A program made the position numbers and the translations under genes. 45,388 nucleotides of DNA, taken from Candidatus Methanoperedens sp. Lineage in GTDB: Archaea > Halobacteriota > Methanosarcinia > Methanosarcinales > Methanoperedenaceae. The stretch covers positions 1-45,388 of the forward strand of contig JAPZAP010000066.1 of assembly GCA_027460585.1 (NCBI GenBank), in the 5' to 3' direction. The notes below the pieces were generated by a model, which saw nothing but the letters and a program-made list of their open reading frames with translations, made no database searches and had not been told where the DNA came from. This document shows, in pieces, positions 1 through 45,388 of the stretch (position 1 is the stretch's first letter; each line of letters opens with the position of its first letter).

Positions 1-22
1 TATTACCTTTACAAAGATAAGG

Positions 23-29
23 TTTAAAT
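23..29 (+). promoter_or_regulatory. Box A (TATA-like) element of tRNA-Ile
   Basis: The A+T element TTTAAAT lies about 30 bases before the first base of the tRNA. This is the usual archaeal TATA-box distance from the start of a tRNA transcript. A T-run just after the tRNA (about 135-140) may end transcription. No other evidence supports it. Confidence 0.5.
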
Positions 30-57
30 CGGATGGCGTAATATGGGCGGTATTCTC

Positions 58-131
58 GGGCCCGTAGCTTAGCCAGGTGGAGCGCTCGGCTGATAACCGA
101 GAGGTCTTGCGTTCAAATCGCAACGGGCCCA
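58..131 (+). tRNA. tRNA-Ile (anticodon GAT)
   Basis: This is a full cloverleaf of 74 bases. The acceptor stem GGGCCCG (58-64) pairs perfectly with CGGGCCC (124-130), followed by discriminator A131. The anticodon stem CTCGG/CCGAG encloses a loop holding GAT, which reads the isoleucine codon ATC. The T arm carries GTTCAAATC. CCA is not encoded, as is common in archaea. There is no intron. It sits alone upstream of the ribosomal protein gene. Confidence 0.97.
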
Positions 132-301
132 TAGACCTTTTTCATTTCCTGGCAAAAACAAATGTTAAAACTATATTGATTATCATTTATACCGCTTATG
201 TCTTGAGATTCAATAAAGTTTATTAACTAAAAAGTCATCTGGAACTCAAATTGCGGAATATATTTTTATAACGCAAATACTAATTATTGGAGGATTATTT
301 A

Positions 302-823
302 ATGGCACGAAAACCAGGACGAATGTACAAGAAAATCACGCAGCGCTCATATACAAGACGAGAATACATGGGCGGTGTTCCAGGCAGCAAAATAGTAACT
401 TATGACATGGGCAATCTAAAAGATGAATTCCCTATCCAGTTGACATTGGTAGCAAAAGAAGAATGCCAGATCAGGCACAGCGCTCTTGAATCTGCCCGCA
501 TAGCTGCGAACAGGATATTGCTTGATGCCGCAGGACTGACAAATTATCATTTAAAAATCAGGGTATACCCTCATGAGGTATTGCGCGAGAACAAACAGGC
601 AACAGGAGCAGGAGCAGACCGTGTATCACAGGGAATGCGACTGGCATTTGGTAAGGCTATTGGTACGGCCGCCAGGGTAAGGCAAGGACAGGAAATCATG
701 AGCGTTTATACTAATCCTGCCAATTTCAAGCTTGCAAAGAAATCATTGGTATCAGCCGGTTATAAATTGCCCACTCCAATCAGCCTTATTGTTGAAAAGG
801 GCCAGGAACTGGTCCTGACTTGA
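302..823 (+). CDS. rpl10e: Large ribosomal subunit protein L10e (uL16)
   Basis: This is the archaeal L10e protein, the counterpart of bacterial L16, which binds 23S rRNA near the A site of the large subunit. The 173-residue length fits archaeal L10e. The basic start [11 protein letters not shown] and the run [18 protein letters not shown] are typical of the family. An in-frame TTG at 287 exists, but the GGAGG at 289-293 would lie on top of it and sits 8 bases before ATG 302, so I chose 302. It is followed after 46 bases by the translation factor gene aIF2-beta, a typical translation neighbourhood. Confidence 0.97.
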
Positions 824-869
824 ACTCAATGAGAATTATCGTATTTGAACAGTATATTGGTATTGTATC

Positions 870-1496
870 ATGAATGACGACTATCTGGTAAACCTTGACA
901 GGGCATTGAAGAATTTGCCTGAAATTAAAGGCTCAGGGGAACGTTTCGTTATTCCTGATCCAAAACTCCTGACAGAAGGAAAGACCACTGTGCTTGAGAA
1001 TTTTGCCGTCATAGTGGACAAATTGAACCGTGAGCCAGAGCATATTTTTAAATTCCTTTTGAGGGAACTGGGAACTGCCGGTAAGATCGAAGGTTCAAGA
1101 GCGATATTCCAGAGAAGACTGACTTTAAGCATGATATCGGAAATTATCAATGCGTATGTCAAGGAATATGTAACCTGCTCGGAATGCGGACGTCCGGATA
1201 CGCATCTTATGAAGAGCGAGAGGATCCTTACGTTGCGCTGCGATGCATGCGGAGCCCATAGACCGGTGACAAAACGCCGTGCAACTATGATAGTCAAAGA
1301 GGAAGCTTTGGTTGAAGGGGAAACCTATGATGTCAGGATCGATGCTGTTGGAAGCAAAGGCGACGGCATTGCCAAGAAGGACAAATACACGATCTATGTG
1401 CCAAACACTATCAAAGGGGATACTGTCAAAATAAAGATAAAGAAGATCACAGGCAATCTAGCATTTGCAGAAATTGTTGAAAAGATCACAGCATAA
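870..1496 (+). CDS. Translation initiation factor aIF2 beta subunit with TRAM domain
   Basis: This is the beta subunit of the archaeal aIF2 heterotrimer, which brings initiator Met-tRNA to the small ribosomal subunit. The helical and alpha/beta core (about residues 1-100) is followed by a zinc ribbon with Cys103, Cys106, Cys124 and Cys127. A C-terminal TRAM domain (about 146-206, with the motif [19 protein letters not shown]) is a probable RNA-binding beta barrel. The TRAM extension makes the protein 208 residues instead of about 135-140; I know this form from Methanosarcinales and halophile relatives. The ATG at 870 gives a natural N terminus and has only a weak ribosome-binding site. Confidence 0.95.
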
Positions 1497-1560
1497 TATG
1501 ATCCAACAATATTCCTGTGATTTATTTTTTTTTATTCGATTATTTCACACAACCAATAAT

Positions 1561-1830
1561 TTAAATCTTTGATCTGGGATTGCCAAAAACCTGCATTTCA
1601 AGTATCTGATGAAAAATATCTATGACCTTTTTCAATCTCAGCCTGAATTCTATAAAAGGGAAAAGCCTGTTTCCCAAAAATGCGATTAATGTATCCTCCA
1701 GAAACCTGATGTAAAGATAAGGGATAACGAAAAGAAGGGATAAAATAAGAACGCCTATAATAATGTCAGTTGGCGTTGTTTGTGAAAACATCTCTGGATA
1801 CAACCTTTTAAATTCCTCAACGTTGTACAT
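1561..1830 (-). CDS. Small predicted membrane protein, unknown function
   Basis: This 89-residue reading frame is not recognised. It holds one strongly hydrophobic stretch (about residues 23-47, IIIGVLILSLLFVIPYLYI), followed by a charged amphipathic part rich in Arg, Lys and Phe. That pattern suggests a single-pass or hairpin membrane protein. I started at the ATG at 1830 rather than the preceding TTG. It stands alone and converges on the aIF2-beta gene. An A+T-rich stretch upstream (TATATAAAT on its strand near 1852-1860) could be a promoter. No homologue is known to me, so whether it is a real gene is uncertain. Confidence 0.45.
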   Translation of the reverse strand: MYNVEEFKRLYPEMFSQTTPTDIIIGVLILSLLFVIPYLYIRFLEDTLIAFLGNRLFPFIEFRLRLKKVIDIFHQILEMQVFGNPRSKI

Positions 1831-1990
1831 CAATACATTATTGATAATTCTTTATATAAATACTTAACCATGAGAAGACAGGATTTAATAATTACAAGGT
1901 ATCGATCATAGCAAGGAAGTCATACAAAAGCCATTATACTGACAAAGGGCATCTAGTATTTTATAATTTGATACAAAATTGACACTGAAT

Positions 1991-4435
1991 ATGACCGATC
2001 ATACCGATTTTTTCCTTAATAATTTTCATAAATTGGATGGATACCGCATCTTTTTCCCGCGCAATAATCCCACATTCAATAATCCCGGTTTCGCAGAAGC
2101 TCAATTGCGTGTATTAATAATCCGCCTTTCTCCTCTTCAAAATGTCCGCGAATCTATAACACATCATTTCCTTTTCCAGGAGATAAGAAGAGTGCTGCCT
2201 CTGGCATATATCGATTATGCATTTTTCCCTGAGCCAAAGAACACCAGGCTTTTCATAGATAACAATATCCCTTTTTTCCTGGGCATCCAATCACTTCACT
2301 CGATCATGGATTTTGACCTCGTACTCATATCAAATTCATTCACCCTGGAAATATTCAACCTGCCATATCTTTTTTTCAATACAGCAGTTTCACCGCTAAA
2401 ATCGCAAAGACGATCGATTCGCCCCATCGTAATCATGGGAGGCTCAAATGCGCTTATTGCCCAGTGCGCAATATCACCATCCGGTGATTCTTTCGTGGAT
2501 GCCCTGTTTTTTGGGGAAGGTGAAGGCGCTGTCGGGAAGATCACATATATCGTATACGAAAATAAGGAGAAACCCAAAAAAGAAGTCCTGGAATTTCTAG
2601 AGAAAGAAGTAACCGGTTTATTCGACATCAGGCTCCCCATCCCTCAAGAAATCAGTGCTGCAACCCCGAAAATGCCGCAGGCTTCTTATATCCTTACAGA
2701 TCATCCGATTTTGAACACCGATGTGGAAAGTACAATAAAACTCCAGATAACGCAGGGATGCCCATGTTTTTGTTCATTCTGTTTTGAAGGGAACACACGA
2801 AAACCTTTCAGGGAATACGACCCCGCAGATATTCTTGGTAAAGCCCTTGAAGCTAAAATAAAACACGCGCCGACAGAGTTTGATTTCCTGAGTTTTAATT
2901 TCAATCTTCATACGGGCATTTCAAAGATAATCGCTGACCTTAATGAAATAGCAAAATTTGTGAATTTCAAGAGCCAGCGAGCAGATATCCTGGCAATGCG
3001 CCCTGAGCTTCTTGATATTGAGATACTTTCCGGGAAAAGGACTTACACGATAGGCGTAGAGGGAATAAGCGATCGGATGAGGCGCTATCTTCATAAAAGC
3101 TTGTCTGAGAAAGAACTTCTCGCATCACTTGAACATATTTATTCCAGGAAGCCAAGGCAATTGAAATTATTTTTCATAATTACAGGACTTGAAAATGAAA
3201 ATGACAGAAAGGAATTCAAGGACTTCATAAAAAAGATTAAACTCTTAAAGAACAATTTATCGCCAGGATGCCGATCGATTATGAGTTTTGGCCTTCTCTC
3301 GAACCTCCCTTTTACGCCTCTTCAATTTGCTCCCACTATAATTGACCCTGAGAGCATAAAACATATAAAAGGCGATATAAAAAGAGATTGCGAGACCAAT
3401 AATTTTGAGTTCAGGATGGCGCAGGATGTCGATGAGTTCATGTTATCGCAACACATCGTTCTTGCTGGATTCGAATGTTTTGATGTGATCTTACGATTTG
3501 CAGAGAACGGGGGATATTTTGACGGTGAACACATTATCGGGGATAAGAATGCACTCATCCTTGCATTGAGGACGGCATCGGGTGACAGTATCAATGGTTT
3601 GAAAGATGAAAGTTATACGTTCCCGTTCGAAAACATGAAGGGCACACCATCCAAATCATTTCTTTTCAGGATGTTTAATGAATCAAGGAATTTCAAGGAC
3701 ACCGGATATTGCTTATCAGGAAAAGGAGAATGTATCGGATGCGGAGGCTGCAAAGATCGAAAACTCCTCGAACTTCCGCAAGTCAAACCGGAAGATATAG
3801 CGAAGCTAAAAAAGATCGTTGAGATTAAGAAAAGGCCACAAATAGTACAGGCGATCGTTATCATTAAGGAAGCTGGGCGGCATCTCACTCCGGAAGCAAA
3901 ATGCTCCTTTACCGGAAGAGCTATACTCGAAAATATACCTTCACTTGTAAAAAACTACCTTTCATGCAGGCAGGTACCGAATATGACGGCATCAAAAGGA
4001 TATGGATTCCTTTTCGGGCGGTTCCTGTATGATATTGAATTTATTGGGGCATCTGAAGTTTTCCTTGAGTATCTTAAGAAAAATACGATCAATACACCGA
4101 TATTGAGCATTTCCCTGGCGACGGGCGAGATCGGGAATAAGTTCAGGATAACTTCCTCATGGAAAGACCCATCAAAATACAGTTTCCAGAATCGTTTGCA
4201 GAACTATATGCTTTCAATCGGGCTTGGTTTTGATATTAAGAAACAGGGAGCAAGGTTATATTTTGAGGTTGCAGCCCGTGACAGGAAAAAAAAGTTGCTG
4301 GATTCCGCAGTATTTCACCTGGAGGGTGACATCGTGACCCTTGAAGTGGCGACTGGTTCGAACTTCCTGATTATTGATATGCTCAAACCGCTTTTTGGTG
4401 ATGGATGGAAGGATGCGTTAGTGGAATCCATATGA
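1991..4435 (+). CDS. Radical SAM protein with extra C-terminal cysteine cluster
   Basis: This 814-residue protein contains the radical SAM signature C-x3-C-x2-C (Cys257, Cys261, Cys264), which should hold a 4Fe-4S cluster that splits S-adenosylmethionine. The N-terminal part (about 25-230) has a B12-binding-like layout: the segment PIVIMGGSNA and the glycine-rich FGEGEG are typical of the cobalamin-binding/radical SAM superfamily. A second cluster in the C-terminal half (Cys574, Cys581, Cys584, Cys587; C-x6-C-x2-C-x2-C) could bind another Fe-S centre or zinc. The last 200 residues are not recognised. I chose ATG 1991 over the in-frame TTG at 1979; neither has a clear ribosome-binding site. 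The substrate is unknown, and the gene stands alone. Confidence 0.88.
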   Translation: MTDHTDFFLNNFHKLDGYRIFFPRNNPTFNNPGFAEAQLRVLIIRLSPLQNVRESITHHFLFQEIRRVLPLAYIDYAFFPEPKNTRLFIDNNIPFFLGIQSLHSIMDFDLVLISNSFTLEIFNLPYLFFNTAVSPLKSQRRSIRPIVIMGGSNALIAQCAISPSGDSFVDALFFGEGEGAVGKITYIVYENKEKPKKEVLEFLEKEVTGLFDIRLPIPQEISAATPKMPQASYILTDHPILNTDVESTIKLQITQGCPCFCSFCFEGNTRKPFREYDPADILGKALEAKIKHAPTEFDFLSFNFNLHTGISKIIADLNEIAKFVNFKSQRADILAMRPELLDIEILSGKRTYTIGVEGISDRMRRYLHKSLSEKELLASLEHIYSRKPRQLKLFFIITGLENENDRKEFKDFIKKIKLLKNNLSPGCRSIMSFGLLSNLPFTPLQFAPTIIDPESIKHIKGDIKRDCETNNFEFRMAQDVDEFMLSQHIVLAGFECFDVILRFAENGGYFDGEHIIGDKNALILALRTASGDSINGLKDESYTFPFENMKGTPSKSFLFRMFNESRNFKDTGYCLSGKGECIGCGGCKDRKLLELPQVKPEDIAKLKKIVEIKKRPQIVQAIVIIKEAGRHLTPEAKCSFTGRAILENIPSLVKNYLSCRQVPNMTASKGYGFLFGRFLYDIEFIGASEVFLEYLKKNTINTPILSISLATGEIGNKFRITSSWKDPSKYSFQNRLQNYMLSIGLGFDIKKQGARLYFEVAARDRKKKLLDSAVFHLEGDIVTLEVATGSNFLIIDMLKPLFGDGWKDALVESI

Positions 4436-4622
4436 GATTGATTGGCGTTTTGATTCTGGATAATAATAAGGGTTTTACGGCTAAATAATACTTTATTGAA
4501 CCTTTTCTGGCATTTTTGAATTAAACAGTACATTTGCATTCTATTTATACAGTAAACATATTTATAATCCCATAAACCAATTTCAATTCAATAAAATGCA
4601 GCGATTAACGAGGTTTTCTTAA

Positions 4623-5336
4623 ATGAATACTAAAGGAATGATAAAGGCCGGAATAATTCTGCTGGTCATGGGATTTACCCTGAATATTATTGGCATTGCC
4701 AGGGCATCAGTAGCCACAGACAACCTTGTAGATGATATAAACGAATATAATGGTTCAATTGGCCCGGATAATGCCTTATATGGATTAAAACTGGCTTTTG
4801 AACAAATCGATGAAAGTTTCACATGGAATGCAACTGAAAAAATTGGAAAAAAAGTTTTGCATTCAAGACTGAGGATATCTGAGGCTAAAGCTGAATTGAA
4901 AAAGAATAACAGTGAGGCTGCCCAAAAAGCATTTGAACATTACAGGGATAAAGTAAACGAGACTGAAGATTCAATTTCGGACATACAGGGGAACGAGTCA
5001 GGAATACTGAACGCCCAGAATATGATCAAAAAGCACCAGTATGTGCTGGAACAGCTTCTGGAGAGAAATCCGAATAATACAGGACTTCAAAATGCTTACA
5101 ATAAAAGCATGGAACTTGAAGATAAATTTGTGCAAAAGATCGAAAGAAAGCTTGAAAGAGTCCAAACCAGGGACGAAAAACACATCCTTAATGAAACAAA
5201 GGTAAAACAAGAGACACGTGAAAATAAAACTGAAAGTAAAGCAGAAACACGTGAGAATAAAACTGAAAATAATGCAGAGACGCGTGGGAATAACGAAAGT
5301 AAAGCATTAGGAAGAGTAAACAGGAAAAAAAACTGA
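4623..5336 (+). CDS. DUF5667-like secreted or anchored protein with 11-residue repeats
   Basis: The N terminus (residues 7-28) is a hydrophobic signal or anchor segment. After it comes the phrase GPDNALYGLKLAFEQID, which I associate with DUF5667, a family of exported archaeal and bacterial proteins of unknown role. The middle (about 60-190) is highly charged and likely a helical or coiled-coil rod. The C terminus holds three imperfect 11-residue repeats of the type ETRENKTESKA and is very hydrophilic, ending in a basic tail. A TATA-like stretch (ATATTTATAAT near 4558-4568) and a GAGG (4611-4614) precede the ATG. Its function is unknown; it probably acts outside the membrane. Confidence 0.8.
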   Translation: MNTKGMIKAGIILLVMGFTLNIIGIARASVATDNLVDDINEYNGSIGPDNALYGLKLAFEQIDESFTWNATEKIGKKVLHSRLRISEAKAELKKNNSEAAQKAFEHYRDKVNETEDSISDIQGNESGILNAQNMIKKHQYVLEQLLERNPNNTGLQNAYNKSMELEDKFVQKIERKLERVQTRDEKHILNETKVKQETRENKTESKAETRENKTENNAETRGNNESKALGRVNRKKN

Positions 5337-5449
5337 TTATGATGAATCCACTCGTCCTGGAATAAAAGACAGGTGAATCTTCCCTCCTTTTTCAGGTTAA
5401 TAGATACATTCATCATAACCAGAATGTAATTATTGAATAACAATTATCT

Positions 5450-6364
5450 ATGAAATTTAAGATCCTTAATCTTTTTATCATATTCCTGATATCTATAGCT
5501 ATAGCGGATGCTGCTCCTGAAAATTACATGACAACATATACCATAGATATTAAAGAAAATGGAAGTGCGATATGGAATGTTGAGTACCGTACTCTTCTTG
5601 CAACGAATGAGGATTTTAATTCTTTTGAAAATTATTCAAACCAAATGAAATCTGTTTATATTCCTGAATTCATGGAATTGATGCAAAAATCGGCATCAGA
5701 AGCAGCCTCTGCAACATCAAGGGACATGGTTGCCAGGAATTTTACAGGTAATACAAGTATTCAATCTACTCCTACAGGCAAATATGGTATTGTTACTTTT
5801 TCATTCATATGGACAAATTTTGCAACATTAGATCCTCTAAATATTGGGGATGTTTTCGCGGGAGGACTTTATCTTTCGAAAGACAATACTCTCATAATCA
5901 AATACCCTTCCGGTTTTACGGTTGAAGATGTAACACCTAAGCCCGACCAGAGCCGAGATGAACTGGTCTGGTACGGACTTCGTTCATTTGGAGCCAAAGA
6001 ACCAAGAATAATTTTCTCAAAACCCGCATTCCCATGGGGGACTGCTGCCATCATAGTTGCTGCGATTGCTGCAATCATTATAGTTGGGTCTTATTCCATT
6101 AAGCGACGGAAAGAGGATAAAACAGATCCGCAGCTTTCTAAAGACATAGAACTCACGGAAATCACGGAAATTGAGATGATGGACGTAGAGGAAAGGATAA
6201 TAAGACTCTTAAAAGAAGGTGGAGGAGAACTATACCAGTCTCAAATTGGAAGACAACTAAATCTTCCAAAATCTTCAGTAAGTTCGGCGCTGAATCAATT
6301 GAATGATAATAAACTTATCCTGAAAATCAAGAAAGGTCGCGAAAACCTGATACGGCTCACCTGA
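5450..6364 (+). CDS. Membrane-anchored winged-helix regulator with extracytoplasmic domain
   Basis: Three parts are visible in 304 residues. A signal peptide (1-21, ending IADAA) leads an extracytoplasmic domain (about 22-195) that resembles DUF4897-type ectodomains, with features such as YTIDIKENGSAIWNVEY. One transmembrane helix follows (about 197-216, rich in Ala and Ile). The cytoplasmic part starts KRRKE and ends in a winged helix-turn-helix (about 245-304) with SQIGRQLNLPKSSVSSALNQL as recognition region. This layout suggests a one-component sensor that reads an outside signal and binds DNA from the membrane. Only 113 bases separate it from the DUF5667 gene on the same strand, so the two may work together. 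The signal and target genes are unknown. Confidence 0.85.
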   Translation: MKFKILNLFIIFLISIAIADAAPENYMTTYTIDIKENGSAIWNVEYRTLLATNEDFNSFENYSNQMKSVYIPEFMELMQKSASEAASATSRDMVARNFTGNTSIQSTPTGKYGIVTFSFIWTNFATLDPLNIGDVFAGGLYLSKDNTLIIKYPSGFTVEDVTPKPDQSRDELVWYGLRSFGAKEPRIIFSKPAFPWGTAAIIVAAIAAIIIVGSYSIKRRKEDKTDPQLSKDIELTEITEIEMMDVEERIIRLLKEGGGELYQSQIGRQLNLPKSSVSSALNQLNDNKLILKIKKGRENLIRLT

Positions 6365-6381
6365 AAAGAACCCCGTGCAAC

Positions 6382-6449
6382 AAATCTGCGTTGGTCTGCG
6401 AAACATGTGGATTCTCATCTAAAATTTTTTCCACAAATTGCGCAGATTT
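6382..6449. repeat. Nested inverted repeat between convergent genes
   Basis: AAATCTGCG (6382-6390) pairs with CGCAGATTT (6441-6449). Inside it GTGGA (6407-6411) pairs with TCCAC (6430-6434), with a T-run before the inner right arm. It fills the gap between the regulator gene and the convergent aroD and could act as a terminator for both. The word ATCTGCG recurs at 22316-22346. Confidence 0.5.
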
Positions 6450-6460
6450 TCGCTTAGATA

Positions 6461-7135
6461 TCAGAGCATTTTCAGCAAATTTTTTAATTCATCGATCCTT
6501 AATTGTCCCGGAGCCGTGGGAACATCAACATATCCGTACGTCATTACCGATCCATAAATAGGGGCGATAACGCGGGAATGTTTTCCTGTGGCTCCCATCG
6601 CGATCGTACAAACAGGTCCTTTAGCATGAAGTGTGACCTCAAGCAAACAAAGGACATCTGAGAGTGATCCTGGCATCACTGCAAGCTTGGCGATATCTGC
6701 TCCTGCTTCCAGGGATTCGCAGATAATGCCATCCATAACATTATTGTCCGGTGTTTTTTGAAAATCGTGTGTTGAAATTATGACCGTTTTTCCGGCACTT
6801 CTGGCCTTATTGACAACGTAATCCCTATCAGAGGCACATAATTCAATATCCACTGCATCAGCAATCGGCAATAGCAAGAGCAATTCCCTTATCCGCTCTT
6901 CTTCAGTTCCCTGCCACGAGCCTCCCTGATCCTTCATCCGATTTGTAATAATAACAGGAAGTCCAAGCTTTTTCAATTCTTCAAGTACCGCCTGCGGTTT
7001 CTGCGATAAAAGGTCAATTCTTAGTTCAAGAATATCCGCGCCAAGTTTTTTTGCTTTTTTTGCTGAACTGACAGGATTTTCTCCGATCGCTGCTATTACG
7101 GATCTATTCAGAGTCAGGCTGCCGATGGATACCAT
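6461..7135 (-). CDS. aroD: 3-dehydroquinate dehydratase, type I
   Basis: AroD converts 3-dehydroquinate to 3-dehydroshikimate in the shikimate pathway by a Schiff-base mechanism. The protein is 224 residues, normal for the archaeal type I enzyme. His123 (in ISTHDF) and Lys150 (in AKLAVMP) match the catalytic His and Schiff-base Lys with the family's 27-residue spacing. The early motif LELRIDLL supplies the substrate-binding Glu and Arg. The end motif SVMTYGYVDVPTAPGQ is also typical. No other shikimate gene is nearby. It diverges from the PspC-like operon across a 200-base intergenic stretch. Confidence 0.95.
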   Translation of the reverse strand: MVSIGSLTLNRSVIAAIGENPVSSAKKAKKLGADILELRIDLLSQKPQAVLEELKKLGLPVIITNRMKDQGGSWQGTEEERIRELLLLLPIADAVDIELCASDRDYVVNKARSAGKTVIISTHDFQKTPDNNVMDGIICESLEAGADIAKLAVMPGSLSDVLCLLEVTLHAKGPVCTIAMGATGKHSRVIAPIYGSVMTYGYVDVPTAPGQLRIDELKNLLKML

Positions 7136-7298
7136 ATGAACAATAATGTTCTTAGAAAGGATAAGGATTATTAGAAATTTATGCTACGATGGAAATGTCT
7201 TGCTTTCAAACTTGCAAAATTGTTTGATGTGAGAATTGAAGAATTTATTCAAATACGAACAAATACTAGCGGCAGCAAGGTTTTTATAGATGAAAGCT

Positions 7299-7308
7299 AT
7301 ATATAAAT
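7299..7308 (+). promoter_or_regulatory. TATA-like box of the PspC/pentapeptide operon
   Basis: A run of alternating A and T followed by AAATTT lies about 30 to 40 bases before an AAGGAGG ribosome-binding site (about 7322-7328). Its spacing would start a transcript near 7325-7330, just ahead of the small reading frame at 7338. Confidence 0.4.
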
Positions 7309-7337
7309 TTATTCAGCATAAAAGGAGGAAGAATAAT

Positions 7338-7421
7338 ATGTCCGGGGAAAATAAAATATTAATCATGATCAAAATTCGGGTTCAATGGTTAAAAGTTGTA
7401 AAATCAGGGATGATAATATGA
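7338..7421 (+). CDS. Possible 27-residue leader peptide or small protein
   Basis: The ATG at 7338 lies 9 to 10 bases after a perfect GGAGG (7324-7328) and downstream of a good TATA-like box. The frame encodes 27 residues (starting MSGENKILIMIKIRVQW) that are basic and hydrophobic, and could form one amphipathic or membrane-active helix. Its stop TGA (7419-7421) overlaps the ATG of the next gene (7418-7420) as ATGA, the arrangement expected for translational coupling. The ribosome-binding site here is stronger than the one in front of the PspC-like gene. The frame is too short to judge by composition, and I know no homologue. Confidence 0.45.
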   Translation: MSGENKILIMIKIRVQWLKVVKSGMII

Positions 7422-7879
7422 GTACAAGGATCACAAAAAGCAAAACAGATCGTGTTATTGATGGAGTCTGCGGCGGACTTGCTGAGTATTACAAAATTGA
7501 TCCGGTTATTGTCAGGCTTATATTTGTTGTGCTTTTATTTATTAACGGAATCGGATTCTTTCTATACATAATTCTTGCGATCATTATGCCAAAACCTGAT
7601 AAACAGGATCAGCCCCCGAAAGAAACGATTCAGGAGAATGTCCAGGATATGGGTGAGCGGGTAAAGGAAGCAGGAGAGGGACTGGGTATGGCTATTTCAA
7701 AGAACACAGGGGAAAAACATTCACATCGTGCCGGATGGTTCGGTGTTATCCTGATCTGCCTGGGGGTCATTCTTCTCCTTGATAAACTTAATTTGATAAG
7801 ATGGTTCGATAAAGACCTTCTGTGGCCGGTTATCATTATATTAATCGGAGTGTGGTTGCTTGTAAGACGCTGGAGATGA
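7418..7879 (+). CDS. PspC-domain membrane protein with LiaF-like C-terminal segment
   Basis: The N-terminal 65 residues form a PspC domain: the phrase RVIDGVCGGLAEYYKIDPVI is its signature, followed by a transmembrane helix (about 35-57). A charged linker (about 60-105) leads to two further hydrophobic segments (about 110-152) with the LiaF/DUF5668 pattern GVILICLGVILLLDKL and LWPVIIILIGVWLL. PspC proteins sense or respond to membrane stress in bacteria; in archaea the role is unknown. I chose ATG 7418 over 7385 because GGGATGA precedes it and the domain starts there. The gene overlaps the next one by four bases (ATGA), so the two are almost certainly co-translated. Confidence 0.92.
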   Translation: MSTRITKSKTDRVIDGVCGGLAEYYKIDPVIVRLIFVVLLFINGIGFFLYIILAIIMPKPDKQDQPPKETIQENVQDMGERVKEAGEGLGMAISKNTGEKHSHRAGWFGVILICLGVILLLDKLNLIRWFDKDLLWPVIIILIGVWLLVRRWR

Positions 7880-8574
7880 AAAAAATGGAAAGAAGACCGG
7901 GTTTTGTGTTACCTCTTCTCCTTATAACGATAGGCTCCATCTTATTGTTTGACAAAATGGGAGTGATTCATTGGGGGTCATGGGGTTCCTTATGGCAATA
8001 TTGGCCTGTAATACTCATTCTCTGGGGCATTGAAATACTTGCCAGGCATTCCAAATCCGATGTTGTGTATTTTACGGGAGTAATTATTTGCATTCTCGTG
8101 ATAATCGGATCTGTCTGGTTGGCTTCCAGCGGATATCCCCCACAGAATATAAGGGAAAATAACATGAAGGGGTTCATATTTACAGGCAAAAATCTTGAAG
8201 GTAAGGATTTCAATTTTGCAGATCTTGATAAAGCAGATTTTAATAATTCTAATTTGAATGGCTCAAATATGAATTTTGCAAGCGTGAAATATGCAAATTT
8301 AAGCAATTCGAGCCTTAGCGGCGCCAACCTGAATTTTGCGGACATGCATTATGCAAAACTTGATAATGCGAATCTGGCGGGGGCTAATTTAAATTTTGCC
8401 AATCTTGCTTTTGCCGACCTGAGAAATTCGGGTCTTGATGGAGCCAATCTGAATTTTGTGGATCTTGAAGGTGCAAACATGGCGGGGGCAAGCCTTAATG
8501 GATCAACTCATGTATTTGCGGGAACTTCGAAATCCACGATATGCCCGGATTCAACAAATGGACCCTGCTGGTGA
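7876..8574 (+). CDS. Membrane protein with pentapeptide-repeat beta-helix
   Basis: The N terminus (about residues 7-90) has three hydrophobic helices in the LiaF/DUF5668 pattern. They are followed by pentapeptide repeats (about 109-215) of the A(D/N)LxX type, which fold into a right-handed quadrilateral beta helix. The repeats group into 20-residue blocks that begin near GANLNFADL, five blocks in a row. The last residues include two cysteines (ICPDSTNGPCW) that could form a disulfide. The start ATG overlaps the PspC-like stop as ATGA. The partner shares the same membrane segment type, so the two probably form a membrane complex. Pentapeptide proteins can mimic DNA, but a membrane-bound one is more likely a scaffold. 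The function is unknown. Confidence 0.92.
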   Translation: MKKMERRPGFVLPLLLITIGSILLFDKMGVIHWGSWGSLWQYWPVILILWGIEILARHSKSDVVYFTGVIICILVIIGSVWLASSGYPPQNIRENNMKGFIFTGKNLEGKDFNFADLDKADFNNSNLNGSNMNFASVKYANLSNSSLSGANLNFADMHYAKLDNANLAGANLNFANLAFADLRNSGLDGANLNFVDLEGANMAGASLNGSTHVFAGTSKSTICPDSTNGPCW

Positions 8575-8596
8575 AAAAGCGTTTGTTTTTCATTGA

Positions 8597-8905
8597 GGAC
8601 AACACCGAAGAAGAAACACAAATCCGACTGACAACCCTGAACCGCATGGCTATGAATTTTTCCTGACGGTAGGCCGGAACATTGAGCCTGATGGGGATAT
8701 TGATGTGAGGCAGATACCGGGCGGGCTATATGCGGTTCTTAGGTTCAAAGATATGGATGATATTGGAAATGCTTGGGAACATCTGTGGAACTGGATAAGA
8801 GAAGAAAGGCGTTGGTGTAATGGATTCGAGGATCAAATAAATTGGCATAAAGGGAAGGCGCCGGATGAGTGGATATTTGATCTCTGGGTGCAATTGAGAG
8901 AGTAA
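8597..8905 (+). pseudogene. 5'-truncated GyrI-like / AraC effector-binding domain remnant
   Basis: The frame is open from just after a stop at 8594-8596 to 8905. It reads NTNPTDNPEPHGYEFFLTVG, then IEPDGDIDVRQIPGGLYAV, then a Trp-rich end. This matches the C-terminal half of GyrI-like small-molecule-binding domains, including the conserved IPGG-x-YAV and the late Trp motifs. The N-terminal half and any HTH are missing. The only possible start in this frame is a GTG at 8705, which would cut through the domain. I therefore call it a decayed remnant. A short frame translated from 8705 alone is probably not a real protein. Confidence 0.72.
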
Positions 8906-9017
8906 AGTTTTATTCATTATGTCCCCAAGTTCCTTACCGTTTTTCATGTAGTAATGTTTAGATAAAGAATAGTTTTTCGTTGCTCATTTGGATATGTTCA
9001 GTTTATATTCAGATATT

Positions 9018-10421
9018 CTAATTTATATCAGATGGCCTATTTGGCGTATATATGGCGCTTTTGTGGCGTATTTGGCGTAATAGGGTGTATTCTGTTCCTT
9101 TGCCAATGGTACCTTTTTGGTCAAATAATCCTATTGATACCAAATCAGCCAGATCTCTCGAAGAGGTCCTTGCAGATGTATTACAAATTTCTTGATATTC
9201 TTTATTTGTAATTTTTCCATTCTTTTTTACATGCATCACTGCTTTGATCTGCCTTTCATTCAAATCCAGGTTGCGCAAATAATCTTCGTTATAAATATCC
9301 TTTCTAAATACTACCTGAAATCCCTGATATTCCTCAAATATCGGTTCAGGTAGTCCGGCATTAAGGCAATACTTTTGCATTTTGTCTATGCCACTTCCCC
9401 ATTGTTCGATCAGTTCAGTATCATAGAAAACTTCTGCCAGTCCTTTATTTCGCAGGGTTGATGAATGAGGTTTATAAAGATCTTCAAGGATGATCCCAAA
9501 AGGCAAATGACCGGGACTCCAGATAACAAGTCTATCTTCGTATATTCGTATCTCAATATGTGATAAAATGGTATAATCCCTGTGACAGACAGCATTGATG
9601 AGGGCCTCCCGCAATGCTTCCAGGGGGTAATCCCATATCTGGTCTCTTTCTGGTTTACCTGTCATTACAAATTCGACATTTATATTTTTATGAATGAAAT
9701 CCATCCCTTCATCTATCTGCTCAAAAAGAGTCCCGGTGATCATCCTGTCATCGATCACTATATTTCCTTCTTTGAACTTTCCGCAGTGTATCGCAGCCTG
9801 TGAGATGATTTTCTGCGGCTCTTTGGAGAAAAGCAGAACTGCTGCCCATGTGGGGTATCCTTTGGTTACCAGGTTCATTTTTTCAAGAACCTGCACCGGA
9901 TCTTCATCTTCTGCGATCTTTTTTCTGCCGGTTTCCTTGGCTTTTTGTATATATCTTTTAACCCTCTCAATGTCAATATCTTCAAGATTGGCATTCTGGG
10001 CTGGATATTTATCCCAGCTCAATCCTGTGGAATGCAGATAAATCTGTGTGATCTCCTGAGTTGTCATTGTGCGATTGCTGCTGTCCACTCTTTTGAAGCA
10101 TCTGCCCTTTGTTGAAACGGGTTTTATTGGATATTCTTTTATCTGCACTGCAATGACCGTCTTTCCATCGATCTGTATCTTTTCAATTTCAGGGATGAGC
10201 CTAGGTTCAGTGCTTTGGGATATCTGGTTTACCCACTGGTTGATGGTTTCTTTTCCGATATTTATTCCTTTGATATTGTTTTTATCGGATACCCCTATGA
10301 AGATGACACCGCCTCTCGTGTTGGCAAAAGCTACTAATGATTCAATGCACCGCTCATCGAATTTTTCTTTGAATTCGACGGTTGTTGATTCTCCGGTTTT
10401 GATGAGGTCTAGTAAGTTCAT
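9018..10421 (-). CDS. AlbA_2 (Schlafen-like) DNA-binding protein with RecG-like ATPase C-terminal domain
   Basis: The N-terminal domain (about 10-125) is the AlbA_2/AAA_4 type, with ESTTVEFKEKFD and AFANTRGGVIFIGVSD. The middle (about 250-380) matches the HATPase_c_4 region of so-called RecG-like regulators, with LREALINAVCHRDYT and GSGIDKM. A winged-helix-like tail (about 390-450) contains ERQIKAVMHVKKNGKITNKEY. Such proteins are often annotated as transcriptional regulators or RecG-like helicases and occur often in mobile or defence regions. The length of 467 is normal for the family. It stands next to a dGTPase-like gene on the same strand with a 67-base gap. The true activity is not known. 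Confidence 0.92.
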   Translation of the reverse strand: MNLLDLIKTGESTTVEFKEKFDERCIESLVAFANTRGGVIFIGVSDKNNIKGINIGKETINQWVNQISQSTEPRLIPEIEKIQIDGKTVIAVQIKEYPIKPVSTKGRCFKRVDSSNRTMTTQEITQIYLHSTGLSWDKYPAQNANLEDIDIERVKRYIQKAKETGRKKIAEDEDPVQVLEKMNLVTKGYPTWAAVLLFSKEPQKIISQAAIHCGKFKEGNIVIDDRMITGTLFEQIDEGMDFIHKNINVEFVMTGKPERDQIWDYPLEALREALINAVCHRDYTILSHIEIRIYEDRLVIWSPGHLPFGIILEDLYKPHSSTLRNKGLAEVFYDTELIEQWGSGIDKMQKYCLNAGLPEPIFEEYQGFQVVFRKDIYNEDYLRNLDLNERQIKAVMHVKKNGKITNKEYQEICNTSARTSSRDLADLVSIGLFDQKGTIGKGTEYTLLRQIRHKSAIYTPNRPSDIN

Positions 10422-10488
10422 TTTCGGATTGTTTCATTTAAAAATTTATGATTATCGACTACTAAAGAATTTGTTAATTTTCAAGCCA

Positions 10489-12141
10489 TTAATATAAATC
10501 GTTATATTCTTTTTTTGCATAATTATCAGACATTCCTGATATGTAATCACATATTGTTGAAAAATAAGCATGGTTATTTTCCAATAAACATTTCAAGAAC
10601 TTTTCATCTTCGGATGCTAGCTTTTCTAAAGATATCCCATCAATTCTTTTAAAAGTATTTTTTTTATTATCCTCACAAATATTCGGGATTATATCATAAT
10701 TTACAATATTATCATTTAATTTTTCAAGTTTCAAAGTTGATATTAATGAAATAATTTCATTTTTTTCTCCATCTTCAAACTTGATATCCACTAACTTCTT
10801 ATTAGAGGAACTATTACCCTTTAACTCAATTGAATATATTTCAGAATTTTCTCTAATTTGTTTCTCTAATCGCTTCAATGCATAATCTGGCATTTGTAAT
10901 GGATTATTGTAATATGCTTTGAACAGTTGTTTTATTATGTATCTTGATTTTCCATCATACTTGTTTATTTCAAATGAATTAATAATTTGTTTCTTAACAT
11001 AACTATCAATAAAATTGTTCATTTTTAATGCAATATCAGAAAATTTGACAATTTTGTTTTCTAATAATAAGTTCTTTCTTTGTGTCGAATTTTGTAAAAT
11101 TATATTGTGTTTTTCATCTGACAAATTATATCTTGTTGTTGCAAAAACATCGAGTATGAAATATTCGATAATATTTCTTATTAAAGATTCCTTTTTGTGA
11201 AAATTTGGTAATTCATTATTCTGTTTCTTCTGTTTCAATGTTTCAATAAATTGTTTCAATAAATCGCAACAATCCTGCAAATGATTTTTTTCTTTTTCAT
11301 GAAATATAATTTTATCCATTGAATTTTCTAATTCTTTTATTATTTCACATGACTTATCACTAATTTCTTTGGATAAACAGCTGAATTTTATTTTTGGTAA
11401 ACCCCGTAAACCATCATCTATGTCACTTTGTCTTTGAGCAATTTCATCAGCTATAGCAACAATTTGTCCCTCAAGAGTAACTGAAAAATCATACTTTAAA
11501 CTCAGTCGATTGATAAGTTTCTTGTCACTCACAAATCTATTAATATCCCAGCATTTGCCACATTCATTACATTCATTACTTTTATGTCTACGGATTTTTG
11601 TGTGTTTCAATATGCCTTCCAACACTTGCCAACTTAAATTTAAACCATTTATTTCTATAAATTTAGGTTGTGTGACATCAAGAATCCGTATGCTATTATA
11701 ATTATGTTTAAAGCCACCATGATTCAATGAAATTATGTTATCCATACCAAGGGTATCCTTTCCAGACATAATATCATCTAAACTTCTCTCTCCTTCATGC
11801 CCAAAAGGTGCGTGCCCAATGTCATGACCCAAAGCTATGGCTTCTACTAAATCTTCGTCAACAGAAAGATATCTCGCTAAACTTCTTGCTATTTGAGATA
11901 CTTCCAAGGTATGGGTTAGTCTTGTTTTAAAGTGATCCCCCATTTCATTTGGAAAAACTTGAGTTTTATGTTGAAGTCTTAAGAAAGCATTAGTAAAAAG
12001 TATCCTGTCCCTATCCCTTGCAAATCCATTTCTTGTTAAATCTTTCTGAAATTTATGTTTAATAGTTAGATTTTCTTCAACCTTTTGATTCAATCTATCA
12101 GTTATATTGAACTTCTGTTTAAAATCACTGCATGGACTCAT
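10489..12141 (-). CDS. HD-domain dNTP triphosphohydrolase, dGTPase-like
   Basis: The protein has the HD phosphohydrolase residues of the dGTPase family: His77 (in RLTHTLEVSQ), His106-Asp107 (in ALGHDIGHAPFGHEGE) and the later Asp in AIADEIAQRQSDIDD. The start RDRDRILFTNAFLRLQHKTQV is also typical. Such enzymes cut dGTP to deoxyguanosine and triphosphate; relatives act in phage defence by draining dNTPs. A C-x2-C-x2-C group (Cys191, Cys194, Cys197) is an unusual insertion that could bind metal. The gene is clearly A+T-rich, and the protein rich in Lys, Asn and Ile, compared with its neighbours, which suggests transfer. Its ATG overlaps the stop of the upstream BrxB-like frame (ATGA). Confidence 0.9.
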   Translation of the reverse strand: MSPCSDFKQKFNITDRLNQKVEENLTIKHKFQKDLTRNGFARDRDRILFTNAFLRLQHKTQVFPNEMGDHFKTRLTHTLEVSQIARSLARYLSVDEDLVEAIALGHDIGHAPFGHEGERSLDDIMSGKDTLGMDNIISLNHGGFKHNYNSIRILDVTQPKFIEINGLNLSWQVLEGILKHTKIRRHKSNECNECGKCWDINRFVSDKKLINRLSLKYDFSVTLEGQIVAIADEIAQRQSDIDDGLRGLPKIKFSCLSKEISDKSCEIIKELENSMDKIIFHEKEKNHLQDCCDLLKQFIETLKQKKQNNELPNFHKKESLIRNIIEYFILDVFATTRYNLSDEKHNIILQNSTQRKNLLLENKIVKFSDIALKMNNFIDSYVKKQIINSFEINKYDGKSRYIIKQLFKAYYNNPLQMPDYALKRLEKQIRENSEIYSIELKGNSSSNKKLVDIKFEDGEKNEIISLISTLKLEKLNDNIVNYDIIPNICEDNKKNTFKRIDGISLEKLASEDEKFLKCLLENNHAYFSTICDYISGMSDNYAKKEYNDLY

Positions 12142-12458
12142 ATCCCCTCCACCACCCCCTCAAACTTCGCAAAATTCACCGCAACACCATCATCAAGATC
12201 AATAATAAACCCAAGCACCTTATTATTCAGCTTCTCATCATACGCCGCAAGCTCCCGAATCAAGTTCCCAAGCTTCTCCTTCTCCTGCTTATCCAGCGCC
12301 GACTCAGACGATAGCATAGCGATCCCCGCATCCAGTTTTGCCTCAAGAGGGTAGTCGAATATCCAGAAAGGTATTTCGTTGCCAAGACCTCTTGCGCTTA
12401 GAAAGTCTTCATCCTTTACTTTTTGTCTTAATAGCTCCAGACGCCCTTTGAGTCTCAT
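12138..12458 (-). CDS. Short BrxB-like (DUF1788) fragment, possibly a chimeric remnant
   Basis: The N-terminal half of this 106-residue frame (FLSARGLGNEIPFWIFDYP) looks like the start of BrxB/DUF1788, which is normally about 200 residues and belongs to BREX defence systems. The C-terminal half (YDEKLNNKVLGFIIDLDDGVA begins it, then VNFAKFEGV) instead resembles the last residues of PglX-type DNA methyltransferases. In BREX operons brxB, brxC and pglX follow one another, so a deletion could join the two ends. This is an inference from remembered motifs. The stop overlaps the start of the dGTPase-like gene, so the two are probably still translated together. Confidence 0.6.
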   Translation of the reverse strand: MRLKGRLELLRQKVKDEDFLSARGLGNEIPFWIFDYPLEAKLDAGIAMLSSESALDKQEKEKLGNLIRELAAYDEKLNNKVLGFIIDLDDGVAVNFAKFEGVVEGI

Positions 12459-12740
12459 CGCAACTATTCAATATATAAAATACTATATTAAAGCTATGGT
12501 ATTGATTTTTTTTTTGATTATCTTGTTGGGTTGACAATCTGTTTCAAGGAATCATAATCCTCTCCCATCCCGTCAATATATTTATAAATCTTAAAACCAT
12601 AACAACATCTAAGAGAAAAGGGGCGACATTTGTAAGCATTAACGGTTGTGGGAAACCTTTGTTTTCAAACGTCGGGCAAAACATCTCGAAGCTAAAACAT
12701 TCTGCAACTTTCGCTATCGAAAATAAGGGAGGAAATTACC

Positions 12741-13316
12741 ATGAGAAAAATAATTGTATCGGAATTCTACACGTTAGACGGCCTCATGTCCGATCCGGAA
12801 GATAAAATGGAATGGGTCCTGGGCAGTTTTAACGAAGAAATGGGAAAATATGAGAGCGATCTCTATGACAGCGCTGACACCCTGCTTCTTGGAAGAACAA
12901 CGTACAAGATTTTTGAGGGCTATTGGCCCACGGCTGCTTCAAATCCAGCAACCTCAGAGGGCGATATCGAAATGGCGCATAAGATGAACAAAATAACCAA
13001 AATTGTTTTTTCTCATTCTATGGAAGGCGTTACTTGGGAAAATTCAAAACTTCTTAAAGAGATCAACCCTGAAGAAATTGTAAAGATGAAGCGAAAGGAG
13101 GGTAAGAATATACTGGTCATTGGAAGCGCCAGTATCGTGCAGCAACTCACAAATCTTGGGTTAATTGATGAATATCATTTATTACTTCATCCTATTGTCC
13201 TGGGGAGCGGAAAGCCTTTGTTTAAAGATATAAAGCAAAAACAAAATCTGAAGCTTCTCGAGGCTAAGACTTTCAAAAATGGGGTCGTCATGCTTCGCTA
13301 TGCCCCTAAAAAATAA
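12741..13316 (+). CDS. Dihydrofolate reductase-like (RibD C-terminal) reductase, copy 1
   Basis: This 191-residue protein belongs to the RibD C-terminal/DHFR-like family, whose members use NADPH to reduce small substrates. Family marks are the start RKIIVSEFYTLDGLMSDP, the nucleotide-binding LLLGRTTYKIFEGYW, and the ending IDEYHLLLHPIVLGSGKPLF. It is not a true folate-pathway DHFR by these features, and its substrate is unknown. A GGGAGG (12729-12734) precedes the ATG. A TATA-like TATTTATAAATC (about 12580-12591) lies far upstream, which suggests a leader of roughly 120 bases. The next gene is a paralogue 9 bases downstream. Confidence 0.92.
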   Translation: MRKIIVSEFYTLDGLMSDPEDKMEWVLGSFNEEMGKYESDLYDSADTLLLGRTTYKIFEGYWPTAASNPATSEGDIEMAHKMNKITKIVFSHSMEGVTWENSKLLKEINPEEIVKMKRKEGKNILVIGSASIVQQLTNLGLIDEYHLLLHPIVLGSGKPLFKDIKQKQNLKLLEAKTFKNGVVMLRYAPKK

Positions 13317-13325
13317 GGGGAAATT

Positions 13326-13880
13326 ATGAGAAAAATATTTGTATTCATGATGGTCAGCCTCGATGGATTCTTTGAGGGACCGGATCATGAATTAGACTGG
13401 CATAATGTAGATGCGGAATTTAATAAATTTGCCGCTGAGCAGCTCAATGAGGCAGATACGCTTTTGTTTGGGTGGAAAACCTATGAGCTGATGGCAGGAT
13501 ATTGGCCGAACGGACCTGCAAAACTGGACAGTCCGGTTATTGCCGAAAAGATGAATGCATTACCAAAAATCGCATTTTCAAGGAAAAAACGAAAAGTGGA
13601 ATGGCAGAATACCAGGCTCATAACAGGGAATATTGGCGGGGAAATCACGAAGCTCAAAAACCAGCCTGGTAAAAGCATCGCCATATTTGGCAGTTCTAAC
13701 TTGTGCGTAAGTCTTATACAGATGGGCTTAATTGATGAATTCAGGATTATGGTGAATCCAGTTGTTTTAGGAAAAGGCCACACTTTATTTAATGGCATTA
13801 ATGATAAACTAAATTTTAAGCTTCTGAAAACCAGGATTTTTAACTCAGGTAATGTTTTACTTTATTACCAGCCAAAATAG
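13326..13880 (+). CDS. Dihydrofolate reductase-like (RibD C-terminal) reductase, copy 2
   Basis: This 184-residue protein is a diverged paralogue of the gene before it. It shares the starting pattern (RKIFVFMMVSLDGFFEGPDH), the motif LLFGWKTYELMAGYW, the GSSNLC nucleotide-binding turn and the end IDEFRIMVNPVVLGKGHTLF. It begins 9 bases after the stop of copy 1, with AAGGGGAAATT as ribosome-binding site, so the pair is one operon. The adjacent third gene encodes a SWIM zinc-finger protein. Such tandem copies may act on different substrates or form heterodimers; nothing in the sequence settles this. Confidence 0.92.
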   Translation: MRKIFVFMMVSLDGFFEGPDHELDWHNVDAEFNKFAAEQLNEADTLLFGWKTYELMAGYWPNGPAKLDSPVIAEKMNALPKIAFSRKKRKVEWQNTRLITGNIGGEITKLKNQPGKSIAIFGSSNLCVSLIQMGLIDEFRIMVNPVVLGKGHTLFNGINDKLNFKLLKTRIFNSGNVLLYYQPK

Positions 13881-13917
13881 GAAATGCGATCATTCGGCAA
13901 ATATGAAGGAGGGAATA

Positions 13918-14214
13918 ATGAATCGAAAAGTAGATTTTTTGTCTCAAGAGGAAGTAAAGGCAATAATCAAATTATCAACTCCTTTAAATTTTCGGTTGGG
14001 TAAAGAAATATTCGACAAGGGTGGAATCGAAATAATTGAATATACCGACAATAAAATCATAGCAGATATCGGTGATAGCCAAAGAAGAAAAGTTGAGTTC
14101 CTATCTACATCAAACGGTCTTCAATGGAGTTGTACCTGTAAGAGAAATCAGAAAAAGTTCTGCAAACACGCCGTTGCTCTGGGATTAGAAATCACAAAAT
14201 CAGGCGTCCAATAA
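13918..14214 (+). CDS. Small SWIM zinc-finger protein
   Basis: The 98-residue protein has a SWIM-type zinc motif near its C terminus: C-T-C then, after eight residues, C-K-H (WSCTCKRNQKKFCKHAVAL). SWIM domains bind DNA or proteins; they are found in SWI2/SNF2 ATPases, transposases and small stand-alone proteins like this one. The part before it is a beta-rich region with SQRRKVEFL. I chose ATG 13918 because GGAGGG lies 5 to 10 bases ahead; the in-frame ATG at 13903 is less well placed. It follows the two DHFR-like genes and may be their third operon member. Its role is unknown. Confidence 0.8.
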   Translation: MNRKVDFLSQEEVKAIIKLSTPLNFRLGKEIFDKGGIEIIEYTDNKIIADIGDSQRRKVEFLSTSNGLQWSCTCKRNQKKFCKHAVALGLEITKSGVQ

Positions 14215-14410
14215 AATATGTAAAAAAGGAGAAGATTTAGGGGACAAGTTGTCTTTTCATGACAATGTCGCTGGCAAAAAAGGTGGCCAGAGGAATGAAC
14301 GAAAAGCTGAAGTTTAACATCATCCCGATGGTATCCAGAGCCCCATTGCAAAAATAAAATGGGTGAAATCCAGATTCGTGCATGTTAGGTGTGGTCACAA
14401 CTGATGTTTT

Positions 14411-14761
14411 TTATGGCTCACTTGCCTTGGAATCTGTTGCTGGTTGGGATTCATCTTCTGACGTAGATGTTGAATTTGTAACATCCGCATTAGAAGGTTC
14501 TGTTGTGGTTGGCGCGTTGGCGATTACTACCGGTCTGTAAGGATTTAAGATTGTGTTGTACTGGTATATTAGCTCTTTCATTCTGCGTTCGTTGACACTT
14601 ACTTCACGCTGGATGCGTAATAGTTTATCGAAGTCAAAGCGCGATACTTCACTTGCATCGATACCTTCACTTTTTAAAATACTGATCATGTACTGATGGT
14701 TTGAGTCCTTTATTCGTTCCTGTTCTGCTTTCATTGCCTTTCGGTCATTTTGTGTTTTCAT
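14411..14761 (-). CDS. Small coiled-coil protein with Ser/Thr-rich tail, unknown function
   Basis: The 116-residue frame is not recognised. The first 75 residues are charged and helical (RKAMKAEQERIKDSNHQYM, then LLRIQREVSVNERRMKEL) and look like a coiled coil. The last 40 are low complexity, rich in Ser, Thr, Glu and Pro. There is no signal peptide. The ATG at 14761 is preceded on its strand by GAGAAAGAAAAC, a weak ribosome-binding site. It faces the SWIM gene convergently across 196 bases that hold no clear gene, only two short overlapping frames (14259-14357 and one from about 14250). Confidence 0.6.
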   Translation of the reverse strand: MKTQNDRKAMKAEQERIKDSNHQYMISILKSEGIDASEVSRFDFDKLLRIQREVSVNERRMKELIYQYNTILNPYRPVVIANAPTTTEPSNADVTNSTSTSEDESQPATDSKASEP

Positions 14762-14902
14762 GTTTTCTTTCTCATTAATTTATATTTTTGTTTACTATCC
14801 TGGGATTATTGTTCCAAAAAACCCCACAACCTTTTCGATCGGATACCCCTCAAAGCATTAGTAAAATGATGTGTATATATAGGAGTATAAAGAACTTTTG
14901 GA

Positions 14903-14977
14903 TGCTCCGATGGGGATTTGAACCCCAGTCGTCAGAGTGAGAGTCTGACATGATTGGCCGTGCTACACTATCGGAGC
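14903..14977 (-). tRNA. tRNA-Glu (anticodon CTC)
   Basis: The reverse strand folds into a complete cloverleaf of 75 bases. Acceptor arms GCTCCGA and TCGGAGC pair perfectly and are followed by discriminator A. The anticodon stem TCAGA/TCTGA encloses the loop CTCTCAC, giving anticodon CTC, which reads the glutamate codon GAG. The T arm GGGGTTCAAATCCCC is canonical. No CCA is encoded and no intron is seen. Confidence 0.96.
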
Positions 14978-15172
14978 GGGATTACCTCAAAGTCATTATG
15001 TGTTAATTAAAGTTTCGTTTGTGCTTGTGAAAAGTATATATATTCTACTGGCGCAATTAACAGTAAGGGTTAAAATTAGTACCAATATATTAAATATCAC
15101 GATTAAATATTATAATGATTAACCGTGATAAACTATATGTACTTTGAAAGCATAGGTGGAAAAGGTGAAACT

Positions 15173-15589
15173 ATGAGTGAAATAGTAAATGTGGTTTCCC
15201 GAAAGAATGGGAAGGTAAATAGAAAAAAGGTAAGAGCATCGCCATATGAATTTACAATAGCTACAAGAGCCAAATGGGAAATGGTGATCGCCGACGAGGA
15301 TATCACTATAGGGGCGGGAAAACTTGAGCGTGTCAAAGTAAAGGAAATAAAAGTCCAGAAAGACATGCTTGCCCTGCCATGCGCTTTCAGCCACCATCCC
15401 ATTGTATCAGTCGTGAAAATCGCAACAAAAGAAGGGCCAGCTCCTGTGGAAACGGATCGGACGATCAACGTAGCATATGTCATTGGGCAGGAATCAGGCG
15501 AAGTCCATAAAGGAGACCTGCTTTCGGTGCTGAACCTTTATCCGATAATGTTCACGCGGGAAGCGACCAAACCCGTATGCATAGGGTGA
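15173..15589 (+). CDS. DUF22 family archaeal protein
   Basis: This 138-residue protein fits DUF22, a family of unknown function limited to archaea. Typical parts are the beta-rich start TIATRAKWEMVIADEDITI, the central PCAFSHHPIVSVVKIA, and the end GDLLSVLNLYPIMF. The ATG at 15173 is preceded by AGGTGA (15163-15168); an in-frame TTG or ATG further upstream at 15125-15140 is possible but gives an unlikely N terminus. It is followed 5 bases later by a zinc-ribbon protein on the same strand, so the two form an operon. The two histidines in the SHHP motif could bind metal. Confidence 0.85.
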   Translation: MSEIVNVVSRKNGKVNRKKVRASPYEFTIATRAKWEMVIADEDITIGAGKLERVKVKEIKVQKDMLALPCAFSHHPIVSVVKIATKEGPAPVETDRTINVAYVIGQESGEVHKGDLLSVLNLYPIMFTREATKPVCIG

Positions 15590-15594
15590 TTATA

Positions 15595-16095
15595 ATGGAA
15601 ACCTGCAAAATATGCAAGGGACAGCAGGATTCAAAATATTACAAAGGATACAATATATGCACCGAATGTTCAGACCTTATGGAAGACCTCATGGGTGAAT
15701 ATTTCCTGAGGACGATAAGTGATGGCACAGAAACAAAAAAAGGATACCTGAAATACCTGGAAAATGGAAAAGAATTCATCAGCAACTACCAGAAAATCAG
15801 ACAGCACAGCAAACGCCATATAAAACATATGGAAGAACACGTACAGGAGGAAATGAAAGACGCCCAGGGCGGCAAACAAAGATATCTTGAAAGACTCCTT
15901 CAAACCATCAACTGGCTTGAACATTGCCCGGAGTTCTACAACTATTATTTCAAGGAATATTATGTCTGTCCTGGCTGCGGTGCATCAATATTTGACCACT
16001 ACGATAAACAGGAAGTCGGAGATTGGCTCATGATAACATGCGGAAAATGCGATACTGTGATAAAGAAGTATTTTTCGCCAAAATTCGTGAGCTGA
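15595..16095 (+). CDS. Protein with two zinc ribbons, unknown function
   Basis: The 166-residue protein starts with a short zinc ribbon (ETCKICKGQ and YNICTECSD, two CxxC pairs near residues 3-29). It has a helical charged middle (about 55-115) and ends with a second ribbon (YYVCPGCGA and ITCGKCD, near 130-156). Such paired ribbons are common in archaeal nucleic-acid or protein-binding adaptors. I chose the ATG at 15595 since it lies 5 bases after the DUF22 stop and the zinc motif starts at residue 3. The family name is not known to me. A cytoplasmic location is likely, as no signal peptide is seen. Confidence 0.8.
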   Translation: METCKICKGQQDSKYYKGYNICTECSDLMEDLMGEYFLRTISDGTETKKGYLKYLENGKEFISNYQKIRQHSKRHIKHMEEHVQEEMKDAQGGKQRYLERLLQTINWLEHCPEFYNYYFKEYYVCPGCGASIFDHYDKQEVGDWLMITCGKCDTVIKKYFSPKFVS

Positions 16096-16156
16096 TTTTC
16101 CTTTTTTCCACAATGCACACTTCGTTTATAGCAGTCCTTTTGATTCCATCAAAGAC

Positions 16157-16396
16157 TCATTTTCTTTTCTTATCTGCATGCATCTTTTTGATCTCGTCCT
16201 CTGCTGCCTGTAATTTTACCTTATGGTCCTCATATATCTTTGAAACGTTCTCTGAAGCCCGTTCAAGTCGTTTCTTCAGGACAAGCAGTTCCTGGGTTGA
16301 GAGATTATAATTTGGGGTATTTTCGATCCACAATTGCTCTATATCAATGAGGGCGTTGATTGCAGCCTTTGTCCTGTTCACGGTGTTCTCGTCCAT
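16157..16396 (-). CDS. Small helical protein downstream of pyrI
   Basis: The 79-residue frame is not recognised. It is almost wholly helical and charged (KKRLERASENVSKIYEDHK), ending in a basic tail KKMHADKKRK, and probably forms a coiled coil. It begins 40 bases after the pyrI stop on the same strand, so it may be the third cistron of the pyrimidine operon. No link to aspartate carbamoyltransferase is visible in its sequence. The in-frame ATG at 16396 is a natural start. Confidence 0.6.
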   Translation of the reverse strand: MDENTVNRTKAAINALIDIEQLWIENTPNYNLSTQELLVLKKRLERASENVSKIYEDHKVKLQAAEDEIKKMHADKKRK

Positions 16397-16436
16397 AAGA
16401 TGCTATTCTACTTTTTCTTAGATTAAGGTTTGCACC

Positions 16437-16934
16437 TTATATCAAATGCTCCGCTATCCCCTCAGAGATCACATGCTCGCAATATACGCATCTTAATTCA
16501 ACTGGCTTCTTATTAACCATGAATTTTGAAATAACAGGCTCAAGCGTATTGGAAATACAATTTGGATTCTTGCATTTCACCACTCCATCGATACGCTCCG
16601 GAAGATCGACCCTGTATTTCTCGATGACCTCAAAATCGCGGATGATATTGATCGTAGCATCTGGCGCAATAAGCGAAATCCTGTCAACTTCCTTCTGTTC
16701 AAGCTCCCTGCCTTCAACCTTCACGATATCCTTAGAACCCAGCACTTTGCTGGGCACATTCATGGCAACGCTCACAACAGCTTCCGTTGTTCCATATATT
16801 CCCAGGATCTTCAACACATTGAGCGCCTGCCCGCCCCTGATGTGGTCTATCACAGTTCCCTGGCGAATAGGGCGCACAAGCATCTCTTTTTTCAATGAGC
16901 CTGCAGGCCTTTTCTCAACCTCTTCCTTTTTCAT
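16437..16934 (-). CDS. pyrI: Aspartate carbamoyltransferase regulatory subunit
   Basis: PyrI binds nucleotide effectors and joins catalytic PyrB trimers into the allosteric holoenzyme that makes N-carbamoyl-aspartate, the second step of pyrimidine synthesis. The protein is 165 residues, about 10 longer than the usual 150-155 because of a basic N-terminal tail ([17 protein letters not shown]). The effector domain has [19 protein letters not shown]. The zinc domain has Cys pairs in KCKNPNCI and RCVYCEH, as in the family. Its ATG overlaps the pyrB stop by four bases, so both subunits are made from one transcript. Confidence 0.96.
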
Positions 16935-17842
16935 ATAGCCTCCATCGCCATTGCCAGAAGCGTCATTCTCACAGGTACGCCATAAAAAGACTGCTGGAAA
17001 TACCGCGCGTATTTTGTCCTGTCAACAGAAGGATCGATTTCGTCAACACGCGGCATCGGATGCATTATTATGAGATTATCGCGGGCTTTTCCAAGCAGTT
17101 CTTCCGTGACCCTGTATATGCCTGCTACTTTCTGGTATTCCGCAGGGTCGGGAAACCGTTCTTTCTGGATCCTTGTCACATACAAGACATCGATATCCCC
17201 GATAACATCCTCTATATCCGTGGTCTCGCTGATCCGTGCGCCCTGCTTTTTCAGGTCTTTCTTGATAACATCGGGCATCTGGAGCTGTTTTGGTGAAATA
17301 AGAGTCATATCAGCATGATAGAGTGACAATGCATAGGCCAGTGAATGAACCGTCCGTCCATATTTGAGGTCTCCCACAAGCGCTATTTTCATATCTGACA
17401 AACTGCTTTCGCGCATGATCGTATAAAGGTCAAGAAGAGTCTGGGTTGGATGGTGCCCGGCGCCATCTCCTGCATTTATTATCGGGACTTTTGAATATTC
17501 CGCAGCCATACGCGCGGCACCTTCCCTTGGATGCCTCAATACGATGGCATCGGCGTAATTTCCAATTACCCTGATGGTATCCGCAAGCGTTTCTCCTTTT
17601 GCGACCGAACTTGATTCCACCGATCCGAGGTCGATCACATCACCGCCAAGGCGCTTCATAGCTGTTTCGAAAGATAATCGTGTGCGTGTGCTTGGTTCAT
17701 AAAAAAGGGTTGCAAGGATCTTGCCTGAAAGAAGCGAAGAGGTGTTACCCCGCGCGATAGGTTCGAATTCCCTGGCCCGGTTCAGGATAAAATCGATCTC
17801 ATCTCGCGAAAAATCCTTCATTGAGATGATATGTCGTGACAT
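16931..17842 (-). CDS. pyrB: Aspartate carbamoyltransferase catalytic subunit
   Basis: PyrB condenses carbamoyl phosphate and aspartate. Its 303 residues match the family. The carbamoyl-phosphate loop ([18 protein letters not shown]), the [12 protein letters not shown] motif, the nucleotide-fold [11 protein letters not shown] and the late HPMPRVDEI with the following charged loop are all present. I started at ATG 17842 ([11 protein letters not shown]), which is the usual family start; a GTG one codon upstream is also in frame. It overlaps pyrI and diverges from the membrane protease gene with only about 40 bases between them, where an ATTTAAATTT stretch could serve either promoter. Confidence 0.97.
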
Positions 17843-17882
17843 CACGTCTAATAAGCAGCAATGAAATTTAAATTTATTGATA

Positions 17883-18632
17883 ATGGTTAAATGTCAGGAA
17901 AACCTATACAAAGTCATGGATAAAGCTGGCAAGGGGAAGCCCGATGTTGCAAAATACCATATGGATACAGTAAAAATCAGAAGCATGCGAAGCATCCGCA
18001 CAAGTAATACTGAGATAATCCATATAATTATTTCATGGCTGGCCATTTCCTATGCTTTTGCAGTCCTTCTTCTCTGGTCAGGTTCCGGGATTAAACCCAC
18101 GGGTGATCAACTTGTCAATGGCATTTTCAATCCTCTTGTTATTTCTTTATCTACCGTTGGCGTTTCGTTCATTGTGCATGAGATGAGCCATAAGCTTGTG
18201 GCGCAAAGGTTCGGTTCCTGGGCTGAATTCAGGATGAGCCCAATAATGCTTTTGCTTATGCTCATACTCGTTCTCCAGTTCGGGATATTATTTGCGGCGC
18301 CCGGTGCGGTCATGATCTATGGGGGCAATGTGGGGCGCAGGGAAAACGGGCGCATATCGCTGGCAGGACCTTTATCGAACCTTCTTCTCGGATTGGCTTT
18401 TTTCACGCTCCTGTCCGAACAGGGTATTCTCTATGAGATCGGAAGATATGGTGTTATCATCAATATTACTCTTGCTCTTTTTAATATGATCCCGTTCGGG
18501 ATATTTGACGGTAAGAAAGTCTGGGATTGGAACAAACCTGTGTATATCGTGATGGTAATAGCGATCTTATTATTGCTTTTATTGTTCGTTACCCCGCAGT
18601 TAATTAACCCGATTACACCGCAGCCATTCTGA
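17883..18632 (+). CDS. M50-type (site-2 protease-like) membrane metalloprotease
   Basis: The protein has five or six transmembrane helices with a zinc-binding HEMSH motif (HExxH, His99-Glu100-His103) in one helix and NMIPFGIFDGKKVWDW near the C terminus, where the Asp is the third zinc ligand of site-2 proteases. This family cleaves membrane proteins within the bilayer. The length of 250 fits the short S2P-like archaeal group without PDZ domain. The ATG at 17883 is the plausible start, though GTG/ATG options downstream at about 17917 or 17965 exist. It has no obvious partner gene; its substrates cannot be inferred. Confidence 0.9.
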   Translation: MVKCQENLYKVMDKAGKGKPDVAKYHMDTVKIRSMRSIRTSNTEIIHIIISWLAISYAFAVLLLWSGSGIKPTGDQLVNGIFNPLVISLSTVGVSFIVHEMSHKLVAQRFGSWAEFRMSPIMLLLMLILVLQFGILFAAPGAVMIYGGNVGRRENGRISLAGPLSNLLLGLAFFTLLSEQGILYEIGRYGVIINITLALFNMIPFGIFDGKKVWDWNKPVYIVMVIAILLLLLLFVTPQLINPITPQPF

Positions 18633-18695
18633 AAATACGAATACAGATATAAATCCCAGTTGCAGCGCAAATATATATCCTATAGAGCGCTCATG

Positions 18696-18721
18696 CTTTG
18701 CGTTCTTTGCAAACTTTGCGG
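18696..18721. repeat. CTTTGCG short-word repeat
   Basis: Three copies of a CTTTGC word, spaced about 9 to 10 bases, lie in the 109-base gap between the convergent membrane protease and nucleotidyltransferase genes. The same word, with its inverted partner, builds the large hairpin at 29949-30016. Confidence 0.5.
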
Positions 18722-18741
18722 ATCAACACGATGCGTTGCTA

Positions 18742-19074
18742 TCAGGCTGCATATATTACTTTACCTTTTTTGGCAAAGTCAGTAATAAGAGAGTTACCGC
18801 TTTCAAATTCTTCAGACGTGAGAGTGATAATATCAAGAGGCACTCTGAATTTTTTTATGGTGTTTATCTCTGCATCCTTCGTCAATCTTGCCCTTTCAAA
18901 AATATCTTTGTTCTGAAAATCCGGAGAAATGATCAGAATATCAACATCGCTATCTATAGTTGCTTTTCCCGTGCTATGCGACCCGAATAGGATTATCTTT
19001 GAAACTTTCAATCCTTTTTCCTTCAAACAATTCTCAAAAAATTTTATGGCTTCTGTTATTTTGTTTTTAACCAT
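18742..19074 (-). CDS. MNT-type nucleotidyltransferase domain protein without HEPN partner
   Basis: The 110-residue protein is a minimal nucleotidyltransferase with the motif LFGSHSTGKATIDSDVDILII, containing the GS and D-x-D active-site residues of MNT proteins. MNT proteins usually act as antitoxins by adding AMP to a HEPN toxin. Here no HEPN gene adjoins it: the upstream gene is hsdS (48 bases away on the same strand) and downstream is a convergent protease gene. It may be an orphan, may act with a HEPN protein elsewhere, or may be part of the restriction operon. Confidence 0.85.
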   Translation of the reverse strand: MVKNKITEAIKFFENCLKEKGLKVSKIILFGSHSTGKATIDSDVDILIISPDFQNKDIFERARLTKDAEINTIKKFRVPLDIITLTSEEFESGNSLITDFAKKGKVIYAA

Positions 19075-19122
19075 GTATTTCTCAAGTTTGTAATTATTTT
19101 AATTGCTTATTTGCTTTTCCCG

Positions 19123-20808
19123 TTACTCCGCCAGCATCCTCCCCACAACCGCCTCCATCAGCTTCTCGCTGTCCGCCTGCGAGCGCAGGAGTCCGGCTTC
19201 AAGCTTATCGCAGAGGGCCATAAGCTGGTCAACTCTGGCGACGATGCGGGCTTGTTCTTTTGAAGAGGGGAGCGGGAATGGTATCAATTCCCATTTACCT
19301 TTACTTAATATCGGCAATGTCGTTTTCGGTGCTCTCATTATGACTTCGTTCTGAAAATACCTTGATCTCAAAAAATAAGTGAATAACTTACAATCTAAAT
19401 TTAAGAAAGGTGTTAATACATTGATTTGCTGATTGCATGAACACTCCCTATCAACACAATTTACTTTTCCAATTGAACCCCCTATACAAACCATTAATAT
19501 TGAACCTGATTTTATTAATCTACCAGTCTCAATTCCAAGATGCGTCAAGCCTTCATTATTATAGTCAATAAAGTTATTTGAAATATCACCCGGTTTTAGG
19601 AAAGGGTAATCTTTCCCAAAAAATTCAGGATTATTTTTCGATGGTGTAGTTCCTGTTTGGGTTTGACCTAAATCTCCAAATCTAACCCATTTCCATCCTA
19701 ATGGCAAAGAATATGGTTCTTCGCCAGCTTCAATAATGGGCAGTGGGTCAATTTTTTTTATCTTCTTTTCCTTGACCAGCCTCATCCTCTCAACTTTGAT
19801 CTTTTCCATCAATATTTCTGCAGGCTCATCTTTCTCATCCTGCGCCACAAGCTTTCCCATGACCGCAAGCTGTATAATCGTTTGCCGTAGCGCGCCCACA
19901 TTCTCCGGCGAATCATATATCAAATCAAAATTATCTCTAATGCGCCGCCAGCCCTCCGCAAACTCCCCCGGCGCGCGTGCCGCAATCATCCGGTCAAGCG
20001 CAGCGCTGTTGATGTGCGCACGGGATTCGCGCTTCTTCTGCTGGCGCGCCTCAAGCTCATCGCAGAGGGACATGAGCTGATCTACTTTGGCGACGATGCG
20101 GTGTTGTTCGTTAGAAGGCGGAAGCGGCACTAAACCCAAATAGAGCTTTCCATCATTTATAGCTGGATATGCCATCCCTGTCATCTCCGATTCAACAAAA
20201 GCAATGAAAGGTTTACTCCGAAGATAATAGTATAGATATCTATTTAGAACGCCAGATAATGGATGTAATACTGCAAAAGCAGTGCTAACAATTGGTTCAG
20301 GTTCGATTTCTTTATCAACGATTGCAATATTTAAAAGATAAGGGCGAACAGTTGCATAAATTACAGTCCCTTTAGAAACTATCTTCCTCGCTCGCGAAGG
20401 AGCATCATTTGGCTTTAGAATCTGTATATTATCGGATATTATTCCATGCTCTTTATCAATAGCGGATACATCAATATAAGTGAACTCCACATCAGGTTTT
20501 TTTTGCCCCCAGTCATGACATAAATCTCCGAGGCGAACCCATTCCCATGCTTTAGGCAGGTTGTATGGGATTTTATTTTCATCGATTGTTGGAAATGCCC
20601 TTGCATTATTAATTTTTTTCTCTTTAACCAGACGTTCTTTTTCTGCCGTAATATTTTTAATTAGAGTCGATGCAGGCTCATCCTTCTTATCCTGCGCCAC
20701 CAGCTTCCCCCGAACCGCCAGTTGCAATATCAACTCCCGCAGTTTCTGCACGCCGTTGGGCGCTTCAGCCAGCGCCTCAAAATTATCGAAAAAAGTCTCA
20801 GGCTTCAT
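19123..20808 (-). CDS. hsdS: Type I restriction-modification specificity subunit HsdS
   Basis: HsdS recognises the DNA target and guides HsdM and HsdR. The 561-residue protein has two target-recognition domains separated by conserved helical spacers. The first ends near PLPPSNEQHRIVAKVDQLM and the second near PFPLPSSKEQARIVARVDQLM; both repeat the helical phrases that hold the two halves in the complex. Two copies of LPKAWEWVRLGDL / LPLGWKWVRFGDL begin the TRDs. The ATG overlaps the hsdM stop by 4 bases. The target sequence cannot be read from the protein. It is the third gene of a minus-strand locus hsdR, hsdM, hsdS. Confidence 0.96.
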   Translation of the reverse strand: MKPETFFDNFEALAEAPNGVQKLRELILQLAVRGKLVAQDKKDEPASTLIKNITAEKERLVKEKKINNARAFPTIDENKIPYNLPKAWEWVRLGDLCHDWGQKKPDVEFTYIDVSAIDKEHGIISDNIQILKPNDAPSRARKIVSKGTVIYATVRPYLLNIAIVDKEIEPEPIVSTAFAVLHPLSGVLNRYLYYYLRSKPFIAFVESEMTGMAYPAINDGKLYLGLVPLPPSNEQHRIVAKVDQLMSLCDELEARQQKKRESRAHINSAALDRMIAARAPGEFAEGWRRIRDNFDLIYDSPENVGALRQTIIQLAVMGKLVAQDEKDEPAEILMEKIKVERMRLVKEKKIKKIDPLPIIEAGEEPYSLPLGWKWVRFGDLGQTQTGTTPSKNNPEFFGKDYPFLKPGDISNNFIDYNNEGLTHLGIETGRLIKSGSILMVCIGGSIGKVNCVDRECSCNQQINVLTPFLNLDCKLFTYFLRSRYFQNEVIMRAPKTTLPILSKGKWELIPFPLPSSKEQARIVARVDQLMALCDKLEAGLLRSQADSEKLMEAVVGRMLAE

Positions 20809-22250
20809 GTTTTCTTCACTTCAAGCGCAGCTTTAAGCTCATTTTTAAGCGCATTGCGCGTCTCTGCAATTCCTGCAAGCAGCTTGCGGTACTCTTCCAG
20901 CAGTTCCTCCGGGTCGCGATGTGCGTTGTTCACCACGCTTGGGTTCTTGATATCCAGATTGTATCCACCGGCTTTGATCTCATCTATCGTTACTTTCCAT
21001 GCTCGTTCATTTTTCTCGCGCTTGTGCCACCATGCCTTCTCAGTCTCGAACTCCTCGATGCGGATGGGCTTTGTCTTGTTGTAGGATTTTACCCCGTTCG
21101 GATAGGGATGTTCGTAAAACCATATCTCTTTTGTCGGCGCGCCTTTTGTGAAAAAGAGCAGGTTTGTCTTGATGCCCGTATATGGACTGAAAACACCATT
21201 GGGCAGGCGCACTATTGTGTGAAGGTTGCATTCCTCAAGCAGCTTTTCCTTGATCCGGGTCTTCACGCCTTCGCCGAAAAGCGTGCCGTCAGGCAACACG
21301 ATTGCACCGCGCCCTTCCTCTTTTAGGAGGTGCATGATGAGCAAAAGGAACAGATCAGCGGTCTCTCTTGTGCGGTAGGTTGCGGGGAAATTGGATTCGA
21401 TGCCGTCCTCCTCCATGCCTCCGAATGGCGGATTTGTTACGATCACATCAACCCTGTCAGCCGAGCCATAATCCCGCAGCGGGCGCGCCAATGTGTTGTC
21501 GTGGCGTATTTGCGATGGCACTTCAATGCCGTGAAGCAGCATGTTCGTAACGCAAAGAAGATGCGGCAGAGGCTTTTTCTCAACTCCGGTGATGGATTTC
21601 TGGAGCTTCTCTTCGTCCTCTACGCTTTTCACATAATTGCCTCTGACGTTGTTTATGGCGCATGCCAGGAATCCTCCTGTTCCGCAGGCAGGGTCAAGGA
21701 TCTTCTCACCAAGTTTAGGGTCAACCATATATACCATGAACTGTGTGATGGCGCGCGGTGTGTAGTATTCTCCTGCATTTCCCGCGCTCTGGAGGTCACG
21801 AAGTATCTGCTCATAGATGTCGCCGAAAAGATGCCTGTCATCAGAGCTATTGAAATCGATCTCGTTGATCTTGTTAATGACCTGGCGCATCAGGGTTCCC
21901 GATTTCATGTAATTGTAAGCGTCCTCGAACACATCGCGCACAACGATGCCGCGCCTGTCAGACTGCGCAGATAGATTTTTTAACTTCCTGAATATTTCAT
22001 TATTCACAAAATCCAGCAGTTCTTCACCCGTTATCCCCTCAGGATCAGCCGCCCAGTTTCGCCAGCGCAGTTTTTCAGGAATGGGCGAGCGGTAGTTATC
22101 TTCAAGTTGTTCGTATTCCTTTTCCTTATCCTCAAATATCTTCAGGAAAATCATCCACACAAGCTGGCTTATGCGCTGCGCATCCCCGTCCACGCCAGCG
22201 TCTTTTCGCATTATATCCTGTATGGTCTTGATTGTCGTACTGATAGCCAT
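20805..22250 (-). CDS. hsdM: Type I restriction-modification DNA methyltransferase HsdM
   Basis: HsdM adds a methyl group to adenine at the site chosen by HsdS. The 481-residue protein has the SAM-binding motif DPACGTGGF and the catalytic NPPFGG, the usual N6-adenine signatures. The N-terminal helical domain (about 1-130) includes AQRISQLVWMIFLKIFEDKE, typical of HsdM_N. It is co-translated with hsdS (ATGA overlap). The upstream hsdR lies 1.2 kb away with a toxin-antitoxin pair of the opposite strand between them, so hsdM may use its own promoter within 22251-22745. Confidence 0.97.
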   Translation of the reverse strand: MAISTTIKTIQDIMRKDAGVDGDAQRISQLVWMIFLKIFEDKEKEYEQLEDNYRSPIPEKLRWRNWAADPEGITGEELLDFVNNEIFRKLKNLSAQSDRRGIVVRDVFEDAYNYMKSGTLMRQVINKINEIDFNSSDDRHLFGDIYEQILRDLQSAGNAGEYYTPRAITQFMVYMVDPKLGEKILDPACGTGGFLACAINNVRGNYVKSVEDEEKLQKSITGVEKKPLPHLLCVTNMLLHGIEVPSQIRHDNTLARPLRDYGSADRVDVIVTNPPFGGMEEDGIESNFPATYRTRETADLFLLLIMHLLKEEGRGAIVLPDGTLFGEGVKTRIKEKLLEECNLHTIVRLPNGVFSPYTGIKTNLLFFTKGAPTKEIWFYEHPYPNGVKSYNKTKPIRIEEFETEKAWWHKREKNERAWKVTIDEIKAGGYNLDIKNPSVVNNAHRDPEELLEEYRKLLAGIAETRNALKNELKAALEVKKT

Positions 22251-22315
22251 TATTCTCCGATCCTTTATTTCATAATTTGATTATAACCGCATGAAACCAG
22301 AATCTGAAGCAATAA

Positions 22316-22346
22316 ATCTGCGTTCATCTGCGTTTATCTGCGGTTT
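22316..22346. repeat. ATCTGCG short-word direct repeat
   Basis: Three ATCTGCG words recur at about 10-base spacing (ATCTGCGTTC, ATCTGCGTTT, ATCTGCGGTT). It is the first of four repeat elements that fill the 495-base gap 22251-22745, in which I see no gene. The same word is seen at 6382-6449. Confidence 0.55.
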
Positions 22347-22370
22347 GTATTTTTTGCATTTAATATAAAT

Positions 22371-22415
22371 AACGAACTGATACGAACTCACGGAAGAGTT
22401 CGTTTTGAGTTCGTT
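22371..22415. repeat. Nested palindrome, copy 1 of a shared element
   Basis: ACGAACTC (22382-22389) pairs with GAGTTCGT (22396-22403) around a 6-base loop. An outer pair AACGAACT (22371-22378) and AGTTCGTT (22408-22415) extends it. The inner part recurs at 38038-38062, where 14 bases including TGATACGAACTCAC are identical. It may be an operator, a protein-binding site or a mobile hairpin. Confidence 0.6.
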
Positions 22416-22471
22416 GGAGTTAGTTGTTATCGTTTTTCATCCCAGATTTTCGAGATTCAATTTGAATCGAA

Positions 22472-22548
22472 CACGGATGACACGGATCAGACGGATTTTC
22501 ACGGATATTAGTATCCATGTCATCCGCGTTATCCGCGCAATCTGCGTT
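22472..22548. repeat. CGGAT/ATCCG short-word inverted repeat
   Basis: The left arm repeats CACGGAT and GACGGAT words; the right arm repeats ATCCGCG and ends in CTGCGTT. The arms meet around ATTAGTATCCATG, so the RNA or single strand could fold into a long imperfect hairpin. It is noncoding. Confidence 0.55.
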
Positions 22549-22581
22549 CTATGTCATGATTCTTTCCATATTTTGATTTTT

Positions 22582-22630
22582 GGACAGGATAACAGGATTC
22601 ACGGGATACCTGATAAAATATTATCCTGCC
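22582..22630. repeat. CAGGAT short-word inverted repeat
   Basis: GGACAGGATAA on the left pairs, with one bulged base, with TTATCCTGCC on the right. CAGGAT words repeat between them. The same CAGGAT word builds the element at 45208-45268. Confidence 0.5.
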
Positions 22631-22745
22631 CATTTTTTAATACAGTAGACACCATCAAATTTGTAAAAGCTATCTTTTTTTTGATATCTTGGTTGAACAC
22701 AACACTTATTATCCACCAATACCATTATTACCATCAGTGGTTACA

Positions 22746-23009
22746 ATGGAAATAATAAATGTAGATAACTCAGGAAGATTGGTCATCCCTGAATTTATCA
22801 GGAAAAAATTGCACATAACTAAAGATGTGCCGCTTCTGATTACTGAATTGGATGATGATAAAATATTAATCAAAAAGCTTGATAGGGATGAAATCGAGAA
22901 AAGGCTCAGACAGGAACTGAAAGGATTAGATATTGATAAAATCGCTCTTGATGTGAGAACCGGAATAAATGAAGCAGCAAAGAAAAAATATGCGACTGTT
23001 CTTGGTTGA
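22746..23009 (+). CDS. AbrB/SpoVT-type antitoxin
   Basis: This 87-residue protein has the AbrB-like swapped-hairpin fold: the start MEIINVDNSGRLVIPEFIRKK is the classic signature of this DNA-binding family. The C-terminal part (about 45-87) is charged and probably wraps the toxin. I chose ATG 22746 rather than an upstream start at 22689, because the domain begins there. The next gene, a PIN-domain toxin, overlaps its last 20 bases. It likely neutralises the toxin and represses the pair. It is antiparallel to the flanking restriction genes hsdR and hsdM. Confidence 0.88.
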   Translation: MEIINVDNSGRLVIPEFIRKKLHITKDVPLLITELDDDKILIKKLDRDEIEKRLRQELKGLDIDKIALDVRTGINEAAKKKYATVLG

Positions 23010-23415
23010 TGCCAATGTTTTTATAGCCGCTATCAAAAATCCTGATAAAAAAGCGCGCTCTCTTGACCTGATTATTGAACTTGTAGAAAATGAAAATATA
23101 AGTCTTGTGGGAAATGATTTACTTTTATTGGAATTTGGGAAATATTCAGAGAAATTCAGATCAGAAACTGCCTCACATTTACTTAAAAGATTAAAAGACA
23201 AAATAAAATTAGTAGATGTAAAAGAAGACTCTATCAAAATATCCCGAAAATATATCCCAAAAGCAGAGGTCGTTGATATAATTCATGCAGCTACATGCAT
23301 TCAAGTGGGATCGATAATGATAACAAACGACAAGCATTTTGATAAAATTTCCCAGAATCATATTATCGAAGTCTGGAATATAAGTACAGCAATAGAAAAT
23401 CTACTGGGTAAATAA
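22990..23415 (+). CDS. PIN-domain toxin (VapC-like)
   Basis: PIN toxins are Mg-dependent ribonucleases that cut tRNA or rRNA. The 141-residue protein has the acidic residues in the usual order: Asp in LVDANVFIAA, Glu in LLLLEFGKY, Asp in VVDIIHAATC and Asp in ITNDKHF. The ATG at 22990 lies inside the end of the AbrB gene (20-base overlap), typical of coupled toxin-antitoxin pairs. Its stop is only 1 base from the hsdR stop (23417), and the two genes converge. The position between hsdR and hsdM could stabilise the restriction locus. Confidence 0.9.
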   Translation: MRLFLVDANVFIAAIKNPDKKARSLDLIIELVENENISLVGNDLLLLEFGKYSEKFRSETASHLLKRLKDKIKLVDVKEDSIKISRKYIPKAEVVDIIHAATCIQVGSIMITNDKHFDKISQNHIIEVWNISTAIENLLGK

Positions 23416-23416
23416 A

Positions 23417-25987
23417 TCAAGCCTCTGCCATATAGATTTGCGTTTCCAGTCCACGAAGCGCAGCAAGATATTTCTCCTTTCCCCCAAAAAGGCTTATAAT
23501 CTCAAGCGGTGTCCCAAATTGGTTAAGCGGCTGCACCCTGAGAACATCCATGCTCTCGATATTCTCTATCCCCGAATCAGCATATTTATCAAGAAGCGCT
23601 GTCAGAACCGCGCGCGCTTTATCGCCGAATTTTGCGAAATAATTCATCTTGCGCACAGCATCAGCCCTCTCTCTGCGTGACAGCGGCGGTTTATCATAAA
23701 CCACATGGCAAATTAGGTCAAACGGGTCATAATCACGACCCACCTGCTCAGCCAGCGCATCAAGAAGGAGGCCATGCCCTTGAAGCTCCTGGAGAATTAA
23801 ATTCTTTTTTTCGGCTTTGCTCCATTGGGTAAGGAACGAATCAAGCGATGCATATTCCTTTCTCACAGTATTCCTGGTATAATCCTTAAGCGATTCCGTG
23901 ATCAGCTTGCCGTCTTTTCCATAATACTGCACGCGCTCAGCTATAACCTTCACAGGCACGTCGCTCACAAAGAACTTGGTTCTTTTGATTTCTTCGTATA
24001 TGTTTAGTTTGCCTTCTTCGGTTTTCGCAATAAATTCTTTGTTTCTACCGTCGTCGATTCTTAGCTTTACTTTTATTTTTTCCTCGTCAAGATTTAGAAA
24101 AACAAAATTTTGTTCTGTATGAACACTTATATTATTACCGTTATCGATCTTTTCAATTCTTGGCGTTTTTATCAAATCCATATGAAAATTATGTGTTAGA
24201 TATTCTACGAGTCGAACATTATCGTCTCCTGGAATTTTATCCCAGCAAAACAAATATCTTAAATTGTCCCCATCATCAGGAGGCACCGGAGGATCATGAG
24301 GGCCGGGATTATAAACAACTACCGGATCGCCATCGAACATGGGATCAGCAAAAAGCTCCGTCGCTTTCTTAAAATCCATTATGGTAAAATAATATTTATC
24401 GAAATCCTCATTAATGCGTGTCCCTCTCCCGATTATCTGCTTAAAAACCGTCATAGACTGGATACGCTGATCAATCACAATGAGTTTGCATGTCTGCGCA
24501 TCCACACCTGTATTCATAAGTCTGGATGTGGTAGCTATCACCGGATATTTGCTCTCAGGAAGGATAAAATTATCAAGTTCTTTCTTGCCTTCCTCATTAT
24601 CTCCCGTAATTCTCATAACATATTTGCGGTTCTGGGAAACAAGGTCGCCATTTTCATTCACAAGCGCCTGACGCATACGTTCAGCATGGTCTATATCTTC
24701 GCAAAACACAATCGTCTTATCAAATCGATCAGTTGCTTTCAGGTACTCCGTGATCTTTTTAGCCACAAGTTGCGTGCGCTGCTCCAACACAAGTGTCCTG
24801 TCAAAATCGATCTGGTTATAAATGCGGTCGTCGATCTCGCTGCCATATTTATCCAGCTTTCCCTTCTCAGGACGCCAGCCTGTGAGGTCTTTATCAAGAT
24901 CGATCCTGACAACCTTATACGGCGCCAGGAAACCATCATCTATCCCCTGTTTTAGTGAATAAGTGTAAATCGGCTCGCCAAAATAATGGATGTTTGAGAC
25001 TTCTTTTGTTTCTTTAGGCGTAGCTGTCATCCCGATCTGCGTTGCCGATGAAAAATACTCAAGTATCTCGCGCCATGCCGACTCCTCAGCCGCGCTTCCC
25101 CTATGGCATTCATCCACTATCACAAGATCAAAGAAATCCGGCGAAAACTGCTTATAGATGTTTTTCCACTCTTCCGGGCCTGAAACTGCCTGGTAAAGCG
25201 AAAGATAAATCTCATAAGATTTATCCGCATTTCGATTCTCGATCTTTGTCATTGCAGAGCCAAAAGGCTTGAAATCATTGGTCTTTGTCTGGTCGATCAG
25301 GATATTGCGGTCAGCCAGATAGAGTATCCGCTTCTTCATGCGTGATTTCCACAGGCGCCAGATTATCTGGAATGCCGTAAACGTCTTTCCGGTTCCAGTC
25401 GCCATAACCAGAAGTATGCGGTTTTGTCCTCGTACAATAGCCTCGATCGTACGGTTGATCGCAACAAGCTGGTAATATCGAGGGATCTTGCCACTGCTAT
25501 CAGTATAATAATCCTGTGTGATTATTTGCTTATTCGAATCGTCAATGCCTTTCCATGCACAGTACCGGCGCCAAAGTTCTTCAGGCGAAGGAAAAGCATC
25601 AAGTGCGATCTCTTTTTCCAGCACGCCGGATTTTGCCGTTCGGTCATGTTCTATGAATGCATCGCCATTCGTGCTATAAACAAACGGTACATCCATCATA
25701 TCAGCATAAACAAGCGCCTGCTGCATACCATCTCCGACGCTGTGATTATTGTCTTTAGCTTCGATAACAGCAACAGGAATATTGGGTTTGTATGAAAGAA
25801 GAACATCAACGCGCTTTGCCTCACCGCGGTTCCAGAGACGGCCTTTGACGATTACGCGGCCTCTTGTGAATGTGACTTCTTCCCTGATCTGGGTATAGAG
25901 GTTCCATCCAGCCTGAACTACGGCTGGAGTTATATATTTCGTACAAATATCCCTTTCACTCAGCGCTTTTTTATCGATCTTTTCCAT
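23417..25987 (-). CDS. hsdR: Type I restriction endonuclease subunit HsdR
   Basis: HsdR moves DNA with an ATP-driven motor and cuts it. The 856-residue protein has an N-terminal PD-(D/E)xK-type nuclease region with [19 protein letters not shown]. The DEAD-like motor follows: Walker [13 protein letters not shown] (about residue 200), a Walker B motif DECHRG, and GMTATPKET; the helicase C-terminal half has the motif [12 protein letters not shown]. The C-terminal part (about 650-856) is the helical region that contacts HsdM. It is separated from hsdM by the AbrB/PIN pair. The ATG at 25987 is preceded by AGAGGGATAT as ribosome-binding site. Nothing suggests it is broken. Confidence 0.96.
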
Positions 25988-26052
25988 ATCCCTCTAATGA
26001 AAGCAGAAGCCGACTATTGCAGGATATGACTTAAAATATATAAACATGTGGC

Positions 26053-27093
26053 TTAAATTTGTTGTTTTTTTGTCTCCCCACGCATCCCTTTCTTCAATAT
26101 CCATGCCTTCTTCCTGTAATACGAAAGTGGATGTGAGATCCTGTCGCAAAGTGCTTCTTTTCCAAAGCAATTACCATAAGTCGTCATGGTCGCGCATGAC
26201 GGGGATGTATATGCCGTGCCTGTTGCCCCATGGATATGATTGACCTGGTATCGCGTGCGCTCCTCGTCAAAATCCGGCGAGACCTTGAAGAGTTCAATAA
26301 TTCCCTCCAAGTTCATCCCGATATTAAGCAGGAACGAAACAAGAGCAAAACGCATCGAATGCGCAAGATTAACTCCGGCCTGGCCATTTGATAATGCATG
26401 TACCATGCATGGTGGGAAACAATCGGGCATTATTTCCTTGAATTCCTCAATATTGAATTCGGATTTTCTCACAGTAAGAGCGTTTCGGATTTCCTCAAGA
26501 TATTGCCGCAGCGATTCGCATATTTCAGGAGGAACGGCGGCAGGCAAACCGGATTCAATCCTTTTCCTGATGGCTTCTTCCATGATGCGGGAGAAGTCTT
26601 CCCTGGAAAGTGATACTTTTCCCCTGTCCATATTACGGTTCACGAGCTTCCATTTGGGTTCGTGGATGACATTTGCATATCTAATATAATCCGAAAAATG
26701 AATGACGAATAATTTCTCTTCCATGGATGAATCAATATTGAAATCAGCCGCCAATTCCTTGATCTCATCATCCCGGAGTTCTTTTACTTTTTCAAACGCT
26801 GATTTTGCCTCTGAGAGCGCATATCGTTTTATGAGATAGCTGTCATTTACGCACGAAACAAGAATTCTTGCCACAGGGTATGAAAGAAGTTCTTTTTTAG
26901 CCCGCCCTTCGTCAGGATTTATATTCCGGGTGATGCCATCCCCTATAGCTTCAAGCACACGGCTTTTTCCTCTTTCTCTTATGGGTTCAAAAGCCCTCTC
27001 CGTGAAAAGCTCATCAAGTTTGAAATCCAGTGCTTCTACATATTTTGCTGCCGCATTAACAAAAGGAAAATAAGCAAATTTGAAAACATCCAT
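26053..27093 (-). CDS. priL: DNA primase large subunit PriL
   Basis: PriL works with the catalytic PriS to make RNA primers for replication; its C-terminal 4Fe-4S domain is needed for initiation. The cysteines fit the family pattern: Cys229 in FPPCM, Cys300 in SPSCATM, Cys309 in GNCFG and Cys316 in ALCDR, followed by HPLSYYRKK. The N-terminal helical domain covers about residues 1-200. Length 346 is normal. It starts 2 bases after the PCNA stop, so the two replication proteins are co-transcribed. The gene ends in a lysine-rich tail, ETKKQQI. Confidence 0.96.
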   Translation of the reverse strand: MDVFKFAYFPFVNAAAKYVEALDFKLDELFTERAFEPIRERGKSRVLEAIGDGITRNINPDEGRAKKELLSYPVARILVSCVNDSYLIKRYALSEAKSAFEKVKELRDDEIKELAADFNIDSSMEEKLFVIHFSDYIRYANVIHEPKWKLVNRNMDRGKVSLSREDFSRIMEEAIRKRIESGLPAAVPPEICESLRQYLEEIRNALTVRKSEFNIEEFKEIMPDCFPPCMVHALSNGQAGVNLAHSMRFALVSFLLNIGMNLEGIIELFKVSPDFDEERTRYQVNHIHGATGTAYTSPSCATMTTYGNCFGKEALCDRISHPLSYYRKKAWILKKGMRGETKKQQI

Positions 27094-27095
27094 GC

Positions 27096-27833
27096 TTATT
27101 CGGATTCAACCCTTGGAGCCAGCATATAACTGACATCTCCATGACCCTGGGCGATCTTGATCCTGATCTTCAGGGGGAAATCTTTTCCCAGGTCTATTGT
27201 AACCTCATTGGATTTTGCAAGTATCTTGCTCAGGTCTGAAAGATAATCAAGTGAGAATAATGATTTTGCATCCGAGGCCTGAAGTTCTATCAGCTGGTCT
27301 TTTTTTAATTCCACAAGCACACTGTCAGTATCTCCCTGCGCTTCCATAAAGAAAGTATCTCCTCTTACTCCCATGGACATGTAATCGCTGACCTTCTCAG
27401 CAGCTTTTACAGCCCTTTTTATATCCTCGCCGCGAATGACTATATGGGCGGGAAGGTCAAGGGTCGGGACTTTTGGTTCTTTGCGTATGGATGATGGATC
27501 AAGAAGTGACATGGTGTACGCAAGCCCGCGCATCCGGACGATGAGTTTATGCGCTGTTTCATCAAGCTCAAGCTCGATAACGTCGCTCTTATCGGCCATT
27601 TCCATTACGCCGTTCAATTTCGTGAGGTCGATACCAAGTTCCCCTTCTGTTGCTTCAAAAGAATCAAAAGCATCTCTTGCAAGATCAAAACTCACCATTG
27701 CGACATTCGAAGGATCTACCGCCTTAACTGATAAACCCTGCGGTGTAAGCCTGAATCGTGCTTCGTCCACAAGTGTGGATATTGATTCTATTGAATCTTT
27801 TAGTTTTTCTGCGCCTATTACTGCCTTAAACAT
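27096..27833 (-). CDS. pcn: DNA polymerase sliding clamp PCNA
   Basis: PCNA forms the ring clamp that holds DNA polymerase and other enzymes on DNA. The 245-residue protein shows family marks such as VDEARFRLTPQGLSVKAVDPSN, the interdomain loop TLDLPAH, and the end DVSYMLAPRVE. One copy is present in this window. It is upstream of and nearly touching priL. A GAGGAG on its strand (rc of 27842-27847) precedes the ATG by about 8 bases. It diverges from the hypothetical gene at 27948. Confidence 0.97.
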   Translation of the reverse strand: MFKAVIGAEKLKDSIESISTLVDEARFRLTPQGLSVKAVDPSNVAMVSFDLARDAFDSFEATEGELGIDLTKLNGVMEMADKSDVIELELDETAHKLIVRMRGLAYTMSLLDPSSIRKEPKVPTLDLPAHIVIRGEDIKRAVKAAEKVSDYMSMGVRGDTFFMEAQGDTDSVLVELKKDQLIELQASDAKSLFSLDYLSDLSKILAKSNEVTIDLGKDFPLKIRIKIAQGHGDVSYMLAPRVESE

Positions 27834-27947
27834 TATACGTCTCCTCTTTCAAAATGATGTTTGACTTTAATAGGTATTTCTATCTATTTTATTCTATCTA
27901 TTAACCGTCGATACTTTCATATCCAACCTCCACATTTATTGCAGAAC

Positions 27948-28433
27948 ATGACAGGACGTTCTATTGATATCGCTCTTACACAGGTTGAAGCAGGGGACAA
28001 AACAGAAATTGTTTATGAGAATGTTTGTACGCTTTCAACAGAGCCTGAACTGTGCTTTAATTATGCTACAACGGATGAACTCAAGGTATGGGGTTTCTCA
28101 GAAGGTTGTTTCAGTTGCCTGATGAAGGATCAAAAAGATGTTATTATCCAGGTGATCACGACATACCAGGATAATGATGGGGCACGAGAGGCTTATGATG
28201 CAGATGCCAAATATTTGAAAAGGAACGGATACGGTAAACCTTTGATCGCAAAAAACATTGGGGAATGTTCACTCATGTTAAAGAAAATCGATACCGATGG
28301 ATTCACATATAACCTCTTGTTCCTGAAAAATAATGTATTTGCCGCAATAAGCGCCAAATACAAAAAGGACAGCCCGCAAAATCTCGAACATCTTATGGAG
28401 TTTGCAGAGAAAGTGGAAGGGAAGATCGGATAA
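27948..28433 (+). CDS. Hypothetical protein, unknown function
   Basis: The 161-residue protein is not recognised. It has several cysteines (ENVCTLSTEPELCFNYA, EGCFSCLM) that could bind a metal or form disulfides, followed by an alpha/beta part (VIIQVITTYQDNDGAREAYD). I chose ATG 27948, since the stretch before it (from 27861) is an unlikely N terminus. There is no clear signal peptide from this start. It diverges from pcn and ends convergent to the cupredoxin gene. It may be a real gene of the Methanosarcinales, but I cannot name the family. Confidence 0.7.
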   Translation: MTGRSIDIALTQVEAGDKTEIVYENVCTLSTEPELCFNYATTDELKVWGFSEGCFSCLMKDQKDVIIQVITTYQDNDGAREAYDADAKYLKRNGYGKPLIAKNIGECSLMLKKIDTDGFTYNLLFLKNNVFAAISAKYKKDSPQNLEHLMEFAEKVEGKIG

Positions 28434-28561
28434 CTGATTTCCCCATTAAAAACTTTGTTTTTCATTCTTTATGCTTGAGGCCAGCTCATGAGCGTTTAGA
28501 TACTTTTTTATGATCTTTCTGACAAATTACCCCCACAATTTGTAGACAGTGAAATAACCGA

Positions 28562-28957
28562 TCAAATGACAGTTATCCGACCATGCGGCATTGATGGATG
28601 GCTGTCACACCCGTATTCATAAATCCCGGTTTTATTGAATGTAAATTTCCATGTATCCTTTTTGTTAAGGGGAGGAGATTGATAACCACTAACATTCAAA
28701 GAATATTCAACACTATCCAGGTTAGTCCATCTCACTGTGGTTCCATTTGTGATATTCAGTTCAGGAGGGTTAAACATTGTTCCCTTGATAGTAGCATAGA
28801 CCGTCAGGGGCTCAACTGGAAATGCCTTTGCGTTTGTCTGCATAGGAGTTGGTGCAGAGTTCAAACCCGTATTAGTCTGTTCAGAATCCGCATCTTTTCC
28901 AGTACATCCTGATATTGCAACTATCAATATCAGCAAAAAAACCCATCGCCTGTTCAT
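28562..28957 (-). CDS. Cupredoxin-like lipoprotein with altered copper site
   Basis: The protein begins with a lipoprotein signal ending in the lipobox ISGC (Cys18), then a Ser/Thr/Pro/Asn-rich linker (to about 45). A plastocyanin-like domain (about 50-131) has the marks MFNPPELNITNGTTVRWTNLD and YEYGCDSHPSMPHG. In blue-copper proteins of this type the ligands are His-(...)-Cys-x2-His-x2-Met. Cys117, His120 and Met123 are present, but the first His, expected at residue 85, is Tyr (VEYSLNV). Copper binding may therefore be weak or absent. It is 22 bases upstream of mqnA's stop on the same strand, and its function is probably electron transfer or a lost relative of it. Confidence 0.88.
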   Translation of the reverse strand: MNRRWVFLLILIVAISGCTGKDADSEQTNTGLNSAPTPMQTNAKAFPVEPLTVYATIKGTMFNPPELNITNGTTVRWTNLDSVEYSLNVSGYQSPPLNKKDTWKFTFNKTGIYEYGCDSHPSMPHGRITVI

Positions 28958-28979
28958 TTGTATTTATATTAGTTTATAA

Positions 28980-29804
28980 TCACTTATAATTATCGAAAAA
29001 TCTTAATGTTACATCTCCCACGATACCGCATTCCTTTGCATATTTGAAATAGAGTTCAAGGCTGTCCACACTCTCTTCATCCAGATCATAATTCAAAGTA
29101 TGAAGGTATTCACGCATGAAATTGCAGTCTATGTTTTTTTGCTTTCCGATAGAACTTGCGATTTCGCCTATGTTGTTGTATGCGTAATCTTTGGATCGCA
29201 GCAGTGTTTTTATTACATATCTGACTTTATCAGGATGCATTTTCGCAAATTTTTCCCTGACGACCCATAGGGCATAAACCATTTTTTTCCCGGTAAGGTT
29301 TTTCCAGACGTTTCCCAGGTCTGCTACGATCTGATATTTCCCTATGGCATGGATGGCGCTATCCCCGATCAAAAGAGCGGCATCTCCCTGCTCCAGCATC
29401 CGGTCAATATCAGTTCCAGGACACTGCCTGATATTTACATTTATCCCTTTGATCCATAAAATTATCTTGATAAGTGTTGCAGAACTTGCTGTGGTCTCAG
29501 GAATGCATAATGTTTTTCCTTCAAAATCAGATATATCCAATTTCCCATTTGAACAGATCAACACGCTCTTTGTAAAATCGTTTGAAGTTATAGATAGTCC
29601 TGGCAGAATGAGAAGGTCTTTGCGTTTCCCATACATTATCGAAGAGATCGGGCTGATATCCAGTTCTTCATTGAAGAGCATGCGTGCCAGTTCAACCGGA
29701 TGGGCTTCTTTGATATCGATGTCATGCGACTCTACTTTTCCCCGTTCAAGGGCATAATACGGGAAATCACAGTTGGCAAAAGCGATCTTTCCAAGACGGA
29801 TCAT
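28980..29804 (-). CDS. mqnA: Chorismate dehydratase-like MqnA (menaquinone, futalosine pathway)
   Basis: MqnA dehydrates chorismate to 3-enolpyruvyl-benzoate, the first step of the futalosine route to menaquinone. The 274-residue protein has the periplasmic-binding-like fold of the MqnA/MqnD family, with the start MIRLGKIAFANCDFPYYALE and the motif LDISPISSIMYGKRKDLLILPGL. The phrase LIGDSAIHA fits the substrate loop. MqnA and MqnD are similar, so the exact step is less certain, but the N-terminal RLGKIAFAN favours MqnA. Other mqn genes are absent from this window. Menaquinone is unusual for methane-linked archaea; Candidatus Methanoperedens uses it. Confidence 0.82.
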   Translation of the reverse strand: MIRLGKIAFANCDFPYYALERGKVESHDIDIKEAHPVELARMLFNEELDISPISSIMYGKRKDLLILPGLSITSNDFTKSVLICSNGKLDISDFEGKTLCIPETTASSATLIKIILWIKGINVNIRQCPGTDIDRMLEQGDAALLIGDSAIHAIGKYQIVADLGNVWKNLTGKKMVYALWVVREKFAKMHPDKVRYVIKTLLRSKDYAYNNIGEIASSIGKQKNIDCNFMREYLHTLNYDLDEESVDSLELYFKYAKECGIVGDVTLRFFDNYK

Positions 29805-29948
29805 AATTTCAAGAGTTTAATGACAGCAATGCATATTAGATTGTTGCATGAATATCAACATAATTTTTTTCATTTTGATAACATATCAATCAGCACAAAC
29901 CATACATTCCAGGTTAACTATAGTTGAATACCAAACAATTGAAACTAT

Positions 29949-30016
29949 CTTTGCGTCCTTTGCGCCCTTTGCGGTGAAAAAAATCATGCACCGCAAAGAA
30001 CGCAAAGAGCGCAAAG
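29949..30016. repeat. Large CTTTGCG/CGCAAAG hairpin
   Basis: The left arm (29949-29976) has three CTTTGCG words; the right arm (29989-30016) has three CGCAAAG words. The arms pair over 28 positions with a few mismatches, leaving a 12-base loop. It lies in the 592-base gap 29805-30396, which otherwise holds no gene. It could be an RNA hairpin, terminator or mobile element; the single arm occurs at 18696-18721. Confidence 0.65.
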
Positions 30017-30212
30017 TTTTAGCATATAAGTAAAATAAATTATGTTCTTGACTATAATTGTCAATGGCGGTCAGTGATTCGCGATCACCGCGACGAACTT
30101 AGCTTTCGTTTTCTCAGTGCATTATCGGCAAGAATTGCATATATCAAGGATGATACAACTATGCGTGGATAATGACAAGATCGCTGTCTCATACCGGTTT
30201 TTTGCCGGGAAA

Positions 30213-30345
30213 AGATATATATTCACGCCACCTCAGGTAGATTGATCGAAGTCGGCGGTGGTTTTTGAGGCAATACAAAGGTGGTACAAGCACACTTCAG
30301 CCGCTGCAAAAATCTGTCTGAAGGACAGGTGCGCCTAAGTAACCA
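30213..30345 (+). ncRNA. Candidate small RNA upstream of mntA
   Basis: A TATA-like stretch (AGATATATATT at about 30213-30223) is followed by a segment with clear small stems. CCACC (30228-30232) pairs with GGTGG (30257-30261) and is followed by five T's. CTTCAG (30295-30300) pairs with CTGAAG (30318-30323), or alternatively CTGTC with GACAG. No reading frame longer than a few codons fits. I cannot match it to a known RNA family, so this is only a candidate. Confidence 0.35.
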
Positions 30346-30396
30346 AAAATCCTTCAGAAGAATTAAATATTATTCCTACAAATAAGATACTATTCA

Positions 30397-30801
30397 ATGA
30401 AAATTAAAAACAATAAATCTCTGGACCCCGATGTATCCAATGTTATTACAAAGATAAAAGATATCGGAGGTGACAGTATAAAATTTATTGTTTTGTATGG
30501 TTCAGCAGTAAAAGGGAAAAGTACAAATCTGTCCGATATTGACATTGCAGTTTTTTACAGCGGCGATAAAATAAAAAGATTTCAGTTCAGGATTAAAATA
30601 CTTGGTAGAATTGGCAATAAATTTGACATTCAAACCTATCAGGATTTGCCATTATATGTTCAGAAAGAAATATTATCAAGTGGTGAAGTCCTCTATTTCA
30701 GTGATTATACAGAGATTTTTAATACATTCATGAAAACCATCAGAGAATTTGAGGATTTTAAACCGCGCCTTGAGTTGTACTATTCAAGTATGGGGGTTTA
30801 A
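30397..30801 (+). CDS. mntA: MntA-type nucleotidyltransferase antitoxin
   Basis: The 134-residue protein has the MNT motif LYGSAVKGKSTNLSDIDIAVF (GS and D-x-D residues, about 33-52). In known MntA/HepT systems MntA adds AMP groups to a tyrosine of HepT and silences its RNase activity. The next gene (30804) is a matching HepT, starting 2 bases after this stop. A TATA-like TTAAATATT (30363-30371) lies about 30 bases before the ATG, so the transcript may be almost leaderless. Confidence 0.9.
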   Translation: MKIKNNKSLDPDVSNVITKIKDIGGDSIKFIVLYGSAVKGKSTNLSDIDIAVFYSGDKIKRFQFRIKILGRIGNKFDIQTYQDLPLYVQKEILSSGEVLYFSDYTEIFNTFMKTIREFEDFKPRLELYYSSMGV

Positions 30802-30803
30802 TT

Positions 30804-31235
30804 TTGGAAAAATCGGATCGTATGCGCATACTCTCGAAGCTTGATGAAATGATAAAGTATATTGAAGAACTGCAAAGTATGCTTCCTGATCAAGACGAAT
30901 ATGAGCACGATCTCATTAAAAGGAGAGCCTGCGAGAAAACAATTGAAGTGGCGATCGACTCCTTAATCGATGTTTCAGCAATGATAGTTTCAGCGCAACA
31001 ATTTGGTTTACCTGATAATGAAGAAAATATATTCGACATGCTTATTGAAAAAAAGGTATTGAGTAGTAAATTTGGGGAAAAACTAAAAGACATGAAGGGA
31101 TTCCGAAATATCTTAATTCACCGTTACGGAAATGTTGATGATGAAATTGTATATCATAATTTAAGCAGCCATATGAATGATTTTTATGAATTTGAAAATG
31201 ATGTTAAATTATATTTACATAAACATAAAGATTGA
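30804..31235 (+). CDS. hepT: HepT-type HEPN toxin (DUF86)
   Basis: The 143-residue helical protein carries the HEPN ribonuclease motif R-x4-H-x-Y (RNILIHRYG near residues 108-116). The Tyr is the residue that MntA modifies with AMP in studied systems. The helical N-terminal part includes CEKTIEVAIDSLIDVSAMIV. The likely start is the TTG at 30804, with GGGGG (30792-30796) ahead of it; ATG 30822 is an alternative that keeps the domain. It is co-transcribed with mntA. Confidence 0.9.
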   Translation: MEKSDRMRILSKLDEMIKYIEELQSMLPDQDEYEHDLIKRRACEKTIEVAIDSLIDVSAMIVSAQQFGLPDNEENIFDMLIEKKVLSSKFGEKLKDMKGFRNILIHRYGNVDDEIVYHNLSSHMNDFYEFENDVKLYLHKHKD

Positions 31236-31316
31236 TCTCATAATGATTTGATATTTTATAGCGTCAACTGCTCAAATATAATTTTTGGACAGCCAGTTCC
31301 AATTTAATAACCACAT

Positions 31317-31326
31317 CTTTTATAAC
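31317..31326 (+). promoter_or_regulatory. TATA-like box of the redox gene run
   Basis: CTTTTATAAC at 31317-31326 would set a transcription start near 31343-31348, just before the GGAGG at 31350-31354 and the GTG at 31360. It is the first promoter candidate ahead of the 31.36-38.0 kb gene run. Confidence 0.45.
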
Positions 31327-31359
31327 ACTTGAAAGACAATCATTAGTATGGAGGCGTTA

Positions 31360-31755
31360 GTGACGATAGATTACACAAAAGAAACAAAGCTGAATGTGAA
31401 ATCCGCTGTCGAGAAACTGACAGAAGACCTCAAGGCTAACAAATGGGGTGTTTTAAGTGTCATTGATGTAAAGAAAATCCTTGCAGAAAAGCTAAAAATC
31501 GAATCGGACGACTATATAATTCTTGATGTCTGCAATCCGGGTCTTGCGCACCAGGGACTTTCCATAAATAAACAGGTTGGGCTGATACTTCCATGCAAGA
31601 TAATCGTTTATTCCGATAAAGGAAGAACAAAAATATCCCTCTATAAACCCACTGTTGCACTGAGCACGGCAAGTATACTTGCTGGTTATGATAAACTCAG
31701 AATGCTTGCAATTGAAGCAGAAGACGGTTTAAAGAAAGTAATTGATCTTCAATAG
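31360..31755 (+). CDS. DUF302 family protein
   Basis: This 131-residue protein fits DUF302, seen in many anaerobes and often near redox or heavy-metal genes; its role is unknown. Typical parts are VKSAVEKLTEDLKANKWGVLS, DVCNPGLAHQGLSI and VGLILPCKIIVY. I prefer the GTG at 31360 because GGAGG lies 6 to 10 bases ahead. The ATG at 31348 is in frame and would add four residues, but it would leave GGAGG inside the coding sequence. It is the first gene of the compact plus-strand run and is followed 8 bases later by a rubrerythrin. Confidence 0.88.
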   Translation: MTIDYTKETKLNVKSAVEKLTEDLKANKWGVLSVIDVKKILAEKLKIESDDYIILDVCNPGLAHQGLSINKQVGLILPCKIIVYSDKGRTKISLYKPTVALSTASILAGYDKLRMLAIEAEDGLKKVIDLQ

Positions 31756-31763
31756 GTGTTAAT

Positions 31764-32144
31764 TTGCAGACAATCGAAATAATGGAAAAAACATTTGATT
31801 CAGAGTCAAATGATATTGCCCTCTATCTTGCAATGTCAAAAAAGGCAGATGAAGAGGGACAACTTGAGATAGCAGCCTATCTATTTGATATCGCAATGGA
31901 TGAGGCTTCGCATGCCGTCCAGTTTGCATCTCTCCTGGGAAAGGTGAAGGACACAAAAACCAATCTTGTAAATATGCTTGCAGGCGAAATGCAGGCTGAA
32001 AAGGATAAAGCCCATGCTGCAAAAGTAGCTTTTTCCGAGGGGAATGATGATGCTTTCAAGTTTTTTGAAAAATCCTTGAAAGATGAAACAAAGCATAAAG
32101 AAGGAATTAAAAAAATCCTTTCAAAATTACAGGAAAAAGATTAA
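31764..32144 (+). CDS. Rubrerythrin-like diiron protein
   Basis: Rubrerythrins use a diiron centre to reduce peroxide in anaerobes. The 126-residue protein is a ferritin-like four-helix bundle with E-x2-H-type motifs (MDEASHAVQF and DETKHKEGI). It lacks the C-terminal rubredoxin domain, so it needs an outside electron donor; the rubredoxin-fused FTR at the end of the run is a possible one. The start is a TTG at 31764 with AGGTG ahead; ATG 31782 is possible. It follows DUF302 and precedes the AhpD-like gene. Confidence 0.88.
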   Translation: MQTIEIMEKTFDSESNDIALYLAMSKKADEEGQLEIAAYLFDIAMDEASHAVQFASLLGKVKDTKTNLVNMLAGEMQAEKDKAHAAKVAFSEGNDDAFKFFEKSLKDETKHKEGIKKILSKLQEKD

Positions 32145-32180
32145 ACCAACTTTAAACAAATATACTATCGGAGAATAAAT

Positions 32181-32588
32181 ATGGAACCAGAAAAGGTAAT
32201 AAACAGCATCGAAGGGAAAATGGGATTTACCCCGGAGATCATGAACATGATGAGTGAGATGAATCCGGAGATGTTCGAGCATTATAAAAAATGCGATGAC
32301 GGAATCCAGGAAGATGGAGCACTTCCGGCAAAAGTAAAGGTTCTGATGTCACTTGCAATAATGGCATCACAGCGCTGTGAAGTGTGTTGCGAATCCCAGA
32401 TGAGAAGTGCCTTAAACCACGGCGCTACAAAAGAAGAAATAATGGAAACAATGAATGTCATTTTCATTACTTCCGGCGCCCCGGGCGTAGCAGTATGCAG
32501 GAGAGCCCTGAAAATAATGGAAGGAACCGAAGAACATGGTGGTCATGGCAGCGGTCATGGCTGCATGGGCGGAAGAAGAAGACAATAA
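32181..32588 (+). CDS. Carboxymuconolactone decarboxylase/AhpD-like protein
   Basis: The helical 135-residue protein resembles the AhpD/CMD family, with a redox C-x2-C motif in SQRCEVCCESQMRSALNHGA. In AhpD this pair passes electrons to peroxiredoxin. The usual downstream His of C-x2-C-x3-H is not at the expected place, so the activity may differ. The C terminus is rich in Gly and His (GGHGSGHGCMGG), a possible metal-binding tail. It precedes the ferritin gene by 73 bases that contain the palindrome and a separate promoter. Confidence 0.85.
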   Translation: MEPEKVINSIEGKMGFTPEIMNMMSEMNPEMFEHYKKCDDGIQEDGALPAKVKVLMSLAIMASQRCEVCCESQMRSALNHGATKEEIMETMNVIFITSGAPGVAVCRRALKIMEGTEEHGGHGSGHGCMGGRRRQ

Positions 32589-32611
32589 ACCATATAGAAG
32601 ATAAATTTATA

Positions 32612-32631
32612 ATCATTGATTTATCAATGAT
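32612..32631. promoter_or_regulatory. Palindromic operator candidate before the ferritin-mcrC genes
   Basis: ATCATTGAT and ATCAATGAT form a perfect 9-base inverted repeat with a 2-base spacer. It begins directly after a TTTATA box (32605-32610) and ends near the start site expected about 25 bases after that box. In archaea this is where repressors block RNA polymerase. The sequence loosely recalls iron-type (Fur-like) boxes, but I cannot name the regulator. Confidence 0.6.
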
Positions 32632-32661
32632 AACCATAAAATAATAAAATTGGAGGATATT

Positions 32662-33081
32662 ATGAGCCAGAAAATAATAGATGCATTAAACAAGGACAGA
32701 GAAGCCGAATTGGCCGCGATCATACAATATATGAAACATCATTATGAGGGAGAGGGAATGGAAAGCCCGGCCATCCTTGAAATATTCAAATCTACAGCAA
32801 AGGATGAGATGGGACATGCAGAAAAGCTTGCAGAGCGCATTGTCTATCTTGGCGGGACTCCCATAAAGAAACCTGAGCCCATCATTGAAGGTGGAGACCT
32901 CAAGAAAATGATGCAGGATGACCTTGCAAAAGAGAATGGCGCGATCAGGCAATACAAAGAACATATTAAGCTTGCCATCGAGGAAAATGATCCAACGACC
33001 AGGCTCATGCTTGAGGAGATCCTCTCTGATGAAGAAGGTCACGCCGATATCTGGGAAACCATACTTTCAATAAAGAAATAA
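32662..33081 (+). CDS. Ferritin-like (bacterioferritin-type) protein
   Basis: The 139-residue protein is a four-helix ferritin-like protein, with glutamates in AELAAIIQYMKHHYEGEG and E-x2-H motifs in KDEMGHAEKLAE and SDEEGHADIWE that should bind two irons. It may store iron or remove peroxide. The ATG at 32662 has a strong GGAGG (32652-32656). An upstream in-frame TTG is less likely. The mcrC gene starts only 2 bases after its stop, so the two are co-transcribed from the promoter with the palindrome. Confidence 0.88.
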   Translation: MSQKIIDALNKDREAELAAIIQYMKHHYEGEGMESPAILEIFKSTAKDEMGHAEKLAERIVYLGGTPIKKPEPIIEGGDLKKMMQDDLAKENGAIRQYKEHIKLAIEENDPTTRLMLEEILSDEEGHADIWETILSIKK

Positions 33082-33083
33082 AC

Positions 33084-33767
33084 ATGTTCGGAAGAGAAAC
33101 GCAACTGGTGGACTGCAGGGAAACGATGGGAATGGGGCGGGGCGGAGGTCTTGCCCAGCGCGGAACCCTGTCAGAAGCAGCAAGACCTGATGTCGTGGCT
33201 ATTGCCATGACGCCAGGACGCAGACATATCACAAAACCTGTTTGTGAGATAACACAGGGTCTTCGCAGGGAAAGTATACAGGTAAGCGTACTTGTGCTTG
33301 AAGCCGGCGCAGGCATTCCTATGGACGATGTCGGAGCTTCCACAATTTCAAAAGGTTATGGAGCTAATTTTGGTTTGTCTGCAAAAGAGATAGAACAGAT
33401 AGCCCGGCACAAGATCGTACTATTAAATATGGGAAATGTCAATTCCCATATAATTTCAAAAACAAAGAAAATCTTGAAATATATAAATATCCCCGCGGTC
33501 ATTGCCTGTGAATATCCTATCGATTTTGAGGATTTCGCAAAAAACGGCATAAAGACAAAATTCGTCAAACCTAAAAAACCTGAAACAGAAGGTACAGTAG
33601 TCGCGATCGTAAGCGGCATAACAAGGGGCGAGACCTGCTCAAGGATCAAATTGAATGAACTGGCAAAGGCTATACGTCAGATCCTTGGTGAGAAAATAGA
33701 ATCGACCCATGCGGTCAGAAGCGACCTGTTGATAAGTGAAGGATTAATGGCAAGTGAAGGAGAGTGA
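33084..33767 (+). CDS. mcrC: Methyl-coenzyme M reductase operon protein C (McrC)
   Basis: McrC belongs to the set of proteins tied to methyl-coenzyme M reductase; in Methanothermobacter it was found in the fraction that activates MCR by reducing its nickel cofactor F430. The 227-residue protein has strong family marks: VDCRETMGMGRGGGLAQRGT, TPGRRHITKPVCEIT, ACEYPIDFEDFAKNGIKT and ITRGETCSRIKLNEL. Here it is not next to mcrBDGA but inside a redox gene run. It starts 2 bases after the ferritin stop and is followed after 7 bases by DUF2180. Its presence shows that the organism belongs to the MCR-using archaea. Confidence 0.95.
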   Translation: MFGRETQLVDCRETMGMGRGGGLAQRGTLSEAARPDVVAIAMTPGRRHITKPVCEITQGLRRESIQVSVLVLEAGAGIPMDDVGASTISKGYGANFGLSAKEIEQIARHKIVLLNMGNVNSHIISKTKKILKYINIPAVIACEYPIDFEDFAKNGIKTKFVKPKKPETEGTVVAIVSGITRGETCSRIKLNELAKAIRQILGEKIESTHAVRSDLLISEGLMASEGE

Positions 33768-33774
33768 AAGCACT

Positions 33775-33987
33775 ATGAAATGTTACATTTGCGCTAAAAT
33801 GGGAAAAGATACTGATGCAGTGGCAGTCTGTATCGTATGTGGAATGGGCGTTTGCATGGAACATGCAAAGTATGAGGAAACACCTGTCTGGAAAGGCGAC
33901 TATCCTGTAAGACTTGAAAAGGATATCGAGAACCTGAAAAGAATAATGTGCCCACCCTGTCATGAAGCTCTAAAGGAGAACTGGTGA
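33775..33987 (+). CDS. DUF2180 small zinc-ribbon-like protein, copy 1
   Basis: The 70-residue protein is rich in cysteine (MKCYICAKMGKD, then AVCIVCGMGVCMEHAKYEE, and a late CPPC) and has the pattern of DUF2180, a family I know from methane-linked archaea. It likely binds zinc or an Fe-S centre. I chose ATG 33775 because the family starts M-x-C-Y; a GTG at 33754 is in frame. It sits directly after mcrC and before a diverged second copy. Confidence 0.88.
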   Translation: MKCYICAKMGKDTDAVAVCIVCGMGVCMEHAKYEETPVWKGDYPVRLEKDIENLKRIMCPPCHEALKENW

Positions 33988-33992
33988 TCTTT

Positions 33993-34214
33993 ATGTTGAG
34001 ATGTTATGAATGTGCGACAAGCGATGCTAAGGAAGAAGCAGTTTCCATATGCATAATGTGCGGGAAAGGATTGTGTATGGAACACGCAAATAGGATTGAT
34101 CTTCCAATCTGGGAAGGAGGTTATCCTGCGCCTGTAAAAATGCTCAAGAAAGGCCTTCCAAGATTTGTATGCAGAGACTGCGGGAATATCCTGTTACCCG
34201 GTTCCTGCGAATAA
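33993..34214 (+). CDS. DUF2180 small zinc-ribbon-like protein, copy 2
   Basis: The 73-residue protein is a paralogue of the gene before it, with MLRCYECATSD, ICIMCGKGLCMEHANRID and a last pair CRDCG. The shared motif is C-x2-C then C-x2-C-x4-C-MEHA. ATG 33993 fits the family start; the GTG at 33984 overlaps the previous stop. The next gene, porGD, begins 6 bases after the stop. The tandem pair between mcrC and the oxidoreductase suggests a role in redox or cofactor transfer, but no function is known. Confidence 0.86.
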   Translation: MLRCYECATSDAKEEAVSICIMCGKGLCMEHANRIDLPIWEGGYPAPVKMLKKGLPRFVCRDCGNILLPGSCE

Positions 34215-34220
34215 AAAGAC

Positions 34221-35120
34221 ATGTTCGAAGTCAGGTTTCATGGAAGGGGCGGCCAGGGCGCGGTCATGGCTGCCCAGACACTTGCAGAGGCTGCGGTAAA
34301 TGAAGGAAATTATGCCGTAGCCTTTCCTTTTTTTGGAGCCGAACGACGCGGAGCGCCGGTTCTTGCCTTCACGCGTATCGATGAAAAAAAAATATACAGC
34401 AAAACACAAGTTTATGCACCAGATTGTGTGGTAGTGCTTGACGATTCTCTTCTTGATACCATAGATGTTGTTTCAGGTTTAAAACCAAATGGCACGGTAA
34501 TTATTAACTCAAAAGAAAAACCTGATGACATTGACCTTGGGGTAAGTGTTCGAACAGCCAGTGTAAATGCCACATCCATTGCACTTGAGATACTGAAAGC
34601 ACCGATCACAAATACCGCGATCCTGGGAGCTTTTGCAAAAGCCACAGGAATTATCAGGATCGAATCCCTGGAAGCATCCATAAAGCAAAAATTCGGCGAG
34701 AAGCTGGGCGAGAAAGTAGGTGAGAGAAATGCCTTTGCTGCAAGGACTGCTTATGAAAAAACGATCATTGGAACCAGCAGGAGCGTTAAAAAACTTGAGG
34801 CAAAGAAACAGTGGCTGCCAAAATACCAGGATTACCCGATCGGTGCCGCCCTTATAGAAGGTAAAACCGAAGCAGGTCTTATCGGTCCGGGGAGTTTTAT
34901 CGAGAATAAGGTTTCCGGCTGGGCGACATACCGTCCTTTGAGAGATAAAGAAAAATGCACAATGTGTCTCCTGTGCTGGTTTTATTGCCCAGAAGGAACA
35001 ATTATCAGGATTTCAGACCGCGGCGACCTGATGACAAATTATGATTATTGCAAGGGGTGCGGCGTTTGCGCCAATGAATGCCCTGTTGATGCGATAAAAA
35101 TGGTGAGGGCACGGGCATGA
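34221..35120 (+). CDS. porG: Pyruvate:ferredoxin oxidoreductase gamma-delta fusion
   Basis: The 299-residue protein joins a gamma domain (about 1-180, with [20 protein letters not shown] and the GAERRGAPV motif) to a delta ferredoxin domain (about 215-299). The latter has two 4Fe-4S motifs, [13 protein letters not shown] and [15 protein letters not shown]. The oxidoreductase makes acetyl-CoA, CO2 and reduced ferredoxin from pyruvate, or runs in reverse. In many archaea gamma and delta are separate genes; here they are fused. The stop overlaps the porA start by four bases. Confidence 0.94.
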
Positions 35121-36289
35121 AGAAAGTAATAACCGGGGATCATGCAGTAGCTATAGGAGCAAAACTGTGCCGCGTGGATGTAGTTCCAGCATATCCAATA
35201 ACGCCGCAGACACTTATTATCGAACATATCGCGGATTTTGTTAATGACGGGGAACTTGATACAAAGTTCCTTACCATGGAATCGGAACACAGCGTTATGA
35301 GCGCAGCAGCAGCAGCATCTGCCGCGGGCGCAAGGGTTTTTACAGCAACCTCCTCACAGGGACTTGCATTCATGCATGAGATGCTTTATGCAACAGCGCC
35401 TCTTCGTCTTCCGGTTGTAATGGCAAATGCCAGCCGCACGCTTGGCGGTCCTCCGGGTATCTGGTGTGAGTACAATGATTCCATGGGCGCGCGAGATTCC
35501 GGATGGCTGCAACTTTATGTGGAAGATAATCAGGAAGCTCTGGACATGATCATCCAGTCTTTCAGGATAGCTGAGGATAAACGCGTACTTTTGCCAGTTA
35601 TGCCCTGCCTTGATGGTTTTGTTCTTACGCATACGGTTGAACCGGTAGAAATCCCGACGCAGGAGGAAGTTGATTCGTTCCTTGGACCTTATGAACCCGA
35701 TATTATCCTTGACCCGGCAAGACCTGCCATGATCGGGACTTTCATGCCTGCAGAATATATTATGGAGTTACGAAGGCAGACCGTGGCAGCGTTTGACTCT
35801 GCAAAGGATGTTATCAGGGAAGTAAATAGTGAATTCTCGAAAAAATTCGGCCGGGATTATGGGGGTCTTGTCGATACTTACAGGATGGATGACGCTAAAG
35901 TCGCCCTGATAACAATGGGAACTGTTACAAGTACATCCCGCGAAGTCGTCGATGACCTGAGACAGAAGGGTGAAAAAGTAGGCATTATAAAGCTTCGGTT
36001 TTTCAGGCCGTTCCCTTCGGAAGATTTGAGAAAATTAGTCTCAAACCTGGATGCGCTTGGTGTTTTTGACCGCTCAATATCATATCATGGCGGAGGCCCT
36101 GTTTACAATGAGGTTCGCTCCGCGCTTTTTGGCATGAAAATGCCGGTAATAAATCATTTTGCAGGACTTGGAGGGCGGGATGTGACAGAAGATCAGATAT
36201 TCAAAATGTTTGAGCTGACATCCAGGGCGGCTAAAGGGGAAAAAGTGAAAGAGGTAAACTGGCACAATACAAGGGGTGAAACTGTATGA
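35117..36289 (+). CDS. porA: Pyruvate:ferredoxin oxidoreductase alpha subunit
   Basis: PorA supplies the binding half for the substrate and part of the thiamine diphosphate site. The 390-residue protein has [37 protein letters not shown] and [20 protein letters not shown], which fit the pyruvate-type enzyme rather than the 2-oxoglutarate type. Overlaps (ATGA) at both ends link it to porGD and porB. The substrate assignment is from motifs, not proof. Confidence 0.95.
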
Positions 36290-37248
36290 TAACTATAAAA
36301 GAACTTTCTGATGATAACCTTTTCACGGCAGGTCATACAGCCTGTCCTGGCTGCGGAGTTGCTATGTCAATAAGGAATGCGATACGCGTTCTTGGAAAAG
36401 ATACTGCTGTATATGTGCCCGCAAGCTGCGCCGTGGTATTCGGGACTACTTTCCCGTATGGCGCCTGGAAAGTCCCGTTTTTCCACACTGCTTTTGAAAA
36501 TACCGGCGCCTGTCTCACAGGCATGCAGGCGGCTTTTGAAAAGAAGGGGAAAAAGGTCACAGTCGTTGGATTCGCGGGAGATGGCGGAACTTATGACATT
36601 GGTTTGCAGAGCATGTCGGGCGCGGCAGAGCGCAACGAAGATATCATTTATATTTGTCTTGACAATGAAGCGTATATGAACACAGGCATTCAGCGAAGCG
36701 GCGGAACGCCTTTCGGGGCATGGACGACTACTACACCTGTGGGTTCAAATATCCAGGGAAACCAGCGATTCAAGAAAAACCTGGGGGATATTGTGGTGGC
36801 TCATGAAATTCCCTATTATGCGACATTGTCAATCGGGCATCCACTTGATTTCATAAGAAAAGTTGAGAAGGCAAAGAACATGAAAGGATTCCGTTTCCTG
36901 CACATGTTCACGCCATGCATTCCTGGCTGGAAAATGGACCCGGCCAAAACCGTTGAGGTCACAAAAAGAGCCGTTGAAAGCGGTATGTGGACACTTTACG
37001 AAGTCGAGAACGGCGAGAAGAAGGTCACATATAAACCCGGTAAAATGAAATCCGTTAAGGATTACCTCAATATGCAGGGACGGTTCAGGCACATGAGCGA
37101 TGAGGACATAAATAAACTCCAGATGTGGGTATGTAGGAAATGGAACCTCCATTATCATGAAAAAGGGGCGCCTGATATTTGTGAAGTGGCGCCACCTGTT
37201 GAACATCATGCCATCACTGAAGAACACAGGGAGATGCACGGACCATGA
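36286..37248 (+). CDS. porB: Pyruvate:ferredoxin oxidoreductase beta subunit
   Basis: PorB binds thiamine diphosphate and a 4Fe-4S cluster. The 320-residue protein has HTACPGCGVAMSIRN (cluster Cys pair) and the thiamine motif GFAGDGGTYDIGLQSMSG to YICLDNEAYMNTG (GDG ... N). Further Cys residues in PASCAVV and TPCIPGW also belong to the family. The last 25 residues are rich in His and Glu. It overlaps the next gene, a glutaredoxin, by four bases, tying the oxidoreductase to thiol redox chemistry. Confidence 0.95.
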   Translation: MITIKELSDDNLFTAGHTACPGCGVAMSIRNAIRVLGKDTAVYVPASCAVVFGTTFPYGAWKVPFFHTAFENTGACLTGMQAAFEKKGKKVTVVGFAGDGGTYDIGLQSMSGAAERNEDIIYICLDNEAYMNTGIQRSGGTPFGAWTTTTPVGSNIQGNQRFKKNLGDIVVAHEIPYYATLSIGHPLDFIRKVEKAKNMKGFRFLHMFTPCIPGWKMDPAKTVEVTKRAVESGMWTLYEVENGEKKVTYKPGKMKSVKDYLNMQGRFRHMSDEDINKLQMWVCRKWNLHYHEKGAPDICEVAPPVEHHAITEEHREMHGP

Positions 37249-37502
37249 AGAATAAGATAAAACCCATGCTTTACACGCTTAGCACATGCGTTCATTGCAG
37301 CGCAACGAAGCGATTTTTGAAAGAGAATGATATCGAATACGATTATGTGGATGTTGACAAATTGTATGGCGGTGAAAAAGACGAAGTGCTTTCGGAAATG
37401 ATGAAAGTAAGTGGAGACATGAGATTTCCAACGATCATAATTGGGAAAAAAGTAATAGTTGGCTTCTATCAGGATAAATTGAAAGAGGCGCTTGGATTAT
37501 GA
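37245..37502 (+). CDS. Glutaredoxin-like thiol protein
   Basis: The 85-residue protein has a thioredoxin fold with the active-site motif Cys15-Val-His-Cys18 (LSTCVHCSATKRFL) and the cis-proline segment RFPTIIIGKKVIVG. It should carry electrons as a dithiol. Many archaea lack glutathione, so it likely takes electrons from a reductase such as the ferredoxin:thioredoxin reductase encoded next. Both ends overlap the neighbours by four bases (ATGA). A NrdH-type role is possible. Confidence 0.92.
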   Translation: MKNKIKPMLYTLSTCVHCSATKRFLKENDIEYDYVDVDKLYGGEKDEVLSEMMKVSGDMRFPTIIIGKKVIVGFYQDKLKEALGL

Positions 37503-37996
37503 GAACAATGGAAGAGATGTTCGATCCGATGAAAAAAATAGCCCGTGAAGAGGGTTACAAATTCAATCCGAATAAGCTTGAACTCAATGATATTCTTCAG
37601 GGCATGTGGGACAACGAGCAACGATATGGTTATCCATCATGCCCGTGCCGCCTCGCAAGCGGGACACTTGCAAATGATATGGATATAATATGCCCCTGCA
37701 ACTACCGGGATGCAGATATTGCAGATTACGGAAGCTGCCTCTGCACGCTTTATGTTAATGATGAATGGATCGCCGGAAGGATGCCGCATGATCCCGTCCC
37801 GGAAAGGCGCCCGAAGGAATATGCTATTAAAGGTTATCCTGGAATTAATGAACAAAAAGGCGCTGGAGGTGGAGAAATGGTAGAAGTTTACAGGTGCCAG
37901 GTATGCGGGTATCTATGCGCAAGAGAAGAGGCACCGGATCTATGTCCTATTTGCAGGGCAAAGAAGGAGAGATTTGAGAAATTCAGAATGAAGTAG
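37499..37996 (+). CDS. Ferredoxin:thioredoxin reductase catalytic subunit fused to rubredoxin
   Basis: The 165-residue protein joins an FTR catalytic domain (about 1-110) to a rubredoxin-like domain (about 128-165). The FTR part has the Cys pattern C48-P-C50, C65-P-C67 and C80-L-C82 that binds a 4Fe-4S cluster next to the active disulfide. The rubredoxin part has Cys133, Cys136, Cys149 and Cys152. The enzyme should pass electrons from ferredoxin to a thiol partner, presumably the glutaredoxin one gene before, and the rubredoxin may pass them to rubrerythrin. ATGA overlap with the glutaredoxin supports one complex. It is the last gene of the run. Confidence 0.93.
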   Translation: MRTMEEMFDPMKKIAREEGYKFNPNKLELNDILQGMWDNEQRYGYPSCPCRLASGTLANDMDIICPCNYRDADIADYGSCLCTLYVNDEWIAGRMPHDPVPERRPKEYAIKGYPGINEQKGAGGGEMVEVYRCQVCGYLCAREEAPDLCPICRAKKERFEKFRMK

Positions 37997-38037
37997 AGAA
38001 GTCAAATAATGAATTAAAAAATGACTCGTGAAATGAT

Positions 38038-38062
38038 ACGAACTCACACTGTCGGAGTTCGT
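38038..38062. repeat. Palindrome, copy 2 of a shared element
   Basis: ACGAACTC (38038-38045) pairs with GAGTTCGT (38055-38062) around a 9-base loop. The arms and flank match the element at 22371-22415: TGATACGAACTCAC is shared, as is GAGTTCGTTTT. It lies between the FTR and old-yellow-enzyme genes. Confidence 0.6.
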
Positions 38063-38100
38063 TTTAATCTGAAAAATTCCCTGTCAGACTTCGAGAACTG

Positions 38101-38130
38101 CTGCGCGCTTCAATTCGGGAGCGCGTGCAG
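38101..38130. repeat. GC-rich hairpin before the old-yellow-enzyme gene
   Basis: CTGCGCGCT (38101-38109) pairs with AGCGCGTGCAG (38120-38130), with a small bulge, around a 10-base loop. It lies about 60 bases before the start codon. It could be an operator or a leader hairpin. Confidence 0.45.
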
Positions 38131-38187
38131 AGCTGTTTGAAGGGTTGGCTTCCTGCATGAAGCTTTTAATGATATTAGGAATAGAAT

Positions 38188-39261
38188 ATGAATATTTTAT
38201 CTAAATATAAATTGGGCGATCTTGAACTTTCAAACCGCATGGTTATGGCGCCTATGACCCGCTGTCGCGCACTTCCTGGCAATGTCCCAAACCCATTATC
38301 TGCTACCTATTATGCTCAAAGAGCCTCGGCAGGTTTGATCATCACTGAAGGCTCACAGGTGAGCGAGCATGGAGTCGGTTATGTCAATACACCGGGAATA
38401 CACTCACCTCTTCAGGTCGCAGGGTGGAAAAAAGTGACCGAAGCAGTTCATAAGGCAGGAGGAAAAATTTTCCTTCAACTCTGGCATGTAGGCCGGGTGT
38501 CGCATCCTGATTTCTTAGGGGGTGAACTGCCCGTTGCGCCTTCTGCGCTTCCTGTCGATGGCGAAATTCATACACCAAAAGGCAAAAAGAAATTTGTGGT
38601 TCCAAGAGCTCTCGAACTGGACGAGATACCGGGCATAATTGAGCAATTCCGAAAAGGTGCCGAGAATGCAAAGGATGCGGGATTTGATGGCGTTGAGATC
38701 CACGGTGCCAATGGATATCTTCTTGACCAGTTCCTGAGAGACGGCTCAAACCGCCGGACTGATAAATATGGGGGATGTCTTGAGAATCGCTTACGTCTTC
38801 CCCTTGAAGTTACTGAAGCTGTCGTCGGCGTATGGGGTGATGATAGAGTCGGTTACAGGATATCGCCTCACTTTTCAAACTATTCGATGTCTGATTCGAA
38901 TCCGCGCGAAATCTATTCATATCTTGCAGAGGAGATGAATAATATCGGGCTGGGATATATTCATATGGTGGAGCCTGTTGGGGGCAGGATGGGAGCAACA
39001 CCGCATGCTTCGAAACTGGCTCCGATCATTCTGGACATATTCGAAGGGACGCTCATTTTAAATGGAGGCTATGACTTGCGAAGTGGAAATGAAGCTATCG
39101 AAAAAGCTGAAGCTGACCTGATATCATTCGGGGTTTTGTTCCTGGCTAATCCTGACCTGCCGGAACGCTTCAGGAAAAATGCACCACTCAATCAAGCGGA
39201 TGTTGCCACATTTTACATGGGCGAGGAAAAGGGTTACACCGATTACCCGAAACTAGGATAA
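38188..39261 (+). CDS. Old-yellow-enzyme family NADH:flavin oxidoreductase
   Basis: The 357-residue FMN protein belongs to the NemA/OYE group that reduces C=C bonds in enones, nitro compounds and similar electrophiles. It has the starting phrase LSNRMVMAPMTRCRA, the substrate His/Asn motif EIHGANGYLLDQFLRDGSN and the end LANPDLPERFRKNAPL. The close match to bacterial NemA-type proteins suggests transfer from bacteria. It stands alone, with the shared palindrome and a GC-rich hairpin ahead. Detoxification of electrophiles would fit the neighbouring redox genes. Confidence 0.93.
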   Translation: MNILSKYKLGDLELSNRMVMAPMTRCRALPGNVPNPLSATYYAQRASAGLIITEGSQVSEHGVGYVNTPGIHSPLQVAGWKKVTEAVHKAGGKIFLQLWHVGRVSHPDFLGGELPVAPSALPVDGEIHTPKGKKKFVVPRALELDEIPGIIEQFRKGAENAKDAGFDGVEIHGANGYLLDQFLRDGSNRRTDKYGGCLENRLRLPLEVTEAVVGVWGDDRVGYRISPHFSNYSMSDSNPREIYSYLAEEMNNIGLGYIHMVEPVGGRMGATPHASKLAPIILDIFEGTLILNGGYDLRSGNEAIEKAEADLISFGVLFLANPDLPERFRKNAPLNQADVATFYMGEEKGYTDYPKLG

Positions 39262-39289
39262 TTAAAAAATACGTCCAATTATTGGATAA

Positions 39290-39528
39290 TCAGGAATTCA
39301 CAACCTTCTGAATTAAAAACCAATACTCAAAAAGTTCCTTTTCTTTTTCTTCATAATTATCGAATTTACTATTTATTATCTTCCAGAAATGTGGTTGTGT
39401 TTCCTTTCTTTAATATGAATCATTTCATGATAAATCACATATTCGATTAAATCATAAGGTAAGTATTTCAAAATAGTATTTATAGTAAGATTCTTAATTG
39501 GACTACAGTTTCCCCATTTGGATTTCAT
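39290..39528 (-). pseudogene. Frameshifted remnant of a YgjP/DUF45 zinc metallopeptidase
   Basis: On the minus strand this stretch reads MKSKWGNCSPIKNLTIN, then DLIEYVIYHEMIHIKERKHNH, the HExxH zinc signature of YgjP/DUF45 proteins. The frame then breaks: one frame stops after HISGR, while the next frame continues FWKIINSKFDNYEEKEKEL as expected of the family. A single lost base explains this. The N-terminal half is missing, as the SEC-C gene follows on directly. It is a decayed remnant and not listed as a frame of useful length. Confidence 0.8.
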
Positions 39529-39552
39529 TCTTCTGAGTATATGTTATTTATA

Positions 39553-40599
39553 TTAATCCTTGCCAGCCTTTTTCGATGAGTTTTTCAAGGATGTAATCCT
39601 CGACAAGGGATTTTTCTGTGAATTTTGGCATGAATCATATGATTTTTCCTTTCCCATACAGCATTTTTTGTATTTTTTCCCCGAGCCGCAGGGGCATGGT
39701 TCGTTTCGTCCGATCTTTTCTTTTCTGATTATTTCATCATCCATTTCAGACTCTGGGTCATCATCTCCTAACCATGAAAAATCCTCCTCAGCTTCGGAAG
39801 TTTGCATATTATGCAGACCTTCAATATGCTCTCTTGAAAAATGGTTTAAAGGATCTTGCATATGCTTTCTAATCTTATTTTCGTCGTCTTTTCCCTTGAT
39901 CCTCTTTTCGAGGTTCTCCTCGCTCATGAAGATCTCAACTATTCTGCCCTCTTCAAAAGCCCGGTGTATTTCAGGCATAATAGACATATCATGGAACAGA
40001 GCAAGGTCTTGAATAACCAGGCTTGCGAATTTAATATCGCCGGTTGTATTAAGGAGTTTTATTAAATGCTGCATCACTTCATTTTTTTGAGAAGGACGGT
40101 TCTTCGACAGCAATACAAGAGCAGTTGTGGCCGTTGCCCTGGCAAAGGCTTCCAGAGTTTCATCTATTGTGAATTCTTTGAGTGGGTCTATTGCATCTTC
40201 TCCAAATGCAAAAAGCAAGCCAGCAACATTTTCTGTCAGCCATATATCCAGATCATCACCCCTGTATCTCATAGTATCCAACAATAGCGAAAGTGCATCT
40301 TTGCTTTTTATGAGCGCAAGTATGTGAATTGCATGGATTGGGGTCCAGCCCTTGCCCGGACCATTTTCAGGCCAATATTTTCCATCCTGTATCAATTTCC
40401 TGAAATGAAAAACCGCATCATCCCTTCCCGCGATCTCCTTTGCAAATTTCTTATTTACATAAAGTTCCAGGGCAGTTAATCCTTTGATCAATTCTTCTGT
40501 TGAAGTCTCATGCATATCTCCCTGTATCAGATCCCAATCCATTCCAGTCTGACTTAATATCAAATCTGCAAAATCTTCATCTTTTTCTGCCATTTTCAT
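39553..40599 (-). CDS. SEC-C motif protein with HEAT-like/DUF1186 N-terminal region
   Basis: The 348-residue protein has an N-terminal helical region (about 60-240) with features of DUF1186/HEAT-like repeats ([18 protein letters not shown] and [19 protein letters not shown]). A SEC-C zinc motif near residue 300 ([18 protein letters not shown]) follows. SEC-C motifs bind zinc and often help proteins contact the ribosome or SecB. A basic, Ser-rich tail of about 35 residues follows and is not typical. The start ATG overlaps the stop of the DUF6155 gene (ATGA). The function is unknown. Confidence 0.88.
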
Positions 40600-41117
40600 T
40601 TCTCTTCACCGAGTTCATCATAATAAATTCCGCTAAGCGTGTCATGGTATCCCCAGCCCATGCCCTCTGTTTTCGTCACGACAGCATTCAGTCTTGGCCT
40701 GAATTTTTCTATAAGGCTTTTATCTCCCCACTTATTGAGAAGTTCAACAGTGTCCCCGTACATGCATTCCAGGCTGTAATAAAATTGTTCGTACATATCA
40801 CCGTACTTTACTGTGATTTCAGTACCACTTTCAACATAAAGTAACATGAGATCTATCAGGCTCTCCCTGTCATTTGATGCTTTTCTGAAGTCACTGATAG
40901 CTTTCTTGGCAACTTTCAAATTGATCCGGCCTTCGAAACTGCTCAGGATCTTCTTTTTATAATACTCAACTGACTCTGGCAGGTGTTCGGAACCTTGTAG
41001 TTTTGTTTCAAGCCATGCCATGTTATCTTTTCGGAGTTTTGCAAGCTCAAAAACAAGCCTGATAAGCTCTTTTTTATCAAACAGTTCATGGGTCTTTTTC
41101 AGTTCAGCAGATTTCAT
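40596..41117 (-). CDS. DUF6155 family protein
   Basis: The 173-residue helical protein resembles DUF6155: the start [23 protein letters not shown] matches the family phrase. The repeat-like region [21 protein letters not shown] follows. The role is unknown. It overlaps both neighbours by four bases (41114-41117 and 40596-40599), so with the frame before it and the SEC-C gene after it, it forms a three-gene operon. The family assignment is from memory and moderate. Confidence 0.75.
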
Positions 41118-41371
41118 TTTTTCATAACCTTTTGCATATTCTTTGTTTCAATGGCACTCCAAATATCGGCGATGCGGCGCTTTTCGGGGAGAGGGGGATT
41201 TAAGCTAAGACTACCAAAAGCTTTATTCAGAGGTATAATCCTACTTCTTTTTAGCAGGTAAGACGTAAAAGCCAGTGTACCATTAGTTTCACGTTCTAGT
41301 GCTTTCAGGTGCTGCAAATTGCTTCTACCACACATGATATTATCAAATGATTTTTCAGTGAAATTAGGCAT
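41114..41371 (-). CDS. Short protein with HsdS-like C-terminal motif, probably a remnant
   Basis: The 85-residue frame is mostly unrecognised, but its last third (NPPLPEKRRIADIWSAIE) resembles the LPEQRRIAEILSAI phrase that follows HsdS target-recognition domains. This suggests a truncated piece of a type I specificity subunit, re-used or decayed. A second such tail lies at 42411-42566. The stop overlaps the DUF6155 start (ATGA). Whether it makes a working protein is doubtful. Confidence 0.5.
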   Translation of the reverse strand: MPNFTEKSFDNIMCGRSNLQHLKALERETNGTLAFTSYLLKRSRIIPLNKAFGSLSLNPPLPEKRRIADIWSAIETKNMQKVMKK

Positions 41372-41374
41372 TAT

Positions 41375-41854
41375 TTACACCTGCTTTAGCAGAGTTTCCA
41401 TTTTCATCCTGAACTCTGCTATCTTGTCGCTGTTCAACTTCTCTATGAAATCAAGGATATTTGAGTTGAATATCTCTGCTGCTTCGATTAATTCTTCAAC
41501 TTCTTCTTTCATTATCTTAAAATCGACATAATATTGCTTATCGATTCTTTCTTTTTTGGCATAGGATATAAGTGAGTTATCAATGTTGAACAATTCTTTA
41601 AGAAGTATTATTCCAGCGGAATGGTTCTCGCATTTTATACCAGTCCTGAAGAATAGAGAAATAAGCATGTAATACATGCTGTAATAAGCCAGGGAAACCG
41701 ATTCTTCCAATCGGTCATTTTCTAAAAGAAGTTTTGCAGATATGAGATGGCTGTCCGATTTTTTCAGGTAAGAAGACATAATATCTTCACTTGGCTGGAC
41801 AATCTGGAGTTTTCCTTCCATTTGCAATCTATTGAAGAAATCCGATTTTTTCAT
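41375..41854 (-). CDS. HEPN-domain protein (toxin candidate)
   Basis: The 159-residue helical protein has the classical HEPN layout: KKSDSHLISAKLLLENDRLEE begins one helix and ESVSLAYYSMYYMLISLFF the next. HEPN proteins paired with nucleotidyltransferases are ribonuclease-type toxins. Its start lies inside the end of the nucleotidyltransferase gene (26-base overlap), so both are expressed together. It differs from the HepT at 30804, as it belongs to the standard HEPN group. The exact catalytic His is not certain. Confidence 0.85.
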   Translation of the reverse strand: MKKSDFFNRLQMEGKLQIVQPSEDIMSSYLKKSDSHLISAKLLLENDRLEESVSLAYYSMYYMLISLFFRTGIKCENHSAGIILLKELFNIDNSLISYAKKERIDKQYYVDFKIMKEEVEELIEAAEIFNSNILDFIEKLNSDKIAEFRMKMETLLKQV

Positions 41855-42374
41855 AAAATAGCTCGGTTCCCCTGATTATTACATGATTTTTTTCGATCTC
41901 TTTTATAAGCGGACTTGACCTGTCATATTCACCTATTTTCACGCTCAATCTTGAATTAAGAAGTTCAAGTTCCTTTTTCAGGTTCCTGTCCTTTGTTTCG
42001 ATAAATACATCAATGTCGCTGTTCTTGTCCGCTGTGCCTCTCGCATAGCTTCCGAAAAGAACCACAAGCCCGATCTCTTTGTTTTGTTGGATGTCCTTTA
42101 TTGTTTTTCTAAGTTCAGGGTATTTTTTCAATATTTTATTTAATTTATATAATTCGGATATGAGAGCATAATTCCTTGCTTCCAGGTTCTTTTTAAGAAA
42201 ATAAACCGTGTTCCTTCCATCCTTCCTGAACTCCAGAACATTTTCACCAACGAGTTCTTTCAAGTTCCTTATCGCAGTCATGTGGTTGATTTCAAGCTTT
42301 TTAGCCAGCGCTCTTGCATGTATCTCCTCACCCAAAATTATTATTAATATCTCACTGGCTATATTTAGTTCCAT
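41829..42374 (-). CDS. Nucleotidyltransferase with N-terminal winged helix (antitoxin candidate)
   Basis: The N-terminal 70 residues form a winged helix-turn-helix (ARALAKKLEINHMTAIRNLKE). The rest is an MNT nucleotidyltransferase domain with VVLFGSYARGTADKNSDIDVF and a D-x-D motif. The HTH could let the antitoxin repress its own promoter. I started at ATG 42374; the upstream TTG at 42383 is less likely. It precedes the HEPN gene and lies just downstream of an HsdS tail remnant, which suggests the pair entered or replaced part of an old restriction locus. Confidence 0.88.
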   Translation of the reverse strand: MELNIASEILIIILGEEIHARALAKKLEINHMTAIRNLKELVGENVLEFRKDGRNTVYFLKKNLEARNYALISELYKLNKILKKYPELRKTIKDIQQNKEIGLVVLFGSYARGTADKNSDIDVFIETKDRNLKKELELLNSRLSVKIGEYDRSSPLIKEIEKNHVIIRGTELFYEKIGFLQ

Positions 42375-42410
42375 ATGTAACAAATTTGTTCCATTAATTA
42401 TATATGCTTT

Positions 42411-42566
42411 TCTTTTATTCTTTTCCTTCCAGTCAGCAGCTCATTCATCAGCCCCTTTCTTCACCCTATCCAGCTTCTCCTTCCTCCTGTGCGCTCAAGG
42501 TCCAGCTTCCTGCCAACGGCGCTCAAAATCTCGGCGATGCGGCGCTGTTCGGGGAGAGGAATATTT
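42411..42566 (-). pseudogene. Remnant of the C-terminal end of an HsdS subunit
   Basis: On the minus strand the segment reads IPLPEQRRIAEILSAVGRKL, the typical end of an HsdS recognition domain. Further on, in other frames, it reads KKGLMNELLTGRKRIK, again typical of HsdS tails. At least two frameshifts separate these parts. It lies in the 248-base gap between the nitroreductase and the nucleotidyltransferase gene and is clearly decayed. Confidence 0.75.
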
Positions 42567-42622
42567 TTGACCATTTATTCTGCGATTTCAGATTTTATGT
42601 CTATGTATTAAGAAACAAAAAT

Positions 42623-43132
42623 CTACCATTTATCCAGATGAACCCTATCTTCCAGATATGGCTTATTTCCTTCTTTTTTCTCAGCAGGTTTCCCTATGGG
42701 AATAACGGCAAGCGGAATGATGGATGGTGGGATACCCAGGAGTTTCTGCAAGTTCTTAACTCGATCCTCCATTGGATAAGCTCCTGTCCATACGGCGCCG
42801 TAGCCAAGGGAATGAGCAGCTAAAAGTATGTTCTGGGCTGCGATACTGCAATCCTGTACCCAGAATTGGGGAATTTTATCGAGTTTTGGATCACCACAAA
42901 CTACTATGGCAATAGCAGCATCTTTTGCCATCTGTGCATAAGGACTTGCCTTTGGTATTTCATTAAGAATGGATCTGCTTTTTACAATTATGAAATGCCA
43001 TGGTTGTGAGTTAACCGCCGATGGACCGCTCATCGCAGCTTCAATGATTTTCCTGATATCGCCTTCCGGGATTTCTTCTTTTGTATATTTTCTTATCGAT
43101 CTTCTTGTTCGCAATGCTTCTAAGACTTCCAT
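42623..43132 (-). CDS. Nitroreductase-family FMN oxidoreductase
   Basis: The 169-residue protein belongs to the nitroreductase fold. It begins VLEALRTRRSIRKYTKEEI with the FMN-binding Arg-Ser, has AAMSGPSAVNSQPWHFIIV for FMN and ends with VIPIGKPAEKKE, all typical. It uses NAD(P)H to reduce nitro groups, quinones or other electrophiles; the true substrate is unknown. The start ATG at 43132 is standard. Together with the old-yellow-enzyme and ferritin-like genes it fits an electrophile or oxidative stress theme. Confidence 0.92.
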   Translation of the reverse strand: MEVLEALRTRRSIRKYTKEEIPEGDIRKIIEAAMSGPSAVNSQPWHFIIVKSRSILNEIPKASPYAQMAKDAAIAIVVCGDPKLDKIPQFWVQDCSIAAQNILLAAHSLGYGAVWTGAYPMEDRVKNLQKLLGIPPSIIPLAVIPIGKPAEKKEGNKPYLEDRVHLDKW

Positions 43133-43169
43133 AGTTCATACCTCAATTTGATAAAATCCTGTTTTCAAG

Positions 43170-43526
43170 TTACCTCTTCTTTTTCTGTTTTGCGGGTAAT
43201 GATAATATATATTCATAAGAACTCCCCAGCAATTCATGGAATTTTTCACTGTCATTATACAGTGAATCAGGCAGAACCACATATTCTTTCATGACCCGGC
43301 CCTTTACTGGTTCAAAAGGCACCACTTCATCGTTTTCTGAAATTATTTTTTTTCTCTCCTGTTCTGGCAGGCGAATGAAAATATCATTCTCGAAAACTCC
43401 TGCAAACATATAGTCATTTGCAAAATACACAGGACATCCGAACATCTTCTTTTTCTTAACATCAAATGCGGATATTCTCTCATCAAGGAATTTGCTCAAT
43501 TCTTCACTTGGTTTTTTCCATGCCAT
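43170..43526 (-). CDS. TfoX N-terminal domain protein
   Basis: The 118-residue protein resembles the TfoX-N/YjhX-like domain: KKMFGCPVYFANDYMFAGVF and RVMKEYVVLPDSL are typical phrases. In bacteria the domain is part of the competence regulator TfoX, but stand-alone copies have no known role. A basic tail (PAKQKKKR) ends it. It lies 37 bases upstream of the nitroreductase on the same strand. Confidence 0.85.
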   Translation of the reverse strand: MAWKKPSEELSKFLDERISAFDVKKKKMFGCPVYFANDYMFAGVFENDIFIRLPEQERKKIISENDEVVPFEPVKGRVMKEYVVLPDSLYNDSEKFHELLGSSYEYILSLPAKQKKKR

Positions 43527-43603
43527 GGTTTTCTTTGACTCCTCTTACATCTTTTTTCCAATCAGAATTATTTCCGTTAATTAGAAATAATGTTTTGGGG
43601 TTT

Positions 43604-44098
43604 CTATCTGTAAGATTTCAAAATTTCAATGCCTTTGATAGGAAGCTCAAGAAGGCTTGAGCGTATCCTGTCTTCATCATTCGATATTTCCCTTCCTGCG
43701 AGGGCGTTCAAATGCTCCTCATAAACTTCCTTTGCAGATATCTTAAAATCATTGTGATAGTATGTCCTGATAATAAGGTCACTCAAATCCAGTTTCTCGT
43801 CAAAGGTCGGTTCTTTTTCAAACAATGCAGGAACTGTAATGAGTTTTTTTCCACCATCAACTTCAGATATAAAAACATAGATCGTTCTTCCGATGTACGA
43901 TTTTGCAGCCGCTGCAGCAAGCATTCCTCTTAATCCACTTCCTTTTACGCTGTCAATCAACAACCCGCAATATCCTATTTCTCCCCGCTTCATGAAATAT
44001 CTGGCATTAAGTGATAATTCCACATGCATTATAGGAACTGTTAGCTGGGAATGCTCTTTATCAACTGAAAGTTCCTCAAAACCATCCAATATATCCAT
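43604..44098 (-). CDS. Hypothetical protein, unknown function
   Basis: The 164-residue protein is not recognised. It looks like a soluble alpha/beta protein with HVELSLNARYFMKRGEIGY, a Gly-rich VKGSGLRGMLAAAAAKSYIG loop that could bind a nucleotide or phosphate, and TVPALFEKEPTFDEKLDL. There is no signal peptide. It is the first gene of a possible minus-strand group with TfoX-N and nitroreductase, 77 bases apart from the former. I have no family name for it. Confidence 0.65.
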   Translation of the reverse strand: MDILDGFEELSVDKEHSQLTVPIMHVELSLNARYFMKRGEIGYCGLLIDSVKGSGLRGMLAAAAAKSYIGRTIYVFISEVDGGKKLITVPALFEKEPTFDEKLDLSDLIIRTYYHNDFKISAKEVYEEHLNALAGREISNDEDRIRSSLLELPIKGIEILKSYR

Positions 44099-44120
44099 AA
44101 AAACTGACTATATTTAAATC

Positions 44121-44531
44121 TTACTTCCTGATCTTTTCAATCCTCATTATGAACTCTTTCCTATGCCTTTTTTCTTCATCCAGAATGTGCTTTAACACAC
44201 CTACCACTTCCGGATCATCAATTTGCGCTATCTGCTGTTTGTATATCTCGATCCCTTGAGTCTCAAGTTCCACCTGTTTCATGAGCTGCCCCTCAAGTCC
44301 ATCTCCGCCAAAATCAAGCTCCTTGTGTTCCATGCTCGGCTTTCCACCCCTTTTTACTATCAGTTCAGCCAGCCAGTTCATATGTCTCATCTCATCTATC
44401 GCTATCGCTTCTGTAACCCTGCTCGGATCGCATTTCAGCATAATGAAAGCATTCCTGGTATAAACCATCGTTGCTTCTATTTCCCTGACAAAATCCTGGT
44501 TCAATAAGCGGATTATTTCATCGACTTCCAA
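44121..44531 (-). CDS. Ferritin-like diiron protein
   Basis: The 136-residue four-helix protein has diiron motifs such as VREIEATMVYTRNAF, IDEMRHMNWLAELI and DEEKRHRKEFIM (E-x2-H pairs), as in bacterioferritin or rubrerythrin-like proteins. It may store iron or remove peroxide. The start is a TTG at 44531, supported by GGGAGG 8 to 13 bases ahead on its strand. It is distant from the two ferritin-like genes at 31.8 and 32.7 kb, making three in this window. The gene at 43604 follows downstream after 22 bases and may be co-transcribed. Confidence 0.88.
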   Translation of the reverse strand: MEVDEIIRLLNQDFVREIEATMVYTRNAFIMLKCDPSRVTEAIAIDEMRHMNWLAELIVKRGGKPSMEHKELDFGGDGLEGQLMKQVELETQGIEIYKQQIAQIDDPEVVGVLKHILDEEKRHRKEFIMRIEKIRK

Positions 44532-44612
44532 TACAAGTCCTCCCGAAGAGTTATTGAAGATTCAACAACAGATGAGTATTTATCTTTATTTGAATACGAT
44601 TGTTTTTATATC

Positions 44613-44631
44613 TGGCGAGTATATCTCGCCA
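44613..44631. promoter_or_regulatory. Palindromic operator candidate before the YqaA-like gene
   Basis: TGGCGAG and CTCGCCA form a perfect 7-base inverted repeat with a TATAT spacer. It begins directly after a TTTTATA box (44604-44610) and ends 1 base before the ATG at 44633. This is the same layout as at 32612-32631, although the sequence differs. A repressor bound here would block a nearly leaderless transcript. Confidence 0.55.
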
Positions 44632-44632
44632 T

Positions 44633-45088
44633 ATGTTTGAATCCCTTCAGGGAATATTAACAGGCTATGGATATGTCGGTCTTTTCCTGGCAAGTTTCCT
44701 GGCTTCGACCATTATTCCCTTCGGAAGCGAGGGGCTCCTTGTCCTTCTTGTTTATAAGAAATTCAATATTCCTGCCCTGGTATTAGTGGCATCTGTCGGC
44801 AACTTCCTGGGAGCTTGCACGACTTATTACATTGGTTTGAAAGGGAGGGGATTTGTTGAGAAATATCTCAGGTTTGATCCGGCTGAGATCGAAAAAGCAG
44901 AGAAAATCTTCTTTAAATACGGCCCATTCGTGCTTTTATTTACATGGCTTCCCTTCATAGGGGATGCAATTACAGTAGCCAGCGGAATTTTGAGATTCAA
45001 GTTCTGGATTTTTTCTATCCTTGTATTCACAGGGAAATTCATTCGATACCTGATATTAGCTTATACCACAGCGGTTCTTCTGACGTAA
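44633..45088 (+). CDS. DedA/SNARE-associated (YqaA-type) membrane protein
   Basis: The 151-residue protein has three or four transmembrane helices and fits the short YqaA group of the DedA/VTT family, which moves or balances membrane lipids. Marks include LASTIIPFGSEGLLVLLVY, ASVGNFLGACTTYYIGLKGR and FTWLPFIGDAITVASGILR. I chose ATG 44633 rather than 44600, as the latter covers the promoter palindrome. A nearly leaderless transcript is likely. The substrate is unknown. Confidence 0.9.
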   Translation: MFESLQGILTGYGYVGLFLASFLASTIIPFGSEGLLVLLVYKKFNIPALVLVASVGNFLGACTTYYIGLKGRGFVEKYLRFDPAEIEKAEKIFFKYGPFVLLFTWLPFIGDAITVASGILRFKFWIFSILVFTGKFIRYLILAYTTAVLLT

Positions 45089-45207
45089 TTGACACTGGTT
45101 AGAGGCAATTATAAATAAGATAATCTTAGATCTCATATTTCGCACATTCTTTCATTAAAATAAGCTTTTTTGAAACTCGATCCAAAAACGTTAAAAAAAC
45201 CATGTTT

Positions 45208-45268
45208 CGACAGGATTTACAGGATTTACAGGATGAATTTTATTGGCAAATCCTGTCAATCCTGTTCG
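45208..45268. repeat. CAGGAT/ATCCTG short-word inverted repeat
   Basis: The left arm has three CAGGATT words; the right arm (45248-45268) has AATCCTGT twice. They can pair into an imperfect hairpin. The gap 45089-45388 holds this element and the hairpins at its end but no gene. The same word occurs at 22582-22630. Confidence 0.6.
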
Positions 45269-45308
45269 TATATACTAGATCCTTGCGAGAACAATAAAGC
45301 ATTCTTGC

Positions 45309-45387
45309 ACCTACATAAAAGTAGGTCGAGAGGGTAACGAAAATTCTGTTTGGGATCCGTTCCCGTGGATTAACCTGTTGCCCTCTC
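45309..45387 (+). ncRNA. Candidate structured RNA at the window edge
   Basis: Two clear stems follow one another. ACCTAC (45309-45314) pairs with GTAGGT (45321-45326) around ATAAAA. GAGAGGGTAAC (45328-45338) pairs with GTTGCCCTCTC (45377-45387) with one G-T pair, enclosing GATCC/GGATT. The structure is more ordered than the neighbouring repeats. The window ends here, so the true extent is unknown, and I match it to no known RNA family. Confidence 0.4.
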
Positions 45388-45388
45388 A

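Follow-up and report, generated by a model that had tools for sequence, protein, structure and literature searches.

A family-wide gene run in Methanoperedenaceae joins mcrC to redox genes and suggests a possible electron source for MCR activation

Profile and domain scores identify a run of 12 genes at positions 31348-37996, all on the + strand, in a stretch of 45,388 nucleotides (the window) from the Candidatus Methanoperedens family (Methanoperedenaceae, ANME-2d). The run includes an mcrC gene that has left the mcr operon, and its content suggests a possible electron source for the MCR activation machine. We tentatively favour, with somewhat less than even confidence, an operon found only in Methanoperedenaceae, in which mcrC is combined with redox-repair genes and which serves redox repair and MCR re-activation.

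In this proposal the unit (mini-bacterioferritin or mBfr, mcrC, DUF2180a, DUF2180b, PorGD, PorA, PorB, glutaredoxin or Grx, and the FTR-rubredoxin protein or FDR) would form one transcript induced by stress, preceded by a more loosely attached set of genes for peroxide defence (DUF302 protein, rubrerythrin-like protein, AhpD). mBfr, AhpD and the rubrerythrin-like protein would clear peroxide, oxygen and free iron, and the extra Por would convert pyruvate into reduced ferredoxin when methane oxidation cannot supply it. FDR and ferredoxin would reduce glutaredoxin as well as protein and coenzyme M disulfides. McrC would act jointly with Mmp7, Mmp17 and the A2 ATPase, whose genes lie elsewhere, to deliver low-potential electrons to F430, making oxidised MCR active again.

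For the cellular route of F430 reduction a family-wide operon supplies named candidates: beside McrC it encodes an enzyme that reduces ferredoxin, a ferredoxin:disulfide reductase and a ferritin of known crystal structure, in hosts that oxidise methane near nitrate and oxygen. Mini-bacterioferritin gains a genomic address and likely partners, DUF2180 a setting. Titles and abstract openings in the open-licence literature (mcrC with Methanoperedens, ANME-2d or bacterioferritin; Methanoperedens Por or glutaredoxin; oxygen stress; reactivation) contained no description of the operon. Work on oxygen stress in Methanoperedens reportedly exists.

Extent and conservation of the run

Coordinates are provided in Table 1. 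An earlier note on this DNA had counted 13 genes from position 31360; we find 12, the first beginning at 31348. The genes it named (peroxide and iron proteins, McrC, two DUF2180 proteins, PorGD-PorA-PorB, a glutaredoxin and an FTR-rubredoxin fusion) are all present and all on the + strand as described, and the four ATGA overlaps linking the final five can be read directly in the sequence. The near absence of spacing holds from the ferritin gene onward; upstream of it the gaps are 8, 36 and 73 bp, the last measured to the ATG at 32662 and containing a palindrome.

Table 1 Features of the gene run and of the putative control region within it
Feature	Position	Strand	Evidence and occurrence
DUF302 protein (PF03625)	31348..31755	+	68.5 bits; 13/30 family loci; front gene, loosely attached
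Rubrerythrin/ferritin-like diiron protein, without rubredoxin domain	31764..32144	+	PF02915 55 bits; 19/30 family loci
AhpD-like carboxymuconolactone decarboxylase family protein, CxxC	32181..32588	+	PF02627 57 bits; 26/30 loci
A/T-rich TATA-like stretch, putative promoter	32603..32612	+	sequence; similar boxes 5' of the palindrome in other loci
Palindrome TCATTGA-N4-TCAATGA, putative operator	32613..32630	strand-neutral	once per genome in 20/34 family genomes
Mini-bacterioferritin (mBfr)	32662..33081	+	PDB 9qq4 254 bits
McrC, electron-relay subunit of the MCR activation complex	33084..33767	+	TIGR03264 292.7 bits
DUF2180 protein a, eight Cys/His	33775..33987	+	PF09947 112 bits
DUF2180 protein b	33984..34214	+	PF09947 93 bits
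PorGD, fused gamma-delta of 2-oxoacid:ferredoxin oxidoreductase, second Por	34221..35120	+	PRK08534 234.7 bits
PorA	35117..36289	+	PorA_Arch 505.5 bits, cut-off 550
PorB	36286..37248	+	PRK11865 392.4 bits, cut-off 405
Glutaredoxin, CxxC	37245..37502	+	PF00462 54 bits; PDB 3nzn 64 bits
FTR-beta/rubredoxin fusion, ferredoxin:disulfide reductase type (FDR)	37499..37996	+	PF02943 + PF21349; PDB 4tpu 152 bits

The order mcrC, two DUF2180 genes, porGD-A-B, glutaredoxin, FTR-rubredoxin recurs in all 30 fetched family loci, which represent three genera; in each, the genes present keep their order, strand and near-identical spacing, some members being absent, at contig ends or lost. Only three of the 12 window genes flanking the run were found (>60 bits), each in one of the 30 loci, a control limited by several of these being short contigs. 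Given that order and spacing are kept in every family locus while flanking genes turn over, the run is conserved beyond chance. A run peculiar to this genome, the outcome that the earlier note had set against its own reading, is thus rejected in favour of a family-wide unit. The suggested search of other Methanosarcinales and ANME-2d genomes succeeded within the ANME-2d family only: none of the 21 fetched loci from other families has the same order.

This conservation also bears on a simpler explanation, namely that mcrC moved to a strongly expressed operon in which Por assimilates acetyl-CoA to pyruvate and Grx-FDR performs general thiol repair, the genes being co-regulated with no joint task. 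The preserved order and tiny spacings amid changing neighbours argue against it, and on all the evidence, including that given below, we regard it as rather unlikely.

mcrC and the ferritin gene next to it

McrC passes the curated TIGR03264 cut-off (213.5 bits) and keeps all four known ligands of the clusters FeSI and FeSII (C11, H48, C54 and H122) in all covered family loci, a finding that is new here and counts for our reading. The idea of an McrC with a lost ligand was dropped: the M. maripaludis ligand H118 aligns with H122, conserved in 30/30. Residue 115 is Asn in the window and His in relatives, with Asn in 9/30 loci.

Within the family mcrC is relocated out of the mcr operon: it is absent from all 20 fetched mcrA loci (mcrBDGA being visible in 11), so that none of these has it between mcrD and mcrG, whereas it lies inside the methanogen mcrBDCGA operon (PMC9081873). 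This relocation counts for our reading. The separation has already been published for M. nitroreducens; for the new context no account was found in the open-licence literature, as judged by titles and abstract openings. Among 55 named loci outside the family, 19 have mcrC in an mcr operon context. Methanothrix-type genomes carry mcrC alone with no redox kit, which counts against our reading and fits co-regulation without a joint task. The displaced mcrC of another family (f10) points the other way, as it adjoins a known partner, the A2 ATPase, in all 11 testable loci.

The MCR activation complex (McrC, Mmp7, Mmp17, Mmp3, A2 and DUF2098; PDB 8s7v, 8s7x and 9h1l; PMC12176620) contains an McrC that belongs to this protein family and shares the four ligands. 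The run differs in encoding mcrC with mBfr, DUF2180, Por, Grx and FDR, and profile and domain searches found none of Mmp7, Mmp17, Mmp3 and A2 among its genes. In a single locus of the 30 (G009) an Mmp3-6-5-15-17-7 operon stands tail-to-tail with the run, 18 bp from FDR; this neighbourhood, new here, counts for our reading, its limitation to one genome against it. The complex is proposed to hold three 8Fe clusters, of which McrC ligates two, and activation in vitro used Ti(III) citrate, with ferredoxin named only as possible physiological donor (PMC12176620). Electrons from pyruvate might reach McrC by way of ferredoxin. The stronger version, in which the whole physiological route would run from Por over ferredoxin and FDR (or its rubredoxin domain) to a surface cluster of Mmp7-McrC, encoded by a palindrome-controlled unit that includes mBfr and is switched on after oxidative MCR inactivation, seems to us quite unlikely.

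The gene 2 bp before mcrC is the mini-bacterioferritin of PDB 9QQ4, an assignment that is new here and follows from sequence comparison: the operon protein of strain BLZ2 is identical to 9qq4 over 139 residues. Its open reading frame spans 32650-33081, ATG 32662 being the likelier start, and the distance to mcrC has a median of 2 bp over the family loci. Near orthologs occur in 28 genomes and one fragment, all in its own genus. According to PMC13168243 the BLZ2 protein (Mper-mBfr) is a naturally abundant 12-mer with coproheme whose role its authors leave open; the main text of that paper mentions neither McrC nor the operon.

The exact palindrome, a promoter-like putative operator that is new here, gave no hits as a reversed control, and in 19 of the 20 genomes carrying it the site lies directly upstream of the mBfr gene, which counts for our reading. 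The other 14 family genomes, nearest relative G002 included, count against our reading; G007, G023 and G017 have it with 1-3 mismatches, and no good match precedes mBfr in G002, G005, G009, G013 and G014. Since the palindrome stands before the ferritin gene in 19/34 family genomes, the three genes ahead of it may form a unit of their own, and in most members of the genus the operon probably starts at this site.

These observations also permit an iron or cluster-supply operon, in which mBfr would store iron and release it for building the Por and FDR clusters as well as the nitrogenase-like 8Fe clusters that the McrC/Mmp7 relay carries, an iron-responsive regulator would act on the palindrome, and no electrons would pass from Por to McrC. 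The position of mBfr immediately 5' of mcrC, its abundance and the 8Fe clusters bound by McrC agree with such a role. Nonetheless Grx, FDR and AhpD would be left unexplained, and the core is retained where mBfr (in genus g2 of the same family) or Por (in M. nitroreducens) is missing; we consider this explanation unlikely. The g2 loci without mBfr count against our own reading as well.

A second Por

By sequence the operon Por is a second, deep paralog, which is new here. Its gamma and delta parts are fused, those of the other family Por are not, and the PorA and PorB trees set it in a deep clade apart from the other Por (each beside different groups, on long branches). That it would be the only Por of the family was rejected, as another copy lies elsewhere in 32/34 family genomes. 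PorGD matches outside its own genome do not exceed 48% identity over most of the length (294 genomes of the phylum, including no other family member). The archaeal PorGDAB of PDB 9bt4, which we take to be the M. acetivorans Por, has the same subunits and active-site residues, but the operon Por, with its GD fused, falls in a clade of its own; of the two family copies it is the other that resembles 9bt4 (9bt4 itself being outside the tree).

The gamma part of PorGD passes its cut-off (225 bits), whereas PorA and PorB fall just under the equivalog cut-offs for pyruvate synthase, which counts against our reading. Together with the deep clade this could mean that the operon Por uses a 2-oxoacid other than pyruvate, so that the electron and carbon source of the module would differ. 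We find this very unlikely: PorA T29, E55 and R107 (28/28 loci) and the PorB motif DNEAYMNTG, with N127 and N132 kept in 26/26 covered loci, match pyruvate enzymes. The active-site motif, YPIR in the oxalate enzyme and YPIT here, also speaks against an oxalate oxidoreductase.

Por is usually the anabolic entry from acetyl-CoA (PMC13079737 and PMC9012536), as it would be if the operon genes shared only their regulation; the second Por in 32 genomes speaks against this. For BLZ2, PMC13079737 describes one of two porA genes, which may or may not be the operon copy, as an anabolic entry point and both as responding to CO; this counts against our reading. So does the finding that two M. nitroreducens genomes lack only the operon copy. 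As these two keep mcrC-DUF2180-Grx-FDR, McrC can stay linked to the redox genes where Por is missing. Overall, the interpretation in the earlier note is partly supported: the run is a family-wide unit and McrC keeps its ligands, but Por can be absent from it and the first three genes may not belong.

Thiol proteins and the DUF2180 pair

FDR combines an FTR-beta domain with a C-terminal rubredoxin domain and matches PDB 4tpu, presumably the ferredoxin:disulfide reductase of Methanosarcina acetivorans, over its full length. The glutaredoxin also matches the Grx part of PDB 7pwe; PDB 5cax we take to be methanoredoxin of M. acetivorans. All 11 Cys of FDR are present in 26/26 loci, and the catalytic Cys of both FDR and Grx are conserved, which counts for our reading; C66 and C69 of the AhpD-like protein are likewise kept in 26/26. 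The M. acetivorans FDR/methanoredoxin system, reviewed in PMC7278568, has the same FTR-beta and rubredoxin architecture and a glutaredoxin of the same group; here, by contrast, both genes share one operon with mcrC.

Two loci of family f2 have Grx-FDR as a separate group, and DUF2180 pairs adjoin AhpD in 6/6 fetched loci of family f5. Such separate groups are in line with co-regulation alone. The DUF2180-AhpD pairing, together with the DUF2180 pairs that adjoin an FTR in 4/7 f2 genomes, nevertheless counts for a redox-repair kit around McrC.

Both DUF2180 proteins lie far above the PF09947 cut-off (22.2 bits) and fit its Cys/His pattern in a 12-sequence alignment, and protein a is probably zinc-binding; ATG 33775 is a likelier start for it than GTG 33754. 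No papers on DUF2180 were found in the open-licence literature. When the predicted structure of DUF2180 (pLDDT 86) was compared with known folds, nothing matched at E up to 0.001; weaker hits included zinc fingers of the FYVE and Rim types.

Conservation of the gene run around mcrC

Profile searches assign twelve genes to the run, against the thirteen claimed in the earlier note; the four ATGA overlaps that it described between the last five genes are present. The sequence is contig 66 of a draft genome of 2.47 Mb that is 84% complete. We compared 60 genomes including this one (McrC scores over the cut-off in 51) and fetched loci around 51 McrC matches outside our own genome: 30 in the Methanoperedenaceae (27 from the same genus, two from genus g2 and one from g3) and 21 in other families of the order.

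Parts of the run keep the same order and strand in all 30 family loci: both DUF2180 genes in 29 each, PorGD and PorA of the 2-oxoacid:ferredoxin oxidoreductase (Por) in 28 each, PorB in 27, the glutaredoxin (Grx), the FTR-rubredoxin fusion (FDR, ferredoxin:disulfide reductase type), the ferritin and AhpD in 26 each, the rubrerythrin-like gene in 19 and DUF302 in 13. Missing members are partly explained by contig ends (on the 3' side in loci L056, L060, L062 and L074). Median spacing is +2 between ferritin and mcrC, +6 between DUF2180b and PorGD and -4 at every junction from PorGD to FDR, with a larger Grx-FDR distance (up to 918 bp) in L043, L064 and L072. The order, which the earlier note proposed to seek throughout the Methanosarcinales, therefore holds within the Methanoperedenaceae and not in the other families, as none of their 21 fetched loci has it or contains DUF2180, Grx or FDR matches near McrC.

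Named genomes were also scanned with an McrC alignment; of the 388 relatives found, 80 loci were kept. The 25 nearest share 80-94% identity and bear the titles Candidatus Methanoperedens, Methanoperedenaceae or, at the same rank in the list, less specific archaeal names. Parts of the run are found in 25/25 family loci versus 0/55 others, though the former overlap largely with the 30 fetched loci and the two counts are not independent. Among the 55 non-family loci, mcrC is surrounded by other mcr genes in 19; in 36 (within L115-L162, e.g. L129), many titled Methanothrix or Methanosaeta, it is unaccompanied by any match to the other mcr queries. In Methanothrix-type genomes mcrC is found away from the mcr operon, in a different setting.

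Only 3 of the 12 window genes flanking the run on both sides were recovered above 60 bits, each in 1/30 family loci, a control limited by the short contigs among them. L037, L070 and L073 contain weak nucleotidyltransferase matches (31-34%), and an upstream 385-residue gene is common to L042 and L050. Given that parts of the run are kept in every family locus and flank genes are rarely found, its surroundings mostly turn over. The observation on the run was right in substance, and is wider than one window could tell.

Coordinates of the run, its surroundings and related features in compared loci
Sequence	Position	Strand	Feature	Remark
Window	28980-29804	-	Menaquinone biosynthesis family protein	PF02621, 200 bits
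Window	30397-31235		Nucleotidyltransferase (PF18765), then HepT-like (PF01934)	Immediately upstream of the run, outside its conserved part; minimal-nucleotidyltransferase/HEPN toxin-antitoxin type
Window	31348-37996	+	DUF302, rubrerythrin-family, AhpD-like, bacterioferritin-like, McrC, two DUF2180, PorGD, PorA, PorB, glutaredoxin, FTR-rubredoxin fusion	The run
Window	32662	+	Likelier start (ATG) of the ferritin gene	31 bp from the palindrome
Window	33426-33428	+	McrC residue 115	Asn, also in 9/30 family loci; His in 21; non-ligand
Window	38188		Old-yellow-enzyme family gene	Outside the conserved run
L038/L095 (genome G001)	1-201		mcrA 3' end opening the contig	About 1.6 kb before the run's AhpD gene
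L038 (genome G001)	11122-12087	-	Nitrogenase component 1 type oxidoreductase	PF00148, 274 bits; a few kb past the run, on its downstream side
L171 (M. nitroreducens)	2356-2691		DUF2098	PF09871, 64 bits; directly before mcrB
L337 (genome G065, family f12)	2120-5628		Second mcrC; its run also has A2-like, Mmp7-like and mcrD-like genes	Genome with two mcrC copies
L354 (genome G017, contig C20)	13819-13836		Twentieth exact palindrome	Sole copy away from the run

Por, mini-bacterioferritin and a palindrome

Both PorA types (operon-type at least 68%, other 42-49% identity) are present in 28/34 family genomes. The exceptions are our own draft (operon type only), G015, G024, G027 and G029 (other only) and G028 (none), whereby our own draft and G027-G029 are less complete genomes. 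The other Por is encoded by split porG, porD, porA and porB in four fetched loci. In trees of 16 operon copies (window and 15 loci) and 4 other-type copies, the operon copies form one clade (support 100/100 for PorA, 100/99 for PorB) and the other type clusters with Por of other Methanosarcinales. The operon Por is a second Por, which the PorA and PorB trees put beside different groups, on long branches. PorA and PorB score slightly under the equivalog cut-offs; the pyruvate-enzyme marker residues are kept in PorA in 28/28 loci, and PorB deviates in one of 27 loci, at C48. An oxalate-type motif was not found in the operon Por. The two M. nitroreducens genomes (G015 and G024) lack the operon Por and have Grx directly after DUF2180b; given this natural deletion, McrC-DUF2180-Grx-FDR stands without Por.

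The ferritin of the run is a mini-bacterioferritin (mBfr): the window protein scores 254 bits against PDB 9qq4, and that of strain BLZ2, encoded 2 bp before mcrC, agrees with 9qq4 at every one of the 139 residues. The latter is Mper-mBfr, a naturally abundant 12-mer with coproheme purified from Methanoperedens (PMC13168243); the terms "McrC" and "operon" do not occur in the main text of that paper. Near orthologs (at least 70%) are confined to the own genus (full-length in 28 genomes, a fragment in G011), and 21 of its genomes carry a second ferritin (44-52% similar) elsewhere. In the two g2 loci AhpD adjoins mcrC, without mBfr or palindrome.

The gap ahead of the ferritin gene contains TCATTGA-N4-TCAATGA in many loci, often with a TATA-like box upstream. 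The exact palindrome is found in 20/34 family genomes, as a single site in each, against 0 sites in the 34 genomes for the reversed control pattern; the mBfr gene follows immediately in 19 of these 20, in two cases on a contig other than that of mcrC. Imperfect versions are seen in G007 (1 mismatch), G023 (2) and the run of G017 (3), and a good match before mBfr is absent (at least 5 mismatches) in the nearest relative G002 and in G005, G009, G013 and G014. We read the palindrome as a putative operator that may mark an mBfr-to-FDR unit in most of the genus, and DUF302, rubrerythrin-like and AhpD genes as a separate or read-through front of the run.

mcrC outside the mcr operon

Against TIGR03264 (cut-off 213.5) the window McrC reaches 292.7 bits. 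The residues H49, H118, C55 and C12, which ligate the McrC-held clusters in the M. maripaludis activation complex (PMC12176620), align with H48, H122, C54 and C11, kept in 29, 30, 29 and 29 of the 30 family loci (the exceptions being one locus without coverage there). On these residues, the window McrC looks functional.

None of 20 fetched family mcrA loci contains an McrC match. Eleven show mcrB-mcrD-mcrG-mcrA (with mcrA cut by a contig end in one) and the remainder are fragments or contig ends; in M. nitroreducens about 206 kb separate mcrC from mcrA on a single contig. Hence mcrC has left the mcr operon in the Methanoperedenaceae. Such a position is already in print for M. nitroreducens (ANME2D_00875) and ANME-1 (PMC9081873), and the available portion of that paper describes no mcrC neighbours in either. 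DUF2098, present before mcrB in M. nitroreducens, is an McrC-binding protein of the activation complex (PMC12176620). The mcrA tail that opens one G001 contig also opens a second contig, which suggests duplicated mcr genes, and G007 has mcrA matches on three contigs (L179-L181), one ordered mcrA-mcrG.

Displaced mcrC also meets activation genes elsewhere. In family f10, probably ANME-1-like (14 genomes picked, McrC over the cut-off in 13), one or two A2 (AtwA) ATPase genes adjoin mcrC (L311-L321, L323-L334), in 11/11 loci with the upstream side on the contig; the NCBIfam check covered the two A2 genes of L323, both over TIGR03269. In G009 (1/30 loci) Mmp7, Mmp17, Mmp15, Mmp5, Mmp6 and Mmp3, all six over their cut-offs, run tail-to-tail with FDR at 18 bp. 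McrC co-purifies with Mmp7, Mmp17, Mmp3 and A2 (PMC12176620). As a counter-case, the mcrC neighbours in three Methanothrix-type loci, inspected by eye, have no evident link.

Older groupings and possible working

In family f2 (ANME-2) the DUF2180 pair adjoins FTR in 4/7 genomes, and Grx-FDR forms a separate pair in two. In family f5, which we take to be Methanosarcinaceae, the pair adjoins an AhpD-like gene in 6/6 fetched loci; the one locus followed further (L247) continues with a multihaem cytochrome, flavoproteins, rubrerythrins and FTR. From these loci, DUF2180-AhpD is an older oxidative-defence grouping, to which the Methanoperedenaceae joined mcrC, Por and Grx-FDR; mBfr was added in the genus.

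The literature searches made, as far as the texts returned go, gave no published account of an mcrC-to-FDR operon. Taking gene content and order, mcrC relocation, palindrome and conserved residues as observed, the operon might respond when oxidation or iron is out of balance: peroxide and iron would be handled by mBfr, AhpD and the rubrerythrin-like protein, Por would provide reduced ferredoxin, FDR with glutaredoxin would repair disulfides, and electrons could pass to F430 via McrC. The strong gene association lends partial support to the joint function suggested earlier (ferredoxin reduced by Por serving thiol proteins and McrC), whereas the electron path itself, with Por or FDR feeding McrC, is hypothetical. 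In the structural study Ti(III) citrate was employed, and ferredoxin is mentioned there as a donor that may act physiologically (PMC12176620). PMC7278568 reviews the M. acetivorans FDR and methanoredoxin, a glutaredoxin that uses coenzyme M; PDB 7pwe combines a Grx-like part and FTR within a single chain.
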